Shown here in pieces: positions 1-64,000 of a stretch of 64,000 bases of DNA. Origin of the DNA: Firmicutes bacterium HGW-Firmicutes-4 (GTDB lineage Bacteria; Bacillota; Clostridia; Eubacteriales; Eubacteriaceae); the NCBI GenBank assembly GCA_002841405.1, contig PGZR01000002.1:1-64000 (forward strand), given 5' to 3'. The position numbers and the translations under genes were made by a program. The notes below the pieces were generated by a model. It worked only from the letters and a program-made list of their open reading frames with translations, was not told where the DNA came from and searched no databases. The first letter of the stretch is position 1, and each line of letters starts with the position of its first letter.

Positions 1-78
1 CGCGTCCTGGACCGCTGCCCCAATCTTCTTAGACTTACCCGCTTCCACCAATTCTTTGACTTCTGTAATTTTTGACAT
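1..78 (-). CDS. Corrinoid (cobalamin-binding) methyltransferase protein, N-terminal 26 codons only
   Basis: The reading frame begins MSKITEVKELVEAGKSKK and runs off the left edge of the window. Its start is preceded by a good Shine-Dalgarno site (GGAAGAAAG). The lysine- and glutamate-rich opening helix resembles the N-terminal helical cap of MtaC/MtgC-type corrinoid proteins, which carry the methyl group between a substrate methyltransferase and a methyl-THF methyltransferase. It lies 61 bases downstream of the intact methyl-THF methyltransferase gene and is probably in the same operon. The B12-binding motif (DxHxxG) would lie outside the window, so the assignment rests on this short N-terminus and on context. 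Confidence 0.6.
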   Translation of the reverse strand, partial: MSKITEVKELVEAGKSKKIGAAVQDA

Positions 79-139
79 GCTTTCTTCCTCCTATTATAAT
101 CAATTTTATTTAAATGTGTTGATTATCAATTTAGTTGTT

Positions 140-946
140 TTATTTTTTTACCGCGCCGTGAATCCCCTGGCGGTAAGCCCGGATATATTCGACGCAGTAT
201 TCGTCTTCCCCCATTAAGGCCTCCGTGGCAAAGATAATGCCCATTAAATCCCGATCGGTGGGATCAAGGATGGCACTGTCCAGCCCGGCCATCATCGCCA
301 TAACGGTAAAGCCCATATTGACCGTTTTGCGGGCCGGCAGGTTAAAGGAAATGTTGCTGATCGCCCCGGTAACGTGGATGGTCGGGTATTGGTTTTTGAT
401 CTCCCGGATCACCTCGGTCACCACCGCAATTCCCTCCTCCGAGGTGCAGAGCATTTCCACCAGCGGATCGATGTGCAGTCGCGAGGGGGCAATGCCGTAT
501 GTTTTGGCCTTGGCCATAATATCTGCAAACACGTCCAGCCGGTCAGTGGCGGTTTTGGGAATGCCCTTGTCGCTGTTCAGCAGTGCCACACATTCCCAGC
601 TGGTCGCGGCAATGGCCGCAAAGCCGACATCGACCTTATTGCCTTCCATCGAAACCGAGTTAAAAAGCCCCGGTTTGTTGCAGTAGTTCATGGCCGCAAT
701 GCAGGTCTGCTCGTTGGGGCTATCCACTGCAATCGGGGTCTCGGTGACTTCCTGGACGATGTCGATCAGCCATTTCATGGTCTCCAGCTCAACGTTATTC
801 TCGACTGAAGCGCAGACATCGATATAGTCCACCCCGGCCGCCGTCTGAATCCGGGCCAGATGCTTAATATACTCGGCATCCCGCGCCGCAATGGCTTTAG
901 CTGTGGCGGGAATGGCGCCGTTGATTTTTTCTCCAATGATGATCAT
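140..946 (-). CDS. Methyltetrahydrofolate:corrinoid methyltransferase (methyltransferase II)
   Basis: The 268-residue protein is a pterin-binding TIM barrel of the MtgA/MtvA/AcsE type. It transfers a methyl group between a corrinoid protein and tetrahydrofolate, feeding the Wood-Ljungdahl pathway. Visible family features are the start MIIIGEKINGAIP, the strand ending VDSPN, the NSVSME motif near residue 100, HIDPLVEML near 160 and AISNISFNLPAR near 200. The start at 946 follows AGGAGAACAAAGC. A longer frame reading upstream gives low-complexity sequence and is rejected. It sits between the His-rich DUF1292 gene and the corrinoid protein gene. The methyl-donor substrate cannot be told from this component. 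Confidence 0.88.
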   Translation of the reverse strand: MIIIGEKINGAIPATAKAIAARDAEYIKHLARIQTAAGVDYIDVCASVENNVELETMKWLIDIVQEVTETPIAVDSPNEQTCIAAMNYCNKPGLFNSVSMEGNKVDVGFAAIAATSWECVALLNSDKGIPKTATDRLDVFADIMAKAKTYGIAPSRLHIDPLVEMLCTSEEGIAVVTEVIREIKNQYPTIHVTGAISNISFNLPARKTVNMGFTVMAMMAGLDSAILDPTDRDLMGIIFATEALMGEDEYCVEYIRAYRQGIHGAVKK

Positions 947-977
947 GCTTTGTTCTCCTAATTTCTCTTCATTATTT

Positions 978-1289
978 TTAATTTTCCTGCCCGGCCAGAA
1001 AGGGCTCCAATGCCTTAAGGGTTGCCTCACTGATCGCCAGCAGGGCCGGGCCGTCAGGTCCATCGCACCATTCAAAAACATAGAGATCTTCGTTGGCGGT
1101 TTCGGCCGGGTGGTGATGGTGATCATGGCAATCACAGCTTTCGTCATGATGGTGGTGGAGTCGCTGCTCCCGGGTCAATACATACTGTTTATCACCAAAG
1201 CTGAAATGCTTTATCACATCCATTTTAAATTGGTTGCCGTGTTCATCGCTATAGATCCGGCTTTCGGCTGGCTGGTTTTTATCGGTCAT
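978..1289 (-). CDS. DUF1292-family protein with a histidine-rich metal-binding loop
   Basis: This 103-residue protein starts MTDKNQPAESRIYSDEHGN and has the small beta-rich DUF1292 pattern (sequence around YVLTREQ and DLYVFEW). Residues about 44-60 contain HHHHDESCDCHDHHHH, eight histidines and two cysteines in a very short span, which would be expected to bind transition metal ions. The start overlaps the end of the preceding gene by 11 bases, indicating translational coupling. With a COG0523 GTPase two genes upstream, a role in metal supply to the methyltransferase system is plausible (inference). The family itself has no established biochemical role. Confidence 0.65.
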   Translation of the reverse strand: MTDKNQPAESRIYSDEHGNQFKMDVIKHFSFGDKQYVLTREQRLHHHHDESCDCHDHHHHPAETANEDLYVFEWCDGPDGPALLAISEATLKALEPFLAGQEN

Positions 1290-1719
1290 GGCTTTCTCCT
1301 TTTTTCTGGGCGCATTCCAGTTGCTCAAAAAGATCAATCAGCCGCGCTTCCAAATCATTCGGGGGAATAGCAAAAACGATCAGCGCAATACTGACTAAAA
1401 CCCCATTGCTGCCGTCTGCGGCGGCTGGCTGCAGGCGACAAATTACCTGATCACCGGTTGTCGAGATCATCGCGGTCTGTCCCGTTGTTGCAAGAAAGCT
1501 TTTGAGATGACCAACAATCCCACCGCGCGCGGCAATCCATTGATTGATTACCGCAAATTCTTCCTGGATGACGGTATTTAGGGCCTTAAAAGATTTCTCC
1601 TGAAACACAGTTTCCCCGGCCATGGCCACCGTTCCTTCATGCAAAGTGGTCACAATCTGATAGCTTTTGCGTTTGCTCAGTTGCTCACTATTTCTGATTT
1701 TGATCTTGTAGTCAGCCAT
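1279..1719 (-). CDS. Uncharacterised protein between a COG0523 GTPase and a DUF1292 protein
   Basis: The 146-residue protein (MADYKIKIRNSEQLSKRKSY) was not recognised. It has no signal peptide. A hydrophobic stretch near residues 108-122 (VLVSIALIVFAIPP) looks like a buried beta strand rather than a membrane helix. The start follows AGGTGATCCAGA, overlaps the upstream GTPase stop by 8 bases, and the stop overlaps the next gene by 11 bases, so the three genes are tightly coupled. The position suggests an accessory role in corrinoid methyltransferase maturation or metal handling, but nothing in the sequence proves that. Confidence 0.6.
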   Translation of the reverse strand: MADYKIKIRNSEQLSKRKSYQIVTTLHEGTVAMAGETVFQEKSFKALNTVIQEEFAVINQWIAARGGIVGHLKSFLATTGQTAMISTTGDQVICRLQPAAADGSNGVLVSIALIVFAIPPNDLEARLIDLFEQLECAQKKGESHDR

Positions 1720-2311
1720 TCTGGATCACCTTAAGCAGCCGTTCATCAATGGGTTTAATTCCACTGATCAGATAGATTGCCGCATCTGAATTCAGTTCCC
1801 AGAGGTCAGCTTCAACCTCCCGCAATACGGTTTCCTCCACCAGATCAGTTTTATTAATCAGAATCAGGTGGGCATCATTTAGCTGTCCTTCAATCAGATT
1901 TGCCAGCGGCATCCGAATCCGCTGCCAGCGACTGGCGTCAACAAGGGTGACAATCTGGGCGGCAATCCCCAGGTTAGTAAACAGTGATTCGGCGATCTTA
2001 TCGGGAAAGGCCACTCCGGTCGCTTCGATGATCAGCCATTCCGGATCAATCGTGCTTTTTATTTCCTGCACGGCTGACAGCAAATCGCTGTTAAGACTAC
2101 AGCAGACGCATCCCGAGAAAATATCCCGGACCGTATAGCCATTGCCCCGCAGCAACTTGTCGTCAATGCCGATCTGACCAATTTCATTTTCAATGATCGC
2201 CACCTGACTCATTTGACTGCCGGGATATTGCTGCACCAGATATTGAGCCAGCTGGAGCAGCACCGATGTTTTTCCGGAACCCAGAAAACCACCCAGTATC
2301 AATATTTTCAA
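1712..2311 (-). CDS. COG0523 (CobW/HypB-like) GTPase, G domain only
   Basis: This 199-residue P-loop GTPase has a Walker A motif GGFLGSGKTS at residues 7-16, an ENEIGQIGID switch region, the COG0523 metal-binding signature GCVCCS near residue 68, and the guanine-specificity motif NKTD near 153. COG0523 proteins are metallochaperones or insertases for zinc, cobalt or cobalamin enzymes. Typical members exceed 300 residues and carry a C-terminal CobW_C domain, which is absent here. The start codon is TTG behind a GGAGGAGAAGG ribosome site. It heads a coupled set running into the methyl-THF methyltransferase and corrinoid protein, so a function in loading or reactivating that system is likely (inference). 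Confidence 0.8.
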   Translation of the reverse strand: MKILILGGFLGSGKTSVLLQLAQYLVQQYPGSQMSQVAIIENEIGQIGIDDKLLRGNGYTVRDIFSGCVCCSLNSDLLSAVQEIKSTIDPEWLIIEATGVAFPDKIAESLFTNLGIAAQIVTLVDASRWQRIRMPLANLIEGQLNDAHLILINKTDLVEETVLREVEADLWELNSDAAIYLISGIKPIDERLLKVIQNG

Positions 2312-2799
2312 AGCCTTCTCCTCCTGTTCTCAATCCTTTGGTATCGTTAAAAATGTGTTCTCGTCTCAACTCCTTCGTTTTTGTAATATCTGCATTATAT
2401 CCGAATAAAATTGATGAAGATATGGACGAAATCGCATCATTTTATGAATATTCCCGCTTGTTTTTCAACGCTACCGCCTGCAATTTTATCAAATGGTAAA
2501 ATCCCGTCGTCGACTTGGGGAAAATAGGATGATACTGACATCGCCGGCAATAAAAAAAGACCTGCCATTCAAACTGATTTTTCCAATAATCTGAGAAAAA
2601 CGGCAAATTTTAGATATTAATCTTTTTCAAATAGCAACAAACAACGCACGGATCATTAAACTGAAGCTGCAATATCGCAATCGTCAAAAATTAAATCGTG
2701 ATTATTTTTAATCTCCATAATTTCTACACAACATCATGATAAGCTAGACGTACAGAATGATATACTTAGCTACAAAAATTGAGAAAGCGGGTGAAAAAA
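2312..2799. other. Intergenic region, about 490 bases, no gene seen
   Basis: This AT-rich stretch separates the minus-strand GTPase operon from the plus-strand SHOCT gene. A TATAAT hexamer on the minus strand at 2394-2399 could be the -10 of the GTPase operon, but no good -35 accompanies it. A TATACT at 2760-2765 could serve the SHOCT gene. No riboswitch (in particular no cobalamin box) was recognised. Confidence 0.5.
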
Positions 2800-3093
2800 A
2801 TGATGGGATTAAATCTCTATAATGGGTGCGGCCTCGGTCTGTTTGGGTCCCCACAGGGATTTAGATTGATGGGCATGGCAGGAGGTGGTATTATGTTTAT
2901 GCTTTTACTAATTGTCTTAATTGTCGTCGCTATTGTCTGGTTCTCAAAAAATGGAAATCACCATTCACCGAGCTATACAAATCAGCCGCCTGCTGATCGT
3001 TCTTTAGAGATATTAAATGAACGTTACGCTTTAGGCGAAATTGATGATGACGAGTATTCAAAGAAAAAACTGGAACTGAGAAAGCTTCATTAA
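2800..3093 (+). CDS. Small membrane protein with C-terminal SHOCT domain
   Basis: The 97-residue protein has one strongly hydrophobic transmembrane segment (about residues 30-49, rich in Leu, Ile and Val). After a short linker it has a C-terminal SHOCT motif of about 30 residues (SLEILNERYALGEIDDDEY, then KKKLELRK). SHOCT domains are short helical oligomerisation modules, usually at protein ends, and say little about function. The ATG at 2800 is preferred because GGTGA lies six bases upstream. In-frame GTG at 2791 and TTG at 2779 are alternatives. It is a single gene followed by a terminator. Confidence 0.7.
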   Translation: MMGLNLYNGCGLGLFGSPQGFRLMGMAGGGIMFMLLLIVLIVVAIVWFSKNGNHHSPSYTNQPPADRSLEILNERYALGEIDDDEYSKKKLELRKLH

Positions 3094-3186
3094 CCTAAAA
3101 AAGTGCACATGAATTTGTATTTACTTTCAGTGACTGGCAGCTTTAAACAATGTGATCGACGGTTATGAAGTACTAAAATGACTAAA

Positions 3187-3237
3187 AGAATCGGCTTCTA
3201 CCAGTGACATTAGCTGGCGGAAGCCGATTCTTTTTTT
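3187..3237 (+). terminator. Rho-independent terminator after the SHOCT gene
   Basis: A 12-base perfect inverted repeat (AGAATCGGCTTC and GAAGCCGATTCT) with a 21-base loop is followed by a run of eight T residues. Confidence 0.85.
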
Positions 3238-3314
3238 GAAAAATGCGCTTGTGAGCGAGGACCATCCCGGCTCTTTATTTAAAAAGGGCACCTTTGTTTA
3301 AAACTGTTTAACTT

Positions 3315-3574
3315 ATTTTACTACCACCCCAATCACCCGGGGTTTGGGACTATCAATACTCAGCGGCGTTTCCACCGCTACCTGAACCACTTCGATCAGC
3401 TATTTCAGGGTTTCAATTTCCAGCTCCGGAGCGGTACTGGTGCAGTCATCAACAAAATCCGCCCCTCGCCCGCCTATTTAACCGCCCGATCGGCAATAAA
3501 AGCGGCATCACGCTTGTCGATCGCCTCCTTAACCGCCGGAATGCTGCCATTAATTTTTTTCCGATTATAATCAT
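3315..3574 (-). pseudogene. Decayed methyl-THF:corrinoid methyltransferase fragment
   Basis: Read on the minus strand from 3574, the sequence begins MIIIGKKINGSIPAVKEAI, parallel to the intact methyltransferase at 140-946 (MIIIGEKINGAIPATAKAI). It continues in shifted frames with recognisable pieces: a segment aligning to AGVDYIDVCAS, then ELEIETLK, a TAG where the intact copy has Trp, then LIEVVQ, ETPLSIDSPKP and a stop. It covers only about the first 85 residues and has at least two frame changes and two in-frame stops. It lies directly downstream of the UroD-type methyltransferase gene, as expected for an ancestral partner. A ribosome site (AAGGAGCGACGAG) is still present. Confidence 0.8.
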
Positions 3575-3596
3575 CTCGTCGCTCCTTATTTGCGTC

Positions 3597-4982
3597 TTAA
3601 ATCAGCAGGTTCATGTAAAAATCAAATGTTTCATGGCTGAACCGCTCAAAATTGTCCCGGGCAAAATCCGGGGTCAGCGGATAGCTTTGTTTGAATGTTT
3701 CCCAGTCAAACAAATATTGGGACTGGGGCTTGGGCACCAGGCGTTCATCATAGACAAAACCTTCACTGTTTAGCGGTGTCCCAAAGGATGTTCCGGGATT
3801 TTCGTAAGCCGCATTGTCGCGAATGTATTCGGTTAATGCCGCCAGGGTGTCCAGATTGACTTCCTTCAGGGTCAGCGGGTTTTTGTCAAAGCCAAACAGA
3901 TAACCACCACCGGGGAGCATAATATCCAGAAAGGCTTTGGCCCGATCAACAATCTGCACCGGCGTATCGGTCTTCAGTGAGGCACTGGGGAACAAGCCGG
4001 TGAGCAGGAATTTTTTACCCAGCTTATCTTTGATGGTCTGGGGATCGCCATATTCAAAGGCCAGCTGACATCCGGCCGGAATTTCCGACAGCAGGATATC
4101 AAGATAGCGGCTCCAATCGTGTTCACAGAACATATTGGGGCGGGCACCCACGGCCGCAAACTGCTGCAGCATTGTTTGATAGGAAGGCAGATAAATCTCG
4201 ACAAAATCTTTTTCCCGCATAAAGGTCGGCATATGAAGCGGAATAAAGACAGAGCCTTCGGGATGGATATTGCCTGGCAACCCCCAATGATAAAGCAGCG
4301 GCATTACCGCCGCAGCGGCTTCCTGGAGCTGCGTTTTATGCCGGCGGACATCCATGCTGATCCCTGAAAAACTGCGCAGCTGATCGGCAATAAAATCCAG
4401 CGGGGCTTCGGTAAAATTAAAGGAGCCCAGCGGACTGCCCGGATAATAGCCGTAGGTCTGGATCAGTTCAAAAAAGGTCGGCAGAAAGGCCATTTCGTCG
4501 TTCTGCAGAGCCAGCTTGCCCATCTGGATGGCCGCGGCCATCTTAATCGGATTCTGGGGATCGAGGTTTTTATGCTGCCGCGGGATGACGGTTTCGACCA
4601 GAAAATCAAAGGGTTTGTCAATCAATTGGGGATACTCATCAGCCATCATCCCAACCACCTCGGGATGCTGAACAAAGCCACCATTCCCCATTACAAAGGA
4701 CTGTGAGCCATAGAGCTGATACATTGATGGTGTTCGGGACAGCAGAAAATTGGCCGGTAAAACCAAACAGGCATCCGAATAGATTTTGGCGCACAGCTCC
4801 CGGGCCGGGTCGGCCATTTTTGAGTAATCAAACTGAAAATCAAACAGGTTCTGACCACCATATTCGGCCACCAGATGCTGCGGCAGGTTGATCCCGATCG
4901 GCATCCGTTCGGGTATCGTGTTGGCATAATAATCACTGTACAGTTTTCCCCGTTGCTGTTGTAAAGCTAAAACATCAATCAT
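3597..4982 (-). CDS. UroD-family substrate:corrinoid methyltransferase (candidate O-demethylase methyltransferase I)
   Basis: The 461-residue protein belongs to the uroporphyrinogen decarboxylase fold family that includes MtaA, CmuA and acetogen O-demethylase components of the MtvB/VdmB type. These cleave a methyl ether or other methylated compound and load the methyl group on a corrinoid protein. Supporting segments are MPTFMREKDFVEIYLPSYQ (about 247-265), the region around PNMFCEHDWSRYLD, and a late GGGYLFGFDKNP strand. The start follows GGAGGAAAAAA. The methyl donor cannot be read from sequence. Aromatic ethers such as vanillate or veratrole are typical of acetogens. The CRP-type gene upstream may regulate it. 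Confidence 0.75.
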   Translation of the reverse strand: MIDVLALQQQRGKLYSDYYANTIPERMPIGINLPQHLVAEYGGQNLFDFQFDYSKMADPARELCAKIYSDACLVLPANFLLSRTPSMYQLYGSQSFVMGNGGFVQHPEVVGMMADEYPQLIDKPFDFLVETVIPRQHKNLDPQNPIKMAAAIQMGKLALQNDEMAFLPTFFELIQTYGYYPGSPLGSFNFTEAPLDFIADQLRSFSGISMDVRRHKTQLQEAAAAVMPLLYHWGLPGNIHPEGSVFIPLHMPTFMREKDFVEIYLPSYQTMLQQFAAVGARPNMFCEHDWSRYLDILLSEIPAGCQLAFEYGDPQTIKDKLGKKFLLTGLFPSASLKTDTPVQIVDRAKAFLDIMLPGGGYLFGFDKNPLTLKEVNLDTLAALTEYIRDNAAYENPGTSFGTPLNSEGFVYDERLVPKPQSQYLFDWETFKQSYPLTPDFARDNFERFSHETFDFYMNLLI

Positions 4983-5084
4983 TTTTTTCCTCCATAATAT
5001 TCGTTAGATTTTGAACTTCATTAATTTTGCTGCTCTGTTTCCCGATTGACCGTTAAAGGTTTACATCGTTACCGCTATCTTAGC

Positions 5085-5136
5085 AAATTTTAAAGCGTCC
5101 TTCTGTCTCGCAAAAGACATAAGGACGCTTATTTTT
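5085..5136 (-). terminator. Hairpin between the CRP-type gene and the methyltransferase gene
   Basis: A perfect 10-base inverted repeat (AAGCGTCCTT and AAGGACGCTT) with an 18-base loop lies 27 bases after the end of the CRP-type gene. On the minus-strand transcript it is followed by TAAAATTT, a weak U tract. The opposite side has ATTTTT. It probably ends the regulator transcript, but a regulatory role for the downstream gene is possible. Confidence 0.55.
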
Positions 5137-5162
5137 GTAAATTTTATTTATTTTAAGAAAGT

Positions 5163-5705
5163 TTAAATGTTTTCTGAACAAAATTGACGTAGTTTTTCGA
5201 TGTTTGTCACTATTATCTTGTTTCGTTGGGTATCGATGACTTTTTCTTCGCGCAATACCTTGAGATATTTGGCGACATTGGCCCGGTTCAGACCGACAAA
5301 CTCGGCAATCGCCTGCTGGGAAAAGGGAATCAGCTGGTCATGATCATTGGTGTTTTTTAAATAGATATAAAAGAAATTGCAGATCTTTTCCATGCCAGTG
5401 GAAAAAAGCTGGTTGGCTAGTTCCTGACCATTCAGGGAAACCAGTTTAATATAGGCCCGATACATGGCGACGTTCAGGGCCGGATTGGTATTGACATACC
5501 GCTCAAAGCCAACCCGGTTAAAGACAAAAACTTCCAGATCGGTCACGGCGGTAAAGGCAAAGGAACGCATCATTTCAATTTCGCCGGGAAAATACAACGG
5601 TGCCAGATAGCCCTTACCGTAAAAGGATGAGGTTTTGACATTTCCCGACTCATGAATAAAAGACCCGGACATGGTCCCGGAGGTGATGTAATACATCTCG
5701 TCCAT
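5163..5705 (-). CDS. CRP/FNR-family transcription regulator, 5' end apparently frameshifted
   Basis: The frame shows most of a cyclic-nucleotide-binding-like beta barrel (MYYITSGTMSGSFIHE, FPGEIEMMRSFAFTAVTDLEVFVF) and a C-terminal CRP helix-turn-helix (IPFSQQAIAEFVGLNRANVAKYLKVLREEKVI). No ATG, GTG or TTG lies upstream in this frame before a TAA, although about 40 upstream codons still look like CRP sequence (FADDFSAFEDYFAEIKSAV). In another frame an ATG at 5837-5839 touches the stop of the diguanylate cyclase gene, suggesting the original coupled start and a one- or two-base indel near 5785-5825. As it stands translation would begin at MDEM, giving 180 residues against about 225 for the family. 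It may be inactive, or the shift may be a sequencing error. Confidence 0.7.
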   Translation of the reverse strand: MDEMYYITSGTMSGSFIHESGNVKTSSFYGKGYLAPLYFPGEIEMMRSFAFTAVTDLEVFVFNRVGFERYVNTNPALNVAMYRAYIKLVSLNGQELANQLFSTGMEKICNFFYIYLKNTNDHDQLIPFSQQAIAEFVGLNRANVAKYLKVLREEKVIDTQRNKIIVTNIEKLRQFCSENI

Positions 5706-5839
5706 CGGCTCTCCATAGCCATTGACCGGTTCGTTTTTATGATAGCGCCGGACCGCACTTTTGATCTCGGCGAAATAATCTTCAAACGCCGAAAAATCAT
5801 CGGCAAAATAATATTAGCTCCATTGCGCCTGCCTTTCAT

Positions 5840-6883
5840 CTACAAATCTTTGGTGTCAGCTTTAACTGCAGTTTTATTTAAATACATTTTTTCATCGGCT
5901 TTTTCTAGCATCTGCGGGAGCGAATCACCGCCATACTCATATCCCACCGCATATTGGATTTTTAGTTGGTCTGACTTTTGATTATACCGGATCGTGGCCA
6001 GTTCGATCTCCATGAGCAGCTGCTCGATTTGGTCCTCACGATGGTTTTTAACAATCATGATAAATTCATCCCCACCATAACGGCCAACAAAGACTTTTTC
6101 GTTGGTTAAATGATTTAAGATATCAGCAAAACCCTTAATTAGAGCATCCCCGGCACTATGACCGTAACTGTCGTTGATACATTTTAGATTATTGAGATCA
6201 AACATCACCATGCAGTAAGGACCTTCTTTTCGATCCATGGGAGTCCAGATTTTCTCTTCACAGCTGAGCCGCCCAGGTAGTCCGGTTGGTTTATCAAAAT
6301 AAGCCGCAGTCGCCAGCTCTTTATTTTTTCTGAGCAGCTGGATTTCGGTGATTGCCTGTTGGAACGAAATTACGATCAGCAGACCCAAAAGAATAACCAT
6401 CACCAATTCCAGGCTGGTGAGGATTTTTGCTTTCTGTTCCAGATAAAATTCTGCTGTTCCGACTACATCGTTAGCCATATTAAAATAGCTCTCACTCATT
6501 TGGATAACTTTTTCTTGATTACTCTGGTCAACCCGATAGATCAGGATTTCGGCCTGCAAATTATCCCAATAATCATTCAGCTCTGAGAGCTTTTCGAGAT
6601 AAGGAATGTCGTCCAGTTTATCCAGATCGTGCTGTCCTTGACCGGTCTGGAGTTCATCAAGAATTCCGTCCAGATACAGAATCAGATCATCTTTGGGGAT
6701 GCCGTTTGTTTCAAGCTTGACCAGTCGCTGGGTGCCCCCGCGGATAATCCCGGTATAGTTGATCACCCGACCGGTGCCCTGGATGATGTTGACCAGCTGA
6801 AAAATGTTAAACAGCACAATCCCCAATATGACAACACTAACTAATTGTACAATTTTATAAAGCAATTTTCGATTGGTATTCAT
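5840..6883 (-). CDS. Membrane diguanylate cyclase (GGDEF)
   Basis: The 347-residue protein has a transmembrane helix at about 11-31, an extracytoplasmic helical sensor region at 32-155 containing IIRGGTQRLVKLE as in type-IV-pilus/nitrate-sensor-like helical domains, a second helix at about 156-175, and a GGDEF domain at about 190-340. The active-site motif GGDEF is intact at residues 270-274 (context RYGGDEFIMI), and the substrate-binding FDLNNLKCINDSYGH segment is present, so cyclic di-GMP synthesis from GTP is expected. The stop codon abuts the presumed original start of the CRP-type gene, linking c-di-GMP signalling with that regulator. Confidence 0.88.
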   Translation of the reverse strand: MNTNRKLLYKIVQLVSVVILGIVLFNIFQLVNIIQGTGRVINYTGIIRGGTQRLVKLETNGIPKDDLILYLDGILDELQTGQGQHDLDKLDDIPYLEKLSELNDYWDNLQAEILIYRVDQSNQEKVIQMSESYFNMANDVVGTAEFYLEQKAKILTSLELVMVILLGLLIVISFQQAITEIQLLRKNKELATAAYFDKPTGLPGRLSCEEKIWTPMDRKEGPYCMVMFDLNNLKCINDSYGHSAGDALIKGFADILNHLTNEKVFVGRYGGDEFIMIVKNHREDQIEQLLMEIELATIRYNQKSDQLKIQYAVGYEYGGDSLPQMLEKADEKMYLNKTAVKADTKDL

Positions 6884-6982
6884 CTGCTTGCCATCCTTAT
6901 TCTTCAGACTTTTATCGTATCTGTTTCTGGTTTATCTGTCAACGTTTATCTCTTCAGCAAAACCTTGAAGATAAACATCTAC

Positions 6983-7465
6983 TCACCGCCGCCGCGCCAC
7001 AACCCGGACAATCCGCGGCCGGTTGTAGCGCTGGGCAATCACACAGGGCAGATTAACGGCCAGGGCAAAGATCAACATATCAAGAATCACGATCGGCGGC
7101 GTAAAAAAACCGAACACCCAAAAAGGCAGTATCGCCAGCCAGTGGATCATTTCGGCCCGGCAGGATTCCAGCAGGTATTTGTCAAGATTGTCTTTTTCAA
7201 AACTGACCAGCTTTTTTTTTTCAAAACCGCCTTTAACCAGCGATCCGCCATCTGGCAGGTATTTTTTCCAGCGCCGCACACGGAACCACTTTTGATAGAT
7301 CTCGCCATCTCTTTCCCAGCGATGGGCCCGGTAAAACCAGGCGGCGTAGTCAAAAAAACGATCCGGCAAGCGGGTGCAGATCAGAGCCGCAGCAACCATC
7401 AGCAACGGCCAGACAATAAAACACAGCAGAATGGTCAGCCCCTGAGGCAGAAAAATAATTTGCAT
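6983..7465 (-). CDS. CrtO-like glycosyl-diaponeurosporenoate acyltransferase family protein
   Basis: The 160-residue integral membrane protein has hydrophobic segments at about 8-28, 104-122 and 123-140, and the characteristic cytoplasmic sequence WFRVRRWKKYLPDGG. In staphyloxanthin synthesis CrtO attaches a fatty acyl chain to the glucose of the carotenoid glycoside. The gene follows the GT2 glycosyltransferase by 14 bases, in the order expected for such a pathway. Naming rests on the RWKKxLPDGG pattern and on the neighbours. The product cannot be called a carotenoid with certainty because no synthase is seen in the window. Confidence 0.65.
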   Translation of the reverse strand: MQIIFLPQGLTILLCFIVWPLLMVAAALICTRLPDRFFDYAAWFYRAHRWERDGEIYQKWFRVRRWKKYLPDGGSLVKGGFEKKKLVSFEKDNLDKYLLESCRAEMIHWLAILPFWVFGFFTPPIVILDMLIFALAVNLPCVIAQRYNRPRIVRVVARRR

Positions 7466-7479
7466 GCGCTGCTCCTCTC

Positions 7480-8652
7480 TTATTTATCCAGTCTAATTTT
7501 CCGGTCTTTCCAGATCACCGGGTGCCCTAAGATTTTTTTTGCCAGCGACCGCAAAAAGATCAGCAGATAAAAAAGCAGCAGCAGTGGATAAAAGAAGATG
7601 TCAATCACTGAGAAGCTGCCAATATGCCGGGCGATGCGGGTAAGCTCCAGCACCCAGATGCAGTAGCATGATGCCAATATGGCGCTCCATAGCCACTGCT
7701 GCCAGACCAGACTGAGCACCAGATAAAGCGGTGCCGAGGCCACTGCGGTGATCCAGAAAAAGACCAGCACGAGAATCAGCAGCGGTGTTTTTGACACCCC
7801 GGCGGCCTGGTTTTTGGTCCAGCCCTGAATCAGCTGCCGCAATCCGCCGCCATACATCCGATAGGAAACGTCCTGATCCCCCAGAAACAAGGCAAAGGGA
7901 ATCTCTTTTTCGCGGAGTTTTTCACCCAGGGCCATATCATCGACGATGCTGTCTTTAATAGCGGCATGACCGCCGACGGACTGATAATCGGCCCGGCTGA
8001 TTAAGATCACCGGGCCATAGAGGCCGATCCGATAAGGATGGCTGCTTTTTTTATTATTTTGCGCTTGTTGTTTTTGATCACTGTTTTGTTTGTTTTGATC
8101 ACGTCCCACCGGCAATCCCAGGCCATTGGCGCCCATCTGAAGGCAATTAAAAAAAAACGACAAGGTCTCGGTTTTGCTCTCAATCTGATGATAGGGCATC
8201 ACCGAGACCACCCTGCCAGTCTTTTGATGGGCCTTAAGCAGCTTGCTGATCCCGGTCGGACTCAGCCGCACATCAGCGTCCAGAAATAACAGCAGCGCCC
8301 CGGTGGCGGCCGCCCCGCCTTGCTGGCAGGCCCAGGACTTGCCAAGCCAGCCGACTGGTTTTGGGGCCGCGGTAATCAACCGAGCCCCTAAAGCCGTGGC
8401 GATGTTGGCTGTTTGATCGGTGGAACCGTCATCAACACAGATAATTTCGTGAATCTCGAGCGTCTGGTTTTTTAAATCAGCCAAGAGCAGGGCCAGGTTC
8501 TGTTCTTCGTTCCGGGCCGGGATGATAATCGACAGCCGGGGTGTTTTGTTGCCCAAGACTTGCAGATCACCTTGCTCCAATCCGGGAAAGCGAAAAAAGA
8601 GCACCCAGCTGGCCGCCAAACCCAGCACAATCATGCCGCCGACGATGATCAT
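7480..8652 (-). CDS. CrtQ-like family 2 glycosyltransferase
   Basis: The 390-residue membrane glycosyltransferase has an N-terminal hydrophobic segment, a GT-A domain with SIIIPARNEEQNLALLL, the VDDGSTD motif near residue 76, GWLGKSWACQQGG and the metal-binding LFLDADVRL near 130, followed by three or four C-terminal membrane helices (about 290-385). In the staphyloxanthin pathway CrtQ glucosylates diaponeurosporenoic acid. The start ATG overlaps the stop of the preceding oxidoreductase gene (ATGA), so they are translationally coupled. A polar linker near 180-200 (RDQNKQNSDQKQQAQNNKK) is unusually rich in Gln, Asn and Lys. Confidence 0.7.
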   Translation of the reverse strand: MIIVGGMIVLGLAASWVLFFRFPGLEQGDLQVLGNKTPRLSIIIPARNEEQNLALLLADLKNQTLEIHEIICVDDGSTDQTANIATALGARLITAAPKPVGWLGKSWACQQGGAAATGALLLFLDADVRLSPTGISKLLKAHQKTGRVVSVMPYHQIESKTETLSFFFNCLQMGANGLGLPVGRDQNKQNSDQKQQAQNNKKSSHPYRIGLYGPVILISRADYQSVGGHAAIKDSIVDDMALGEKLREKEIPFALFLGDQDVSYRMYGGGLRQLIQGWTKNQAAGVSKTPLLILVLVFFWITAVASAPLYLVLSLVWQQWLWSAILASCYCIWVLELTRIARHIGSFSVIDIFFYPLLLLFYLLIFLRSLAKKILGHPVIWKDRKIRLDK

Positions 8653-10355
8653 CGGCGGGCCGCCTGATCAACGGAATGGCCCACTCGGCCCTGTTTGACC
8701 AGCCGCTTGATCACCCCATCCGCGGCCAGTTTGCCAGTGAGGATCGAGACCGGCAGCCCCGCGGGACTAAAGGTCCATTGCCCGGCCTGATAAATATGGG
8801 GCAGTGGGGTCTCAATGGTTTTGGCAATTTTGCGAAAAACACTGACCGCCGGTAATTTTCCGGTTCCGGAATCGTCAAGAAAGGCCCAGCCGGTAATGGC
8901 CCCGCCAGAATTCCCAGTGAGCCGCTCAATCGTTAAGGGACTGGAACTGAAGCGTAGCTCAACCTGCCTGATCACGCCGGGAAATATGCTGTTTTCCAGC
9001 ACCAATAGGATCTGCTCTTCGCAGAAAGCTTTAAAGGCCGGATACCAGCCGGCTATATCAATGGCTTTAACCAACCGGTAATCCATTAAGGTGCTGACAA
9101 TCACCCCGGTCTTCCCGGCTGGAGCCAGGGCCGGATCCCGAAGCGCCGGGTTGGAAATCTCATAGGTGGTCAATGCCAGATATTCCCGGATCCACGCTTT
9201 CAAAGCAAGCTGCTGATCGGCCGCCGACCGGTTCGGGTCCGCCAGCACGGCCTGCCAGGGTTCTGACTGAATAGCCGAAAGCCCGGCCTTACTGGGGGTG
9301 TAGAAACAATGGGGGCCACAACGCTGCACAAAATAAGACGGCTCCAGATTAACCCCAAGGTAGAGGGTGAAAATCGAATCCCCACCCCGATTTTCACGGA
9401 TCTTTTGTTGCTGTTCCCGGACCTGCAAGCTGGGTTCTCCTGGTTCTGCAAAGTTAACGGCCGTGTATAGGGCCTTCATATCCCCGCACCAGATCAGTTC
9501 ACGATAACCGAAGCTGCGGCCATCCCGGGTGGTTACCCGCCGCGTTTTAAGATCAATCTGGCTGATCTCAGCGCCCAGAGCCAGCTCGCCCTGATGCGCA
9601 GCAATAAAATCACTCATTGCACTAACCAGCCTCCCGGTACCACCGATGGGATAACTGTAATCGCTGTATAAGCCAAAGTAGCTCAAGGCAAAAAAGGTCG
9701 GCATTTTTTCAAAAAAATGCTGGATGATCACATCAATCAAAGCCTGATTTTTAGTAAAACGGAGCAGATAGGTTTCAATCGGCTCGCTAAGCTTCTGAGC
9801 TTTGCGGATATTGATCTGATATTTGAGCAGCCACGGCAATAAGGTTTTAAACAGATAGGCTCGATCATTGGTCAGATCCATAAACAGCGGGTTTTCAATG
9901 CCATAGAGTACCTCCATATACCTGATGACTGTGCGGATTTCGCTGATAATTGCATCAATTTCGGCATGATTATCGGGAAATTTTCGGGTCAGCATGGCGG
10001 CATAAGTGGCCAGACTTTCCACCCCTTTTAAGCTCATCTGAATGTCTTCGATCCCAATAACGACCGGATTTTTAATAAACTCCATGTCAATCCCCAGCTG
10101 CGCCAGCATCGGAAAAACGATTCCCGAATTTTCAAAGGCCCGGATACCGGCGTCAAAGGTAAAGCCCTGGCGGCAGAAGCTCCCCACCAGGCCCCCGGCC
10201 TTTTCGCTTTTTTCACAGATCAGGGTCGTATAACCAGCTTTAGCGGTATAAGCAGCGCTGGTTAATCCGGCCATCCCGGCACCGACAACAATTACGTCAT
10301 AATCAATCCCGGCGTTCTCCGTTCCCCGGTCTCCTGTTTTTATTGAATTCTTCAT
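8649..10355 (-). CDS. CrtN/CrtI-type FAD-dependent phytoene desaturase-like oxidoreductase
   Basis: The 568-residue flavoprotein opens with the dinucleotide-binding sequence DVIVVGAGMAGLTSAAYTAKAGY and the GG motif of the desaturase family (EKSEKAGGLVGSF). Its C-terminus holds the second FAD-contact region (PHIYQAGQWTFSPAGLPVSILTG split across the usual positions). Family members desaturate or oxidise C30/C40 polyenes. The start at 10355 is chosen because GGAGGTGG lies five bases upstream. An in-frame ATG at 10370 sits inside that ribosome site. It follows the other oxidoreductase gene by 15 bases. Substrate is unknown here. Confidence 0.75.
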   Translation of the reverse strand: MKNSIKTGDRGTENAGIDYDVIVVGAGMAGLTSAAYTAKAGYTTLICEKSEKAGGLVGSFCRQGFTFDAGIRAFENSGIVFPMLAQLGIDMEFIKNPVVIGIEDIQMSLKGVESLATYAAMLTRKFPDNHAEIDAIISEIRTVIRYMEVLYGIENPLFMDLTNDRAYLFKTLLPWLLKYQINIRKAQKLSEPIETYLLRFTKNQALIDVIIQHFFEKMPTFFALSYFGLYSDYSYPIGGTGRLVSAMSDFIAAHQGELALGAEISQIDLKTRRVTTRDGRSFGYRELIWCGDMKALYTAVNFAEPGEPSLQVREQQQKIRENRGGDSIFTLYLGVNLEPSYFVQRCGPHCFYTPSKAGLSAIQSEPWQAVLADPNRSAADQQLALKAWIREYLALTTYEISNPALRDPALAPAGKTGVIVSTLMDYRLVKAIDIAGWYPAFKAFCEEQILLVLENSIFPGVIRQVELRFSSSPLTIERLTGNSGGAITGWAFLDDSGTGKLPAVSVFRKIAKTIETPLPHIYQAGQWTFSPAGLPVSILTGKLAADGVIKRLVKQGRVGHSVDQAARR

Positions 10356-10370
10356 CTCAACCACCTCCAT

Positions 10371-12245
10371 CTACCCCAGCAACCCAGCGATCACCGCCTG
10401 GATTTCCACCGGTTGGCCATTTCGGGTATTTTGAATGCAGCGGGTTTCGCAGGCGTTCAGATCCAGGGGCGCTGTTTCAATTTTGATCTGGTGTTCCTCG
10501 CAATAGGCGGCCAGCCGTTTTCTGGCTCCAACCAGATTTCCCACCGCGACCCGGCGCATGATCCCCCGGATATCTAGATTCCGGCCCTGGGCTTGCATCC
10601 CGATGGAACAATAAGGATGCTCACAATATTCACAGCGAGAGGCCTTCTGCATCAGGCTCCGGATGTCAGCCGGGACATCGGCATAAAGTTTTTCGGCGGT
10701 CACCGGTTTGTCAAGGATCTTTACCATGTTCGTTCGCTCCGGCTGATAGACATAAGGTCGCAGGCCCCGTTTCTTGAGCACGGCATTGGCCGCCGAGATC
10801 CCCGAGGTGGTCACGGTTGGGGTACCGGTGCCCATCACGGTCGATTCGCCGCAGCAAAACAGATTATCCCATTCGGTCCGGGTATGGAGCCGCTTAAACA
10901 TGTGCTGCCCCAGCATCTGTTTGGGACCGGCCACCGCGCCACCGTTTTTATTGGTATAACGCTCAATCGTCCGGGGGGTTGCCAGCTCAGCGTAACGGAT
11001 CGCTTCACCAAAGCCTGGAAAGCGGTTTTCCAGGACCCCGATCAGCCGGGCTTGTTCCAGCTCTTTTCTGGCCAGATAGTCCGCTGCCTCCCCCTGCTGC
11101 CAGTTTTCAAAGCTGGGTCCGATGGCCAACACCACATGGCTGTTTTCATCACAAAGGGTATGGTCATCAATACTGGAAATATAGACGGTGACCTCGCTTT
11201 CATCGAGACGGTCGGGGTTGCCAACCAGCATTTCCACCGGCTGGGTATCTGGCGGGATCACAACTTTGTCAACTTGGGCATAAAGTACCACACTGGGATA
11301 GGTGGGCACCTGCCTGGCCGCCCAGCGGGCTCGGGCTAGATTCAGGTTGGGCCGGTCGATGAGCTTGCCATAGAGATTCCAGACCGTTCCCGAATAGATC
11401 AAATCCCGGCCGAATATTTTTTCACCACTACTCAGTTCCACCCCCACCGGCCGGTTATGTTCAAAAAGAATCCCGGTGACTTCTGTTTCCAGCACCATCG
11501 TGCCGCGGTTTTCTTCAATCACCTGCTCCAGCTTGCCGGGCAGAAAAATGGTCGATCCGGCGGGATAATAGCTGCCACCCACATGATTGTCGACAAACAT
11601 CACCGCCGCTAGCACCGCCGGGGCTTCTTCGAGGGTCGCATAACAATAGGTGGAGGTTATCTTATCAAAAAATTTGAAGATTTCTGGATCGCTGAAATAA
11701 TTTTCCAGCAGACTGCGGGCGCTTTTATTCAAATAGCCCAGAAACCGGGCATAGGACAGCGGATGTTTGATCAGGCTTTTCAGGGCCCCCCGGGTTTCGG
11801 TTTCATCCGGGGTGGTATAATTGGGATTGGCAACCATCACATCGCGATACATTTTCTCCAGATCCCGGTAAAAACGCCGGACATTGGCTTGTTCCGAGGG
11901 AAAAACCGTGCCCAGCTGGGCCGCAAAATCATCGATATCGGCCCCGAAGCGAATCACGTGACCCTTGAAGTGCATACAGTACAGCAGGTCGTGCTTGACC
12001 ACTTCGATCGGTTGTTCCAGACAATTAAAAACGAAGCGATGAGCATTAAAACCCGCCTCACCAAATCCGAACAGCATCGCTGCGCCAATATCAAAGGTCG
12101 CCCCATTACGTTTAAAAACCCCGCAGGAACCGCCGGGATTATAGCTTTTTTCAATTACCGCCACCTTTAATCCGCTTTTCGCCAGCAGACTCCCGGCCGT
12201 CAGCCCGGACAATCCCCCGCCAATAATAATCGCATCAAATTCCAT
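10371..12245 (-). CDS. CrtI-type FAD oxidoreductase fused to a C-terminal ferredoxin-like (DPYD domain I type) Fe-S domain
   Basis: Residues 1-500 of this 624-residue protein form a phytoene-dehydrogenase-like flavoprotein (FDAIIIGGGLSGLTAGSLLA; EKSYNPGGSCGVF; near the end LFCCGESTVMGTGTPTVTTSG). After a linker, residues about 530-624 match the helical Fe-S domain of GltD and dihydropyrimidine dehydrogenase: RCEYCEHPYCSIG, then LDIRGIMRRVAVGNLVGARK, then ACETRCIQNTRNGQPVEI. Visible ligand candidates are C538, C541, C546, C599 and C603. Some usual cysteines are replaced, so cluster occupancy is uncertain. The fusion implies an Fe-S electron route to the flavin. Start at 12245 follows AGAGGGAATAGTA. 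It is the first gene of the quartet. Confidence 0.75.
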   Translation of the reverse strand: MEFDAIIIGGGLSGLTAGSLLAKSGLKVAVIEKSYNPGGSCGVFKRNGATFDIGAAMLFGFGEAGFNAHRFVFNCLEQPIEVVKHDLLYCMHFKGHVIRFGADIDDFAAQLGTVFPSEQANVRRFYRDLEKMYRDVMVANPNYTTPDETETRGALKSLIKHPLSYARFLGYLNKSARSLLENYFSDPEIFKFFDKITSTYCYATLEEAPAVLAAVMFVDNHVGGSYYPAGSTIFLPGKLEQVIEENRGTMVLETEVTGILFEHNRPVGVELSSGEKIFGRDLIYSGTVWNLYGKLIDRPNLNLARARWAARQVPTYPSVVLYAQVDKVVIPPDTQPVEMLVGNPDRLDESEVTVYISSIDDHTLCDENSHVVLAIGPSFENWQQGEAADYLARKELEQARLIGVLENRFPGFGEAIRYAELATPRTIERYTNKNGGAVAGPKQMLGQHMFKRLHTRTEWDNLFCCGESTVMGTGTPTVTTSGISAANAVLKKRGLRPYVYQPERTNMVKILDKPVTAEKLYADVPADIRSLMQKASRCEYCEHPYCSIGMQAQGRNLDIRGIMRRVAVGNLVGARKRLAAYCEEHQIKIETAPLDLNACETRCIQNTRNGQPVEIQAVIAGLLG

Positions 12246-12294
12246 TACTATTCCCTCTTTTGCGCTCATTTATTTTGTTATCGTTCTTTATTCA

Positions 12295-12322
12295 ATTATA
12301 CCCCGAATCATTATAATTACAA
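12295..12322 (-). promoter_or_regulatory. Probable sigma-A promoter of the carotenoid-like operon
   Basis: On the minus strand TTGTAA and TATAAT are separated by 16 bases, about 50 bases upstream of the start of the first oxidoreductase gene. Confidence 0.6.
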
Positions 12323-12363
12323 CCTGAGAACAGATCATTTTTTTCGATATATTCAGCAGTTAT

Positions 12364-12392
12364 TGTTTATTCTGACTCTCAACAGGTATAAT
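12364..12392 (+). promoter_or_regulatory. Probable sigma-A promoter for the DUF2252 fragment
   Basis: TTGTTT and TATAAT are separated by 17 bases, about 85 bases upstream of the small ORF at 12476. Confidence 0.55.
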
Positions 12393-12475
12393 AAAAACAT
12401 CCTCGTATCAAGCATCATGGTCACGTTTTACCATTTCACAAACACCTGTTCCCCAATTTATCACTGGAGGTAGAA

Positions 12476-12661
12476 ATGATTTTATATGGATTCAACCCCA
12501 ATCAAATGATCCTCACGGCCCGGGCCCATGCCCATAGTCCCAACGCCAACTACGTGGCCGGCTACATGGGCAAGTCCACGGCCTTTGAAAAAGCCATCGT
12601 CAAGTGGTGCTATGGCTATTTCCGCCAGATTTACCGGGATTACGATAATTTTGTCAGGTAG
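12476..12661 (+). pseudogene. C-terminal remnant of a DUF2252 protein, still carrying a ribosome site
   Basis: The 61-codon frame contains MILTARAHAHSPNANYVAGY, then MGKSTAFEKAIVKW and YRDYDNF. This matches the conserved C-terminal block of DUF2252 (COG4320) proteins, in which an ARAHAR motif is followed by IAGYLGKSDAF and a YADQ...DY helix. Full proteins are over 400 residues and nothing homologous lies upstream. The frame starts behind CTGGAGGTAGAA and has a promoter-like sequence, so a short peptide may still be made. A remnant is the simplest reading. A selected micro-protein cannot be excluded. Confidence 0.6.
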
Positions 12662-12670
12662 TGAACACTT

Positions 12671-12699
12671 ATAAAAAAAGCACCTGTTTAATAGGTGCT
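12671..12699 (-). terminator. Rho-independent terminator after the ATP-grasp gene
   Basis: On the minus strand AGCACCT and AGGTGCT form a stem with a seven-base loop followed by seven T residues, 49 bases after the ATP-grasp stop codon. Read on the plus strand it also lies just after the DUF2252 fragment. Confidence 0.8.
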
Positions 12700-12747
12700 G
12701 AGGTAGTCGACAAACTTCTGTACCGACAATTGTTAATCATTGACCGT

Positions 12748-13746
12748 TTAAAATCCCAGCAGATCCAGCACCTTGTCATCGACATGGCGGTTTTTGCCGA
12801 CAAAGGGATAATTATGAATATGCAGGGCTGGGTTGAAGTTAAGTTCGATAATGCTGTAGTTTGTTGCATCGGGTTTTTTTTGAATATCCCGGATGATGAT
12901 ATCGGCGCCACAGATCCGGGCACCAACTGCATGGGCTGCTGCCACCGCAATAGCCTTGTAATCATCAATAATCTCGTCGGTAAAATCAAGACTGTCCCCA
13001 CCGGTACTGATATTGGAGTTTTCCCGGAGAAAGACGTTTTCGCCATTCTCCGGAATGGTCTCGATGGATTTATTCTGCTCACTGAGAAAAGCAATTTCAG
13101 TTTTTCCTAGCTGAATCTTTTCAAGAGGGGTAACATATCCCTTTCCCCGCAACGGATCCTGGTTTTTTTCAGTCACCAACGCTTCAATGGTATGAACCCC
13201 ATCCCCCACCACGTTGGCCGGAACCCGGTGGAGAATCCCCACTACCTCATCGCCGATTACTAGAAACCGATACTCTTTGCCAGGCACGAATTCTTCAATC
13301 AATACTGATGTATCATGACTAAAAGCGTTGATTACCGCTGTCCGATAACAGTTTTCACACTGAAGATTTTTATGAATGACAATCCCTATCCCAAAATTGG
13401 AAGATTTAGGTTTTATCACAATATCTTTGCCCTGGTAACCTCCATAATGGGCCATTGCTTCAGCCGCCGATTTAACCTTGATCCCCGCCGGCACGTTGAT
13501 GCCCTTCTCACGGAGGACCAGCTTCGTCACTTCTTTATTTTCCATGATCAGCGGTGCGATATAGGTATCGGCTGATGTCCGGGTAGCCTGTTTGATATAT
13601 TCAATTCTATCGCCTTTTGTAAGCCGAATAAAATTATCCTCAAGATCAAGGATCTCAACCTCAATGCCTCTGTGCTCGGCTGCGTTAATCAGCATCGCCG
13701 TTGACAATTCCAAGCCGTTATGATTATTTATAAACATAGTCTCCAC
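12748..13746 (-). CDS. Stand-alone ATP-grasp protein matching the glutathione-synthetase half of GshF
   Basis: The 332-residue protein matches the C-terminal ATP-grasp module of bifunctional GshF (GshAB): GYQGKDIVIKPKSSNFGIGI for the ATP lysine region, VLIEEFVPGKEYRFLVIG, HRVPANVVGDGVHTIEALV, KNQDPLRGKGY, LRENSNISTGGDSLDFTDE and the metal-binding IIELNFNPALHIH. The N-terminal glutamate-cysteine ligase domain of GshF is absent, and no partner gene lies nearby. It may ligate glycine or another amine to a gamma-glutamyl or other acid. The GTG at 13746 has only a weak ribosome site. ATG at 13737 has GGAG very close. The true start is unsettled. Confidence 0.75.
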   Translation of the reverse strand: METMFINNHNGLELSTAMLINAAEHRGIEVEILDLEDNFIRLTKGDRIEYIKQATRTSADTYIAPLIMENKEVTKLVLREKGINVPAGIKVKSAAEAMAHYGGYQGKDIVIKPKSSNFGIGIVIHKNLQCENCYRTAVINAFSHDTSVLIEEFVPGKEYRFLVIGDEVVGILHRVPANVVGDGVHTIEALVTEKNQDPLRGKGYVTPLEKIQLGKTEIAFLSEQNKSIETIPENGENVFLRENSNISTGGDSLDFTDEIIDDYKAIAVAAAHAVGARICGADIIIRDIQKKPDATNYSIIELNFNPALHIHNYPFVGKNRHVDDKVLDLLGF

Positions 13747-13840
13747 TTTCTGAAAGAGATGCTGCGGTATTCATCTTTTCCTGTTAATATCATTATTATC
13801 TCATAACTTTCTGTTTTTAATTTAAAAACCTGATCCTGCA

Positions 13841-14209
13841 TCAGCTCATCACCGCTCTTACAATCAGCCAGATAATGACTAGCCAAAATAACACAATTGG
13901 AAGAGCATAATACCACTTTTTAGGTTTTCCACCATCCCAAAGGTGTTCTGATTCTTTTTGACATGCTGTGAAAACTTCCTTAGGAATTAATTTGATCGTA
14001 AAAGCGATGAGGATTGGCAGAATAATCAGATCATCCAGATAGCCCAATACCGGGATAAAATCTGGAATCAGGTCGATGGGTGACAATGCATAGGCAATGG
14101 TAACACCAGCCAGTATTTTAGCAGCCAGTGGCGTTTCTTTTTTCTTAAGCGCCACAAAAACCGCCGGTATATCTGTTTTTAATTTTTTCGCTCGCTCTTT
14201 TAAATTCAT
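13841..14209 (-). CDS. DUF1232 (YkvA-like) membrane protein
   Basis: The 122-residue protein carries the DUF1232 signature AYALSPIDLIPDFIPVLGYLDD near residues 40-60, within two membrane-associated helices, plus a C-terminal transmembrane helix (ALPIVLFWLVIIWLIVRAV). Family function is unknown. The start follows CGGAGTATGAC. It lies 59 bases downstream of hgcB on the same strand and may be co-transcribed with hgcAB, though no functional link is known. Confidence 0.8.
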   Translation of the reverse strand: MNLKERAKKLKTDIPAVFVALKKKETPLAAKILAGVTIAYALSPIDLIPDFIPVLGYLDDLIILPILIAFTIKLIPKEVFTACQKESEHLWDGGKPKKWYYALPIVLFWLVIIWLIVRAVMS

Positions 14210-14268
14210 GTCATACTCCGAATTTGATTAATAATTAAGCATTGCATAAACACTAAACGCATTCTTTG

Positions 14269-14574
14269 CTAACAGCAGGAACTGTCTGATTCATGACTAT
14301 TGTCACATTCGCAGCTGGGTTCAGCCCCGGTAAAGATGCTCTTGAGAATGGCCGAAGCGCAGCCTACCCCGGTCTTCACAGTGATGGCATCAGTGGGACA
14401 ATTCATGGCACAGGCTCCGCATTCCATGCAGGCATCCTTGTCGCGGATCCGACTCTGTCCTTCAAACAATTCAAAGACCCGATGTGGACAAACCTCAAGA
14501 CAGCTTCGGCACCCGACACAACGACTTTTATCCAGCTTAAGGGAGACAACATTTTTAAAATAACGATTTTTCAT
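14269..14574 (-). CDS. hgcB: HgcB, ferredoxin partner of the mercury-methylating corrinoid protein
   Basis: The 101-residue 2[4Fe-4S] ferredoxin has cluster I motif CVGCRSCLEVCP (C19, C22, C25, C29) and cluster II motif CMECGACAMNCP (C49, C52, C55, C59). CMECGACAxNC is characteristic of HgcB. It also has the isolated conserved cysteine after cluster II (C72, in VGCA) and a C-terminal Cys pair (C100-C101), both hallmarks of HgcB, plus an extra CEC at 88-90. HgcB is thought to reduce the HgcA corrinoid and help deliver Hg(II). The start at 14574 follows AAAGGAAAAACAT. It lies 32 bases after hgcA, in the usual order and same strand. Confidence 0.92.
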   Translation of the reverse strand: MKNRYFKNVVSLKLDKSRCVGCRSCLEVCPHRVFELFEGQSRIRDKDACMECGACAMNCPTDAITVKTGVGCASAILKSIFTGAEPSCECDNSHESDSSCC

Positions 14575-14606
14575 ATGTTTTTCCTTTATCGTATTATACA
14601 ACTCGA

Positions 14607-15800
14607 TTAAAACAGGTGACTGATCAAAAGCAGCAGTCCTCCCGCGCCAATTGAAAACAACAACCCGGGAACCGCAACCCGCATTTCTTTCTGAACTCCG
14701 GAGTGGGATGTAAAAGTTGATGAGCCAGTAAAATTCATCGCATAATAGGCGGCAATGGCCGGAAAGATCAGCAGATAGCCGAACAAGCCTACCAGCGAAA
14801 TTCCCGAACTGATCGTCTGATGGCTAAAGGCTATGATGGCAAGAGTGCCCATCAGACCTAACAGCCAGCCTTTAAAGGCAAAGGCTCTTCCAGGAATTAC
14901 CGGCAATAATACCGGGGTCAGCACACAGCCGGTTAAAACAGCACCGACGTATGCCCCCACATCGATAAGACCAAACGGTTCTTTAACCACAAAATTCAGC
15001 AGTAACAAGACCCCGAAAATCATCAGGGACTGCTTGATCGTACCAACCAGCTCAATGGGCGTCAGCACCAGCCGATCATACAGGGTAAAGCTGACGGTTC
15101 GCATGCTGTCGCTTATCATCATGTCAGCCTCGAGAAAGGCTTTTATATCTCTGGCTCGGATGGGTCCATAAATAACCCGAAATCCCGATTCTTTAAAAAC
15201 GGCCTGGGCTTTTACGCCAGATGCGCCCAACTGGGGTAGGATTATTTTTCGATGCGATACGATTTCTTTGAGCCTGGTCCCGATCAGTCTGGCGACAATC
15301 TCTTTGATTCCAAAGCTGCCTTTCCCGGCAGCACACCAGACATTAATACCATTGGTATCAATGACCAGAATCCACACGTTCAGGCCAGTGAGTTCTTTCC
15401 GCAAGGCGTCAAAAGACAACTTGTAATTACAGGAAACAAGAATCGGTGAATCCTGATCGGGGCTGCCCATACCATAAAGCCCGGGGTTAATTTTATAATT
15501 CATGCGATTAATACCCCAGCGGACTTTCCATCCATCAAGAATATCTTTTTTATTTAAGCTGGGCGCAATTACCGGGACGATTCCGATTGGGGTATCAATT
15601 TCCCCAATAATCCAATGGGCATTTCTACCGGCCCTTGTGACAGTGTTTCCTGATGGTTGAGTTGGCAGCATTTGGCAGCAGGAAACCGCATTGATAACCT
15701 GATCCGGTTGATTTTCACGACACGAACAATCGGGATTCTCCGTTGTTTCAGCTGTAGGCCGTTTTTTTTCGTTTGTGCAAGAGCAGTTTTGGTTATCCAA
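14607..15800 (-). CDS. hgcA: HgcA, corrinoid membrane protein for mercury methylation
   Basis: The 397-residue protein has a CFeSP-like corrinoid-binding domain at about 60-240 containing the diagnostic cap-helix sequence NVWCAAGK at residues 153-160, with C156 the predicted lower axial ligand of cobalt. A C-terminal membrane domain has about five helices (256-397) and the conserved segment MNFTGSSTFTS ... GVQKEM. HgcA transfers a methyl group from the Wood-Ljungdahl pool to Hg(II), giving methylmercury. An N-terminal extension carries three cysteine pairs (C6/C8, C25/C27, C41/C42). The start codon is TTG with AGGAGG eight bases upstream, and a sigma-A promoter lies above. The homologous acetyl-CoA-synthase subunit AcsC/CdhE lacks this motif and the membrane domain. 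Confidence 0.94.
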   Translation of the reverse strand: MDNQNCSCTNEKKRPTAETTENPDCSCRENQPDQVINAVSCCQMLPTQPSGNTVTRAGRNAHWIIGEIDTPIGIVPVIAPSLNKKDILDGWKVRWGINRMNYKINPGLYGMGSPDQDSPILVSCNYKLSFDALRKELTGLNVWILVIDTNGINVWCAAGKGSFGIKEIVARLIGTRLKEIVSHRKIILPQLGASGVKAQAVFKESGFRVIYGPIRARDIKAFLEADMMISDSMRTVSFTLYDRLVLTPIELVGTIKQSLMIFGVLLLLNFVVKEPFGLIDVGAYVGAVLTGCVLTPVLLPVIPGRAFAFKGWLLGLMGTLAIIAFSHQTISSGISLVGLFGYLLIFPAIAAYYAMNFTGSSTFTSHSGVQKEMRVAVPGLLFSIGAGGLLLLISHLF

Positions 15801-15882
15801 AGGGTATTCCTCCTGTATTAGTACTTCCTTTTCAATCTTATATTCCTGTTACTCTTTTCCTTATTTTTATGAATATGGGTAT

Positions 15883-15911
15883 ATGTTATTTGACTGTTCT
15901 CGGCTTGTCAA
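15883..15911 (-). promoter_or_regulatory. Sigma-A promoter of hgcAB
   Basis: On the minus strand TTGACA and TAACAT are separated by exactly 17 bases, giving a predicted transcript start about 75 bases before the hgcA start codon. No ArsR-type operator dyad was recognised over it. Confidence 0.65.
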
Positions 15912-16006
15912 GTTTTTCGTGGTTGTTATACTTTTTTCCTGAAACAATTCCACTGCCGATAAAGCCATTTATTCACTAAGATAACATTATCGACTTAATA
16001 GGTCGT

Positions 16007-16015
16007 TGCTATAAT
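16007..16015 (+). promoter_or_regulatory. Extended -10 promoter before the T-box leader
   Basis: TGCTATAAT is an extended -10 element. No good -35 is visible. It would start transcription about 25-40 bases before the T-box leader. Confidence 0.5.
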
Positions 16016-16039
16016 AAACTCAAAGCGTAGAAAAGAAAT

Positions 16040-16260
16040 AGTACATATTATTGATGTCATAGAAAGTGGGCAGTTAGCGTAAGTCTATCTTGGAGCTGCA
16101 AGTCGAATGGATAATACCTGGTAAGGCTTGACAGTCGCTCACCGTTAAAATGAAAAGGCATTGTCAGATGCTGGTGAGTGCAGGCATTTGACCTGAATTT
16201 AGGTGGTACCGCGGACTGAATGTTCGTCCTAAGCGTATTTTAGCTTGGGACGTTTTTTTT
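16040..16260 (+). promoter_or_regulatory. T-box leader, now in front of a truncated proS
   Basis: The conserved T-box antiterminator sequence AATTTAGGTGGTACCGCGG lies at 16196-16214, preceded by GATGCTGGTGAGTGCAGG typical of T-box leaders and followed by a terminator. T-box RNAs sense uncharged tRNA. The TGGT in the bulge would pair with a tRNA ending ACCA, which fits tRNA-Pro among others. The specifier codon could not be fixed by eye. The only downstream frame is a short proS stub, so the leader looks orphaned. Confidence 0.85.
16225..16260 (+). terminator. Terminator of the T-box leader
   Basis: CGTCCTAAGC and GCTTGGGACG pair across an eight-base loop, followed by eight T residues. It is the alternative structure to the T-box antiterminator. 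Confidence 0.85.
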
Positions 16261-16277
16261 ATTTTAGGAGGTATTTT

Positions 16278-16463
16278 ATGAAAGTATCAGCATTGGTTGG
16301 AGATCGGTTTAAAGAGACCCCCTCGGAGTGTGTCATTGACAGCCACATATTTATGCTCCGTGGTGGCTATATTCGGGGCAGTCTGAATAATCATCTAAAA
16401 ACAAACAAAAAGTTAATATACTCTCCATTTCGCGCACAAGATGAATATACAAACTTATTCTAA
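16278..16463 (+). pseudogene. proS: N-terminal stub of prolyl-tRNA synthetase
   Basis: After a strong ribosome site (TTAGGAGGTATTTT) the frame reads MKVSALVGDRFKETPSEC, then SHIFMLRGGYI. This resembles the N-terminus of bacterial ProRS (pattern VSxLxxxxxKExPSxxxxxSHxLMLRGGYI). After about 35 residues similarity ends abruptly and 26 unrelated residues precede a stop. Full ProRS is over 470 residues, so this is a remnant left by deletion. Its T-box leader supports the assignment. A functional proS must lie elsewhere in the genome. Confidence 0.65.
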
Positions 16464-16614
16464 GAGGGGAAGCATATTTTCTTATGGGAAGAAAGTACAA
16501 TTTTTCTTCTATATTTGTTATGCCCGGTAACTGTTCTTGAAGTGAGAGTCACGTCAATGAAATACATCTATTAACAACAAGTGGTGCTTACTCCTTGAAA
16601 ATCCATGCAATCAA

Positions 16615-17179
16615 TTAAAGCTCCTTTAACAGCATCGTCAAGCACTGACAGCTTTCATCCAACTCACAAATCTTATTACCCAGCTGTTTTGTAGTAGCAG
16701 CTTCTTTATTGGCAATCACCCGATTGACCAGCTCGCTGAGTTCCTGCTTCAGCGTGGCCGATTCGCGTTCCACCACCGCCTTGCTCAAAAAGGCCTTCGG
16801 TTCATCAATTTTCTGGTTAAGCAGCTCAGCCATCCCCACTTTGGTTTTGACGCTGATGGCAAACAGTTCGATGGCATCGGCGGCCATAATCTGACAAAGC
16901 CTATTATGACAATAACCCTGATAGGCTTCCAGATCCGCTGGGCTGATGGTGTCGATCTTATTAGCATTTGGCGGCGTAATTACGGGCTTCAACTAAAAAC
17001 TCCCGCGCGATTTCGTTAATCGGACTATCCACAGAGAGCATAAAAATGATCGCGTCGCTATCTTTCATAAAGGCGTAGGCTTCATCGGGTCTTTTGACTG
17101 TAGCTGGTATCCATCGTATAACTTTTGCACAAATCAAAAAAGCCGATGATCCTGTATGATTAACAGAAGTCATCAGCAT
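16615..17179 (-). pseudogene. Remnant of a dynamin-family GTPase, frameshifted
   Basis: Two overlapping minus-strand frames together resemble the middle of a dynamin-like G domain. The upstream frame has RPDEAYAFMKDSDAIIFMLS, then VDSPINEIAREFLVEARNYA and a premature stop near 16961. The other frame continues with NKIDTISPADLEAYQGYC (G4 motif NKID), IELFAISVKTKVGM and a coiled C-terminal part rich in Glu, Lys and Leu. The P-loop (GxxxxGKS) is not present upstream, and the frame change occurs just before NKID where a few codons are missing. The rest of a 500-plus residue protein is absent. Confidence 0.55.
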
Positions 17180-17337
17180 GTCAGCATCTTGGCCGGAGCC
17201 AGGGCGAACTTCATCACCTTTTGTCTTAGTTTAATCGATTCAATCGAAAATTTCAATCGCTAATTATCGTATTCACCCAAATTTGACGGCAATTATTTAC
17301 AATTCAATTTTGATTTCGATTTCACTCCCACCTTTTA

Positions 17338-17366
17338 TTGACACGGTTATTGCCCCATGATAACAT
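17338..17366 (+). promoter_or_regulatory. Sigma-A promoter of the fluoride-riboswitch operon
   Basis: TTGACA and TAACAT are separated by 17 bases, placing the transcript start at about 17373, exactly where the riboswitch fold begins. Confidence 0.75.
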
Positions 17367-17373
17367 TATTTCA

Positions 17374-17450
17374 AATAAGGTGATGGAGTTCACCTGAATT
17401 GCGTACTAGCTGATGACTCCTGCAGGATTTTCAATGCTGCAGGTTTTTTA
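17374..17450 (+). promoter_or_regulatory. Fluoride riboswitch (crcB motif) with terminator
   Basis: The segment GGTGATGGAGTTCACCTGAA with the downstream GCTGATGACTCCTGCAGG matches the crcB/fluoride aptamer: a short GGTGA/TCACC stem enclosing TGGAGT, and a pseudoknot partner ACTCC after a GCTGATG turn. The 3' side then forms a CCTGCAG/CTGCAGG hairpin followed by TTTTTT (17419-17449), the expected terminator. Fluoride binding would let transcription continue into the two fluC genes. Confidence 0.88.
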
Positions 17451-17543
17451 TTGTCTGAAATAACCATTACTTGCCATAAACAAAAACAATAAACAATACC
17501 CTTCGCGTCTATTTATTAGTTCACTAAAGTCAGGAGGACTGTT

Positions 17544-17981
17544 ATGAAAAAATATTATTTTATCGCCGCCGGCGGTGCTGTTGGAGCGTTGTTGCGATTC
17601 GAGATCAAAAACGCTCCCACTCTTTTTCAATCGGCGGACCAGCTCATCAATCTGGCCTTAACTATTCTGGTTATCAACCTGATTGGGTGCTTAATTCTGG
17701 GGATGCTCAATGCCGTTTTCTCTAAAACCGAACGGATCAGCACTGATGTAAAGCTGGGCTTAACTGTTGGATTAATCGGCGCCTTTACCACCTATTCAAC
17801 CTTTTGCAAAGAAAGTCTGACCATTCTGGATGCCGGCTATCTGCGCTTTTTCTGTTACTATGTGGCGGCCTCCATTATCCTGGGGGTAGTTGCTGTTTAC
17901 CTGGGTCATCTGATCGGTCATCATATTGTTCACCCAGTTGGCAAAAATCTGGTGACCCGATTTAGCATTGACTATCAATAA
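17544..17981 (+). CDS. fluC: FluC (CrcB) fluoride channel subunit 1
   Basis: The 145-residue four-helix membrane protein has the Fluc signature GLIGAFTTYSTFCKE in the third helix and NLIGCLILGML in the second, with an N-terminal GGAVGALLRFEI. Fluc channels export fluoride as dimers. Many Firmicutes encode two homologues forming a heterodimer. The ribosome site is CAGGAGGACTGTT. It is followed after 12 bases by the second subunit, and both sit behind a fluoride riboswitch. Confidence 0.92.
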   Translation: MKKYYFIAAGGAVGALLRFEIKNAPTLFQSADQLINLALTILVINLIGCLILGMLNAVFSKTERISTDVKLGLTVGLIGAFTTYSTFCKESLTILDAGYLRFFCYYVAASIILGVVAVYLGHLIGHHIVHPVGKNLVTRFSIDYQ

Positions 17982-17993
17982 GGAAAATAGCTC

Positions 17994-18353
17994 ATGGAAA
18001 CTTTATTCGTCATTGTCGGCGGTGCCCTTGGCAGCACCACCCGTTATTATTTGGGCAAACGGTTTGCCTCCCGGCACCAGCACATTCCGGTTGGGACCTT
18101 CGTCATCAACGTGACCGGTGCCTTTTTTCTCGGTGTCGTCACCGGTTTTGATATTTCAACTCTGCTTTATGGTTTATTTGCCGAAGGCTTTCTGGGAGCC
18201 TACACCACTTTTTCAACCTTTATGTTTGAGGACTTTGTGCTGCTCCAGAATCACCGGATCCTCAGTGCCATTATCTATGTACTGGCCACACTGGTCTTGA
18301 GTTTTCTAGCTTTTTATGGCGGATTCCTGCTTTCGACAACACCAATTGGCTAA
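17994..18353 (+). CDS. fluC: FluC (CrcB) fluoride channel subunit 2
   Basis: The 119-residue protein has the same architecture: FVIVGGALGSTTRYYLGKRF at the N-terminus, VGTFVINVTGAFFLG in the second helix and GFLGAYTTFSTFMFE in the third. It is shorter than the first copy. With its neighbour it probably forms the antiparallel heterodimer. It is preceded by AAGGAAAATAGCTC and followed by a terminator. Confidence 0.92.
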   Translation: METLFVIVGGALGSTTRYYLGKRFASRHQHIPVGTFVINVTGAFFLGVVTGFDISTLLYGLFAEGFLGAYTTFSTFMFEDFVLLQNHRILSAIIYVLATLVLSFLAFYGGFLLSTTPIG

Positions 18354-18368
18354 GCCATCGCTTTTCAA

Positions 18369-18400
18369 AACATCAAAGCTTCGAGCTTTGATGTTTTTTT
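18369..18400 (+). terminator. Rho-independent terminator of the fluC operon
   Basis: ACATCAAAGCT and AGCTTTGATGT form an 11-base stem with a TCG loop followed by seven T residues. Confidence 0.9.
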
Positions 18401-18454
18401 AATGCTTTGCAACCTAACCTACGGCAATTTTTCAGTTATTATTCTCAGATATGC

Positions 18455-18483
18455 TTGACAAATGCATCTACCGGCCTTAGAAT
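18455..18483 (+). promoter_or_regulatory. Sigma-A promoter before the NiCo riboswitch
   Basis: TTGACA and TAGAAT are separated by exactly 17 bases. The predicted start is about 30 bases before the aptamer. Confidence 0.75.
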
Positions 18484-18521
18484 TATCTTATCTCTTTGCG
18501 CTGCATTTTAATCTACAGTAC

Positions 18522-18634
18522 AACCTGATCAGGCCATGACCATTTAAGCTCATGGAGCCGGGCCGTTGCGACGGCAACAGATTTGATTTTTTCACATCTG
18601 TGGGACAGAAGTTTGTTCCTCAGGTGTTTTTTTT
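18522..18634 (+). promoter_or_regulatory. NiCo (czcD) riboswitch
   Basis: The sequence contains the NiCo aptamer core: a CCATGA/TCATGG stem, then GAGCCGGGCCGTTGCGACGG, CAACAGAT, and CACATCTGTGGGACAG, closely following the conserved GCCGGGC, GGCAACAG and CTGTGGGACAG elements of the class. ACCTGA at the 5' side and TCAGGT at the 3' side can close P1, and the 3' strand runs into eight T residues, giving an aptamer/terminator switch. NiCo RNAs turn on cation exporters when Ni(II) or Co(II) is high. The P-type ATPase follows 90 bases later. Confidence 0.88.
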
Positions 18635-18723
18635 ATACCTTTTTGAGAACAGATCGTATTTAAACCATATCCTGCGTGCTGAGATAGACATAAAACAAGC
18701 AAAACAGAAAATGGAGGACGATT

Positions 18724-21205
18724 ATGACTGAAAACTCAAACAGTCCGGCGGGACTGACCACTAAAGATGCAATCCTGCGGCAGGAGCAATTTGGCAAAAA
18801 CGAATTGGCACCGCAGAAACAAGAAAGCTTTTTCCACAAGGTGTTGCACATTATCAGTGAGCCGATGTTTTTACTGCTGCTGGTCGCCGCCGCCATCTAT
18901 TTTTTCCTCGGAGAACCCCGGGATGGCGCCATTATGCTGATTTTTGTCATCGGCATTATCAGCATTGATGTGATCCAAGAATGGAAAACCGACAAAACCC
19001 TCAATGCCCTGAAAGATCTGTCCGCCCCCCATGTCAAAGTCATCCGGGATGGCCAGGAAGTCACCATAGCCAGTGTTGATCTGGTCCCCGGTGATGCGAT
19101 GATGATTTACGAGGGGGTCAAAATTCCCGCCGACGGCATCGTGATCCGCTGCAATGATTGCTGTGTCGATGAATCTTCGCTGACCGGAGAAGCTGAAGGC
19201 GTTTGGAAAATCGCTACTGAAACGGCTTTGCCTTCATCCGATCATTGGCGTAAAGATTATTGCTATGCCGGTACCCTCGTGACCCAGGGTACCGCAACCG
19301 TTGTCGTTGACAAAATTGGCCCCGCCACCGAGTATGGCAAAATCGGCATTGATGTGGCATCAGCTCCGGATGAACCGACGCCGCTACAGAAGCAAACCGG
19401 CAGCCTGGTCAAGCTCTGCGCCGGTATCGCTGCGGTCTTGTGTGCCCTGGTTGCAGTGGTTACCTATATCAATATCCCCGACCACGCCCTCGGTGACCGA
19501 CTGATCGAAAGTATCTTGTCCGGGATTACCCTGGCCATGGCGATGATCCCCGAAGAATTCCCGGTTATCCTCACCGTCTTTCTGTCGATGGGGGCCTGGC
19601 GTCTGGCCAAGAAACAATCGCTGGTCCGTAAGCTGCCTTCGGTGGAAACCCTGGGTGCGGTTTCGGTCCTTTGTGTCGATAAAACCGGCACCATCACCAT
19701 GAACCAGATGACCGTCCAGGAAACCTGGGCGCCTGATGGTGATCTCGAGACCCTCTGCGAAGTCATGGGCCTGGGCTGCGAAACCGATGCCTACGACCCG
19801 ATGGAAAAGGCCATGCTCCGTCACTGTGAAAAAGCCGGTTTTTCGCGAGAACATCTCTTTGGTGGTGAACTGATCAGCGAATATGCTTTCACCAATGAGC
19901 TGAAAATGATGGGACACGTCTGGTTTCATGATGACGAAATTATTATTGCTGCCAAGGGCTCCCCGGAACGGATCCTGACCATCGCTGATCTGTCGGCCGG
20001 AGAACGGGCAGTGATTGATGATAAAATCCAGTCAATGTCCGAGCAGGGTTTGCGGGTCATTGCGGTTGGCCTGATGAAACCTAAAACCGAAGCCGATATT
20101 CCCCAGACTATTGAAGCCTGCCAGCTGACCCTGTGCGGCCTGGTCGGACTGGCCGATCCGCCCCGGGAATCTGTCAAAGCCGATATCGCCATCTGTAATC
20201 AGGCCGGTATTCGGGTCGTGATGATTACCGGTGACAACGGCATCACCGCTGCCAGCATCGCCAAAAAAATCGGCATGCCCAATCTTGATCATATTATCAC
20301 CGGAGACATGCTCAGTGAAATGGGCGATGAAGAACTCCGCGAGCAGGTTAAAGATGTCAGTATTTTTTCCCGGGTTATCCCCGAACATAAGATGCGGATT
20401 GTCAAAGCCTTTAAAGAAAACGGCGAAATTGTAGCCATGACCGGTGACGGTGTCAATGATGCCCCGGCCCTGAAATATGCCGATATCGGTGATGGACGAC
20501 AATTTCTCAACCATTGTTGAAACCGTTCAGGACGGCCGCCGGATTTTTGACAATATCCGCAAAGCCGTGGGTTACGTATTTACCATTCATATCCCGATTG
20601 CCTTCGCCGCTTTGCTGGCCCCGCTGATGGGAATAACCCCAACCAGCCTGCTGTTATTGCCCCTGCATGTGGTCTTGCTGGAACTGATCATCGATCCCAC
20701 CTGTTCGATCGTGTTGGAACGGCAGCCAGCCGAAACGGACATCATGACACGGCCGCCCCGTAATCCCAAAGAAAAGCTTCTCAATGCCAAAATCCTGTTA
20801 AAAAGTGTCACCCAGGGTCTGGTCTTGTTTGCCGCTTCCTTCGGTACCTATCTCTATATGCTGGGTCAGCATCCGGACAACCCGGAGCTGGCCCGAACCA
20901 TGGGTTTTGCCGTCATCATGCTGGCAAATCTCTTTCTGGTTCAGGTCAACAGTTCCGATTGCGATTTTGCGGTTCAATCAATGAAACGGTTGGTAAAAGA
21001 CCGGGTGATGTGGGTTGTCAACCTTGGGACCCTGTTGGGCCTGTTGGTCATCCTGTATACCCCCTTGAATGCATTTTTCAAATTTGCCCCCCTCACCGTC
21101 AGTCAATTCCTGATAGTTTTTGCCATTGCCGGGGTCTCGGTTTTATGGTATGAAGTGGTCAAGCTGATAAAAAAATTAAGAAAATCCAACGCCGCTTCCA
21201 TTTAA
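18724..21205 (+). pseudogene. P-type cation-exporting ATPase disrupted by a short internal deletion
   Basis: Two adjoining frames encode a P2-like ATPase of about 840 residues: SLTGEAEG actuator loop, PEEFPVIL in membrane helix 4, phosphorylation motif CVDKTGTIT and hinge MTGDGVNDAPALKYADIG. The first frame stops at 20520 after shifting. The second resumes at MDDNFSTIVETVQDGRRIF and contains the last membrane helices. Between DIG and MDDN about 19 conserved residues (usually IAMG...GTEVA...) are missing, implying a deletion near 20490 of a length not divisible by three. The NiCo leader predicts Ni/Co export. The gene is probably inactive unless this is a sequence error. Confidence 0.85.
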
Positions 21206-21307
21206 GCGAATGGCCGGCGTAAACGGATTTTTGGCCATCGATTCAACGCTGTCAAGCAATTGTTCGACGATCACTATCAAAGTTCGCACAACTGTTGTCA
21301 AAACAAA

Positions 21308-21346
21308 AATAGTCAGGAATCAGACCTGATTCCTGACTATTTTTTG
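21308..21346 (+). terminator. Rho-independent terminator after the P-type ATPase
   Basis: ATAGTCAGGAATCAG and CTGATTCCTGACTAT form a long stem with a small loop followed by T residues, about 100 bases after the ATPase stop. Confidence 0.85.
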
Positions 21347-21436
21347 ATTGCTTGTAAAACAATGACTCTTTTCCGGTGACTAAATTCAATCTTTGACAAA
21401 AAAACCGACATTAACTTCAGAAGCAGATTTCTCTCC

Positions 21437-23749
21437 TTATTCAATTTTATTCATTGCAAAATAAAAGTCCACAAAATCATCTGACGACAGCGGCCGACTG
21501 AAGAGATAACCCTGAACAAAATCACAGCGGAATTTTTTCAGAAATTCCAATTGTTCTGCGGTTTCGACACCCTCGGCAACCACTTGAATGCCAAGACCAT
21601 GGATTATTGTAATCATCGATTCGGCAATCATTTGCTCGCGCTCGTCGGCGACCATATTACTGATCAGGGACCGGTCGAGTTTAATAATATCCAGGGGCAG
21701 ATCCTTCATACAACCAAAAGAAGAATAACCGATGCCAAAATCATCCAGCGCCAGCTTAACCCCAATTTGTTTCAAATCATTAAAAACGTTGACCAGTTCT
21801 TCGGTATCCCGAATTAAAATACTTTCGGTTATTTCAAGCTTAATGCAGTTGGCTTCGATTCCCGCCTCGCGAATGCCGCAAGAAACCGATTCCGTCAGTT
21901 CCGTACCGCGATTCTCAAATGACAAAAGCGAAACATTAATGCTGACGGTCATATCAGACATGCCTGCTTTTTGCCACTGTCTGATTTTTTTACACACTTC
22001 CCCAATGACCCAATCCGTGATTGGAATAATAAGCTTTGTTTTTTCCGCGATCGGGATAAAATCAACGGGAGAGATCCGCCCCAGATACGGATGATCCCAT
22101 CGGAGCAATGCTTCGGCATGATTAATAATCCCACTATTAATATCATAGATAGGCTGATAATGAAGTTCAAACTCACTCTTTTCAAGGGCAATCTTCAAAT
22201 CTTTTTCCAGAATTGCTTCCCTGGTTCGGGTTTGATCCATTTCCGGAATGTATCGGACAATTTTATTTTTCTCTTTTTTAGCCACATATAATGCGGTATC
22301 CGCATTTTTTACAGTCTGTTCCAGGTCTTGTGGTTCTGACCCCATCCCGATGCCAATACTGGCCGTTAAATAAAAAAGCCGTTTTGCTACCATAAATTGG
22401 GTTGAAATTGTCTTCAGTACCTGTAACGCCAGCCCGTTGACAAACTGATAATCACTGGACTCAACGATGATGACAAACTCATCGCCATCATAGCGATAAA
22501 CCAAGCCATTATTACCAACACTGTTTATAATTCTGGTTGCCATATCCAGAAGCACATCATCCCCTTCCTGATGTCCCAGAGCATCATTGATAATCCGGAA
22601 ATTATCAAGATTGATGATAATCACTGATTTTTGCATTTTATCCGCTTTCTCATCGAGAAATTTCTGCCTCAGCGCTTTTCGATTTAACAAGCCGGTCAGC
22701 GGATCATGGAAATCAATATAACGGATTTGTTCTTCTTTTTTCTTTCGCTCATTAATACTCCGGCTCGAACTGACAATCTCGATCTCACCCAGGGCATTAT
22801 AACGAAATCGCGAGGAGGTCTCCACCCAAATGATTTCACCATTTTTACACGGCTGCTGGATCTCGTAGATATAGGTCTTGGGAGTATCCGGTTCAGCGAT
22901 AAACTCCTGTTTCCTTATGGAAATTTCTTCCACAAGTTTTGGGGCACTGTTAAAAGCCAACTTATCAACAAAGTTCTCCATCAGCGCCTCTTCGACCGTA
23001 TACCCGCGCAGATCCTGGATGGAGGGACTGATATAAACAAATTTTCCCGAATCCACGTTAAACACCCAGATAACATCCGCCGTCGTATCAGCCAGCAATC
23101 GATATTTTTCTTCGCTGAGGGCCAGCGATGTCCGTGAGTTCAGGATTTCCCGAGTCTGATTTTCCAGACCTTCATAAATCATGTTGTATAAGAATACCAA
23201 AACAACAATAATGATCTGAGCGGTGATGGCATTGATCAGCCAGAAATCGCCGTACATTTCTATCGGCAAGCCTTGCAAAAAACCGGTTAGCAGCATGACC
23301 GTCAAAACTAAAAAAATCACCAGATTAATGACAAAAAAGACCTTATTCTGTCGCTTATTCAATAATGAGACCGCCAGGACAAAGGAAAAGATAACACTGA
23401 TCATTCCCGCACCCATGGGGCCCGTATAGACCAATAAGACAATGCTGATTACATAGATGCTGCTAATCACCAGAAACTTTCTGGTGTCAATCTTCATTTT
23501 CTTTTTGGTTACCGCAAAGACAATCACGGCAAAGATCGCGGCTTCGAATATGGCAAGTAAGGTGTTGCCATTGGCGAAGAACAAATATGCCCCATAAATA
23601 AGGATTGGTCCGCATAAAAAAACAAGTGACAAAGAAAGCAGTGAAAAGATTCTATTTTTCCATAATTCGATACCATAGGCATCGTCGCTGACGTCAATTT
23701 CCCGAAACATTAATTTACCCAAAAATTTTGTTATTTTTTCTCTGTCCAT
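21437..23749 (-). CDS. Membrane PAS-GGDEF-EAL cyclic-di-GMP protein
   Basis: The 770-residue protein has about six N-terminal membrane helices (35-190), a PAS domain (about 213-335), a GGDEF domain (about 340-500) and an EAL domain (about 510-765). The cyclase motif reads DGDEF at 421-425 (context YRYDGDEFVII), a first-position substitution that may reduce cyclase activity. The EAL domain keeps EALLRW (546-551), NVS, EITES, DDFGIGYSS (668-676) and VVAEGVET, so c-di-GMP hydrolysis is likely. The ribosome site is weak (AGGGATAAACTCCA). It is a single gene converging on the ATPase, with its own downstream region sharing the 21308-21346 hairpin. Confidence 0.9.
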   Translation of the reverse strand: MDREKITKFLGKLMFREIDVSDDAYGIELWKNRIFSLLSLSLVFLCGPILIYGAYLFFANGNTLLAIFEAAIFAVIVFAVTKKKMKIDTRKFLVISSIYVISIVLLVYTGPMGAGMISVIFSFVLAVSLLNKRQNKVFFVINLVIFLVLTVMLLTGFLQGLPIEMYGDFWLINAITAQIIIVVLVFLYNMIYEGLENQTREILNSRTSLALSEEKYRLLADTTADVIWVFNVDSGKFVYISPSIQDLRGYTVEEALMENFVDKLAFNSAPKLVEEISIRKQEFIAEPDTPKTYIYEIQQPCKNGEIIWVETSSRFRYNALGEIEIVSSSRSINERKKKEEQIRYIDFHDPLTGLLNRKALRQKFLDEKADKMQKSVIIINLDNFRIINDALGHQEGDDVLLDMATRIINSVGNNGLVYRYDGDEFVIIVESSDYQFVNGLALQVLKTISTQFMVAKRLFYLTASIGIGMGSEPQDLEQTVKNADTALYVAKKEKNKIVRYIPEMDQTRTREAILEKDLKIALEKSEFELHYQPIYDINSGIINHAEALLRWDHPYLGRISPVDFIPIAEKTKLIIPITDWVIGEVCKKIRQWQKAGMSDMTVSINVSLLSFENRGTELTESVSCGIREAGIEANCIKLEITESILIRDTEELVNVFNDLKQIGVKLALDDFGIGYSSFGCMKDLPLDIIKLDRSLISNMVADEREQMIAESMITIIHGLGIQVVAEGVETAEQLEFLKKFRCDFVQGYLFSRPLSSDDFVDFYFAMNKIE

Positions 23750-23868
23750 TGGAGTTTATCCCTATCTGTTAGTCTGTCAAATTAAAATGTTACGTTTTAA
23801 GTAATAATTGAATTATAGCACGAAACTATTTTTTTAACACCATAATTCATGCCATCTTCCAAATATGA

Positions 23869-23905
23869 AGGCGTCGTTTGTCTTTAGCTAAACGACGCCT
23901 TCTTA
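23869..23905 (-). terminator. Hairpin after the hydroxyacid dehydrogenase gene
   Basis: GAAGGCGTCGTTT and AAACGACGCCTTC form a 13-base stem with a 10-base loop, 15 bases past the stop codon. The U tract on the minus transcript is weak (ATATTT). Confidence 0.7.
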
Positions 23906-23919
23906 TTTAGTTTAGAATT

Positions 23920-24879
23920 TTAACCCTTCACCACATTTCGCTGCTCACCTTTTAGGAAACAGGCCAGATTATCGACAGCAATATCCATCAGCCGCTGCCG
24001 ACTTTCCCGGGGAGCCCAGGAAATATGTGGGGTGATAATAATGTTTTTGGCCTGAAGCAGTGGGTTGGTTAGTTTGATCGGTTCGGTTGAGACCACATCC
24101 ACCGCCGCTCCCCCGACCTTGCCGCTGTTGAGGGCATCACGCAAATCATCTTCAACAATCAGCTGGCCCCGGGAATTATTGATAATCAGAACGCCATCCT
24201 TCATTTTGGTGATATTTTTAGCATTGATAATCCCCCGGGTCTCATCAAAAAGCGGGCAATGGAGAACGATCACATCGGCTGCGGCAAACAATTCGTCCTG
24301 AGTGACGTACTGGCAGGTTTCTGATTCCAGCTCCGGGTATTTGGTGACATCATTGGCCAGCACCTTCATCCCCAGGGCCTGGGCAATATGTCCGGTGCGC
24401 TGACCGATTTTTCCAAAGCCGATGACCCCCATGGTTTTTCCTGCCAGTTCAATCAGCGGATAATTCCAATAGCACCAATCCGGGTTTTTGGCCCAGTCAC
24501 CGGCCAGCACCGAACCGGCATGATCGCCAATGCGATGGCACAACTCCATCAGCAGCGCGATGGCAAACTGCGACACCGCATAGGTCCCATAGCTGGGAAT
24601 ATTGGTCACAGTGATGCCATGTTCGCTGGCGGCAGCCACATCAACAATGTTATAGCCGGTGGCCAGCACCCCAATGTATTTGATCTGTTGGCAGACGTCC
24701 AGGGTTTCTTTGGTGATGGGAGTTTTATTGGTAAATACGATTTGGGCATCACCGATCCGTTCCCTAACCTCGGCTTCGCAGGTCCGGTCATAAACCGTCA
24801 GCGTACCCAATTTTTCCAGACCATTCCAGCTAAGATCACCGGGATTTAATGTAAAGCCATCCAATACGACTATCTTCAT
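23920..24879 (-). CDS. D-isomer-specific 2-hydroxyacid dehydrogenase (glycerate/hydroxypyruvate reductase-like)
   Basis: The 319-residue NAD-dependent dehydrogenase has VLATGYNIVDV, the Rossmann motif VIGFGKIGQRTG near 148-159, INNSRGQ with the catalytic Arg near 232, a Glu at about 261 (STEP) and catalytic His in TPHISWAPRESR near 280. Substrates in the family include glycerate, lactate and 2-ketoacids. The sequence resembles the glycerate dehydrogenase branch. Start at 24879 is chosen because AGGTGA lies six bases upstream. A GTG at 24888 overlaps that site. The cupin gene upstream on the same strand may be co-transcribed. Confidence 0.85.
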   Translation of the reverse strand: MKIVVLDGFTLNPGDLSWNGLEKLGTLTVYDRTCEAEVRERIGDAQIVFTNKTPITKETLDVCQQIKYIGVLATGYNIVDVAAASEHGITVTNIPSYGTYAVSQFAIALLMELCHRIGDHAGSVLAGDWAKNPDWCYWNYPLIELAGKTMGVIGFGKIGQRTGHIAQALGMKVLANDVTKYPELESETCQYVTQDELFAAADVIVLHCPLFDETRGIINAKNITKMKDGVLIINNSRGQLIVEDDLRDALNSGKVGGAAVDVVSTEPIKLTNPLLQAKNIIITPHISWAPRESRQRLMDIAVDNLACFLKGEQRNVVKG

Positions 24880-24931
24880 TTCTGTCACCTGCTTCTCTGT
24901 AATTTGCGTTCTTTCTCTTATATTTGTTACG

Positions 24932-25255
24932 TTATTCCGGCTGCTCCTCCGGTGGCGGGGCCTTGATCAAAATCAACTCCAGGGTTTCCGGATTAAAGTT
25001 ATTGAGAACCATTTTCGTATGTAAGGGGATCTTTAACACCGTGCCGGCCGGATAGGCGTAATAATCCTGATCATCCAGCTGTAGTGAGACAATCCCCCGG
25101 ATCACCGTCATATAAACCACGGCGTTGGTATTGTGCTCGGGAAACCCATCACTCTGATTCATAATCACATGCATATAATGAAGGTTTTCATCCAGAATAA
25201 CTTTTTCAACAACCTTGTCATTGCCGCGTGTCAATTTGAAAATCTGCTCAACCAT
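24932..25255 (-). CDS. Small cupin-fold protein
   Basis: The 107-residue single-domain cupin has motif 1-like HVIMNQSDGFPEHNTNAVVY and motif 2-like YAYPAGTVLKIPLHTKMVL, and ends in PPPEEQPE. Histidines for metal binding are only partly conserved. The start at 25255 follows AAAGGAGAAAGACA. Its role is unknown. Proximity to the dehydrogenase, 52 bases downstream, suggests a shared operon. Confidence 0.7.
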   Translation of the reverse strand: MVEQIFKLTRGNDKVVEKVILDENLHYMHVIMNQSDGFPEHNTNAVVYMTVIRGIVSLQLDDQDYYAYPAGTVLKIPLHTKMVLNNFNPETLELILIKAPPPEEQPE

Positions 25256-25507
25256 TGTCTTTCTCCTTTGCAATTCTGTCATCTTTCAGATGTTTTCATG
25301 TTAGTTTTATACCCGAGCGAGACCATTTTAACCGGTCATAACTAGTATTATTTAGTCTGAACAAAGGAATATTTAACCTCGTCGATTTATCCTTAATTAT
25401 TGGAATCGTCACTGAATCAGCTGCTGGTTGATTTCATCAACCAAAATCAACTGCAAATCGATTGTGCTTTTTTGTGATTGGCCCTATAATCAAAGCGAGG
25501 TGATAAA

Positions 25508-26626
25508 ATGAAAGAAATTAATATTGGCAAAATCATTGTCTCTAAACGTCGTGAAAAGGGTCTGACCCAGGAAGATCTGGCCGCCTATATTGGGGTTTCC
25601 AAGGCCTCAGTGTCCAAATGGGAAACTGGCCAGAGTTACCCGGATATTACCTTTCTGCCACAGCTTGGCGCCTATTTTAATATCAGCATCGATGAGCTGA
25701 TGGGCTATTCGCCACAGCTGACGGCGACCGATATCAAAGCTGTGTACCATCGGCTGGCAGATGATTTTGCCGCCAAACCGGTGGCTGAGGTGTTGACCGA
25801 ATGCGAAACCATCATTAAAAAATATTACTCCTGTTTTCCCCTGCTACTCCAGATGGCGGTGCTCCTGGCCAACCATCATATGCTGGCCCCGGAACCGGAG
25901 ACCCACCTGACGATACTGGAAACGGCAGTCACGCTGTGCCAGCGGATCAGAGCCGAAAGCGATGATATGACCCTGGCCCAGGATACGATAGCGATTGAGA
26001 GTACCTGCTATCTGATGCTCAACCAGCCCGCCAAAGTCATGGAACTGGTGGGCGAAACCGTCCGTCCCTTCCCCACTGATACTGAAATGCTGGCTCAGGC
26101 CTATCAGATGGCGGGTAATCCGGACAAGGCCAGACAGGTATTGCAGATCAGCAGCTATCAGCATCTGTTGATGCTGGTTTCCACAACCCCGTCCTATCTG
26201 ATGCTGAACGCCAGTGATCTTGATCGGGTCGCAACGATTCTGACCCGCACCCTGGGAGTAACTGAGCTTTATGATCTGGACGCCCTCCATCCCAATACCA
26301 TGGCCCAGGTTTATTACGCCGCTGCTCAGGTCTATGCCATCCATCAGGATGCTGATACCACCCTTAATTATCTGACCGCTTATACCGAGGTCTGTGTTTC
26401 TGACTTTTTCCCTTACACCCTCCATGGTGATGACTATTTTGACGCCATCCAGCCCTGGTTTGAGGATTTCGACCTGGGAGTGGGGGCCCCCCGCAGCGAG
26501 GAAGTCATCAAGCAAAGCATGCTGGACGGACTGGTCGCTAATCCCCAGTTTGATTTTATTAAAGAGGATCACCGCTTTCTCCAGCTGGTTAAGCAATTAA
26601 AAGCACATCTAACTAAAGTAATATAA
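25508..26626 (+). CDS. XRE-family regulator with a long helical C-terminal domain
   Basis: The 372-residue protein begins with a clear XRE helix-turn-helix (residues 7-65: RREKGLTQEDLAAYIGVSKA, then SVSKWETGQSYPDI). The remaining 300 residues are alpha-helical and TPR-like (for example AYQMAGNPDKARQVLQISSY) and probably sense a ligand or partner. It precedes the CPBP protease by 94 bases and may control it. The ribosome site is AGCGAGGTGATAAA. Confidence 0.85.
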   Translation: MKEINIGKIIVSKRREKGLTQEDLAAYIGVSKASVSKWETGQSYPDITFLPQLGAYFNISIDELMGYSPQLTATDIKAVYHRLADDFAAKPVAEVLTECETIIKKYYSCFPLLLQMAVLLANHHMLAPEPETHLTILETAVTLCQRIRAESDDMTLAQDTIAIESTCYLMLNQPAKVMELVGETVRPFPTDTEMLAQAYQMAGNPDKARQVLQISSYQHLLMLVSTTPSYLMLNASDLDRVATILTRTLGVTELYDLDALHPNTMAQVYYAAAQVYAIHQDADTTLNYLTAYTEVCVSDFFPYTLHGDDYFDAIQPWFEDFDLGVGAPRSEEVIKQSMLDGLVANPQFDFIKEDHRFLQLVKQLKAHLTKVI

Positions 26627-26720
26627 GCCTTGCCGCTGGTCTATGTTAGACCATTGTGACCCTGTTTAAATTTATCACTACTGCATTTACCCAAACTTAA
26701 ACTTTTGAAGGAGATAATCA

Positions 26721-27596
26721 ATGAAACGAATTGGAATTTTTTTAGGAATCACTTTTTCTCTGACCTGGATTCTGGCATTTGGCCTAATGGCCAATGGCGG
26801 ACTGGGCAACCCCTATGCCATTCTGGTACTTTCGGCGGTGATGCTGATGCCAGCCCTGGCCGTGGTAGCCACCCGGCTGATCACCAAAGAAGGATTCAAA
26901 GACTTTGGTCTTAAACCTCATTTAAAAGGCCATGTCCGTTATTATCTGGCGGCCTGGTTCGGTCCGGCGCTGCTGATTGCTTTGGGAGGCCTGATCTATT
27001 TTCTGGTCTTCCCAGATCAGTTTGACCCTACCATGAGTCAGATGGCCGGAATCTACGCAGCTCAGGGCGTTGACCTGCCTGAAGGTAGCCTGTTTACCAT
27101 CTTTCTGACACAGTTGCTGCTGGGCATCTTCCTGGCTCCCCTGCTTAATATCATTACCACCTCTGGTGAAGAAATCGGCTGGCGAGGTTATCTGCTGCCC
27201 AAACTGATGGAAATGTACAGCCCCCGGGTTTCCATCGTCATTTCCGGAATCATCTGGGGTTTGTGGCATGCGCCGATTATAGCCATGGGGCATAATTACG
27301 GCACTGGTTATCCCACCGCACCCTGGGGCGGAATTCTGGCGATGGTGTTCTTTTGCTTAGTGATTGGTTCCTTTTTCTCGTTGCTGGTCATCCGCACCAA
27401 AAGCTTTTTACCCGCCGCCATCGCCCATGGCTCTCTAAACGGCTTTGCGGCTATGTCTATCTGGTTTACCCTGGGAACCCCCAGCCCCTTCATCGGACCT
27501 CTGCCCACCGGGATCATCGGTGGCATCGGCTTAATCGTTGTGGGAATCCTTTCTTTTATCTGGGTGGGTAGTAAAAAACCCGTGACCAAATTATAA
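26721..27596 (+). CDS. CPBP-family intramembrane metalloprotease (CAAX protease-like)
   Basis: The 291-residue membrane protein has about eight helices and the two ABI/CPBP motifs: TSGEEIGWRGYLLPKL (EExxxR) near residues 151-166 and IWGLWHAPIIAMGH near 180, then a downstream His (AIAHGSLN). Such proteases process prenylated or other membrane substrates, or confer bacteriocin self-immunity. No bacteriocin gene was seen nearby. The ribosome site is GAAGGAGATAATCA. Confidence 0.88.
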   Translation: MKRIGIFLGITFSLTWILAFGLMANGGLGNPYAILVLSAVMLMPALAVVATRLITKEGFKDFGLKPHLKGHVRYYLAAWFGPALLIALGGLIYFLVFPDQFDPTMSQMAGIYAAQGVDLPEGSLFTIFLTQLLLGIFLAPLLNIITTSGEEIGWRGYLLPKLMEMYSPRVSIVISGIIWGLWHAPIIAMGHNYGTGYPTAPWGGILAMVFFCLVIGSFFSLLVIRTKSFLPAAIAHGSLNGFAAMSIWFTLGTPSPFIGPLPTGIIGGIGLIVVGILSFIWVGSKKPVTKL

Positions 27597-27654
27597 AAAA
27601 ACATATCAAAAGTAGTCCATGATTTCAGAATTTTTATTTAAAAATGATTTTAGG

Positions 27655-27683
27655 TTGACATAATGATATAGCTTTGATATAAT
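27655..27683 (+). promoter_or_regulatory. Consensus sigma-A promoter
   Basis: TTGACA and TATAAT are separated by exactly 17 bases, a perfect consensus. It is the strongest promoter seen in the window and reads into a gene-free stretch of about 270 bases. Confidence 0.85.
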
Positions 27684-27689
27684 GTACCC

Positions 27690-27956
27690 AATAAAGTTGT
27701 GAAGTATATACTTTGAGTAGTTTTTCTGGTGAGCTTGTTTACGTGTTGAGAAACGTGGAAATGTGTAAGCCGGGAGCGTAATAAACGAAATCTGTATAAA
27801 AAAACATTTTTATAGAACTGGGGCTTGTGTAGGATCGAGAGGTCATACACTATACTATTGGACGTTTCTGTCACAAATGGTATATTGTGAGTTATTTTTA
27901 TAGCGAAGCTAGAGCACTCTAACTCTGTATTTTCAGAGTTGGAGTGCTTTTTTTTA
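27690..27956 (+). ncRNA. Probable structured non-coding RNA or long leader, family unknown
   Basis: Between the perfect promoter and a strong terminator (AGCACTCTAACTCTG paired with CAGAGTTGGAGTGCT, then eight T residues, 27913-27955) there is no plausible ORF. The RNA has local hairpins: GTGTAGGATC-GAGA-GGTCATACAC with a GNRA loop (near 27826-27850) and a TATAAAAA/TTTTTATA stem near 27796-27815. About 265 bases of high predicted expression would fit a 6S-like or other abundant regulatory RNA, or an attenuated leader of the amino acid transporter, whose start lies 87 bases past the terminator. No known riboswitch class was recognised. Confidence 0.6.
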
Positions 27957-28042
27957 TAGATTTTTCCTTGATTTAAATCATTCAATCGTGAATGATTCGA
28001 TCAAGTTAATATAAATTTACAACTTACATTCAGGAGGAAAAA

Positions 28043-28834
28043 ATGAAAAAGAAAAAGTTAATGATAATGGTTTTAGGAGTGTTGCTGGCCGGTGTTTTAA
28101 GTGGCTGTTCCGGAGCATCTGCTGACGAAACCACCTATTCAAAAATTATGGAAAAAGGTGAGATGACCTTTGCTATGACCGGTGCTTACCCCCCCTTTAA
28201 CTACATCGATGAAAATGGTGAGCTGGCCGGATTTGATATTGAAATCGCCCATGCCATCGCTGCAAAAATGGGGGTTACGGCCAAACCCATCACTGTCGAA
28301 TGGGACGGCATCATCGGCGGTCTGACCGGGAATCGCTTTGATATGATTATCGGCAGCATGGCGGCTACTGAAGAACGCCTGAAACAGGTTAGTTTCACTG
28401 ATCCCTATTACTATGACGGGGCACAGTTTTTTGCTAAAGCCGGTTCGGGATTAAACAGCATCAACGAACTGGAAAATGGTAAGGTTGGCGTCGTTACCGG
28501 TACCACCTTCCATGAATATTTGGATGGCATGACAAATATTGCCGAAATTCTTCAATTCCAAAGCGATGTGGATAATTTCAAAAGCGTTGATCAGGGCCGT
28601 TCCGATGGGCTGGTTACCAGCAAGGTCGTTGGCGCCCGAGCCCCAATTGATTACGGGGTCGCTATTGAGCCGGTCGGTGATCTGCTTTATACTGAAAACA
28701 TCGCCATCGCCATTCGTCAGGATGACACGGAGTTGCTGGAAGCCGTCAACAAGGCTCTGGCTGAGCTGATTGCCGATGGCACCTATGCCGAAATCAGCAA
28801 CCGCTGGTTTGGCATGAATATTCTTGAAAAATAA
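28043..28834 (+). CDS. Amino acid ABC transporter substrate-binding lipoprotein
   Basis: The 263-residue protein has a lipoprotein signal peptide ending in the lipobox LSGC at about residue 22, then a family 3 solute-binding domain (MTFAMTGAYPPFNYIDENGE, GFDIEIAHAIAAKMG, EWDGIIGGLTGNRFDMII). It captures polar amino acids such as glutamine, arginine or cystine outside the membrane. The permease and ATPase genes follow. The ribosome site is CAGGAGGAAAAA. The bound amino acid cannot be inferred. Confidence 0.9.
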   Translation: MKKKKLMIMVLGVLLAGVLSGCSGASADETTYSKIMEKGEMTFAMTGAYPPFNYIDENGELAGFDIEIAHAIAAKMGVTAKPITVEWDGIIGGLTGNRFDMIIGSMAATEERLKQVSFTDPYYYDGAQFFAKAGSGLNSINELENGKVGVVTGTTFHEYLDGMTNIAEILQFQSDVDNFKSVDQGRSDGLVTSKVVGARAPIDYGVAIEPVGDLLYTENIAIAIRQDDTELLEAVNKALAELIADGTYAEISNRWFGMNILEK

Positions 28835-28844
28835 AAACTTATTA

Positions 28845-28879
28845 TTCAGGCAGTCCGGTACCTAACCGAACTGCCTGAA
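28845..28879 (+). other. Intercistronic hairpin after the binding-protein gene
   Basis: TTCAGGCAGT and ACTGCCTGAA form a 10-base stem with further CGG/CCG pairing inside and no U tract. It probably stabilises the binding-protein mRNA, which is often produced in excess of the permease. Confidence 0.5.
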
Positions 28880-28931
28880 CCCATTTAACCCCTGATCCGT
28901 TTGGATCTGAATTAAACCAAATCTAGAACTG

Positions 28932-28970
28932 TGACATCCGTGTCTTTTTATTGAGACGATACGGATGTCA
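28932..28970 (+). other. Second intercistronic hairpin before the permease gene
   Basis: TGACATCCGT and ACGGATGTCA form a perfect 10-base stem enclosing an inner GTCT/AGAC stem. The following bases TCATTTTA are a poor terminator. It may reduce read-through into the permease. Confidence 0.5.
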
Positions 28971-29007
28971 TCATTTTATGATGATTCTAAAAACAGGAGG
29001 TATCCCA

Positions 29008-29697
29008 TTGGATGCGATCGTAAATCTGACCAACAATAGTATTGATTTTTTTAAAACCGTGGTGGAATTTGCGCCTAAATTTATTCCCGGTGTAATCTTA
29101 ACCCTGCAGCTGGCATTCTTTTCCATCATTCTGGGGATGATTATCGGTCTGGTGGTGGCCGTATTAAAACTGACAAAATATAAGTGGTTAAAAAAAGTCA
29201 TGGACGTCTATATCACCATCGTCCGGGGAACCCCCCTATTACTGCAACTGTACTTTATTTTTTATGGACTCCCCAGCCTGGGCATTATGATCGACAGCTT
29301 CCCCTCAGCGATCATTGCCCTGGCCTTGCACAACGGCGCCTATATCAGTGAAATATTCCGGGGCTCCATTGAATCCATCGATTATGGTCAGCGGGAAGCC
29401 GCCCGGTCATTAGGCATGACCAAATGGCAGGCGATGAAACGGGTGGTGCTGCCCCAGGCCTTTAAGCGATCAGTACCCGCTTTGGGAAATCAGTTTATCA
29501 TTGCGGTAAAGGACTCATCTCTGGCCAGCGTGATTACCATCACCGAAACGATGCTGCTGGCCCGACAATTTGGTGCCGCCACCTTTAATGTCTTCCCGAT
29601 TTATTTTACTGCCGGGGTATACTACCTGATTATTACCATGGGACTGACTAAAATTCTCAGCATCGTCGAACAAAAATTAAAAGTAAATGAGAGGTAA
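29008..29697 (+). CDS. Amino acid ABC transporter permease (His/Glu/Gln/Arg type), TTG start
   Basis: The 229-residue permease has about five membrane helices and the EAA loop QREAARSLGMTKWQAMKRVVLPQA. The start is a TTG (reading LDAIVNLTNN) because a perfect AGGAGG lies seven bases upstream. A longer frame with ATG at 28951 overlaps the upstream hairpin and has no ribosome site. It functions as a homodimer with the downstream ATPase. Confidence 0.9.
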   Translation: MDAIVNLTNNSIDFFKTVVEFAPKFIPGVILTLQLAFFSIILGMIIGLVVAVLKLTKYKWLKKVMDVYITIVRGTPLLLQLYFIFYGLPSLGIMIDSFPSAIIALALHNGAYISEIFRGSIESIDYGQREAARSLGMTKWQAMKRVVLPQAFKRSVPALGNQFIIAVKDSSLASVITITETMLLARQFGAATFNVFPIYFTAGVYYLIITMGLTKILSIVEQKLKVNER

Positions 29698-29700
29698 CCA

Positions 29701-30426
29701 ATGAGTATGATTGAAATTAAGAACCTACATAAATATTTTGGTGAACTGGAAGTGCTCCGGGGTATTGATTTAACCGTTGACGAAAGCGAGGTCGTCTGTT
29801 TGATCGGCTCCAGCGGATCGGGAAAAAGCACCCTGCTGCGCTGCATCAATTTCCTGGAAGAAAAAAACGAGGGCGAAATCTACATCGACGGCCAGTTGGT
29901 TACGGTCAAAGACATCAATGAAATCCGCCAAAAGGTCGGAATGGTCTTTCAGCGTTTTAATCTTTTTCCTCATATGACGGTCATTCAGAACGTCATGGAA
30001 GGCCCTCTTACGGTTAAAAAAATAGACAAGAACAAAGCCCGGGAGCTGGCCATGGAGCTACTTGAAAAGGTTAACCTGCTGGATAAGGCCGACGAATACC
30101 CGGCCATGCTTTCCGGTGGACAACAGCAACGGGTGGCCATTGCCCGTTCTTTAGCCATGGAGCCGAAGGTAATTCTTTTTGATGAACCCACCTCGGCCCT
30201 AGATCCAGAACTGGTTGGAGAGGTCCTGGGGGTCATGAATGACCTGGCAAAAGAAGGCCGAACGATGATTATTGTAACCCACGAAATGGGCTTTGCCAAA
30301 GAGGTAGCCGACCGGGTCATCTTTATTCACGAAGGTCAGATAGCCGAAGAAGGTACTCCCGAAGACATTTTTGATCGCCCGGAAAATGAACGACTGCAGA
30401 ACTTTCTGGGTCAAATTTTAGTATAA
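29701..30426 (+). CDS. Polar amino acid ABC transporter ATP-binding protein
   Basis: The 241-residue GlnQ-type ATPase has Walker [10 protein letters not shown] (about residues 38-46), the Q-loop in [13 protein letters not shown], signature LSGGQQQR, Walker [15 protein letters not shown] and the switch His in IVTHEMGF. It starts three bases after the permease stop and completes the one-permease importer. Confidence 0.95.
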
Positions 30427-30475
30427 AACACCATTCCACCAACGGGCCTAAGACCAAGTTATCAACCAATCTTTT

Positions 30476-30504
30476 TTGATCTACCGGAAATTTAGTGTTA
30501 TACT
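30476..30504 (+). promoter_or_regulatory. Sigma-A promoter of the P-II-like/antiporter operon
   Basis: TTGATC and TATACT are separated by 17 bases, about 45 bases upstream of the P-II-like start codon. Confidence 0.65.
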
Positions 30505-30549
30505 GAAAGTAACAATAATTTTTATCACGATCAACTGAGGAGGAAATCA

Positions 30550-30903
30550 ATGAAGTTACTTGTTTATGTTTTAAGCCAGCCGGACAAACTGGATACCCTG
30601 CTGGCAGCCTTGGCAGCTCAAAAAATATGCGGCGCAACGGTGCTGGAAGGTCGGGGCATGGCCCGACACCTCAGCCATCTCCACGATACCGATGAAATCC
30701 CGATTCTTGGTTCATTAAGATCCTTTCTCAATCCGGATGTTGTCGAAAGTAATATAATTTTTATGATCCTCGAAGAAGAAAAAATCAATCAGGTCATCGA
30801 AGTGATTGAAGCCACGGTCGCCAATCTCGACGACGCCGATTCGGGCATTGTCTTCACGATCCCCGTCGATTTCGCGAAAGGTCTGTGTTCAATTGGAAGC
30901 TAA
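30550..30903 (+). CDS. P-II-like small regulatory protein
   Basis: The 117-residue protein has a ferredoxin-like P-II/CutA-type fold pattern: KLLVYVLSQPDKLDTLLAAL, GATVLEGRGMARHL, and EEEKINQVIEVIEATVANLD, then GIVFTIPVDFAKGL. The uridylylation Tyr and surrounding T-loop signature of GlnB/GlnK are absent, so it is not a classical nitrogen P-II. Its 3' end overlaps the antiporter start by 11 bases, which strongly suggests that it binds or gates that transporter, as P-II-like proteins do with SbtA or AmtB. The ribosome site is GAGGAGGAAATCA. Confidence 0.7.
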   Translation: MKLLVYVLSQPDKLDTLLAALAAQKICGATVLEGRGMARHLSHLHDTDEIPILGSLRSFLNPDVVESNIIFMILEEEKINQVIEVIEATVANLDDADSGIVFTIPVDFAKGLCSIGS

Positions 30904-32107
30904 ACTTATCATTGAAATAGCGATTATGTTGTTAGCCGGAATCCTGCTGGGACGATTGGCCAAACAATTCAAAATGCCCAATGTTACCGGTTACCTGATT
31001 GCCGGGCTCATTTTAGGACCTTCCTTTCTGAATATCATCTCGATTGATATGGTCAACGGTTTTGTGGTGATCTCGGATATTGCCCTGGGTTTCATCGCCT
31101 TTTCCATCGGCAGTCAGTTTGACCTCAACTATTTCCGGAAGGTTGGGATTGCTCCGATTGTGATTGCCACGGCGGAAGCCCTGCTGGCGGTAGTCCTGGT
31201 CACTCTGGTGCTGATGCTTTTCGGTTTTGATCCCAAGCTTGCAATTATGCTGGGCGCTATCGCGGCCGCGACCGCTCCCGCCCAGACTATTATGGTGATC
31301 AAGCAATATGATGCCAAAGGCCCCCTGACCTCGATGCTGATGAGCGTCGTCGCAGTGGATGACGCCATTGCTCTGATCGCCTTTGGTTTTGCCGCAACCA
31401 TCGTCAATGCTATGAATTCAGCAATTGAAACCAATTTGATCCTTTCGATTCTGGCCCCTTTTTATGAGGTCATTATTTCGTTTGTGCTGGGCGCCGCGGC
31501 AGGAATCCTGATGAAACTGTTTTTTCGGTTTTTCAAGAAACCTTCCAATCAAATCTGCATTGTCATCGCCTTTATTCTGCTGACTTACTGGGTCGCTGAT
31601 TTGCTTCATGGTTCACCCCTGCTGGCCTGTATGGCTCTGGGCGGTGTCCTGGTCAATATTTACCGCGATCATATCGATACCTTGATGAAAACCACCGATG
31701 CCTTTACGCCACCAATTTTTTTGGTCTTTTTTGTCATCTCCGGAGCCGGGTTTCAGGTTTCTGCTCTGCCAGCGATTGGCCTGATCGGGATCATTTACGT
31801 GGTCGTCCGGGTTATCGGCAAAATGGCTGGCTCCTGGTTAGGTGGAAAAATAACCCATCAGAATAAAAATATCTGCACCTACCTGGGACCAACCCTGATG
31901 CCTCAGGCCGGGGTCGCTTTGGGGCTGGTGGTGGTAGCCGCCAAGCTGGTGCCCCTGTATGCTGAACAAATCCAGGTCGTTATTTTGTGTTCCACCTTTA
32001 TCTATTCGGTGGTCGGCCCGATTGCCGCCAAGTATGCCCTGGTCAAAGCCGGTGAGATCACCCTTCCCGAGGCCCGGCCGTTAGCTCCGCATAAAATTCA
32101 TTCTTAA
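30893..32107 (+). CDS. CPA2-family cation:proton antiporter
   Basis: The 404-residue membrane protein has 11-13 helices of the KefB/NapA (Na_H_exchanger) type: AGILLGRLAKQFKMPNVTGY, LIAGLILGPSFLN and VDDAIALIAFGFA, with the Asp-Asp pair of ion-translocating CPA2 carriers. There is no C-terminal TrkA-N/RCK domain, so regulation may fall to the overlapping P-II-like protein. The start is taken as TTG at 30893 (AAAGG upstream). A longer frame from 30806 only reads the P-II gene out of frame. A hairpin terminator follows. Confidence 0.85.
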   Translation: MEAKLIIEIAIMLLAGILLGRLAKQFKMPNVTGYLIAGLILGPSFLNIISIDMVNGFVVISDIALGFIAFSIGSQFDLNYFRKVGIAPIVIATAEALLAVVLVTLVLMLFGFDPKLAIMLGAIAAATAPAQTIMVIKQYDAKGPLTSMLMSVVAVDDAIALIAFGFAATIVNAMNSAIETNLILSILAPFYEVIISFVLGAAAGILMKLFFRFFKKPSNQICIVIAFILLTYWVADLLHGSPLLACMALGGVLVNIYRDHIDTLMKTTDAFTPPIFLVFFVISGAGFQVSALPAIGLIGIIYVVVRVIGKMAGSWLGGKITHQNKNICTYLGPTLMPQAGVALGLVVVAAKLVPLYAEQIQVVILCSTFIYSVVGPIAAKYALVKAGEITLPEARPLAPHKIHS

Positions 32108-32111
32108 CGCC

Positions 32112-32152
32112 CAATGGCGATGCTTCCTTTTGAACAGGAAGCATCGCCATTG
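32112..32152. terminator. Hairpin between the antiporter and opuC-type operons
   Basis: CAATGGCGATGCTTCC and GGAAGCATCGCCATTG form a perfect 16-base stem with a nine-base loop, followed on the plus strand by TTAATTTATTTT. It probably terminates transcripts from both sides, which converge here. Confidence 0.75.
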
Positions 32153-32200
32153 TTAATTTATTTTCCAGTATCAACGTATTTCTAAGCGCTGACGATCTTA

Positions 32201-33154
32201 TCAAAACTTCAACCGCGACAAACACCCCAGATCAAAGGCGCCAACGACTTGGCCGGCAACATCCCGGACGCCAATATGATTGACGCCGTTTTCCAGACAC
32301 ATCCGGATGCCGACAATCAGCGGCTCCGCCGCGGTTACCCAGAGGGTCATATCTTTTTCGGAGATATTGCCATTTATGCCATCAAAAGGGCAAATCACCT
32401 GTTCAATTTTGACAATGTTTAAATAGGATAAAAAGCCCTTGTTGCCGATAAAATCATCAGCAAAATGACTCTTGCTGTGAAAGACAATGGTATCCCGGGA
32501 ACCCATTTCCATGATTTCGCCCTGATTCATCACCACAATTTTGGTCCCCAGTTTGATGGCTTCCTCAATGTCGTGGGTGACAAAGACGATGGTTTTATTG
32601 AGGGTTTGATAAATCCGGATGATTTCATCCTGAAGCACCCCCCGATTAATCTGATCCACGGCTCCCAATGGCTCGTCCATCAAAATAATCTCCGGGTCCG
32701 CCGCTAACGCTCGGGCAATGCCGACCCGCTGCTTCTGACCGCCGCTTAATTCGTTGGGATATTTAGCCAGATAATTTTCTTCGAGTCCAACCAGTTGGAT
32801 CAGCTCCCGGGCCCGTTCTTTTTTCACCGTTTCGCTGACCTTCTGGATATCCAGGGCATAGGCAATATTTTTTTCAATAGACAAATGGGGAAACAGCCCC
32901 ACCTGCTGGATGACATAACCAATGTTGCGTTTCAAGGTTATCGGATCCCACTCTTTGAGCTCTTTCCCCTTGATCCGGATTTCCCCACTGTCTGGCTTGA
33001 TCAGGCCGTTCATCATTTTTAACAGGGTTGTTTTACCACATCCTGATGGACCGATCAGCACCACAAACTCGCCTTGTGAAACAATCAGGTTCAAATTCCG
33101 GATAATCGGTTTCTCCGCTTCATACTGCTGGCTGACATCACGAAACTCGATCAT
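32201..33154 (-). CDS. OpuC/OpuB-type osmoprotectant ABC transporter ATPase
   Basis: The 317-residue protein has Walker A GPSGCGKTT near 37-45, signature LSGGQKQR, Walker B IILMDEPLGAVDQ and the His switch VTHDIEEA. A C-terminal extension of about 70 residues resembles a single shortened CBS domain (VTAAEPLIVGIRMCLENGVN). OpuCA proteins normally carry two CBS domains that sense ionic strength. The reduced region may alter that control. It lies five bases downstream of the binding-protein gene. Confidence 0.9.
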   Translation of the reverse strand: MIEFRDVSQQYEAEKPIIRNLNLIVSQGEFVVLIGPSGCGKTTLLKMMNGLIKPDSGEIRIKGKELKEWDPITLKRNIGYVIQQVGLFPHLSIEKNIAYALDIQKVSETVKKERARELIQLVGLEENYLAKYPNELSGGQKQRVGIARALAADPEIILMDEPLGAVDQINRGVLQDEIIRIYQTLNKTIVFVTHDIEEAIKLGTKIVVMNQGEIMEMGSRDTIVFHSKSHFADDFIGNKGFLSYLNIVKIEQVICPFDGINGNISEKDMTLWVTAAEPLIVGIRMCLENGVNHIGVRDVAGQVVGAFDLGCLSRLKF

Positions 33155-33158
33155 CGGA

Positions 33159-34043
33159 TTATAACAAGCCCTTCGCTTTTAGGAATTCAGCGGCTACGTC
33201 GCCGGCATCCCGATTTTCTTTTTCAACATAATAATTCATCTGCTGCATTTCCTCGTCACTGATCAGCCCCGCCAGCTGGTTAAGAATCGCTTCCAGTTCC
33301 GGGTATTTGTCGAGGGTTTCCTGACGGATCACGGTGGCCGCTTCATAGGCCGGGAAGAATCCCTTATCATCTTTTAGCACCTTTAAATCATATTCGGCCA
33401 GTAGTCCATCAGTGGAAAAGTTATTGATTACATCCACCTGGCCCTCGCCGATGGCCTTATATTTCAGACCGATATCCAATTCTTTGGTTTCCTTGAAATT
33501 AAAACCATAGGCATTAACCAGTCCGGGATAGCCATCTTCCCGTTCATAAAAATCATATTCCGAGCCCAGCACCAGACTGTTACTCTGGGCGGCCAGATCC
33601 GAGAAGGTATTAATCCCCATGCTATCGGCTTTGGTTTTATCCATTGCCAATGCGTAGGTGTCGTTAAAGCCATAGCGTTCCAGCCAGACAAAATTGTATT
33701 TTTCCTGATACTGGCTTTTGACCCCTTCGTAAAGGGCTTCCGGATCGGTCACCAAGTCATTTTTCAGCACAAACAGCCACCCGGTTCCGGTATATTCCGG
33801 GTACATGTCGATATCACCGGCCTCCATGGCTGGCTGAATATTAGATGTTCCGCCGCCAATGCCCATTTTATACTCCACCTTGATGTCAGAATTGGCTTCA
33901 ATCAGCTGACCCATCATTTCGGCGATGATATAGCTTTCAGCCATTGGTTTTGAGGCGATAACCACCTTCTTTTCCTCTGTTTGACAACCGGCCACTAATA
34001 AAACCAGTACGACGATTAATGCTAAACCTAGCCACTTTTTCAT
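33159..34043 (-). CDS. Glycine betaine/carnitine/choline-binding lipoprotein (OpuCC-like)
   Basis: The 294-residue protein has a signal peptide with lipobox VAGC at about residue 20 and an OpuAC-type binding domain (VVIASKPMAESYIIAEMMGQ, MGIGGGTSNIQPAMEAGDID, MYPEYTGTGW). It delivers quaternary ammonium osmolytes or related solutes to the permease. The start overlaps the upstream permease stop by four bases. The substrate could be betaine, which acetogens can also use as a methyl donor (inference). Confidence 0.88.
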   Translation of the reverse strand: MKKWLGLALIVVLVLLVAGCQTEEKKVVIASKPMAESYIIAEMMGQLIEANSDIKVEYKMGIGGGTSNIQPAMEAGDIDMYPEYTGTGWLFVLKNDLVTDPEALYEGVKSQYQEKYNFVWLERYGFNDTYALAMDKTKADSMGINTFSDLAAQSNSLVLGSEYDFYEREDGYPGLVNAYGFNFKETKELDIGLKYKAIGEGQVDVINNFSTDGLLAEYDLKVLKDDKGFFPAYEAATVIRQETLDKYPELEAILNQLAGLISDEEMQQMNYYVEKENRDAGDVAAEFLKAKGLL

Positions 34044-34702
34044 TTTGTCCTCCTTAATAATCTTTTTTCTACAATTCCTAATAAGCCATCGGCCACAAAG
34101 GCCAGTAAGGCCACCAGCAAACTGCCGGCCACCGTCATTTCATCAAAATTCGTGGTGATGCCCCGCCAGATCGCTACGCCCAGTCCGCCGGCACCAATAA
34201 AGGAAGCAATCCCAGCCAGAGCGATGGTCATGACCACCATGTTGCGGATCCCGGCGATGATCACCGGCAGCGCCAGGGGAAACTGAATCTTTGACAGTAG
34301 CTGCCAGGGGGTGCTGCCCATCCCCACGGCCGCCTCAAGAATCTGATCGTCTACTTCAATCAGGCCCACATAGGTATTGCGGATCACCGGTAATAACCCA
34401 TAAATCACCAGGGCGATGATTGCTGTAGTATTACCGATGCCGGTGATCGAGACAAAAAAACCGAACATCGCAATTGAGGGAATCGTATACAGCACGTTAG
34501 TGAGGCCAATCACCACGCTGGCGGCTTTTTTTGATTTGGAAATCAGAATCCCGGTGGTAACGCCCACCACCGTAATGATCACAATCGCGATCAGACTGAG
34601 CACGATATGCTGGAGCAGCAGTTCGATAAAAAAGTCACTGCGGGTTTGCAGCAATTCGCCTAAATTTTTAATGAATTCCATGGGCATTCCCGTCTCTTTC
34701 AT
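34040..34702 (-). CDS. Osmoprotectant ABC transporter permease (OpuCB-like)
   Basis: The 220-residue permease has about five membrane helices and an EAA-type loop (ILEAAVGMGSTPWQLLSKIQ). Only one permease is encoded, whereas many OpuC systems have two (OpuCB and OpuCD), so it would work as a homodimer. The first ATG at 34702 has no clear ribosome site. In-frame ATG codons at 34687 and 34684 lie closer to the AGAGACGGGA sequence and are reasonable alternatives. Confidence 0.85.
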   Translation of the reverse strand: MKETGMPMEFIKNLGELLQTRSDFFIELLLQHIVLSLIAIVIITVVGVTTGILISKSKKAASVVIGLTNVLYTIPSIAMFGFFVSITGIGNTTAIIALVIYGLLPVIRNTYVGLIEVDDQILEAAVGMGSTPWQLLSKIQFPLALPVIIAGIRNMVVMTIALAGIASFIGAGGLGVAIWRGITTNFDEMTVAGSLLVALLAFVADGLLGIVEKRLLRRTK

Positions 34703-34761
34703 AGTGTTTGAAATTATTTTACTCCGTCGTCAGCGACCGCACGGAATTCAGTTATCCTTTT

Positions 34762-36627
34762 CTAGACATGCTCAACGTCGGTGTAAAGAGCGACCTCATG
34801 ACTGATGGTCATTAAATCGCTAACGGCCAGCTGATGAATATCATCCTGGCCGTTGCTCCGGGCAAAAACCTGCAGCTCATTGGCGGTGGCGGTATAAAAG
34901 TTCTCAAATTGACGCAGTGCCTTTTCTTCATTAAAGAGGCTCCGCAATACTTCATCCTGGGTGGCAATCCCGGCCGGACATTTCCCGGTATGACAGATCC
35001 GCGACTGCAGGCAGCCGATGGCTATCAGCGAGGCTGTCGCCAGGGCAATGGCATCAGCTCCCAGCGCCAAGCCCTTGGCAATGTCCGCACTGTCACGAAA
35101 CCCACCGGTGGCACAAAGGGTTACCTCACTACCTAACTTATCCAAAAAGCGCCGGGCTCGACGAATGGCAAAAATGGCCGGAATCCCGACATTATCTTTG
35201 AGAAATCTGGGCGCTGAACCGGTGGCGCCGCCCCGGCAGTCAATGGTGATAAAATCAGGTTCGGCCATCAGGGCCATCGCCAGATCTGCTTCCAGATGAC
35301 TGGTCGCAATTTTTATGCCAATCGGAACGCCGCCGGTTATTTCCCGAATCCGGGCAATTCGCGCCACGAGATCCCGAATTTCATCAACCCCGGCCAGCCG
35401 ACCGGGTGCTATCGATGCTTCGCCGGCCTTGAGTTTTCTAATTTGGGCAATTTCGGCGGTGATCTTTTCCTGGGGCAAATGACCACCCAAACCGGGCTTG
35501 ACGCCCTGACCGATTTTTATTTCGACCGCATCCGCCTGTTTCATAATCGCTTCATCATAGGTAAACGCCGCCGTCCCCTGCTCGTAAATATAATGACGGG
35601 CGGCCTGGCGGGATTCCGGGAGCATCCCCCCTTCACCGGAGCACATCGCCGTGTCCACCAGACTACTGCCCTTGGCCAGGGCTACCTTGGCTTCCTTAGA
35701 CAAGGCGCCGTAGGACATATGCGATACATAAAAAGGCAGCGCCAGAGTTAATGGCTTTTTAGCGTTTTTTCCGATGACGGTTTGGAGACTGACCGCCACC
35801 TCTTCATTTAAGGGCATTCGCTGTAATTGGGTGCCTTTAAAAAGCAGGGTCTTAAAATCCGGGAAGGTCTCCAGCGTTCGCATCGCCGAGTTTTCACTTT
35901 TACCGGTTTCAGCCAGTTTTTTAATGATGGCATATTTGTTATTGAACGCATCACCCTCTTCATCCTGTTTTTTCAGTTCGCCAACCATGCCCTGATCAAC
36001 AAATTTTTCATACCAGTGCTGGCCGCTGCAAAAAGGTTTATTTTTAGACTGACCACAGCGGCATAAACTGCAATGCTCTTTGGATTCGGGCTGCTCGGAC
36101 GCCGGCGCATCGCCCAGATCCAAAAAAATCCCGCCCCGGACATGGTAGGGGCCGTCTTCATCCAGCTGAATGGCTTCGACATCAGTAAAGGTATCCACTC
36201 GCACCCCATCAATGGAATAACTTAAGGCCCCGGAAGGACATTTTTTAATGGTTTCAATGATCAGCTCTTTGGCTTCTGCATCGGGATCAATCCAAGGTTC
36301 CTCGGTCATCCGAAAAACTTTGGGCAAGCCTTCAGTGCAAAAACCGGCATGGGAACAAATCCCCCGGTCATCATGGATGGTGATTTCCCGGCCCACATAG
36401 GTATCCAGTTGCCGGGGCACCCGATCCGGGCTTTTTTCGCCAGAAAAATTTATTTTTCCATGGCTGCCATCGCAAAAAGGTTTGGTTTTTGACACCCCAC
36501 AACGGCACAAGGCCACTGCCGGATCCGCCACCGCTACATTTCTGGTGGTGGATTCCTGAATTTCCGGCAAACCGGTTACCACATAGGGCCCATCTCTCGA
36601 AACCTGAATCAGCTTTTTTTTTGCCAT
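34762..36627 (-). CDS. Fusion of CDGSH Fe-S, ferredoxin-like, CDGSH-like and glutamate-synthase FMN domains
   Basis: The 621-residue protein has four parts. A CDGSH module near 40-57 keeps the full motif CRCGVSKTKPFCDGSH. A divergent ferredoxin (Fer4_19) segment follows at about 80-140 (CSHAGFCTEG ... KKCPSGALS). A second CDGSH-like module has CRCGQSKNKPFCSGQH. Residues about 250-615 form the glutamate synthase FMN/Fe-S domain (GEGGMLPESRQ, CRGGATGSAP) with the 3Fe-4S motif CLQSRICHTGKCPAGIATQ. No glutaminase domain is present, as in archaeal-type GltB and related redox enzymes. The true reaction is unknown. Start at 36627 follows GAGGTGATTACTAAG. Confidence 0.85.
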   Translation of the reverse strand: MAKKKLIQVSRDGPYVVTGLPEIQESTTRNVAVADPAVALCRCGVSKTKPFCDGSHGKINFSGEKSPDRVPRQLDTYVGREITIHDDRGICSHAGFCTEGLPKVFRMTEEPWIDPDAEAKELIIETIKKCPSGALSYSIDGVRVDTFTDVEAIQLDEDGPYHVRGGIFLDLGDAPASEQPESKEHCSLCRCGQSKNKPFCSGQHWYEKFVDQGMVGELKKQDEEGDAFNNKYAIIKKLAETGKSENSAMRTLETFPDFKTLLFKGTQLQRMPLNEEVAVSLQTVIGKNAKKPLTLALPFYVSHMSYGALSKEAKVALAKGSSLVDTAMCSGEGGMLPESRQAARHYIYEQGTAAFTYDEAIMKQADAVEIKIGQGVKPGLGGHLPQEKITAEIAQIRKLKAGEASIAPGRLAGVDEIRDLVARIARIREITGGVPIGIKIATSHLEADLAMALMAEPDFITIDCRGGATGSAPRFLKDNVGIPAIFAIRRARRFLDKLGSEVTLCATGGFRDSADIAKGLALGADAIALATASLIAIGCLQSRICHTGKCPAGIATQDEVLRSLFNEEKALRQFENFYTATANELQVFARSNGQDDIHQLAVSDLMTISHEVALYTDVEHV

Positions 36628-36733
36628 CTTAGTAATCACCTCACATTTTTCCCTTATGATTTGATTTATACCCTAAAATGCCAGCTTCACACAATCCGCT
36701 CCGAGATTCTTGTTCCCATCGATTGCTCCCCAT

Positions 36734-36770
36734 AAAAAAAAGACCTCTCCATCGAAAAGGTCTTTTTTTG
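36734..36770. terminator. Bidirectional terminator
   Basis: AAAAAAAGACCT and AGGTCTTTTTTT flank a 10-14 base loop, giving a U tract in both directions. It lies just after the metallo-hydrolase gene (minus strand) and upstream of the fusion protein gene. Confidence 0.8.
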
Positions 36771-36783
36771 CGATTTGCTGTTG

Positions 36784-37659
36784 CTATTTTCTGACGGCTT
36801 TCATGATTCCGTCGGCCATGAGATATTCCAGCATTTTTTGATCCCCCAGCCAGGTCAGATAGGCCCCGACGGTAATATTGACATGACCAAACTGAATAAA
36901 GGAGGCATACAGCTCCATGTCTCTTGACAACGCCCCGGTAATGGCTTCCCGGCCCATCGGCACCTGACAGATTGCCAGGATCCGTTCGCCCAGTTCTTCC
37001 AGCAGCGCCCGATTGCGGTGAATTAAGGCCTGATAGTCATTTAAAAGCGGGATGTGCGCAAAGAGACAAGCCTGGTAATCGCCCTGCTCAATGTAACACA
37101 GGTCGGCAAACGCTTGCTCGACATCGACGATCACCGGGATCTTATACTTGTCAATCTGTTCGTCAGCCATCAACACATCACCAGCAAATAATACCCCATC
37201 AGGCGTTGCAATGCCGATCTGATGAAAGGCATGGCCTGACAGCGGCGTAAAATCAAACCGCCGGCCATTAATCACAACCCCTTTGTCACTGATGATTTCA
37301 TCAACTTGGCAGGCAGGAATATCCCGGACGCTGAAGTCTGAATCAAAACTTGGCGCCTTGGCACAATAGGTCACCAGTTCCAGCAGGCGCAGCTCTTCCA
37401 TAAAAAGCTGCTGTTTTTTTGTTGCCCTTATTTTTGCCTGGGTTTTTTTAGCCACATAGGCATTTCCACCAAAATGATCCGGATGGGCGTGGGTATTTAA
37501 AATCGTATCGATTACCATTCCTTGCCCCGCTAAATCCGTCAACAGCGTTTTGAGATGCAGCAGATTGATGTCAGTATCAATCAACACATCGCCGCAAATT
37601 CCAATATTGGTGTCCCCTTCGCTGTAAAAAGTGTTCCCACTGATATGCTTTATAGCCAT
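36784..37659 (-). CDS. Metallo-beta-lactamase-fold hydrolase
   Basis: The 291-residue protein has the dinuclear metal motif NTHAHPDHFGG (HxHxDH) near residue 60, a later GHAFHQIGIATPDGVLFAGD with the bridging Asp, and CLFAHIPLL with the last His. It is the last gene of the acyl-CoA operon, separated from the thiolase by about 107 bases. A thioesterase or lactonase-like role on acyl-CoA products is plausible but not shown. The ribosome site is AGGAGACCGGAA. Confidence 0.8.
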   Translation of the reverse strand: MAIKHISGNTFYSEGDTNIGICGDVLIDTDINLLHLKTLLTDLAGQGMVIDTILNTHAHPDHFGGNAYVAKKTQAKIRATKKQQLFMEELRLLELVTYCAKAPSFDSDFSVRDIPACQVDEIISDKGVVINGRRFDFTPLSGHAFHQIGIATPDGVLFAGDVLMADEQIDKYKIPVIVDVEQAFADLCYIEQGDYQACLFAHIPLLNDYQALIHRNRALLEELGERILAICQVPMGREAITGALSRDMELYASFIQFGHVNITVGAYLTWLGDQKMLEYLMADGIMKAVRK

Positions 37660-37766
37660 TTCCGGTCTCCTGTCTATTAAACGTATTAAGCAGGGGCACC
37701 CCCAGCCATTCGCTGGAGATGCACCCTGATTTAATTTTATTATACCCGATGTAATCTTATTTTACC

Positions 37767-38951
37767 TTATGCGATAATCTCATAAACCCCGGCAGCCCCC
37801 ATGCCGCCACCGATGCACATGCTCACGACACCAAAGGGACTGGCGTTGCGGCGCTTAATTTCAGAGACCAGCTTGGTGGTCAGGAAGGCTCCGGTACACC
37901 CTAATGGATGGCCCAGTGCGATGGCACCCCCGTTGACATTAACCAGTTCCGGATTCAGCTCCAGCTCCCGAACACAGGCCAGCGACTGGGAAGCAAAGGC
38001 TTCATTTAGTTCAATCAGACCCAGATCTTCTTTGGTGATCCCAGCCAGTTTCAGGGCCTTGGGAATGGCCACAATCGGGCCCAACCCCATCACGTCGGGA
38101 GCGACCCCGCCAACCGCAAAGCTTCTAAAAACTGCCAATGGTTTCAGTCCCAGGTTGTGGGCTTTTTCGGCACTCATCATTAACACAAAGGCGGCGCCGT
38201 CACTGGTCTGTGAGGAGTTACCGGCGGTGACGCTACCGCCCATTTGGAAGGGCGATTTCAGTTTTGCCAGTGCTTCCAGCGAAGTATTGGTTCGCACCCC
38301 TTCATCCACACTATAGGGCTGAAAGGTGATGCCAGGTCGGCCCATTTCATCCAGCCCCGGTCGCGCGGCCTGCACTGGAATAATATCTTCTGCAAACAGA
38401 CCCTTGCTGATGGCAGCCGCTGCCCGTTGATGGCTCATAACGGCAAACTGATCCATGTCCGCCCGACTGATACCGTAACGTTTGGCGACAATTTCAGCGG
38501 TGATCCCCATCGACATATAGGTTTCCGGCAATGTCACCGTTAAGCCGGGATCCGGGGCCGGAAAATTCCCGCCCATCGGTACTGTACTCATGGATTCAAC
38601 GCCTCCGGCCAGAATACAGTCAACCTGGCCGGACATGATATGATAGGAGGCGGTGGCAATCGCCTGCAGCCCCGACGAACAGAAGCGGTTGACCGTCTGT
38701 CCCGGCACCTGTTCGGATAATCCCGCTTTCAGGGCCAGAATGCGGCCCAGATTAATTCCCTGTTGGGCCTCGGGAAACGCGCAGCCGACAATCACATCTT
38801 CAATTTCATGGACATCAAAATCCGGAATTTTATTTAATACCCCGGTTATGACCTGGGCGCCTAATTCTTCTGGTCTGGTATACTGCAAGGTACCCCGGGG
38901 GGCCCGCCCGATGGCGGATCTTCCCATTGCGACGATAACTGCTTGATTCAT
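37767..38951 (-). CDS. Acetyl-CoA acyltransferase (thiolase)
   Basis: The 394-residue thiolase has the nucleophilic Cys in NRFCSSGLQAIATA near residue 88, the HPLGCTGAFL motif with catalytic His near 350, and the C-terminal Cys in VVSMCIGGGMGAAGVYE near 380. It cleaves 3-ketoacyl-CoA with CoA to acetyl-CoA, the last step of beta-oxidation, or runs in reverse. It starts 14 bases after the hydratase/dehydrogenase gene, with AAGGAGGGACAGAAA as ribosome site. Confidence 0.95.
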   Translation of the reverse strand: MNQAVIVAMGRSAIGRAPRGTLQYTRPEELGAQVITGVLNKIPDFDVHEIEDVIVGCAFPEAQQGINLGRILALKAGLSEQVPGQTVNRFCSSGLQAIATASYHIMSGQVDCILAGGVESMSTVPMGGNFPAPDPGLTVTLPETYMSMGITAEIVAKRYGISRADMDQFAVMSHQRAAAAISKGLFAEDIIPVQAARPGLDEMGRPGITFQPYSVDEGVRTNTSLEALAKLKSPFQMGGSVTAGNSSQTSDGAAFVLMMSAEKAHNLGLKPLAVFRSFAVGGVAPDVMGLGPIVAIPKALKLAGITKEDLGLIELNEAFASQSLACVRELELNPELVNVNGGAIALGHPLGCTGAFLTTKLVSEIKRRNASPFGVVSMCIGGGMGAAGVYEIIA

Positions 38952-38964
38952 TTTCTGTCCCTCC

Positions 38965-41316
38965 TTAATTTCGCAGGGGTTTGCCGGTTTTCAGCATATA
39001 CCCGATTCGTTCCTGGGTCTTTGCTTCACCGCAAAGACTCAAAAAAGCTTCTTTTTCTAATTCCAGTATCCATTCTTCGGATACCGTTGTGCCGGTATTA
39101 ACATCACCGCCGCAAATGACATGAACGACCTTGCCCGCCAGGAAGGCATCATAAGCACTGATAAAACGGCCCTGCGCCATCCCGGCCAGGCCGATTTGCA
39201 GAGTTGCTTTGGTGGTGGTTCCGCCAACTACAATATCTGCCTTCAAGTTGGGTGTAAAGCCCTGATCATAAAGATTGATGACCGTGCGTTTGGCTTCCTC
39301 AATCAGATAATCCTGACTCATGCAGACCCGGTCCCGGGCGCCTAAAAATCCCAGTTCAGCGGCGTTCTGACCGCTGCTGGAAACCTTGGCCATGGCAATC
39401 GCTTCCATTGCAGCCTGGGTGGCCAGGGTCAGATTAAGGGCGGTTTTGGGGCCGCTTTTTTCCATCATTCTTACCAGCAATTCCTTACAACCACCACCGC
39501 CGGGTACCAGACCGACGCCCAGTTCAACCAGACCCATATAGGTTTCGGCATGGGCCACCTGGGACGCAGTATGCAGTGACATTTCGGCACCGCCGCCCAG
39601 GGTCATCCCGTGGGGAGCCGCAACCACCGGTTTACAGCAGCGCTTCATCGCCAGGTTGGTGTACTGGAAGCTGTGAATGGCTGCTGCCAGGGCATCCCAT
39701 TGACCGCCGCTAATCATTTCCATAATAAACGCCAGATTCGCGCCGGCGGAGAAATTTTTTCCCTCGTTGGCCAGTACCAGACCCTTATAATCGCCTGCTT
39801 CAACCAGCTTGAGACTGTCCATAATCATCTCGGCAATGCCTGCGGTGACCGTATTGCCCTTGGTGCGAAATTCCAGACAGGCCACCCCATCGCCGATATT
39901 TTTCAGCATCGCATCATCATTTTCAGAAATAACGGTTACTTCACTGGCATTCAGATTCAGATACGGGGTTTTAATGGCTGCCGCATCATAGAAGTTAGTT
40001 TTTCCTGAGGCCAGCCGTTCTTTGACCCAGACCGGCACCACATCGCCTTCATCTTCCATCCGCTTAACGGATGCGGCAACCCCGATGGCATCCCAGATTT
40101 CAAATGGTCCCAGTTCCCAGTTATAACCCCATTTCATGCCGTTATCGATGGCGTTAAAATCGGCGGCAATTTCTGGCGCCCGGGCGGCGGTGTATAAGAG
40201 ATTGGCTTTAACCGCTTCCCAGGCAAACTGGTTGGCTTCATCATCACCCCAGACCATGGCATTCACCCGCTGCTGGGGGGTTCTTGCTTTCATGGCAGCC
40301 AAAACGGCGGGAATTTTAACGGTTTCCAGCGGTACATAGTCCTCTTTACGGTAATCCCAGTAAAAACGCTGGGTTCCTTCCGGAGTGCGGACTTTTTTGT
40401 AATAACCGCTGCCGCTTTTATCCCCCAGGTGTCCCAGCTCGATCAGACGGTTGGCAAATGCCGGTACCTGATAAGCCTTGATTTCGGCTTCATCACTGGC
40501 GTGCTCGATGACGTTCTGAGCCACATGACCACCGATATCCAACCCCACCAGATCAGCGGTTTTAAAGGTGGCAGTTTTCGGCCGTGCCACCGGAGTGCCC
40601 AGGATGGCATCGGAATACTGGACCGTATAGCCGTATTTCTCAGTCAACTGCATCGCCGAAATGGCCCCGTGGGCACCAATCCGATTGGCAATGAAATTGG
40701 GGGTATCCCGGGCTTCGACCACGCCCTTGCCCAATCGCCGGGTGGCAAAGACTTTCATGGCTTCAATATTTTCCGGCCGGGTTTCGGGCCCGGGAATGAT
40801 TTCAAACAGCTTCATGTACCGGGTCGGGTTAAAGAAATGGGTGCCCATAAAACGGCCCCGCAACTCTTCAGGCAGACTTTTTGAAATCGCCGCGATGGAA
40901 ATCCCCGAGGTATTAGTGGACAGGATCGCGTTGTCATGGATGTATGGGGCAATCGTGTTAAAGAGTTTCTCTTTCACCGCCAACTGTTCCACCACGACTT
41001 CAATAATCCAGTCACAGCTTGTTAGCTTTTCCAGATCATCGGAGAGATTGCCGGTCTCAATCCGGGCTTTGGTTTCCTGAGAATAGGTCAGCCGGGCTTT
41101 GGGATCGCAAACCTTCTGCTTCCCGGTTTCGGCCAGCTTTTTGCGAAATGTCGGGCTTTCCAGGGTTAAGCCCTTTTTTTGATCATCATCGCTCAACTGG
41201 GGCAATACGATATCAAGCAACAAAACGGGAATCCCCGCCCCGGCAATGTGGGCAGCAATGCCTGATCCCATCACTCCGGCACCAATCACCGCAGCTTTTT
41301 TTATATAAATGCTCAT
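38965..41316 (-). CDS. 3-hydroxyacyl-CoA dehydrogenase/enoyl-CoA hydratase fusion (FadN-like order)
   Basis: The 783-residue bifunctional enzyme has an N-terminal NAD-binding dehydrogenase (KKAAVIGAGVMGSGIAAHIA; NTSGISIAAIS; GTHFFNPTRYMKLFEII) and two C-terminal helical lobes to about residue 420. An enoyl-CoA hydratase/isomerase-like domain follows at about 480-700 (VLANEGKNFSAGANLAFIME; MTLGGGAEMSLH). This domain order is that of FadN rather than FadB. It performs hydration and oxidation of enoyl-CoA. The start at 41316 follows GTGAGGTTCATCAAT. Confidence 0.93.
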   Translation of the reverse strand: MSIYIKKAAVIGAGVMGSGIAAHIAGAGIPVLLLDIVLPQLSDDDQKKGLTLESPTFRKKLAETGKQKVCDPKARLTYSQETKARIETGNLSDDLEKLTSCDWIIEVVVEQLAVKEKLFNTIAPYIHDNAILSTNTSGISIAAISKSLPEELRGRFMGTHFFNPTRYMKLFEIIPGPETRPENIEAMKVFATRRLGKGVVEARDTPNFIANRIGAHGAISAMQLTEKYGYTVQYSDAILGTPVARPKTATFKTADLVGLDIGGHVAQNVIEHASDEAEIKAYQVPAFANRLIELGHLGDKSGSGYYKKVRTPEGTQRFYWDYRKEDYVPLETVKIPAVLAAMKARTPQQRVNAMVWGDDEANQFAWEAVKANLLYTAARAPEIAADFNAIDNGMKWGYNWELGPFEIWDAIGVAASVKRMEDEGDVVPVWVKERLASGKTNFYDAAAIKTPYLNLNASEVTVISENDDAMLKNIGDGVACLEFRTKGNTVTAGIAEMIMDSLKLVEAGDYKGLVLANEGKNFSAGANLAFIMEMISGGQWDALAAAIHSFQYTNLAMKRCCKPVVAAPHGMTLGGGAEMSLHTASQVAHAETYMGLVELGVGLVPGGGGCKELLVRMMEKSGPKTALNLTLATQAAMEAIAMAKVSSSGQNAAELGFLGARDRVCMSQDYLIEEAKRTVINLYDQGFTPNLKADIVVGGTTTKATLQIGLAGMAQGRFISAYDAFLAGKVVHVICGGDVNTGTTVSEEWILELEKEAFLSLCGEAKTQERIGYMLKTGKPLRN

Positions 41317-41402
41317 ATTGATGAACCTCACTTTCAAATTTAAGCCGTCGCCTAGCTATCCCAAGCGACGGACACTTACTGATCTTTTATTGGCGAAACT
41401 GC

Positions 41403-43148
41403 TTAATCAAGCCCCACCACGGTCCCTTTTGACATATAAGCGCCATCGAGAACCTGTACATATTCTTTGAAGAATTGGTAATCCCGTTTTTTATCGATGG
41501 TGGGAGCAACCTTGACAATTTCCCACAGACATTCCATTTGGACATCGGTATTTTCCTGGCTGTTGATCTGAGCCAGGGCATATTTGCTCATGTCTTTAAT
41601 AAACAGGGCAAAAATCTGATCCGTCATTTCGTCTTCAACCTGATGCAGCTGAGCTGCTTCCAGAATCAGCTGGGCATAAACGATAATCGAGAACATTTCC
41701 CCGATATTGAGCATGTAATCAATATTCTTGGCCATTTTTTCATCCGGCGCCCCCTTCATCATCAGCGCCCGGAATTTCATCACCTGATCAAAGAAAATCC
41801 GCACATTGGCGATATCAACGCCCTTGTAGGCTTTGCTGAAATCGGGAAATTCAACCTTACCGAGGCCGCCCATGGTTTGGGCAAAGACATTTTTATCATC
41901 TTTGGCTTCCGTGACAATCCCGATTTCACCGTAATCTTTATTGGTGAAGAAGTAGTTCTTAATGAATCGCAGAATCAGCCCCATATTGACATGGGCGGTT
42001 CCTTCCAGACGGGCATACATATCGGCATTGATCATCGCATCACTGATATAGGTGTCGGTTTCATAACCTTTGGCACACACCACATCCATGATCAGCCGCA
42101 TCACATCGCCACCTTCCCGGCAAACCTTGTTTTTAACGATGGGGTTAAACAACAGGTAGCGGCGGTCGTCGGATGACATGACCCGGAAATAATCCAGGGC
42201 TCGAAGGGTGTAAAGTTTCATGGCGTTGGCCCGACAAAAAGCTTCGGACAAAAATGACCGGATATGGGGGAAGTTATCGGTAACGGTATGGCCATAGATT
42301 TTACGACGGTTGGCATGGGTCACGGCTTCAAACAAGGCATGAGAAACCATCCCCACTTCCGACCAGCCGCAGTTGAACTTGCCGATATTAACGGTGGATA
42401 AACCGTCGGCAAAGGCTTCATCGCCGACTTTCAGAATTTCGTTGTCGGTAATCGGGTATTCAATCATTTCATATTCGCCCAACTGACAGAGCCCGGAAGA
42501 TTTAGTGTCAATATCTTTGACATAGTTATAGTGCCGGTTATTACAGTCAACCACCCAGAAGGTCCAGGCGCCGGTTTCGGTATTTTTGCCCAATGTCGCA
42601 ACCTTAGGAGAAATGTGAGCGTTGCCAATGTAGTATTTGTTGCCATTGGCCACATAGTTGCCATCGCCAACCGGCCGCACTGTGCACTCATTGGAATAGA
42701 GATCGGCACCATGGGTTTTTTCCGACATCCCAAAAGCAAACAGTTCTCCAGCTTTCAGCTGTCGAGCCAGGTCCTGTTTCTGGGCATCGTTGTCGCCCAT
42801 CCACACCGGGCCCACCCCGAGAATCGAAACCTGGAAGGCATACTGATAGCTGCCGGAGTAGAAACCCAGCAGTTCGCTCATGGTGCAAATCCGCGATAAA
42901 TCAAACCGGGCGGTGGGGTCGTCGCCGTAGCCTTCGGCGGTCAACATGGTGGCAAAGATGCCGTGTTCCCCCTGATATTCGATCCAGTCGTGACACCAGA
43001 TCTTGGCTTCGGCATCTTTTCTTATTTCCGCGAGCCCTTTATATTCAAAAAACTTAATGCTATCCTGAAAGGCGGTGTTGGTGCGTTCATCAAACCGTTC
43101 CCCCGTAAAGGTCTGGGGATTAAATAATACTGATTTTTTCTTTGTCAT
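41403..43148 (-). CDS. Acyl-CoA dehydrogenase, long (about 580 residues) form
   Basis: The 581-residue flavoprotein is longer than the usual 380-residue acyl-CoA dehydrogenase. It has AFGMSEKTHGADLYSNECTV for flavin and substrate binding, and ARLEGTAHVNMGLILRF, whose Glu corresponds to the catalytic or near-catalytic position in the long ACAD/acyl-CoA oxidase-like group. A C-terminal helical extension follows. It would oxidise acyl-CoA to enoyl-CoA. No electron-transfer flavoprotein genes are in the window, so the electron acceptor is unknown. Start at 43148 follows GGAGGTATTTAAC. Confidence 0.9.
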   Translation of the reverse strand: MTKKKSVLFNPQTFTGERFDERTNTAFQDSIKFFEYKGLAEIRKDAEAKIWCHDWIEYQGEHGIFATMLTAEGYGDDPTARFDLSRICTMSELLGFYSGSYQYAFQVSILGVGPVWMGDNDAQKQDLARQLKAGELFAFGMSEKTHGADLYSNECTVRPVGDGNYVANGNKYYIGNAHISPKVATLGKNTETGAWTFWVVDCNNRHYNYVKDIDTKSSGLCQLGEYEMIEYPITDNEILKVGDEAFADGLSTVNIGKFNCGWSEVGMVSHALFEAVTHANRRKIYGHTVTDNFPHIRSFLSEAFCRANAMKLYTLRALDYFRVMSSDDRRYLLFNPIVKNKVCREGGDVMRLIMDVVCAKGYETDTYISDAMINADMYARLEGTAHVNMGLILRFIKNYFFTNKDYGEIGIVTEAKDDKNVFAQTMGGLGKVEFPDFSKAYKGVDIANVRIFFDQVMKFRALMMKGAPDEKMAKNIDYMLNIGEMFSIIVYAQLILEAAQLHQVEDEMTDQIFALFIKDMSKYALAQINSQENTDVQMECLWEIVKVAPTIDKKRDYQFFKEYVQVLDGAYMSKGTVVGLD

Positions 43149-43193
43149 GTTAAATACCTCCAATTAATTTTATAATTGTTCATGTGCTGCGGA

Positions 43194-44750
43194 TCAGCCG
43201 TATATCATTCTGATCTGTTCGAGGTCGCGTTTGCCGACCTGGTTTTTTGGAATTTCATCGATAACTTCAAAATAGTGGGGAATCTTGATGCTGGACAACC
43301 GGCCTTTGAGAAAGGCCCGGAGCTCCGGAGCGTTCAGTTCCTGCCGATCTTTTAAGACCAGCAGAGCCTTCCCGACTTCTCCCCAGTTAACATCGGCCAC
43401 CCCAATGACACAGGCCTCGTCGATTGCCGGATGTTGACAGAGGATTTCTTCAATCTCGCCGGGAAAAATATTTTCCCCACCAGAGATAAAGATATTCTTT
43501 TTCCGACCCACAATATAATAATAACCATCGGCATCGATCCGCCCGATATCGCCGGAATAAATCCAGCCGTCCCGGATCATTTCTCCGGTTTGCCCCTCGT
43601 TGTTCCAGTAACCGCTGAAGGCCAGCTCGCCTTGCCAAATTAATTCACCGGACTCTCCGGGGGCTACATCGTTGCCCTTGCCATCAACGATGCGGACGCT
43701 GTTGTACAGCACCGGCTGACCGACTGAGTCCCATTTTTCAATGAGCTGCTCCAGTTTCATGTCATTCACCGGGGGCAGCAGGTTGCAGGTGCCCAGTTCA
43801 GTCATGCCGTAGCCGGATACCAGCTTGACACCTTTATTCCAATAGTGTTCCATGGTTTCCCGGGCGGTGGGTGCTGCCCCGCTGATCATAATCCGATAGC
43901 TGGAAAAATCGGTTTTGGCAAAACCCGGGGTCTCGGCCAGCCGTTTCAGGGCTGTTTCTACCCCCACCGTCAGAGTTGGCCGTTCTTCGGCAATGATCTT
44001 TAAGCTCAGCTCAGGATCAAATTTTTTGGTGATGATCACCTTACCGCCAATCAACAGTAGCGGCAGTGTGAAAATGGTCCAGGCAGCTGTATGAAAAAAG
44101 GGCAGAAACACATAGGCAATGTCATTCTGATGCAGGCCCACTGTCAAGATCTGGCTCAACACATTACAGGTCACTGAACGGTAGGAGATCTTGGCCGCTT
44201 TCGGGGTGCCGGTGGTGCCCCCAGTATGGATCAGCATTTGAATGTCATCCAGGGTCAGGCTTTTACAATCGACGGTTTCGCTGCTTTCTTCGGCCTGAAT
44301 CCGCGGATAGGAATAGGCTCCGGGGATCACAGAATGCGCCCCCAGATTAATGCAGACAAGCTCCGGAAATCTTTGTCTGGCTGCTTCAATCACCGCTTCA
44401 AACTCCTGATCATATAACAGCGCTTTAGGCCTTTCATTTTCCATCAGATCCAGCAGCTTGTCTTTTTTCAAGTGGCAGTTGTAAGAAGTGATGATGATTC
44501 CGGTCTTGCAACTTGCGAAAAAGGCATCAATAAATTCCACACAGTTATAACTGCAGAATCCCACCCGATCACCTTTTTTCAATCCCTGTCGGATTAAAAA
44601 CCGGGCCAGCCGGTTGGCCCGGTCTTCCAGCATTTGATAGGTATAATGCTGGTTATTATCATAGTCGAACAAGACCTCCCGGTCCGGCGAAATATTTTTT
44701 TTATACATGCTTAACAGGGAGATAAAATAACCGTCATTGATTCTTTCCAT
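43194..44750 (-). CDS. Acyl-CoA synthetase (AMP-forming)
   Basis: The 518-residue ANL-superfamily ligase has the phosphate-binding loop IHTGGTTGTPKAAK near residue 172, YGMTELGTCN near 317, YSGDIGRIDADGYYYIVGRK near 400-420 and the catalytic Lys near the end (PKNQVGKRDLEQ). It activates a carboxylic acid with ATP and CoA. With the CoA transferase next to it, the operon has two ways to make the CoA ester. The specific acid is not apparent. Confidence 0.93.
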   Translation of the reverse strand: MERINDGYFISLLSMYKKNISPDREVLFDYDNNQHYTYQMLEDRANRLARFLIRQGLKKGDRVGFCSYNCVEFIDAFFASCKTGIIITSYNCHLKKDKLLDLMENERPKALLYDQEFEAVIEAARQRFPELVCINLGAHSVIPGAYSYPRIQAEESSETVDCKSLTLDDIQMLIHTGGTTGTPKAAKISYRSVTCNVLSQILTVGLHQNDIAYVFLPFFHTAAWTIFTLPLLLIGGKVIITKKFDPELSLKIIAEERPTLTVGVETALKRLAETPGFAKTDFSSYRIMISGAAPTARETMEHYWNKGVKLVSGYGMTELGTCNLLPPVNDMKLEQLIEKWDSVGQPVLYNSVRIVDGKGNDVAPGESGELIWQGELAFSGYWNNEGQTGEMIRDGWIYSGDIGRIDADGYYYIVGRKKNIFISGGENIFPGEIEEILCQHPAIDEACVIGVADVNWGEVGKALLVLKDRQELNAPELRAFLKGRLSSIKIPHYFEVIDEIPKNQVGKRDLEQIRMIYG

Positions 44751-44792
44751 TCTGCCACCTTCTTTATTTTCGTTTCACTAATCAGCCTGCTG

Positions 44793-46013
44793 TCAGGAAT
44801 GCTGAATCACGGCCTTGGCAGCAATAAGTGCTTCCGCTTCCACCTCGCTGTAACCGGCTGCCAACAGGATTTCTTTTGAATGCTGGCCTAAATCTGGGGC
44901 CAGGGTGTAGGCCGGTTCATCCATGCTGGCGAAATGAACGGCTTCCTTGGGCATCACCATTTTTTTGCCGTTTTGGAATTCAACCTCCCGGAGATAACCA
45001 TTATCCCAGGCCTGTTGATCTTCACACAATTCACTGGGGTTAACCAGTCGCTCATGAACAATATCATTCTTGATGAAAAATGCTTTGATTTCAGCCGTCG
45101 TTTTTTTCTTGAAAGCCTCTGCAAAAATTGGAATTAACTCGGCCACATGAATGGCCGCCCCTCTAAACGAGGTAAACCGGGGATCTTCCAGGTACTGTTC
45201 AAGGTCTAAAAATTCTAGATATTTTTTATATTTCCAATCCCATAAGGGCTCAACAATCAGCATCCAGTCACCATCTTTGGTTTCATAATGAACCTGCATC
45301 GGGCCACCCAATGGTTGCTCATGTTTTCGCGGAAATTTATGGCCAAACTGCTGCTGACCCATGATCACGCCGTGGAAGTTATACCACAGGGAGGTGGCCA
45401 GCAGGGAAGATTCCACATAATCCCCCACGCCAGTTTTTTCTTTCTTGATCAAGGCGCCGAGGATTCCGTTTAATAGCATTGAGGATGATACCGCATCCCC
45501 GAAACCAAGGAATGGCCGGACCGGATAGACGCCTTCGTTACTCCATTCAATCATCTCACCGCCTCGGGCCCAGAAGGCTGCTGAGTCAAAACCCGGCCGC
45601 TCAGATTCGGCGCCCTTATTTCCAAAACCGGAAAAATGAGCGTAAACCAGACCCGGATAGCGGTCTTTAATCGATTCATAGTCCAAACCCATTTTTTTCA
45701 GGGCTGACAGACGAATGCTGGTGGTAAAGATATCCGCTGTTTCCAGCAGTTTAAAGAGTACTTTCAACCCTTCCGGATCTTTTAAATTGATACAGATATC
45801 TTTCTTGCCGGCATTGGTGGGTTGCAGCAGCACATTAAAATCTTCTTTGAATGGCAATGCCATCAATAACCCCATGGAACGATAGGCATCGCCCTCAGGC
45901 GCCTCGACCTTGATGACTTCAGCACCCCACTCCGCCATCATCCGTGATCCCAATGGAACCGCGATATGTGTTCCCAGTTCGACAACCCGTAAACCTTCTA
46001 ATGGTCTTGCCAT
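44793..46013 (-). CDS. CaiB/BaiF-family (class III) CoA transferase
   Basis: The 406-residue protein begins MARPLEGLRVVELGTHIAVP, and has AEWGAEVIKVEAPEGD and the conserved catalytic Asp in FLGFGDAVSSSMLLNG near residue 170. Class III enzymes move CoA between acids without ATP cost. As first gene of the operon it may set the substrate (carnitine, aromatic or fatty acids are known for the family). Start at 46013 follows GGAGGTACACA. Confidence 0.93.
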   Translation of the reverse strand: MARPLEGLRVVELGTHIAVPLGSRMMAEWGAEVIKVEAPEGDAYRSMGLLMALPFKEDFNVLLQPTNAGKKDICINLKDPEGLKVLFKLLETADIFTTSIRLSALKKMGLDYESIKDRYPGLVYAHFSGFGNKGAESERPGFDSAAFWARGGEMIEWSNEGVYPVRPFLGFGDAVSSSMLLNGILGALIKKEKTGVGDYVESSLLATSLWYNFHGVIMGQQQFGHKFPRKHEQPLGGPMQVHYETKDGDWMLIVEPLWDWKYKKYLEFLDLEQYLEDPRFTSFRGAAIHVAELIPIFAEAFKKKTTAEIKAFFIKNDIVHERLVNPSELCEDQQAWDNGYLREVEFQNGKKMVMPKEAVHFASMDEPAYTLAPDLGQHSKEILLAAGYSEVEAEALIAAKAVIQHS

Positions 46014-46148
46014 TGTGTACCTCCACATTTTTTAATTATAATTAAGTCATGCTGTTTATTCCTGATGTCTATGGTCAAAGTATACAGGGGTCTCCTCGCT
46101 GCGTATAATATTTTGTTTTTGATGTATGTATTCCTTTACATTGGATAA

Positions 46149-46173
46149 ATTGATAACCTGCCTGGTTATCAAT
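46149..46173. promoter_or_regulatory. Perfect palindrome, probable LysR-type operator of the acyl-CoA operon
   Basis: ATTGATAACC and GGTTATCAAT are exact reverse complements around a 5-base centre (TGCCT). The site lies about 135 bases upstream of the CoA transferase start and 70 bases after the LysR stop, a position suitable for an activator site. The ATAACC-N5-GGTTAT core has the T-N11-A form typical of LysR boxes. Confidence 0.6.
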
Positions 46174-46190
46174 TTATAACCAAACCTAAA

Positions 46191-46234
46191 AAAGCGCCGG
46201 CAATTACCATATTCGGTAATTGCCGGCGCTTTTA
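46191..46234 (-). terminator. Rho-independent terminator of the lysR gene
   Basis: AAAGCGCCGGCAATTACC and GGTAATTGCCGGCGCTTT form an 18-base perfect stem with a six-base loop and T residues on both strands. It sits eight bases past the LysR stop. Confidence 0.9.
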
Positions 46235-46241
46235 TTATGAA

Positions 46242-47153
46242 TCAGGCCTCACTTTCAGAATTTTGCAAATCATAAAAGTAATCAATGGCAAACATCCTGA
46301 AGTCCGCTTTGCGCTGAGTTTTAAATAAGATTTCGTTATAACTTAATCCAAAATCCCCAAAGATCTCGGTATCGCTGACTTCGACACTGTTTTTTTTCAA
46401 ACCAGGATCCTCATCGATGACAGTTTTTGCCATAAATGTACAGCCAGCCCCCTGCCGGACAGCTAAAAGAATCGACCGCACATCACTGGTCTCAATGACA
46501 ATATTATCCAGCGAATAACCAAATTTCTGATACAGTTCTTCGACCTTCTCCCGCATCGCCGCCCCCCGTGGCGAAACCAGCAGGCGCTCTTTGGTAATAT
46601 CACTGACGGTGCAGGTTCCTTTCTGAAGAAAATCGTGATCTGGCGGGGTAATCACACAACCATACTCCCGAAAGACATTTTCGGTTTTGATCCCCAGATT
46701 GACATCTTCCGACAGCGCCGGGCAGCATAGGGCAAAGTCAACATTACCCATTTTCAGGGCCAACTCAACCTTATCTCTGGGGGCATAAGATAGTTTTAGC
46801 AAGGCCTGAGGATAAACTTTTTGAAATTCATTAACCATCCCGGCAAAATAAATGTCGGTATTGCTCATCACAGTAATCGTCCGGTCCTGTCGATCCAGCA
46901 TTTCTTCCATCGACTGCTGCAGATTCTCCACTTCCATCAGCACCCTTTTAGCATGTGCATAATAGGCTTTTCCATAGGCGTTCAAGCGGATCGAGCGACC
47001 CTGGTTATCAAACAGCTTAACGCCAATTTCTTCTTCAATCTGACCGATGATTTTTGTTAAAAACGGTTGGGACACCCCCAATTGATTGGCGGCTTTGGTG
47101 ACATGCTCCAATTCGGCAGTCAAACAAAAATAACGCAAATCTCTAATTTCCAT
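46242..47153 (-). CDS. LysR-family transcription regulator
   Basis: The 303-residue protein has an N-terminal winged helix-turn-helix (FCLTAELEHVTKAANQLGVS then QPFLTKIIGQIEEEIG) and a C-terminal substrate-binding-like effector domain (ITVMSNTDIYFAGMVNEFQK onward). It lies upstream of the acyl-CoA operon on the same strand with a terminator between, and the perfect palindrome just beyond suggests that it controls that operon in response to an acid or CoA ester. The ribosome site is GGAGAGGGTGAGAATCAT. Confidence 0.9.
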   Translation of the reverse strand: MEIRDLRYFCLTAELEHVTKAANQLGVSQPFLTKIIGQIEEEIGVKLFDNQGRSIRLNAYGKAYYAHAKRVLMEVENLQQSMEEMLDRQDRTITVMSNTDIYFAGMVNEFQKVYPQALLKLSYAPRDKVELALKMGNVDFALCCPALSEDVNLGIKTENVFREYGCVITPPDHDFLQKGTCTVSDITKERLLVSPRGAAMREKVEELYQKFGYSLDNIVIETSDVRSILLAVRQGAGCTFMAKTVIDEDPGLKKNSVEVSDTEIFGDFGLSYNEILFKTQRKADFRMFAIDYFYDLQNSESEA

Positions 47154-47466
47154 ATGATTCTCACCCTCTCCTGGTTAACCTTAATTATTTAATGCACACC
47201 TGAAAATGAATTTATTACTATCGCTCTTATCAATGCATAAGAATGTAACACGAGATTTAAACGATGTCAATGCCCGGTTTTTAACGAACCTTTCACTTTT
47301 TATTAATATTCACAAAAAAATGAATCATAACCACATTATTGAGCTACTGTTGCAGCAAAGTCTGGCCGTGATTTTCTGTTTAATTTTTTAATAAAGATGT
47401 GAATAATCCCCCATCATTTGGGTAGGCATTTAATAGGATTAAGATTCACAACCGAAAGGAGTACCA
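47154..47466. other. Divergent intergenic region, about 310 bases, no gene seen
   Basis: This AT-rich region separates the minus-strand LysR gene from the plus-strand flavodoxin-fold genes. Only short overlapping frames without ribosome sites occur. It must hold both promoters, but no clear -35/-10 pair stood out. Confidence 0.5.
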
Positions 47467-47970
47467 ATGAAACTAATCATTCACGACTTGAACCAGAGTG
47501 AAGCTGATCGTTTATTCGGACAACTTCCTGACGACGCAATCTTAATTGGAAAAGATCAGGAAATTCACCAATGTGTTGGCTGCTATGGCTGTTGGGTTGA
47601 AACACCTGGGCTATGCAGAATAAAAGATGACTTCAGCGATATTGGCAAGCGGATGGCCCAAAGTGATGAGGTTGAAATCATCAGTCGTTGCCTTTATGGC
47701 GGTTTCAGTCCTTTTGTCAAAAACGTGCTAGACCGCACCCTACCCTACCACCAACCCTACCTCACAATCAGAGATGGTGAAATGCATCAGAAAGACCGAT
47801 ACAAAAATCATGTGAATCTATCCGTTCGGTTTTATGGTGAAGACATCACCCTGCCTGAAAAAGCAACGGCTGAAAGATTTGTGGAGTATAACGGGATCGA
47901 CCTCCATGCCCAGTCACATCGGGTCAGCTTTTACAAAAATATTGAAGAAATGGAGGCTCATCGACAATGA
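47467..47970 (+). CDS. Flavodoxin-fold NADPH-dependent reductase-like protein with Cys-rich motif
   Basis: The 167-residue protein resembles the Isf/NADPH-dependent FMN reductase family but begins directly after the first strand (MKLIIHDLNQSEADRLFG). It has CVGCYGCWVETPGLCRIKDD near residues 37-56, a cysteine motif typical of iron-sulfur flavoproteins, and YGGFSPFVKNVLDRTLPY near 78-95. The usual phosphate-binding GSP loop is missing in this protein, but present in the next gene, so the two may form a pair. The ribosome site is GAAAGGAGTACCA. Confidence 0.75.
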   Translation: MKLIIHDLNQSEADRLFGQLPDDAILIGKDQEIHQCVGCYGCWVETPGLCRIKDDFSDIGKRMAQSDEVEIISRCLYGGFSPFVKNVLDRTLPYHQPYLTIRDGEMHQKDRYKNHVNLSVRFYGEDITLPEKATAERFVEYNGIDLHAQSHRVSFYKNIEEMEAHRQ

Positions 47971-48599
47971 AAATCGGATTAATTAATGGCAGTCCCAAAG
48001 CCATCGGCAGTACCTCAGCAGTATTGCTTGATGAACTGAAAGCGCTGCTCCCTGCCGATCATGATCTGATCAGTTTGGACATGCATCATACCATGCTGAA
48101 TAACAGCCAGTTAGAGGATGTCGCCAGCTGCGATGTGCTGGTCTTTGCCCTGCCGATGTATATGGGCGGCATTCCTTCTCATCTGCTGCATTGCCTGATT
48201 CAACTGGAAAAATCACTAACTGAATCACCCCATGACATGACTGTTTATGCCATTGTCAACAATGGCCACTACGAAGGCTTTCAGAATGAAACGACGATCT
48301 CAATGATGCAAAACTGGACCAGTCGAGCCCATCTTAAATGGGGCCAGGGTATCGGCATCGGGACCGGCATCATGATCGCACTGGCTAAAGATGTTCCCAT
48401 GGGACATGGGCCGAAGAAAAACCTGGCCCATCCTTACAGTACCTTTGTCAATAACCTGCTTGACCGCGAATCCGGTGATAATCTTTACGTTAATCCTACT
48501 TATCCGCGTTTCGCATTATTGCAGGGTGCCAACCACGATTGGACCAAACAGGGCAAGGCTCATGGCTTACGGAAAAAAGATTTAACCACTGCGCCCTAA
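47967..48599 (+). CDS. Flavodoxin-like NAD(P)H-dependent oxidoreductase
   Basis: The 210-residue protein starts MKIGLINGSPKAIGSTSAVL with the GSP(K/R) FMN phosphate-binding loop. ALPMYMGGIPSHLLHCLI corresponds to the second flavin contact. It overlaps the upstream gene by four bases (ATGA), so both products are likely made together and may act as a heteromer. No redox partner is visible nearby. Confidence 0.8.
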   Translation: MKIGLINGSPKAIGSTSAVLLDELKALLPADHDLISLDMHHTMLNNSQLEDVASCDVLVFALPMYMGGIPSHLLHCLIQLEKSLTESPHDMTVYAIVNNGHYEGFQNETTISMMQNWTSRAHLKWGQGIGIGTGIMIALAKDVPMGHGPKKNLAHPYSTFVNNLLDRESGDNLYVNPTYPRFALLQGANHDWTKQGKAHGLRKKDLTTAP

Positions 48600-48601
48600 A
48601 G

Positions 48602-48634
48602 CAAAATGCCTCCACGAAGGTGGAGGCATTTTTG
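48602..48634. terminator. Bidirectional terminator
   Basis: AAAATGCCTCCAC and GTGGAGGCATTTT form a long stem with a short GAAG loop and U tracts on both sides. It separates the converging reductase and GGDEF-EAL genes. Confidence 0.9.
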
Positions 48635-48638
48635 AGTA

Positions 48639-51600
48639 TCAGCAATTATTTACCCACGCAAAGGCGGCTGCGGGCCGGCCGCAATAATAGCCCTGCACTG
48701 CATCGCAACCCTTTTCCCTGAGAAATCGGAGCTGCGCTTCTGTTTCGACCCCTTCAGCAATTACCTGCAAACCCAGTTTCTTCGCCAGATGAATCATCAC
48801 CGCGATAATCGATTCGTCCTTGGGGTTTACCCCAATTCCGCGAATAAAGGGTCGATCGATTTTGATATGGTCCACCGGCAGATCTTTTATCCGACTCAGC
48901 GAAGAAAACTCGGTACCAAAATCGTCAATGCTGATACTGACTCCTAAGGCTTTTAGCTGGTGAAGGGTCTGGATCACATCATGCGATTCCTCCATGGCAA
49001 TAGTTTCAGTGATTTCCAGCTCCAAATATCTGGGATCCAGGCCAGTTTGTTCCAAACAATTCTTGACCATGGCGGTCAGATCACTGCGAAACTGCTCCAC
49101 CGAGAGATTCACCGAGACTGGCAGCGGTTGAAACCCATGCTCCTGCCAGGACTTGTTTTGGGCACAGGCCGTCATCAGTACCCATTCACCAATTGCTGCC
49201 ATCAGACCGTTCTGCTCGGCAAAAGGGATAAAAATCGCCGGCGATACCACTCCCAATTCCGGATGGGCCCACCTGAGCAGGGCTTCAAATCCACGTATTT
49301 GCAGTCGTTGGGCCTCTATAATGGGCTGGTAGTCGAGAAAAAACTCCTGTCTTTCCAGAGCACGATGCAGGCTGTTGCTTAAAATCATCTTTTCACGGAC
49401 CCCTTTTTTCATCGCTTCTGAACAAAAAGCAACTTGGCCCTTACCATTTTTTTTGGCCTCATACATAGCCAGATCAGCATGTTTGATCAGTGACTGGACG
49501 GTCTCTCCGTCTTCCGGGAAAACCGCAATTCCACCGCTACCGGAAATATAAAATTCCTGTTCCCCAAGACTCACTGGCAGTTGGAAAACCGACATCACCC
49601 GGTCTGCTACTTCAGCCAATTTTCTTTCATCGGTCAGCTGTGAGACCAGAATCAGAAACTCATCGCCACCAAACCGCGCCATTGAATCACAATCTCTGAG
49701 ACTCTCCGACAAACGTCTGCCAATCCGGTTCAGCAGATGATCGCCCCAGTCATGGCCCATAGCATCATTGACTTCCTTGAATCCATCAATATCGACAAAA
49801 ATCACCCCGAGCGAATCGCCACTGATCGTCGCTGCGGTGATAGACTTTTCCAGCCGCTCTTGAAACAGTACCCGATTGGGCAAGCCGGTTAGTCCATCAT
49901 AATAAGCCCGGCAATGCATTTCTTTCTCATTTTCAATCTTACCGAGGGCATCGGCCAGAATATTGGCCAGCACGCGCAGCAGTTCCGGGTCATCGATCCG
50001 CCAGGATTTGTTTTTTTGGATCTGCTCAAAGCCGAGGTAGCCGATAGTTTTTTCGCGGCTCTGAATCGGAATAAGCAACAGTGACTCGATTCCCTCTGCC
50101 GCCATTCTTTCCTTCTCCGGTTTTTCCTCAGCGGTTAGATCATCCTTTGAGGCCACGTAAACCAACTCATTATTTAAGAGTTTTTGGGAAAACCATGGGT
50201 AATCCAGTGTTTGAGCCTTTCCGTCTTGTTGGACGCTGGGGAATTGATCCTCCGCCAGCCATTCATCAATACACCTGAAACTGCCAGTTTCTTCTGAATA
50301 CTGTCCTGCATAAACCCGGTCTGAGTGGGTGAACTCACCGCTTGTTTTTAATAAATCGCGAACTTTTTCGTCAAAGTTACTGGCTGACACCGAAACAAAA
50401 TGGGTGGTCACCTGGGAAATCATCTTCTGAAAGCCAACCTGGCGGTCGTTTTCTTTAAGTCTGGTAATATAAATACGATTGGTATAGCCGGCCAGATGAA
50501 TGGCCACAACGCAGATAAAAAGTCTGGCCAGATAATCTGCGGTGCCGATATGAACCCACTGATCCGGTTTCGTTAACCAGATGATTAAACCCGAAATCAG
50601 CGTTACTACTGTTAAAATAACGAACATTTTCCGGCGTTTGAAAATTATCGTGGTCATCAAAAAAATTAGCGGCACCGCCCATACCGTATTGGCCAAGTTA
50701 TCGACCGGTTTAAAAAGGGCCAACGGAATGACGGCTGCCATCATCATCGTCAGAATCTGATCCTGGTTGGCGGTTGATAAACCGGAATATGGCAAACTGT
50801 AAATGGCCAGTCCCAGGGCCAGATTAACGGTACAGACCAGGATAACCTGCCATAACGCAGTTGGATAAAGAAAGAAGTGCCCGAGGTTTAGGACGCTCAT
50901 CAACAGAAATATAATTGCCATCGCCCGAAACAGGGCTAGACGGGCGTCATGACTGAGAATTTCGCTGAGCTTCACTTTTTTTGCTGCCATCACCGGGACC
51001 ATCAGTTTATATTTCCTGATATCATAGGCAAAAGCCAGCACCGGGATGAGAATTAGAATCGGTGCAACGGAGGGAATCTTAACAGCCAGCATGTTGTTTA
51101 CCAGCATCTCAGATGCCGTCCCCAAGGCAATCGCAACTGAAAATGCCAGCATCAGCCAAAATGCCTGCTGCTGCTTTTGCCGGTCTGGAGAGGTTCGATA
51201 CCATTTAAATAAAATGCCCAGGGTAATCAGTGAAAAACTCAGGAAATAGACGTTATAAAAGATATCCCAGCCATTATTAATGGGAATATTTCCCCAGCCG
51301 GCCGGGGTCTGAATCAGATTATACTGAGCGTTGGCCAGATCCGGGACCAGGGCGAATACTGAAATGGTAATGGCCGCCGGCAGATAGATGGCCACTCTTA
51401 TTTTGGCGGAGCGCAGCACCTTATGATTTTCAGTTAAAATGAGAATAAAATGGAGCATCAAACTGAAGGCGCTACCCCAGCCCAAGGCCGCAATCCGGCG
51501 CCAGATCAGCACATTCTGGAGATCACTCAGAGAGTTGGAAATAGCAAAAGCAAAGGTCCAGATGGCATAACTCATACATAACCAGAAAAAAACCTGATTG

Positions 51601-51698
51601 AGCCGCTCTTTTTTATTGAGAAAGAGGCTAAAAAAACCCAGACTGCTATACAGGATAAAAATTAAATAGAAAAGAATTGATATTTGATTTTGCAGCAT
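48639..51698 (-). CDS. 7TM-GAF-GGDEF-EAL cyclic-di-GMP protein, copy 1
   Basis: The 1019-residue protein has an N-terminal seven-helix membrane domain of the histidine-kinase 7TM type (about 5-230), further helices (about 255-410), a GAF-like domain (about 425-590), a GGDEF domain with intact GGDEF at 677-681 (ARFGGDEFLIL) and an EAL domain with EALLRWAHPE, NLS, EITETIAM, IDDFGTEFSS and VIAEGVETE. In the motif around DDFG, GTEFSS replaces the usual GTGYSS. Both cyclase and phosphodiesterase are plausibly active. It lies next to a close paralogue in the same orientation. Confidence 0.92.
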   Translation of the reverse strand: MLQNQISILFYLIFILYSSLGFFSLFLNKKERLNQVFFWLCMSYAIWTFAFAISNSLSDLQNVLIWRRIAALGWGSAFSLMLHFILILTENHKVLRSAKIRVAIYLPAAITISVFALVPDLANAQYNLIQTPAGWGNIPINNGWDIFYNVYFLSFSLITLGILFKWYRTSPDRQKQQQAFWLMLAFSVAIALGTASEMLVNNMLAVKIPSVAPILILIPVLAFAYDIRKYKLMVPVMAAKKVKLSEILSHDARLALFRAMAIIFLLMSVLNLGHFFLYPTALWQVILVCTVNLALGLAIYSLPYSGLSTANQDQILTMMMAAVIPLALFKPVDNLANTVWAVPLIFLMTTIIFKRRKMFVILTVVTLISGLIIWLTKPDQWVHIGTADYLARLFICVVAIHLAGYTNRIYITRLKENDRQVGFQKMISQVTTHFVSVSASNFDEKVRDLLKTSGEFTHSDRVYAGQYSEETGSFRCIDEWLAEDQFPSVQQDGKAQTLDYPWFSQKLLNNELVYVASKDDLTAEEKPEKERMAAEGIESLLLIPIQSREKTIGYLGFEQIQKNKSWRIDDPELLRVLANILADALGKIENEKEMHCRAYYDGLTGLPNRVLFQERLEKSITAATISGDSLGVIFVDIDGFKEVNDAMGHDWGDHLLNRIGRRLSESLRDCDSMARFGGDEFLILVSQLTDERKLAEVADRVMSVFQLPVSLGEQEFYISGSGGIAVFPEDGETVQSLIKHADLAMYEAKKNGKGQVAFCSEAMKKGVREKMILSNSLHRALERQEFFLDYQPIIEAQRLQIRGFEALLRWAHPELGVVSPAIFIPFAEQNGLMAAIGEWVLMTACAQNKSWQEHGFQPLPVSVNLSVEQFRSDLTAMVKNCLEQTGLDPRYLELEITETIAMEESHDVIQTLHQLKALGVSISIDDFGTEFSSLSRIKDLPVDHIKIDRPFIRGIGVNPKDESIIAVMIHLAKKLGLQVIAEGVETEAQLRFLREKGCDAVQGYYCGRPAAAFAWVNNC

Positions 51699-51741
51699 TT
51701 AATCCCCTTAATAGTCATAATCTAGAAATTTAAAATATGTT

Positions 51742-54700
51742 TTATCCAGGCTCGCCGCCAGTCATGGCTGTTATGCACCTGGGACCTGTTTCGCATCGGC
51801 TGGACTGATTTTGATAAATATCGGTTTGAATGGTGTCGACAGAAACTGGTTTTGAGAAATAATAACCCTGAATTTCGTTGCAGTCCTCGATCCGTAAAAA
51901 TGCTAACTGAGCAGCCGTTTCCACCCCTTCGGCGGTAACCTCCAGTCCCAGTTCCCGGGCCAGATGGATCATTACCGAAATAACCGCTTCATCCCGGGGA
52001 TTCGCCCCGATTCCCCAGATAAACTGGCGGTCGATTTTAATTCGGTCCACCGGCAGATCTTTGAGACGGCTCATCGACGAAAAGGCGGTGCCAAAATCAT
52101 CGATGCTGATGGACACGCCCAATTTTTTTAAGGCATAAAGCTGTCGGATCACATATTGAGAGGTCTTCATGGCAATGCCCTCAGTGATTTCCAGATCCAG
52201 ATACTGTGCTTCCAGCCTGGTGGCTGCGAGACAGTTATGGATAATGCGCTCCAGATTGGAGCTGCGAAACTGCTCCACCGACAAATTCACACCCATCCGA
52301 ACTGGTTTGTATCCCTGCTCCTGCCAGGCCTTATTCTGGGCACAGGCGGTCTGCAACACCCATTCGCCGATGGTACTAATTAGTCCGCTTTGTTCGGCCA
52401 GAGGAATAAATAGCTCTGGCGAAATAATCCCCCGTTCCGGATGGTTCCACCGCAACAACGCTTCGAAACCGGTAAGCTCATGGGTCTCTGCTGAAACCTG
52501 AGGTTGATAATGGAGAAATAGTTCGTGGTTTTCCAACGCCCGATGCAGACTATTGGTCAGCATCATCTTTTCCTGCACCGCCTCTTTCATATCCCCTGAA
52601 CAATAGTTGATCCGGCCTTTGCCACTTTTTTTAGCGGCATACATGGCCAGATCGGCATTTTTAATCAGGCTATTGACATTTTCTCCATCTTTGGGGTAAA
52701 TGGCAATCCCGCCGCTACCCGAAATATACAGTTCCTGTTCGGCCACCAGAAAGGGGCGATGAAAAATCGTCATCACCTTTTCGACAATTTTTTCCAGCTC
52801 CAGGTCCTGCGAAACCTGAGGAACCATAATCAGAAATTCGTCACCGCCAAACCGTCCGATCAGATCGGCTTCACCAAGACAGTCAATGAGTCGATTCCCT
52901 ATTCGCTTCAACAGCTGGTCGCCCCAGTCATGGCCAAGGGTATCATTAACTTCTTTAAAGCCATCCAGATCAATAAAGATCACTCCCAAATTTTTGCCGG
53001 TTTGTCGGGCCAGATCAATGGCCTGCTCCAGCCGTCGATAAAATAAGGTCCGATTGGGAATCCCCGTAAGCGGATCATAGTAGGCCAGGTAATTCATATC
53101 ATGTTCGGTTTCCACCTTGGCAATGGCATCCGCCAGAATATTGGCCAGCACTCTCAGCCAATCCGGGTCGATTACCCTTAGCGCTTTACTACCACGGACC
53201 TCTTCAAATCCGAGCAGACCGATAATACTGTTATTACTCTGAATGGGAACGAGGATCTGAGACCGGACTTTTGCCTTTTTAAGCCACAGACAGTCTTCCT
53301 CAGCCGCTGCAGGAAGCTGATTGGGACTGGGAATATCGATAATTTCATTCTTTAGAATTTGCTCCATCCGCCAGGATCCTGCCGTGATCCCAACATTTTT
53401 TGTCTCGTCCATCAGTGAGGTTATCCCTGCACTCACCCATTCATGGCTGCAAACCAGGTTTTTTTCATCCTCGGAAATTCGACCAAGATAGACTCGGTCG
53501 ATGCTGGTAAAATTTCCACTTTCTTTGAGCAGCTGCTTGACCTTGTCATCAAAATTGATCCGGTTCATGGTGACGAAATCTGCCGACAATCGCGAAATCA
53601 TTTTCTGAAAGGAATCCTGTTTGCTGTTTTCCTGCAGTCGTAAAACATAAATCTGGGTGATAATGGCGGTCATTCCAATCCCAATTGCGTAGAACAGTAG
53701 CCGATAAAAATAGAGCCGCTGGTCAACCAGCAGCCATAAATCTGGCATCAATATCCAGAAAAGCACTTCCATCAGGAGACTCAAAACGGTCAGCGCTAAA
53801 AATATTTTTTTATTATTAAAAATAACGGTAAGCATCAAATAAAAGATCGGAATCGGCCAGATGATGGTTCTGAAATCGACGTTGTAATGGCCAAGCATCA
53901 CCACCGGCAGCAAAACCGCAAGAAAATAACCGAGGGCATTTTCCTGCGTCTTGATTGACTTGAAGAGATAGGGAATACTGACAACAAAGGCTCCCATCAG
54001 GACCAGCGTAAAACTTAAAAACAGCCCAGTGATACAATTATCGCCCGTGCTGATGCGGCCATAGAAATTCAGGATACTCCCGATAATCAGCACAATGCTG
54101 ACATACTTAAAAAGCCTCGTACGGCTGAGCGTACTGAGGATTATTCCTTCCTGTTGCGATTCATTTTCATTCTGGGGCGCCAGCATCAAACCATATTTAC
54201 GGATGATCCAATAAATCGTAACTGCCGGTATCATTGTGATCACCGGGGCCAAAGACGGTAGCTGAACGTTTGAAAAACTGACGGTGATAAAATCGGTCAG
54301 GGTTCCTAAAACCAAAGCCACCAGAAAGGACAACAGAATTGCCCGGGCCTTTTTGCGGTTAATTGCACTATCCGTTTGTTTATACCATTGGACAAGTAAT
54401 ATCATGGCGATCAGGGAAAAACTCAGATAATAGCCTAAAAACATCCGGTCATACCAAATAACATTGGTTGTGGTGTACCAACCAGCAGGGGAATAGACCA
54501 TTTGAACATGTCCATTTTCAGGCATACTGTAAATTAGAAAGGTGATTGCATTCACTATCGCCGGCAGGTAAAGAACCGACATCAACATCGGTCTTTTCTC
54601 AGTTCGACTCCAGTTCGATTCGGTGAGAATAATAACGAAATGAAGCATAATACTGTAAGCTACGCCCCATCCCAACACCGACATCCGTCGCCATAACAGC

Positions 54701-54891
54701 GCTTCTTCGCTGGTTAGCGAAGAATTGATAGCAGCAAATGTAAATCCCCACAGCGCAAAGCTTAAACCGAGACAGGCAAACACCCGATTGAGCCGCGACT
54801 TGGTATTGAGGGTTAAGCTATAGGTTCCAAAAATAACATAGACGACAAATGTCAGATAGAGTGTCATGGATATGATATTCTGCAGCGTCAT
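51742..54891 (-). CDS. 7TM-GAF-GGDEF-EAL cyclic-di-GMP protein, copy 2
   Basis: The 1049-residue protein has the same architecture and clear paralogy to the downstream copy: seven N-terminal helices, a second helical bundle, GAF-like region, GGDEF (IGRFGGDEFLIMV) and EAL (EALLRWNHPERG, NLS, EITEGIAM, IDDFGTAFSSMSR, VTAEGVETAAQ). It ends in a Cys-containing tail (SSRCETGPRCITAM). Start at 54891 follows GGAGGACAA. The 43-base gap to copy 1 suggests one transcript. The pair probably arose by tandem duplication. Confidence 0.92.
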   Translation of the reverse strand: MTLQNIISMTLYLTFVVYVIFGTYSLTLNTKSRLNRVFACLGLSFALWGFTFAAINSSLTSEEALLWRRMSVLGWGVAYSIMLHFVIILTESNWSRTEKRPMLMSVLYLPAIVNAITFLIYSMPENGHVQMVYSPAGWYTTTNVIWYDRMFLGYYLSFSLIAMILLVQWYKQTDSAINRKKARAILLSFLVALVLGTLTDFITVSFSNVQLPSLAPVITMIPAVTIYWIIRKYGLMLAPQNENESQQEGIILSTLSRTRLFKYVSIVLIIGSILNFYGRISTGDNCITGLFLSFTLVLMGAFVVSIPYLFKSIKTQENALGYFLAVLLPVVMLGHYNVDFRTIIWPIPIFYLMLTVIFNNKKIFLALTVLSLLMEVLFWILMPDLWLLVDQRLYFYRLLFYAIGIGMTAIITQIYVLRLQENSKQDSFQKMISRLSADFVTMNRINFDDKVKQLLKESGNFTSIDRVYLGRISEDEKNLVCSHEWVSAGITSLMDETKNVGITAGSWRMEQILKNEIIDIPSPNQLPAAAEEDCLWLKKAKVRSQILVPIQSNNSIIGLLGFEEVRGSKALRVIDPDWLRVLANILADAIAKVETEHDMNYLAYYDPLTGIPNRTLFYRRLEQAIDLARQTGKNLGVIFIDLDGFKEVNDTLGHDWGDQLLKRIGNRLIDCLGEADLIGRFGGDEFLIMVPQVSQDLELEKIVEKVMTIFHRPFLVAEQELYISGSGGIAIYPKDGENVNSLIKNADLAMYAAKKSGKGRINYCSGDMKEAVQEKMMLTNSLHRALENHELFLHYQPQVSAETHELTGFEALLRWNHPERGIISPELFIPLAEQSGLISTIGEWVLQTACAQNKAWQEQGYKPVRMGVNLSVEQFRSSNLERIIHNCLAATRLEAQYLDLEITEGIAMKTSQYVIRQLYALKKLGVSISIDDFGTAFSSMSRLKDLPVDRIKIDRQFIWGIGANPRDEAVISVMIHLARELGLEVTAEGVETAAQLAFLRIEDCNEIQGYYFSKPVSVDTIQTDIYQNQSSRCETGPRCITAMTGGEPG

Positions 54892-55034
54892 TTGTCCTCC
54901 TCGCAAATATTTGATCAGGTCTAATATTTATTATTATACTATTAAGCAGCTGGATAATCAATTGGATCCTCAGCCCAGGCTCAACCCATAATACAGTTGC
55001 CTAACGTGAACTGTCCGGTGGGAATGGAATGGTT

Positions 55035-56039
55035 TTAATGGTCCTGATTAAAATATGGGGCGTACTCGGCCCCCAGCCGAATCGCTTCAATCAAACTCAC
55101 CGGACTGGCGATGCCCTGCCCGGCAATATCCAGGGCCGTCCCGTGATCAACCGAGGTTCTGAGGATCGGCATACCGAGAGTAATAGAAATGGTTTTTTCA
55201 AAATCCACCATTTTGGTAGCGATGTGGCCCTGATCGTGGTAAAGCGATAAGACCGCATCGTATTTCCCTTTTAAGGCAAAGTAAAAAACACTGTCAGCGC
55301 CAATCGGTCCGTCAACATTGACGCCGCGTTGCCGGGCTTCCACCACTGCTGGCATCACCGCCTCCACCTCTTCCCGGCCGAACAGGCCATGTTCGCCACT
55401 GTGGGGATTAAGGCCGGCAACGGCCAGATGGGGATTTCTCACCCCCAGTATTTTTAGGGCCGCCACACTCTGATCAATAAAGGCTGCCATATTATCTTGA
55501 GTCACCAGATCACAGGCCTGCCGCAGCGAAACATGGCGGCTAAGAAAAAAGACCCGGAGCGCATGAACCTGAAACATCGTCAGCGGCTTTTTAGTCCCGG
55601 TTAAGGCCCCGATAATTTCAGTATGGCCGATATGGGGGACCCTGGCCGCTTGCAGGGATTCCTTGTTGATGCAGGTGGTGGTCAGGACATCGGCTTTTTT
55701 ATCCAGGCAGAGCCGGGTGGCTGCTTCAATGTATTGATAAGCAGCCTTCCCCGTCATCGCCTGAACTGCACCCATTTTCAATAGCTTCATTTCAATATTG
55801 TCGAGATCAACCAGATTAAGTACCCCAGGGACATAGTTGCCCTGCCGAGGATCGCTGATACAATTGATGGTCAGGATCACCTTTGAAAAGGCCATCGCTT
55901 GTTGAAGCACCTTTTTGTCTCCTAACACCACTATTCGGGCCATTTCGTGAACGGTCTTATCGGCCAGAGCTTTCACCGTTATTTCCGGGCCGATGCCGGC
56001 GGCATCGCCGATCGGAATTGCCAGGATTGGTTTATTCAT
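55035..56039 (-). CDS. PdxA-family 4-phospho-hydroxythreonine/threonate dehydrogenase
   Basis: The 334-residue protein begins [20 protein letters not shown] and has [13 protein letters not shown], the metal-binding [12 protein letters not shown] and [12 protein letters not shown]. It belongs to the isocitrate-dehydrogenase-like PdxA/PdxA2 group, NAD-dependent oxidative decarboxylases. No other pyridoxine genes or DUF1537 kinase are near, so a role in pyridoxal phosphate synthesis versus threonate-type sugar acid catabolism (PdxA2) is not resolved. The ribosome site is AAGGAGAACAAC. Confidence 0.88.
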
Positions 56040-56232
56040 GTTGTTCTCCTTGTCTAAAATGCGATGAAATAATTATCCCATAAGCCCTGGCAGATGGCAA
56101 ATTGCAAGTTTTTTTGCTGCCGCATACCAGCTTCCGCCGCCACCGCTGAAAAAACCGCTGTCTCCTTGTAGCTAGTCTTCACCTTAATTTCCGGCATTTT
56201 TTATTTGTGCTAGTCTGATTATTGCGACACTT

Positions 56233-58605
56233 TTATTCATGCTCAGTGTTCTGGTCTTGATCTTTTGTCAACTCGTTTAGCAATGCTTCCAGCTGGGATT
56301 CAGCGATGGGACGGCTGAAATAATATCCCTGAACATGATCACAATGATAGTTTTTTAAACAATCCAACTGTTCCAATTCTTCTACACCTTCGACAATCAC
56401 ATCCATGTCAAGGATATGGGCCATTATAATAATGGATTCCATTAAATTCTGATTGGATTTGTTGAGCAACAGATCCCGGGTAAAGGCCTGATCGATTTTT
56501 AAGGTATCGATGGGCAAATTTTTGAGATAGGCCAGAGACGAATAGCCAGTTCCAAAATCATCCAGCGACATCCGGATGCCGATCGACTTAAGGCGCTTAA
56601 TGATTTTTATGGCCTCATCGAAGGAATAAATAAACAGATTTTCGGTAATTTCCAGCTCCAGCAAGTCTGGTTCAAGGCCACATCGCTTAAGCGTTTTCTC
56701 CACCATTTCGGGAAAATGTTCATGACTTAGTTGGACCGGCGAGACATTGACCGAAATCATCAGCGATGTGCCCATTTTACGATTAATTGCAGCGATTTGT
56801 CGGCAGGCAGTTTCCAGTACCCAGGCACCAATCGGAACAATTAGTCCAGTGGATTCGGCAATATGAATAAAGTCCAGTGGGGAGACCGTCCCCAGTTGCG
56901 GATGATCCCAGCGAATCAGCGCTTCACAACCGCGAATTTTTTTATTTTTAACATCGATTTGCGGTTGATAATGAAGAAAAAACTCGTTGTTTTCCAGAGA
57001 TGGCCGGAGCGAGTTCTCAATCATCATATTTCTCAGCAAATTCTCCTTCATGGCATTTTCAAAGAAAGCATACTGGGATCTGCCCCGCTGTTTTGTCATA
57101 TCTGCTGCAGTATTGGCATATTGCAGCAATTCCTCAACATCCCGGGCATCATCAGGATAAAGTGCAATGCCAACGTGAAAACGCAGGTAAACATTATTTT
57201 CATTAAAGCTCATGGCCTGATTAAAAACCGCCCGCAGTTTTTCAATTTCGGCCAGAGCATCCTCAGGTTTTTTAAGATCTGTCAGAACTCGGACAAAGTT
57301 TGAACCATTAATCCGGGCCACAAATCCATGGGAACATTTCAGCGCCAGTAACCGGGTACCCATCATCTCCAGAATCTTATCCCCAAAGGATGGTCCAAAG
57401 GTATCATTAATCCGTTTGAAATTATGAATATCAAAACAAATTACAGCAATTTTTCCGCGGTTGTCCAGGATCAATTGATTCAACGACTCCGCTAAATAGG
57501 CGGCATTGGGCAATCTGGTCTGGGAGTCATAATAAGCCAGTATCTTTAAGGTTTCATCCCGTTCTTTGACACTGGCCACCATCCCATTAAAATTTTCGGT
57601 GAGCCGATTAAATTCATCAAAACGATTGTCAGTATTAATTGGATGGTAATCCCCTGCCGCAATTTCTTTTGTTTGTCGGTTCAGTTCTCCAAAAGAATGG
57701 TTGATATCTTTAAAAACCAATCGGGCAATAATTCGGGAAAATAAGACCAACAAACAGGTGAACAACAACATAATCCCTAAAAAGGGCCTTAATGCAGCAT
57801 AGATTGAATCATAGGATTCATAAACAAAGACATGCCAGTTGGCATTGGCGACATCAGCATGACTGACCATTGCCGTTTTTCCTTCATAGGTAAAAGCATA
57901 TCTCTGATCTCCGCTATCTGTTCCAGAATGGATCGATTGAAAATTTGCTTCAACTTCTCGCTGATAGACCTTATTGATATCCTTATTGGAAATAAAGACA
58001 CCGAATCCGTCGGTGATAGCTACCGTCACTGCATCCCCAAAGGTTCTAATATGATTTAGCGATAGCATACTGATTTCTTCCAGATTTAAATAAGCCACCA
58101 ACACCCCTTCAACCTGAGGAATGGCAATCGTGATAGTCGGTTGTCCTGTTTGCTGAGATATAAAGGACGACGATACAAAGGGTTGCCGGGTGGCCTTGGT
58201 CTCGGCAAAGAATGGTTGACTGGAACGGTTTACTCCTAAAATATTCGCATTTTGAGGTGCGTTGGTTTTTACTATTCCATTCGTATCAAGCAATTCGAAT
58301 CCCTCAATCGAGTCGTAACTTTCAATTATCGCCATTAAATAACTCTGTATTGCTGTATCATCTTTTAGTGTACCATCATTAAGCAATTGATTTATCTGAT
58401 TTAGTACTTGAAATGACTCATCAATAAAATCGGACATCCGTTGGGCAATGGTTGCTGCAATCATGTTATTTTTTTGCTGCATATCCTTGATCAGATAGTT
58501 ATAAATTAAGGGCGTTACTAATAGACCCACGAGAATCAGGGGAATGACAATAGAAAGCATGTTGTTAATCAAAATGAAATCTCGCAGCTTTTTAATTCGT
58601 TTCAT
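56233..58605 (-). CDS. Cache-HAMP protein with degenerate GGDEF and intact EAL domain
   Basis: The 790-residue protein has a transmembrane helix at about 15-37, an extracellular dCache-like sensor (about 40-270), a second helix near 275-297, HAMP, a GGDEF-fold domain with NGSNF in place of GGDEF (context ARINGSNFVRV), and a complete EAL domain (CEALIRWDHPQ, NVS, EITENLFI, DDFGTGYSS, VIVEGVEE). It is therefore predicted to be a phosphodiesterase whose GGDEF domain is regulatory. The start lies three bases after the stop of a periplasmic-type binding-protein gene, suggesting that the two work as one sensing unit. Confidence 0.92.
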   Translation of the reverse strand: MKRIKKLRDFILINNMLSIVIPLILVGLLVTPLIYNYLIKDMQQKNNMIAATIAQRMSDFIDESFQVLNQINQLLNDGTLKDDTAIQSYLMAIIESYDSIEGFELLDTNGIVKTNAPQNANILGVNRSSQPFFAETKATRQPFVSSSFISQQTGQPTITIAIPQVEGVLVAYLNLEEISMLSLNHIRTFGDAVTVAITDGFGVFISNKDINKVYQREVEANFQSIHSGTDSGDQRYAFTYEGKTAMVSHADVANANWHVFVYESYDSIYAALRPFLGIMLLFTCLLVLFSRIIARLVFKDINHSFGELNRQTKEIAAGDYHPINTDNRFDEFNRLTENFNGMVASVKERDETLKILAYYDSQTRLPNAAYLAESLNQLILDNRGKIAVICFDIHNFKRINDTFGPSFGDKILEMMGTRLLALKCSHGFVARINGSNFVRVLTDLKKPEDALAEIEKLRAVFNQAMSFNENNVYLRFHVGIALYPDDARDVEELLQYANTAADMTKQRGRSQYAFFENAMKENLLRNMMIENSLRPSLENNEFFLHYQPQIDVKNKKIRGCEALIRWDHPQLGTVSPLDFIHIAESTGLIVPIGAWVLETACRQIAAINRKMGTSLMISVNVSPVQLSHEHFPEMVEKTLKRCGLEPDLLELEITENLFIYSFDEAIKIIKRLKSIGIRMSLDDFGTGYSSLAYLKNLPIDTLKIDQAFTRDLLLNKSNQNLMESIIIMAHILDMDVIVEGVEELEQLDCLKNYHCDHVQGYYFSRPIAESQLEALLNELTKDQDQNTEHE

Positions 58606-58608
58606 TTT

Positions 58609-59733
58609 TTATTCCGCCTTTTTAAATTGACCGTCCTTCACAACGTATTCGTAGATGGTGCGGCTGGCATCGCCATCCTCATCTATGATAATATCACTCT
58701 GAAGTCCCTGATAGGTGCTCTTTTCAATGATTGTGTTTTTGATTGTTTCGGGATCATCGCTGTTGGCTTCAGCCATGGCATCAAATAAAATTATGGCGGC
58801 TTCGTATGTATATACCGCAGCAAAAGTGGGTTCGGCCCCGTATTTACTCAGATATTTCTCGCGAAATGCGGTATACGATGGGATCTGTGAATCCAAATCG
58901 ATCAGACTTGGGATCTTGACGCCTTCCACCGCTTTGCCCCCCTGTAAAAGCAGGTCATTGTTCATCGACCAGGCTCCAAGATAAACAGGAATTTGACTTT
59001 TCTGCTTAAAAAGCTGCTGGCAAAACATGGCAGCATCAAATGATGAGGCTAAAATCACGATGCTATCTGGCTTCATACTCGCAACCCGTTGGGTTATTTC
59101 CTGGTAGTTTGGATTTGATCCAGATAAAAAGGCTTCCTCATAAATAACCTGACCGCCAAGCGGGGCTATTTCTTGGGCCAAATAATCTTTTATCGTGCCG
59201 GTATACGCCAAATTCTGAGATTCATAAATCACAGCTACCTTCTTTTCGCCACCGTTTTTGACCATACTCGCTTTAATGAGCACCGCCTGATCACTGTTAG
59301 GCGAAATGACCACAATTATGTGATCGTCCTGATTATAAAGCGTAGTAGCACTCATGGTTGGGTTGATCATTAGTATGTCTTTACTATTGACAAAGGGGAT
59401 GCTCAAGGCGGCCATATTGCTGGTCATGTGACCAATGATAAAAGAAATCCCGTCTTCGTAAAGCTCCTGATCAACGGCCAGTCCGGTTTCCGGATCATTT
59501 TTATCATCTTTAACAATCACTTCTACCGATCTGCCATTAATACCACCGGCGTCATTGATTTCTTCGACGGCCATCATCAGGCCATTGCGACCATTAACAC
59601 CCAACTCCGAGGTACTGCCGGTGAGACTGGCAACAAAACCGATTGTGACCGGTTTTTGCTGAACACAGGCTGTGAGGCCTAATATTATAACGATAATCAG
59701 AATAAGCCCTGAAAAAATCTTTTGTTGTTTCAT
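58609..59733 (-). CDS. Branched-chain-amino-acid-type (LivJ-like) binding lipoprotein
   Basis: The 374-residue protein has a lipobox at about LTAC (residue 23) and a type I periplasmic-binding fold: VTIGFVASLTGSTSELGVNG, GLMMAVEEINDAGGINGRSV and VIVKDDKNDPETGLAVDQEL. No LivHMGF transporter genes are present. The gene runs directly into the Cache-GGDEF-EAL gene, so it may present a ligand to that sensor rather than feed transport. Start at 59733 follows GGAGGTATTGGCC. Confidence 0.88.
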   Translation of the reverse strand: MKQQKIFSGLILIIVIILGLTACVQQKPVTIGFVASLTGSTSELGVNGRNGLMMAVEEINDAGGINGRSVEVIVKDDKNDPETGLAVDQELYEDGISFIIGHMTSNMAALSIPFVNSKDILMINPTMSATTLYNQDDHIIVVISPNSDQAVLIKASMVKNGGEKKVAVIYESQNLAYTGTIKDYLAQEIAPLGGQVIYEEAFLSGSNPNYQEITQRVASMKPDSIVILASSFDAAMFCQQLFKQKSQIPVYLGAWSMNNDLLLQGGKAVEGVKIPSLIDLDSQIPSYTAFREKYLSKYGAEPTFAAVYTYEAAIILFDAMAEANSDDPETIKNTIIEKSTYQGLQSDIIIDEDGDASRTIYEYVVKDGQFKKAE

Positions 59734-60157
59734 GGCCAATACCTCCTTTCCGAATTTAGTGTTTGAATAAGTGATGATCCTAAATAATTGATCTTAAAAA
59801 CGATTTATATCAGTATACCCAATCCTTAATGCGATTATTCATTGTTACTCTGACAGGTTCATACTTTAAACTATCTTAGTCTGTTTTAAACAGAAACACA
59901 ACAAATAAATTGTCTTAAACCAGAATTTTACATTCAATAAATCGCTGCTATTTTCTATTTCAGAATCCACATCATTTTTTATTTTCCAGCTGCTGCTACG
60001 TTGTTTATTTTTGTAATTACAGGGTAAAATTGGGTTTATAGGGTCAAAATAATCACTTGCTTTGATTCACGTTTTCAGCTACACTAATCCTACTCAAATC
60101 CCATCCTAGTCAACGATCAGATTTATCATCAATCATGATGAGCAAAGGAGAAATTAA
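59734..60157. other. Divergent intergenic region, about 420 bases, no gene seen
   Basis: This AT-rich region lies between the minus-strand binding-protein gene and the plus-strand chemoreceptor gene. A sigma-28 site (TAAA-N15-GCCGATAA) was looked for upstream of the chemoreceptor and not found. No structured RNA was recognised. Confidence 0.5.
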
Positions 60158-63100
60158 ATGAACAAGAAAAAAGGCTTACTCTTCAAAATGCTGTTGTCCA
60201 TCGGATTGCCAGTTGCCATTATTTTTGCGATAGTCGCAGGAATATCTCTCTACGTTGTCAACCAGGCCATCACCAGAATTACTGTCAATGAATTATCAGC
60301 CCGCTCCCAGGCAGTTTCTAACGAAATTGATAGCTATTTTACCAAGTATCTGGAGGCCGCCACCCAACTATCAGCCAATCCCGAAATTCAAAGCTTGTTT
60401 AATCAGGTTGTCCCGGGAACAGGGATCACCACAACCGCCAATTTCCCCGAAATCAAGCTGACCCTGGATAATGTGGTCGCCACTGATCCCGAAAATATTC
60501 GAGTCGCCTGGATTGCCGACGTCGATTCCAGTCAGTTTACCCAATCCGACGGTTCCTCATCGGATGGTACCTATGATATAAATGCCCGCCCCTGGTTCCA
60601 GGAACTGGTGGCTAAAAAAGAAGTGTTTATTTCCGAACCCTATTTAGACGTTGTCACCAATCAAATCATTGTCAGCGTCGTCGCGCCGGTATTTAAACCC
60701 GGTACCCAGGACTTAGTCGGGGCCACCTGTGTGGATGTTTCCATTGATCGGATCAAAGAAATCATCGCAGAAAATAAAATTGGCGAAACCGGATTTTTCG
60801 TAGTCTCTACCAACAGCGGTATGGTCTTTGATCATCCCAACCCGGATTTTAATAACGGTCCCCTGAGCGATACCGATCTCTCCGAAAATATTATCACAGC
60901 CCTGACCGATAAAACTGCTGGTCCGATTTCATATTCAACAGGCAGCACCGAAAGCCAGGGTTATGTTACGGAGATCGGTGATACCGGCTGGGTGCTGGCC
61001 ACCGGACTGCCAATGGCAGAATTTAACCAATCCTTCGCCACCATTCAAACGATGATGCTGGTCATCTTTGGCCTAGGTCTTCTGGTCATTGTCGGACTGA
61101 TAGTTCTGTCCACCCGCAGCTTTATCCGACCAATTACCAAACTGGCTGAGGCCGCCGACCACCTGGCCCTGGGTGCGGTAGACATTGACTACACCATGGC
61201 CAATGATACCAAAGGCGATGAAATTGGCGAACTGACCAAATCCTTTGTCAACATGGCTGAAAATATCCGGGATCAGGCTGAAGCCGCCCAAAACATTGCT
61301 CAGGGTGATTTATCAATTGATATCCAGCCTAGATCAGAAGACGATGTGCTGGGTAATAGTATGGTTTCGATTAAAAATGCCATTGGTAGTCTGGTTGCCG
61401 ATACCATCATGCTTTCCGATTCAGCTATTCGTGGGGATTTCACGAAGCGGGCGGAAGTCAGTAAACATGCTGGTGAATATGCTAGGGTTATTTCCGGCGT
61501 CAATCAAACTCTGGACACCGTCGTCGACAATATGTTCTGGTATGAAGCGATTATTGATGGCATCCCCTTCCCGGTTCACGTCACCGATATGAATATGAAA
61601 TGGACCTTTATGAATCGTTCCTTTGAAGATCTGATGATCAAAAATGGCGTTATTAAAGATCGGGTTTCCGCCTGTGGCATGGATTGCTACAATGCCGGTG
61701 CTAACATCTGTCAGACCGAAGGCTGCGGAATCCGAAGACTGGTTGATCAAGGGTTGTCTGATTCATACTTTGAATGGGTTGGCCGAAACAACAAACAGGA
61801 TACTGCTTATCTTAAAAATAAAAAAGGCGAAAACATCGGCTTCGTCGAAATCGTCACTGATTTGACTCCAATCATCCGGGTCAGTGATTATACCCATGCT
61901 GAGGTAACCCGCTTAGGCGATAATCTCATGCGTCTGGCCGAAGGAAATCTTGACTTTGATATGAATATTGTTGAAGCCGATGAATACACCAGTGAAGTCA
62001 GTACCCAGTTTAACGAAATCAGTCACAGCTTAACTGCCGTTAAAATTTCCATCGGCGACATGATCGAAGGTGCTTCGATGATCTCCAATGCAGTAATCGA
62101 TGGAAATCTTCAAACCCGGGCCGATGCCAGTAAATTTAAAGGTGCCTGGCACGAACTTGTCAGTGGGATGAATGCCATTCTTGACGAAATCAATAAACCA
62201 TTAGGTGAAGTTTTGGTGGTAATGGACGCCATTTCAAACGGTAATCTCCATGAACGTATCACCGGTAACTACAGCGGAGATGTGGATGCTCTTAAACAAA
62301 CTGTTAACACCACCGCCAGTCGTCTGGAAGCCGTTGTCAGTGAAATTACTGAAAAAATTGAACAATTATCGAAAGGAAATCTTAATATCGAAAACGCCCG
62401 GGAATTCCGGGGCGACTGGATTACCATTTCTAATGCAATCAATGTCATCATTCAATCGCTAAACGATGTTATGGGTGATATTAATGTGGCCGCCGAACAA
62501 GTTGCCTCTGGCTCCGGACAGGTCTCCGCCGGAAGTCAGTCACTGGCTCAGGGTTCCACCGAACAGGCCAGTTCCGTTCAGGAATTAACCGCTTCGATTG
62601 CTGAAATTGCCGATCAGACAAAGAACAATGCCGTCGATGCCAATAAGGCCCGTGAATTAGCAGATACGGTTAAAGATCATGCTGCCAAAGGTAATGCTCA
62701 AATGTCACAAATGCAGAATTCGATGGTTGCTATCAATCAGTCTTCGGAAGATATTTCAAAGATCATCAAGGTAATTGACGACATTGCCTTCCAAACGAAT
62801 ATTCTGGCACTTAATGCTGCAGTGGAAGCAGCCCGGGCCGGTCAACATGGCAAAGGGTTTGCCGTAGTAGCTGAAGAAGTTCGCAGCCTGGCTGCCCGAA
62901 GTGCCGATGCTGCCAAAGAAACTACCGTCTTAATTGAAGGATCAATTGACAAGGTTCAGGAAGGTACCAAAATCGCCGATGATACCGCTGCCGCTCTGGA
63001 CGATATCGTCGCCGGCATCGAAAAGGTTACCACCCTAATCGGCAATATTGCTATAGCATCCAATGAACAGGCCTCTGGCATTGCGCAGATTGACACTGGT

Positions 63101-63337
63101 GTTGAACAGGTGGCTCACGTCGTTCAGCAAAACTCAGCAACTGCTGAAGAAAGCGCTGCTGCCAGTGAAGAGCTATCTGGTCAGGCCGAACTGCTTAAAC
63201 AACTGGTTGATACGTTTAAACTCCGAAGTAAAACCTCATCAAAGTTTACCAAAAAAGCAGTACAAAAACCAATTGAAGACACCCCAAGATCAGCCCCTGA
63301 ACCAAGTATTGATCTGGGTGATAATGATAAATACTAA
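60158..63337 (+). CDS. Methyl-accepting chemotaxis protein with dCache, HAMP repeats and a Cys-rich PAS
   Basis: The 1059-residue receptor has TM1 at about 14-36, a dCache sensor to about 285 with YDINARPWF and a downstream Tyr162 and Asp193 spaced as in amino-acid-binding dCache domains, TM2 at about 298-319, and HAMP units from 320. A PAS-like domain follows (about 458-572) containing C506, C510, C518 and C523, then further HAMP-like repeats (about 580-760) and the MCP signalling domain (about 770-1020) with its hairpin [19 protein letters not shown] long C-terminal tail lacks a CheR pentapeptide. Start follows AAAGGAGAAATTAA. Confidence 0.93.
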
Positions 63338-63353
63338 TCTTACCTATCCTTTA

Positions 63354-63384
63354 AGCAGACGCCGTAAAAGCGTCTGTTTTTTTA
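63354..63384 (+). terminator. Rho-independent terminator after the chemoreceptor gene
   Basis: CAGACGC and GCGTCTG pair across a seven-base loop, followed by seven T residues. Confidence 0.85.
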
Positions 63385-63509
63385 TGCTTTATTCGTCTCG
63401 ATCTTAAATACAGTTGCTTTTAATTGGGTATAGATAGATTACTAATATTATAATCCTGGCAAAATCTTAAGAGTAATCACCAACTCTTTAAGATTATGAC
63501 TCTTATCGT

Positions 63510-63536
63510 TAAAGTTATATGCGCATATGCCGATAT
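63510..63536 (+). promoter_or_regulatory. Sigma-28 (SigD) promoter of the second chemoreceptor
   Basis: TAAA and GCCGATAT are separated by exactly 15 bases, close to the motility/chemotaxis consensus TAAA-N15-GCCGATAA. It lies about 130 bases upstream of the start codon. Confidence 0.75.
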
Positions 63537-63666
63537 TCAATTATACAAAGACAAATCATGTGAGTGATCGTTTTCATCAATTATTTAGTTTGTCTAATTA
63601 ATTGATGGTGATCTATCGTATGTGACTGTACATTTATAGATGTATTGTTCAGAAAGGAGCATTATT

Positions 63667-64000
63667 ATGAAAAAAATGCAAGTAAAACATGATCAAACTG
63701 CAGTAAAAATGCGTTTATCGGCAAAATTAGTTGCCTTTACGACGCTGATTTTGGCTGCTGCAGTTCTTACCTTGGGACTGATTGCGATTAATTTAGGGTC
63801 CGTCGCCCTGTCCAATGAAGCCAGTACTCAGGAGGAAGCTTTTGCCACCGAAGGTGCTGGTCACATCGGTGCCATTATTTCAGGAAATCTAGGAAAGCTG
63901 ACTGAAATTGCCTACCTGGAACCAGTCGTCACCATGGACTGGAATACTCAGGTTGCCTACATCACCGACGATATCGAACGTTTGGGTTACCAGGACATTG
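63667..64000 (+). CDS. Methyl-accepting chemotaxis protein, N-terminal 111 codons only
   Basis: The frame MKKMQVKHDQTAVKMRLSAK is followed by a transmembrane helix (LVAFTTLILAAAVLTLGLIA) and the beginning of an extracellular sensor with MDWNTQVAYITDDIERLG, resembling the dCache start of clostridial chemoreceptors. It runs off the right edge. The ribosome site is GAAAGGAGCATTATT. The sigma-28 promoter and the preceding receptor support the call. The signalling domain is not visible. Confidence 0.75.
   Translation, partial: MKKMQVKHDQTAVKMRLSAKLVAFTTLILAAAVLTLGLIAINLGSVALSNEASTQEEAFATEGAGHIGAIISGNLGKLTEIAYLEPVVTMDWNTQVAYITDDIERLGYQDI

Follow-up and report, generated by a model that had tools for sequence, protein, structure and literature searches.

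A conserved hgcAB operon, predicted to methylate mercury, in a variable genomic slot of Acetobacterium

Features of the hgcAB locus

The window analysed here is a stretch of 64,000 nucleotides whose minus strand carries all the hgcAB features named in the original prediction, including the sequence NVWCAAGK around Cys156 of HgcA and the motif CMECGACAMNC and terminal cysteine pair of HgcB (Table 1). The predicted gene order and promoter were also found: hgcB lies directly downstream of hgcA on the same strand, across a gap of 32 nt and in an order kept in three genomes, behind a candidate promoter whose TTGACA and TAACAT boxes are 17 nt apart. Both boxes are identical upstream of hgcA in a second genome, G009. 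The ribosome-binding site AGGAGG is conserved in three genomes, and the TTG start of hgcA follows 8 nt past it. For hgcB the ATG at 14574, with AAAGGA ahead of it, is preferred to the TTG at 14601 in the open reading frame list, which sits upstream of AAAGGA.

Table 1. Coordinates of features discussed in the text, as positions in the window
Feature	Coordinates	Strand	Remarks
Methyl-THF:corrinoid-type methyltransferase gene	140-1147		PRK07535, 329.9 bits
CobW-like gene	1712-2311		neighbour of the methyltransferase gene
gshF-like ATP-grasp gene	12748-13746	-	left neighbour of the hgcBA slot
hgcB	14269-14574	-	101 aa; 2x[4Fe-4S] ferredoxin, Cys72, C-terminal CC
hgcA	14607-15800	-	397 aa, TTG start; corrinoid-binding domain with cap-helix Cys156
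Cys-rich N-terminal tail of HgcA	15648-15800	-	residues 1-51; predicted disordered
Ribosome-binding site of hgcA	15809-15814	-	AGGAGG
Sigma-70-type promoter (predicted)	15883-15911	-	TTGACA 15911-15906; TAACAT 15888-15883
T-box leader	16019-16234	+	71.9 bits, under the Rfam cut-off of 93
Short ORF after T-box	16245-16463		no Pfam match
Dynamin-family GTPase gene remnants	16615-17179	-	tblastn fragments; Dynamin_N 101.5 bits
Fluoride riboswitch	17157-17227	-	32.5 bits (Rfam cut-off 34)
Fluoride riboswitch	17370-17429	+	48.3 bits
NiCo (nickel/cobalt) riboswitch	18515-18610	+	81.1 bits
P-type cation ATPase	18724-20520		downstream of the NiCo riboswitch
Continuation of P-type cation ATPase	20477-21205		separate ORF
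GGDEF-EAL proteins	21437-23749; 48639-58605	-	four across the window, of which three fall within 10 kb

HgcA scored 446.9 bits against the NCBI curated equivalog model NF040863 (cut-off 275), aligning to positions 1-324 of its 325, and HgcB scored 126.2 bits against NF040864 (cut-off 99); scores so far over curated cut-offs exclude chance as the source of these features. The cap motif N153-V154-W155-C156-A157 was invariant in an alignment of 33 HgcA homologues from several phyla, so that the cysteine on which the original prediction depended is kept in 33 of 33 sequences; loci with a stop codon inside the matched stretch were left out of alignments. Besides five long predicted membrane helices, HgcA contains NFTGSSTFTSHSGVQKEM. 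The AlphaFold model of the protein (mean pLDDT 80) joins a corrinoid-type alpha/beta domain to these five C-terminal helices (residues 240-268, 278-301, 307-325, 336-357 and 366-396), and its cap segment, built without the cofactor, is of moderate confidence. In the PDB it was closest to 9a0b_A, a chain from the published model of HgcAB (E=3.4e-19, 40% identity), followed by chains of the corrinoid iron-sulfur protein (CFeSP).

HgcB has two CxxCxxCxxxC motifs, CVGCRSCLEVC (cysteines 19/22/25/29) and CMECGACAMNC (49/52/55/59), an extra cysteine at position 72, and a tail CEC...SSCC that ends in the pair 100/101. It is 91-93% identical to HgcB of both other hgcAB-positive Acetobacterium genomes. 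The importance of the HgcA cap cysteine and of HgcB cysteines was established by mutation in Desulfovibrio (Pseudodesulfovibrio) ND132 (PMC7305189), and the key cysteines of the window proteins correspond to the residues mutated there.

HgcA shares a homologous corrinoid domain with CFeSP, and no gene for the CFeSP gamma subunit (AcsC) was found in the assembly to which the window belongs (G000), two observations that would suit a reading of the gene as a divergent AcsC of the Wood-Ljungdahl pathway. The apparent absence of AcsC probably reflects an assembly gap, since contig C177 ends just beyond acsE, which is the position of acsC in G009. Against the CFeSP gamma model (PRK04165, curated cut-off 306) the window protein reached 72.1 bits, far behind its score with the HgcA model, and it has the five predicted membrane helices and the cap cysteine. 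Conversely, under the HgcA model the AcsC genes of 14 other Acetobacterium genomes did not exceed 40-46 bits, and in G009 an AcsC gene occurs as well as hgcA. We give the AcsC reading practically no credence; the scores already refute it and assign the protein to HgcA. The model for HgcAB-like fusions (NF043039) was likewise rejected, at 196.3 bits with a cut-off of 285, and hgcA and hgcB are two separate genes.

The window HgcA begins with a tail (pLDDT below 50) in which six cysteines are arranged as CSC, CSC and CC. Six cysteines in the pattern CxC, CxC, CC, with different residues between them, likewise occur in the HgcA tail of G009 and in that of the S2.10 homologue. Among 82 HgcA sequences, for which start codons were assigned by a simple rule and the counts are therefore approximate, 51 have a prefix of at least 15 residues, 33 of these 51 carry at least two cysteines in it, and cysteine frequency is 6.6% in the prefix versus 0.7% in the core. 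Non-conserved Cys-rich tails recur across phyla, for example at loci L017, L018, L022, L067 and L069. A tentative suggestion, which we regard as possible but doubtful, is that the tail acts as a second Hg(II)-capturing arm and passes mercury to the HgcB cysteine pair or to the corrinoid; if so, tailed HgcAs would differ in Hg(II) affinity from tail-less ones. We found no description of such a tail in the open-access literature.

Host genome and methyl metabolism

The genome had been described as acetogen-like, and its genus is Acetobacterium, with acsB, acsA and acsE present. The closest named relative, with 81% HgcA identity, is an Acetobacterium metagenome-assembled genome (MAG), and G000 was grouped in one genus with 18 other genomes, this MAG among them. 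The G000 assembly consists of 225 contigs and is 86% complete with 2.3% contamination; rpoB is absent from it, and the genome was placed by the gshF-like gene and acsB instead. The gene acsB is present on contigs C219 and C184 and, in partial form, on C177, which also carries acsA and acsE.

A supply of methyl groups from pathways encoded about 10 kb from hgcAB had also been proposed. One methyl-THF:corrinoid-type methyltransferase gene does lie about 13 kb away, accompanied by the CobW-like gene (the two being 12-14 kb from hgcAB), and these genes underlie that proposal, but there is no Wood-Ljungdahl operon near hgcAB, the acs genes being on other contigs. The methyltransferase gene is compatible with a role in methyl supply, although its closeness proves no coupling.

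Elsewhere in the window, the P-type cation ATPase gene preceded by a nickel/cobalt riboswitch continues as a separate open reading frame and is possibly frameshifted. Cyclic-di-GMP proteins of the GGDEF-EAL type occur at an unusual density.

Distribution and history of the locus

The gene hgcA is rare in this part of the bacteria: scores above the cut-off of the HgcA model were found in 3 of 19 genomes of Acetobacterium, 3 of 40 of the family and 5 of 67 of the order. The carriers in Acetobacterium are G000, the MAG G008 and G009, a single contig of 4.08 Mb that is 99% complete; G017 is among the Acetobacterium genomes without hgcA. In the HgcA tree the three Acetobacterium sequences form one group (support 100/100, stem 0.53), nested in a mostly Bacillota clade of 28 rows (support 97/84). 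Spread on plasmids gained no support, as HgcA had no match among 72,556 plasmid records, from which very near records were possibly left out.

The fragmentation, incompleteness and contamination of the G000 assembly might suggest that the hgcAB contig is foreign and was wrongly binned. The genes flanking the locus on both sides, however, encode proteins 95-96% identical to those of G004, a 100%-complete congener, and the arrangement recurs in G009, where its presence on one long contig makes a binning error unlikely. The probability of such an error is in our estimate negligible, and synteny already refutes it.

The gshF-like gene, present at 65% identity or more in 15 of the 19 Acetobacterium genomes, adjoins hgcBA in all three carriers, with a DUF1232 gene in between in G000. 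A pair of crcB genes lies on the far side in G000 and G009, and the G008 contig stops just upstream of hgcA. No trace of hgcAB was found in G004, the nearest relative by both the gshF-like gene and acsB, or in G018, sister to G008 and G009 in the gshF-like tree. Both genomes are 99-100% complete, and in them the gshF-like gene is separated from a dynamin-family GTPase gene by 163 and 169 bp, respectively. The slot holds a DUF1232 remnant in G002. In G013 and G016 it is occupied by a different gene, by eye a formate/nitrite-type channel (L184 3440-5300, L185 1150-2850), which marks the site beside the gshF-like gene as variable in the genus.

In G004, G018, G015, G016 and G002 this place holds an uninterrupted dynamin-family GTPase gene, coding for about 560-600 aa, of which the window retains remnants with internal deletions. 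Two fluoride riboswitches stand back to back here, the stronger ahead of crcB and the other, slightly below the Rfam cut-off, pointing at the degraded GTPase gene, an arrangement that suggests that the GTPase is or was fluoride-regulated. Between these remnants and hgcA, a T-box leader is followed by a short open reading frame that by eye resembles the beginning of a tRNA-synthetase gene; together they are possibly a stranded gene fragment.

Between G000 and G009, hgcA codons are 69% identical at position 3 and 87-88% at positions 1 and 2, and the lower value at position 3 indicates purifying conservation. Third-codon identities of hgcA and the gshF-like gene are similar, at 69.3 versus 66.6% for G000 and G009 and 86.4 versus 87.0% for G008 and G009. 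The divergence of hgcA thus matches that of its neighbour, which favours an old acquisition of hgcAB that accompanied this neighbour from the time the lineages diverged and was later lost in G004 and G018. It is likely that hgcAB was gained once in part of the genus, in a fixed slot by the gshF-like gene, and was lost in close relatives; the same picture would arise if members of the genus had exchanged the entire segment by recombination via the shared flanks.

Proposed function

We consider it very probable that the locus is a complete and conserved Acetobacterium hgcAB operon, with Hg(II) methylation as its most likely, predicted function and a single gain followed by losses as its history. 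Direct support covers gene identity, intact active-site residues, the operon, a promoter-like site, the host genus and its Wood-Ljungdahl genes. By analogy with characterised HgcAB, HgcA would bind a corrinoid with Cys156 as the cobalt ligand, and a cellular methyl-THF-dependent corrinoid methyltransferase would probably recharge it. HgcB would be the source of low-potential electrons, and its cysteine pair would deliver Hg(II) to the methyl-cobalt centre. For hgcAB in this host we infer expression, the methyl source and the methylmercury product. Organisms with hgcAB do not necessarily methylate mercury under all test conditions.

The operon might also be expressed but have a different native function, for instance another corrinoid methyl transfer, with mercury methylation incidental or absent in this host. 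Neither mer genes nor a known mercury regulator were seen beside hgcAB, the neighbours scanned included no regulator gene, and MerB was not found in the genus Acetobacterium by a search that lacked a positive control. The patchy presence of hgcAB suggests a conditional benefit. Every residue with an established requirement in mercury methylation is nevertheless intact, and we judge a different native role to be improbable, mercury methylation being the reading that we prefer.

Acetogenic Firmicutes, or acetogens, are already counted among mercury methylators (PMC7573106; PMC10896945). In the open-access literature we found no link between Acetobacterium and hgcA; one paper mentions both without connecting them (PMC8123684), and both words also occur in a paper whose subject is radical-SAM cobalamin domains. 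The HgcAB family and methylation by acetogens are therefore known, and the presence of hgcAB in Acetobacterium, its variable slot and the empty sites in relatives appear to be unreported in the literature searched. Acetobacterium species are well-studied, culturable acetogens from anoxic sediments, sludge and bioreactors, and if some of them methylate mercury, the range of possible methylmercury sources widens. Close relatives with and without hgcAB between the same flanks offer a natural comparison for its cost or benefit, which could also show which methyl-THF enzyme feeds HgcA.

Comparison with known systems

The subunits AcsC and CdhE (CFeSP gamma) resemble HgcA in their homologous corrinoid-binding domain (2h9a, 4djd), but differ from it in having no HgcA-type membrane domain, no cap cysteine and other partners, and their gene is separate from hgcA in these genomes. 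The likeness to ND132 extends over both proteins: its HgcA has a corrinoid domain with a cap-helix cysteine and five membrane helices, its HgcB is a dicluster ferredoxin with an extra cysteine and a C-terminal CC, and its hgcA and hgcB are adjacent. The window HgcA differs in its 40% identity to the 9a0b_A chain and in the added tail of about 51 residues with its six cysteines. The HgcA proteins of Desulfosporosinus, Gracilibacter, Pseudobacteroides and Sinanaerobacter fall in the same tree clade at about 48-59% identity, and from these Bacillota HgcAB the Acetobacterium sequences stand apart as a long-stemmed group.
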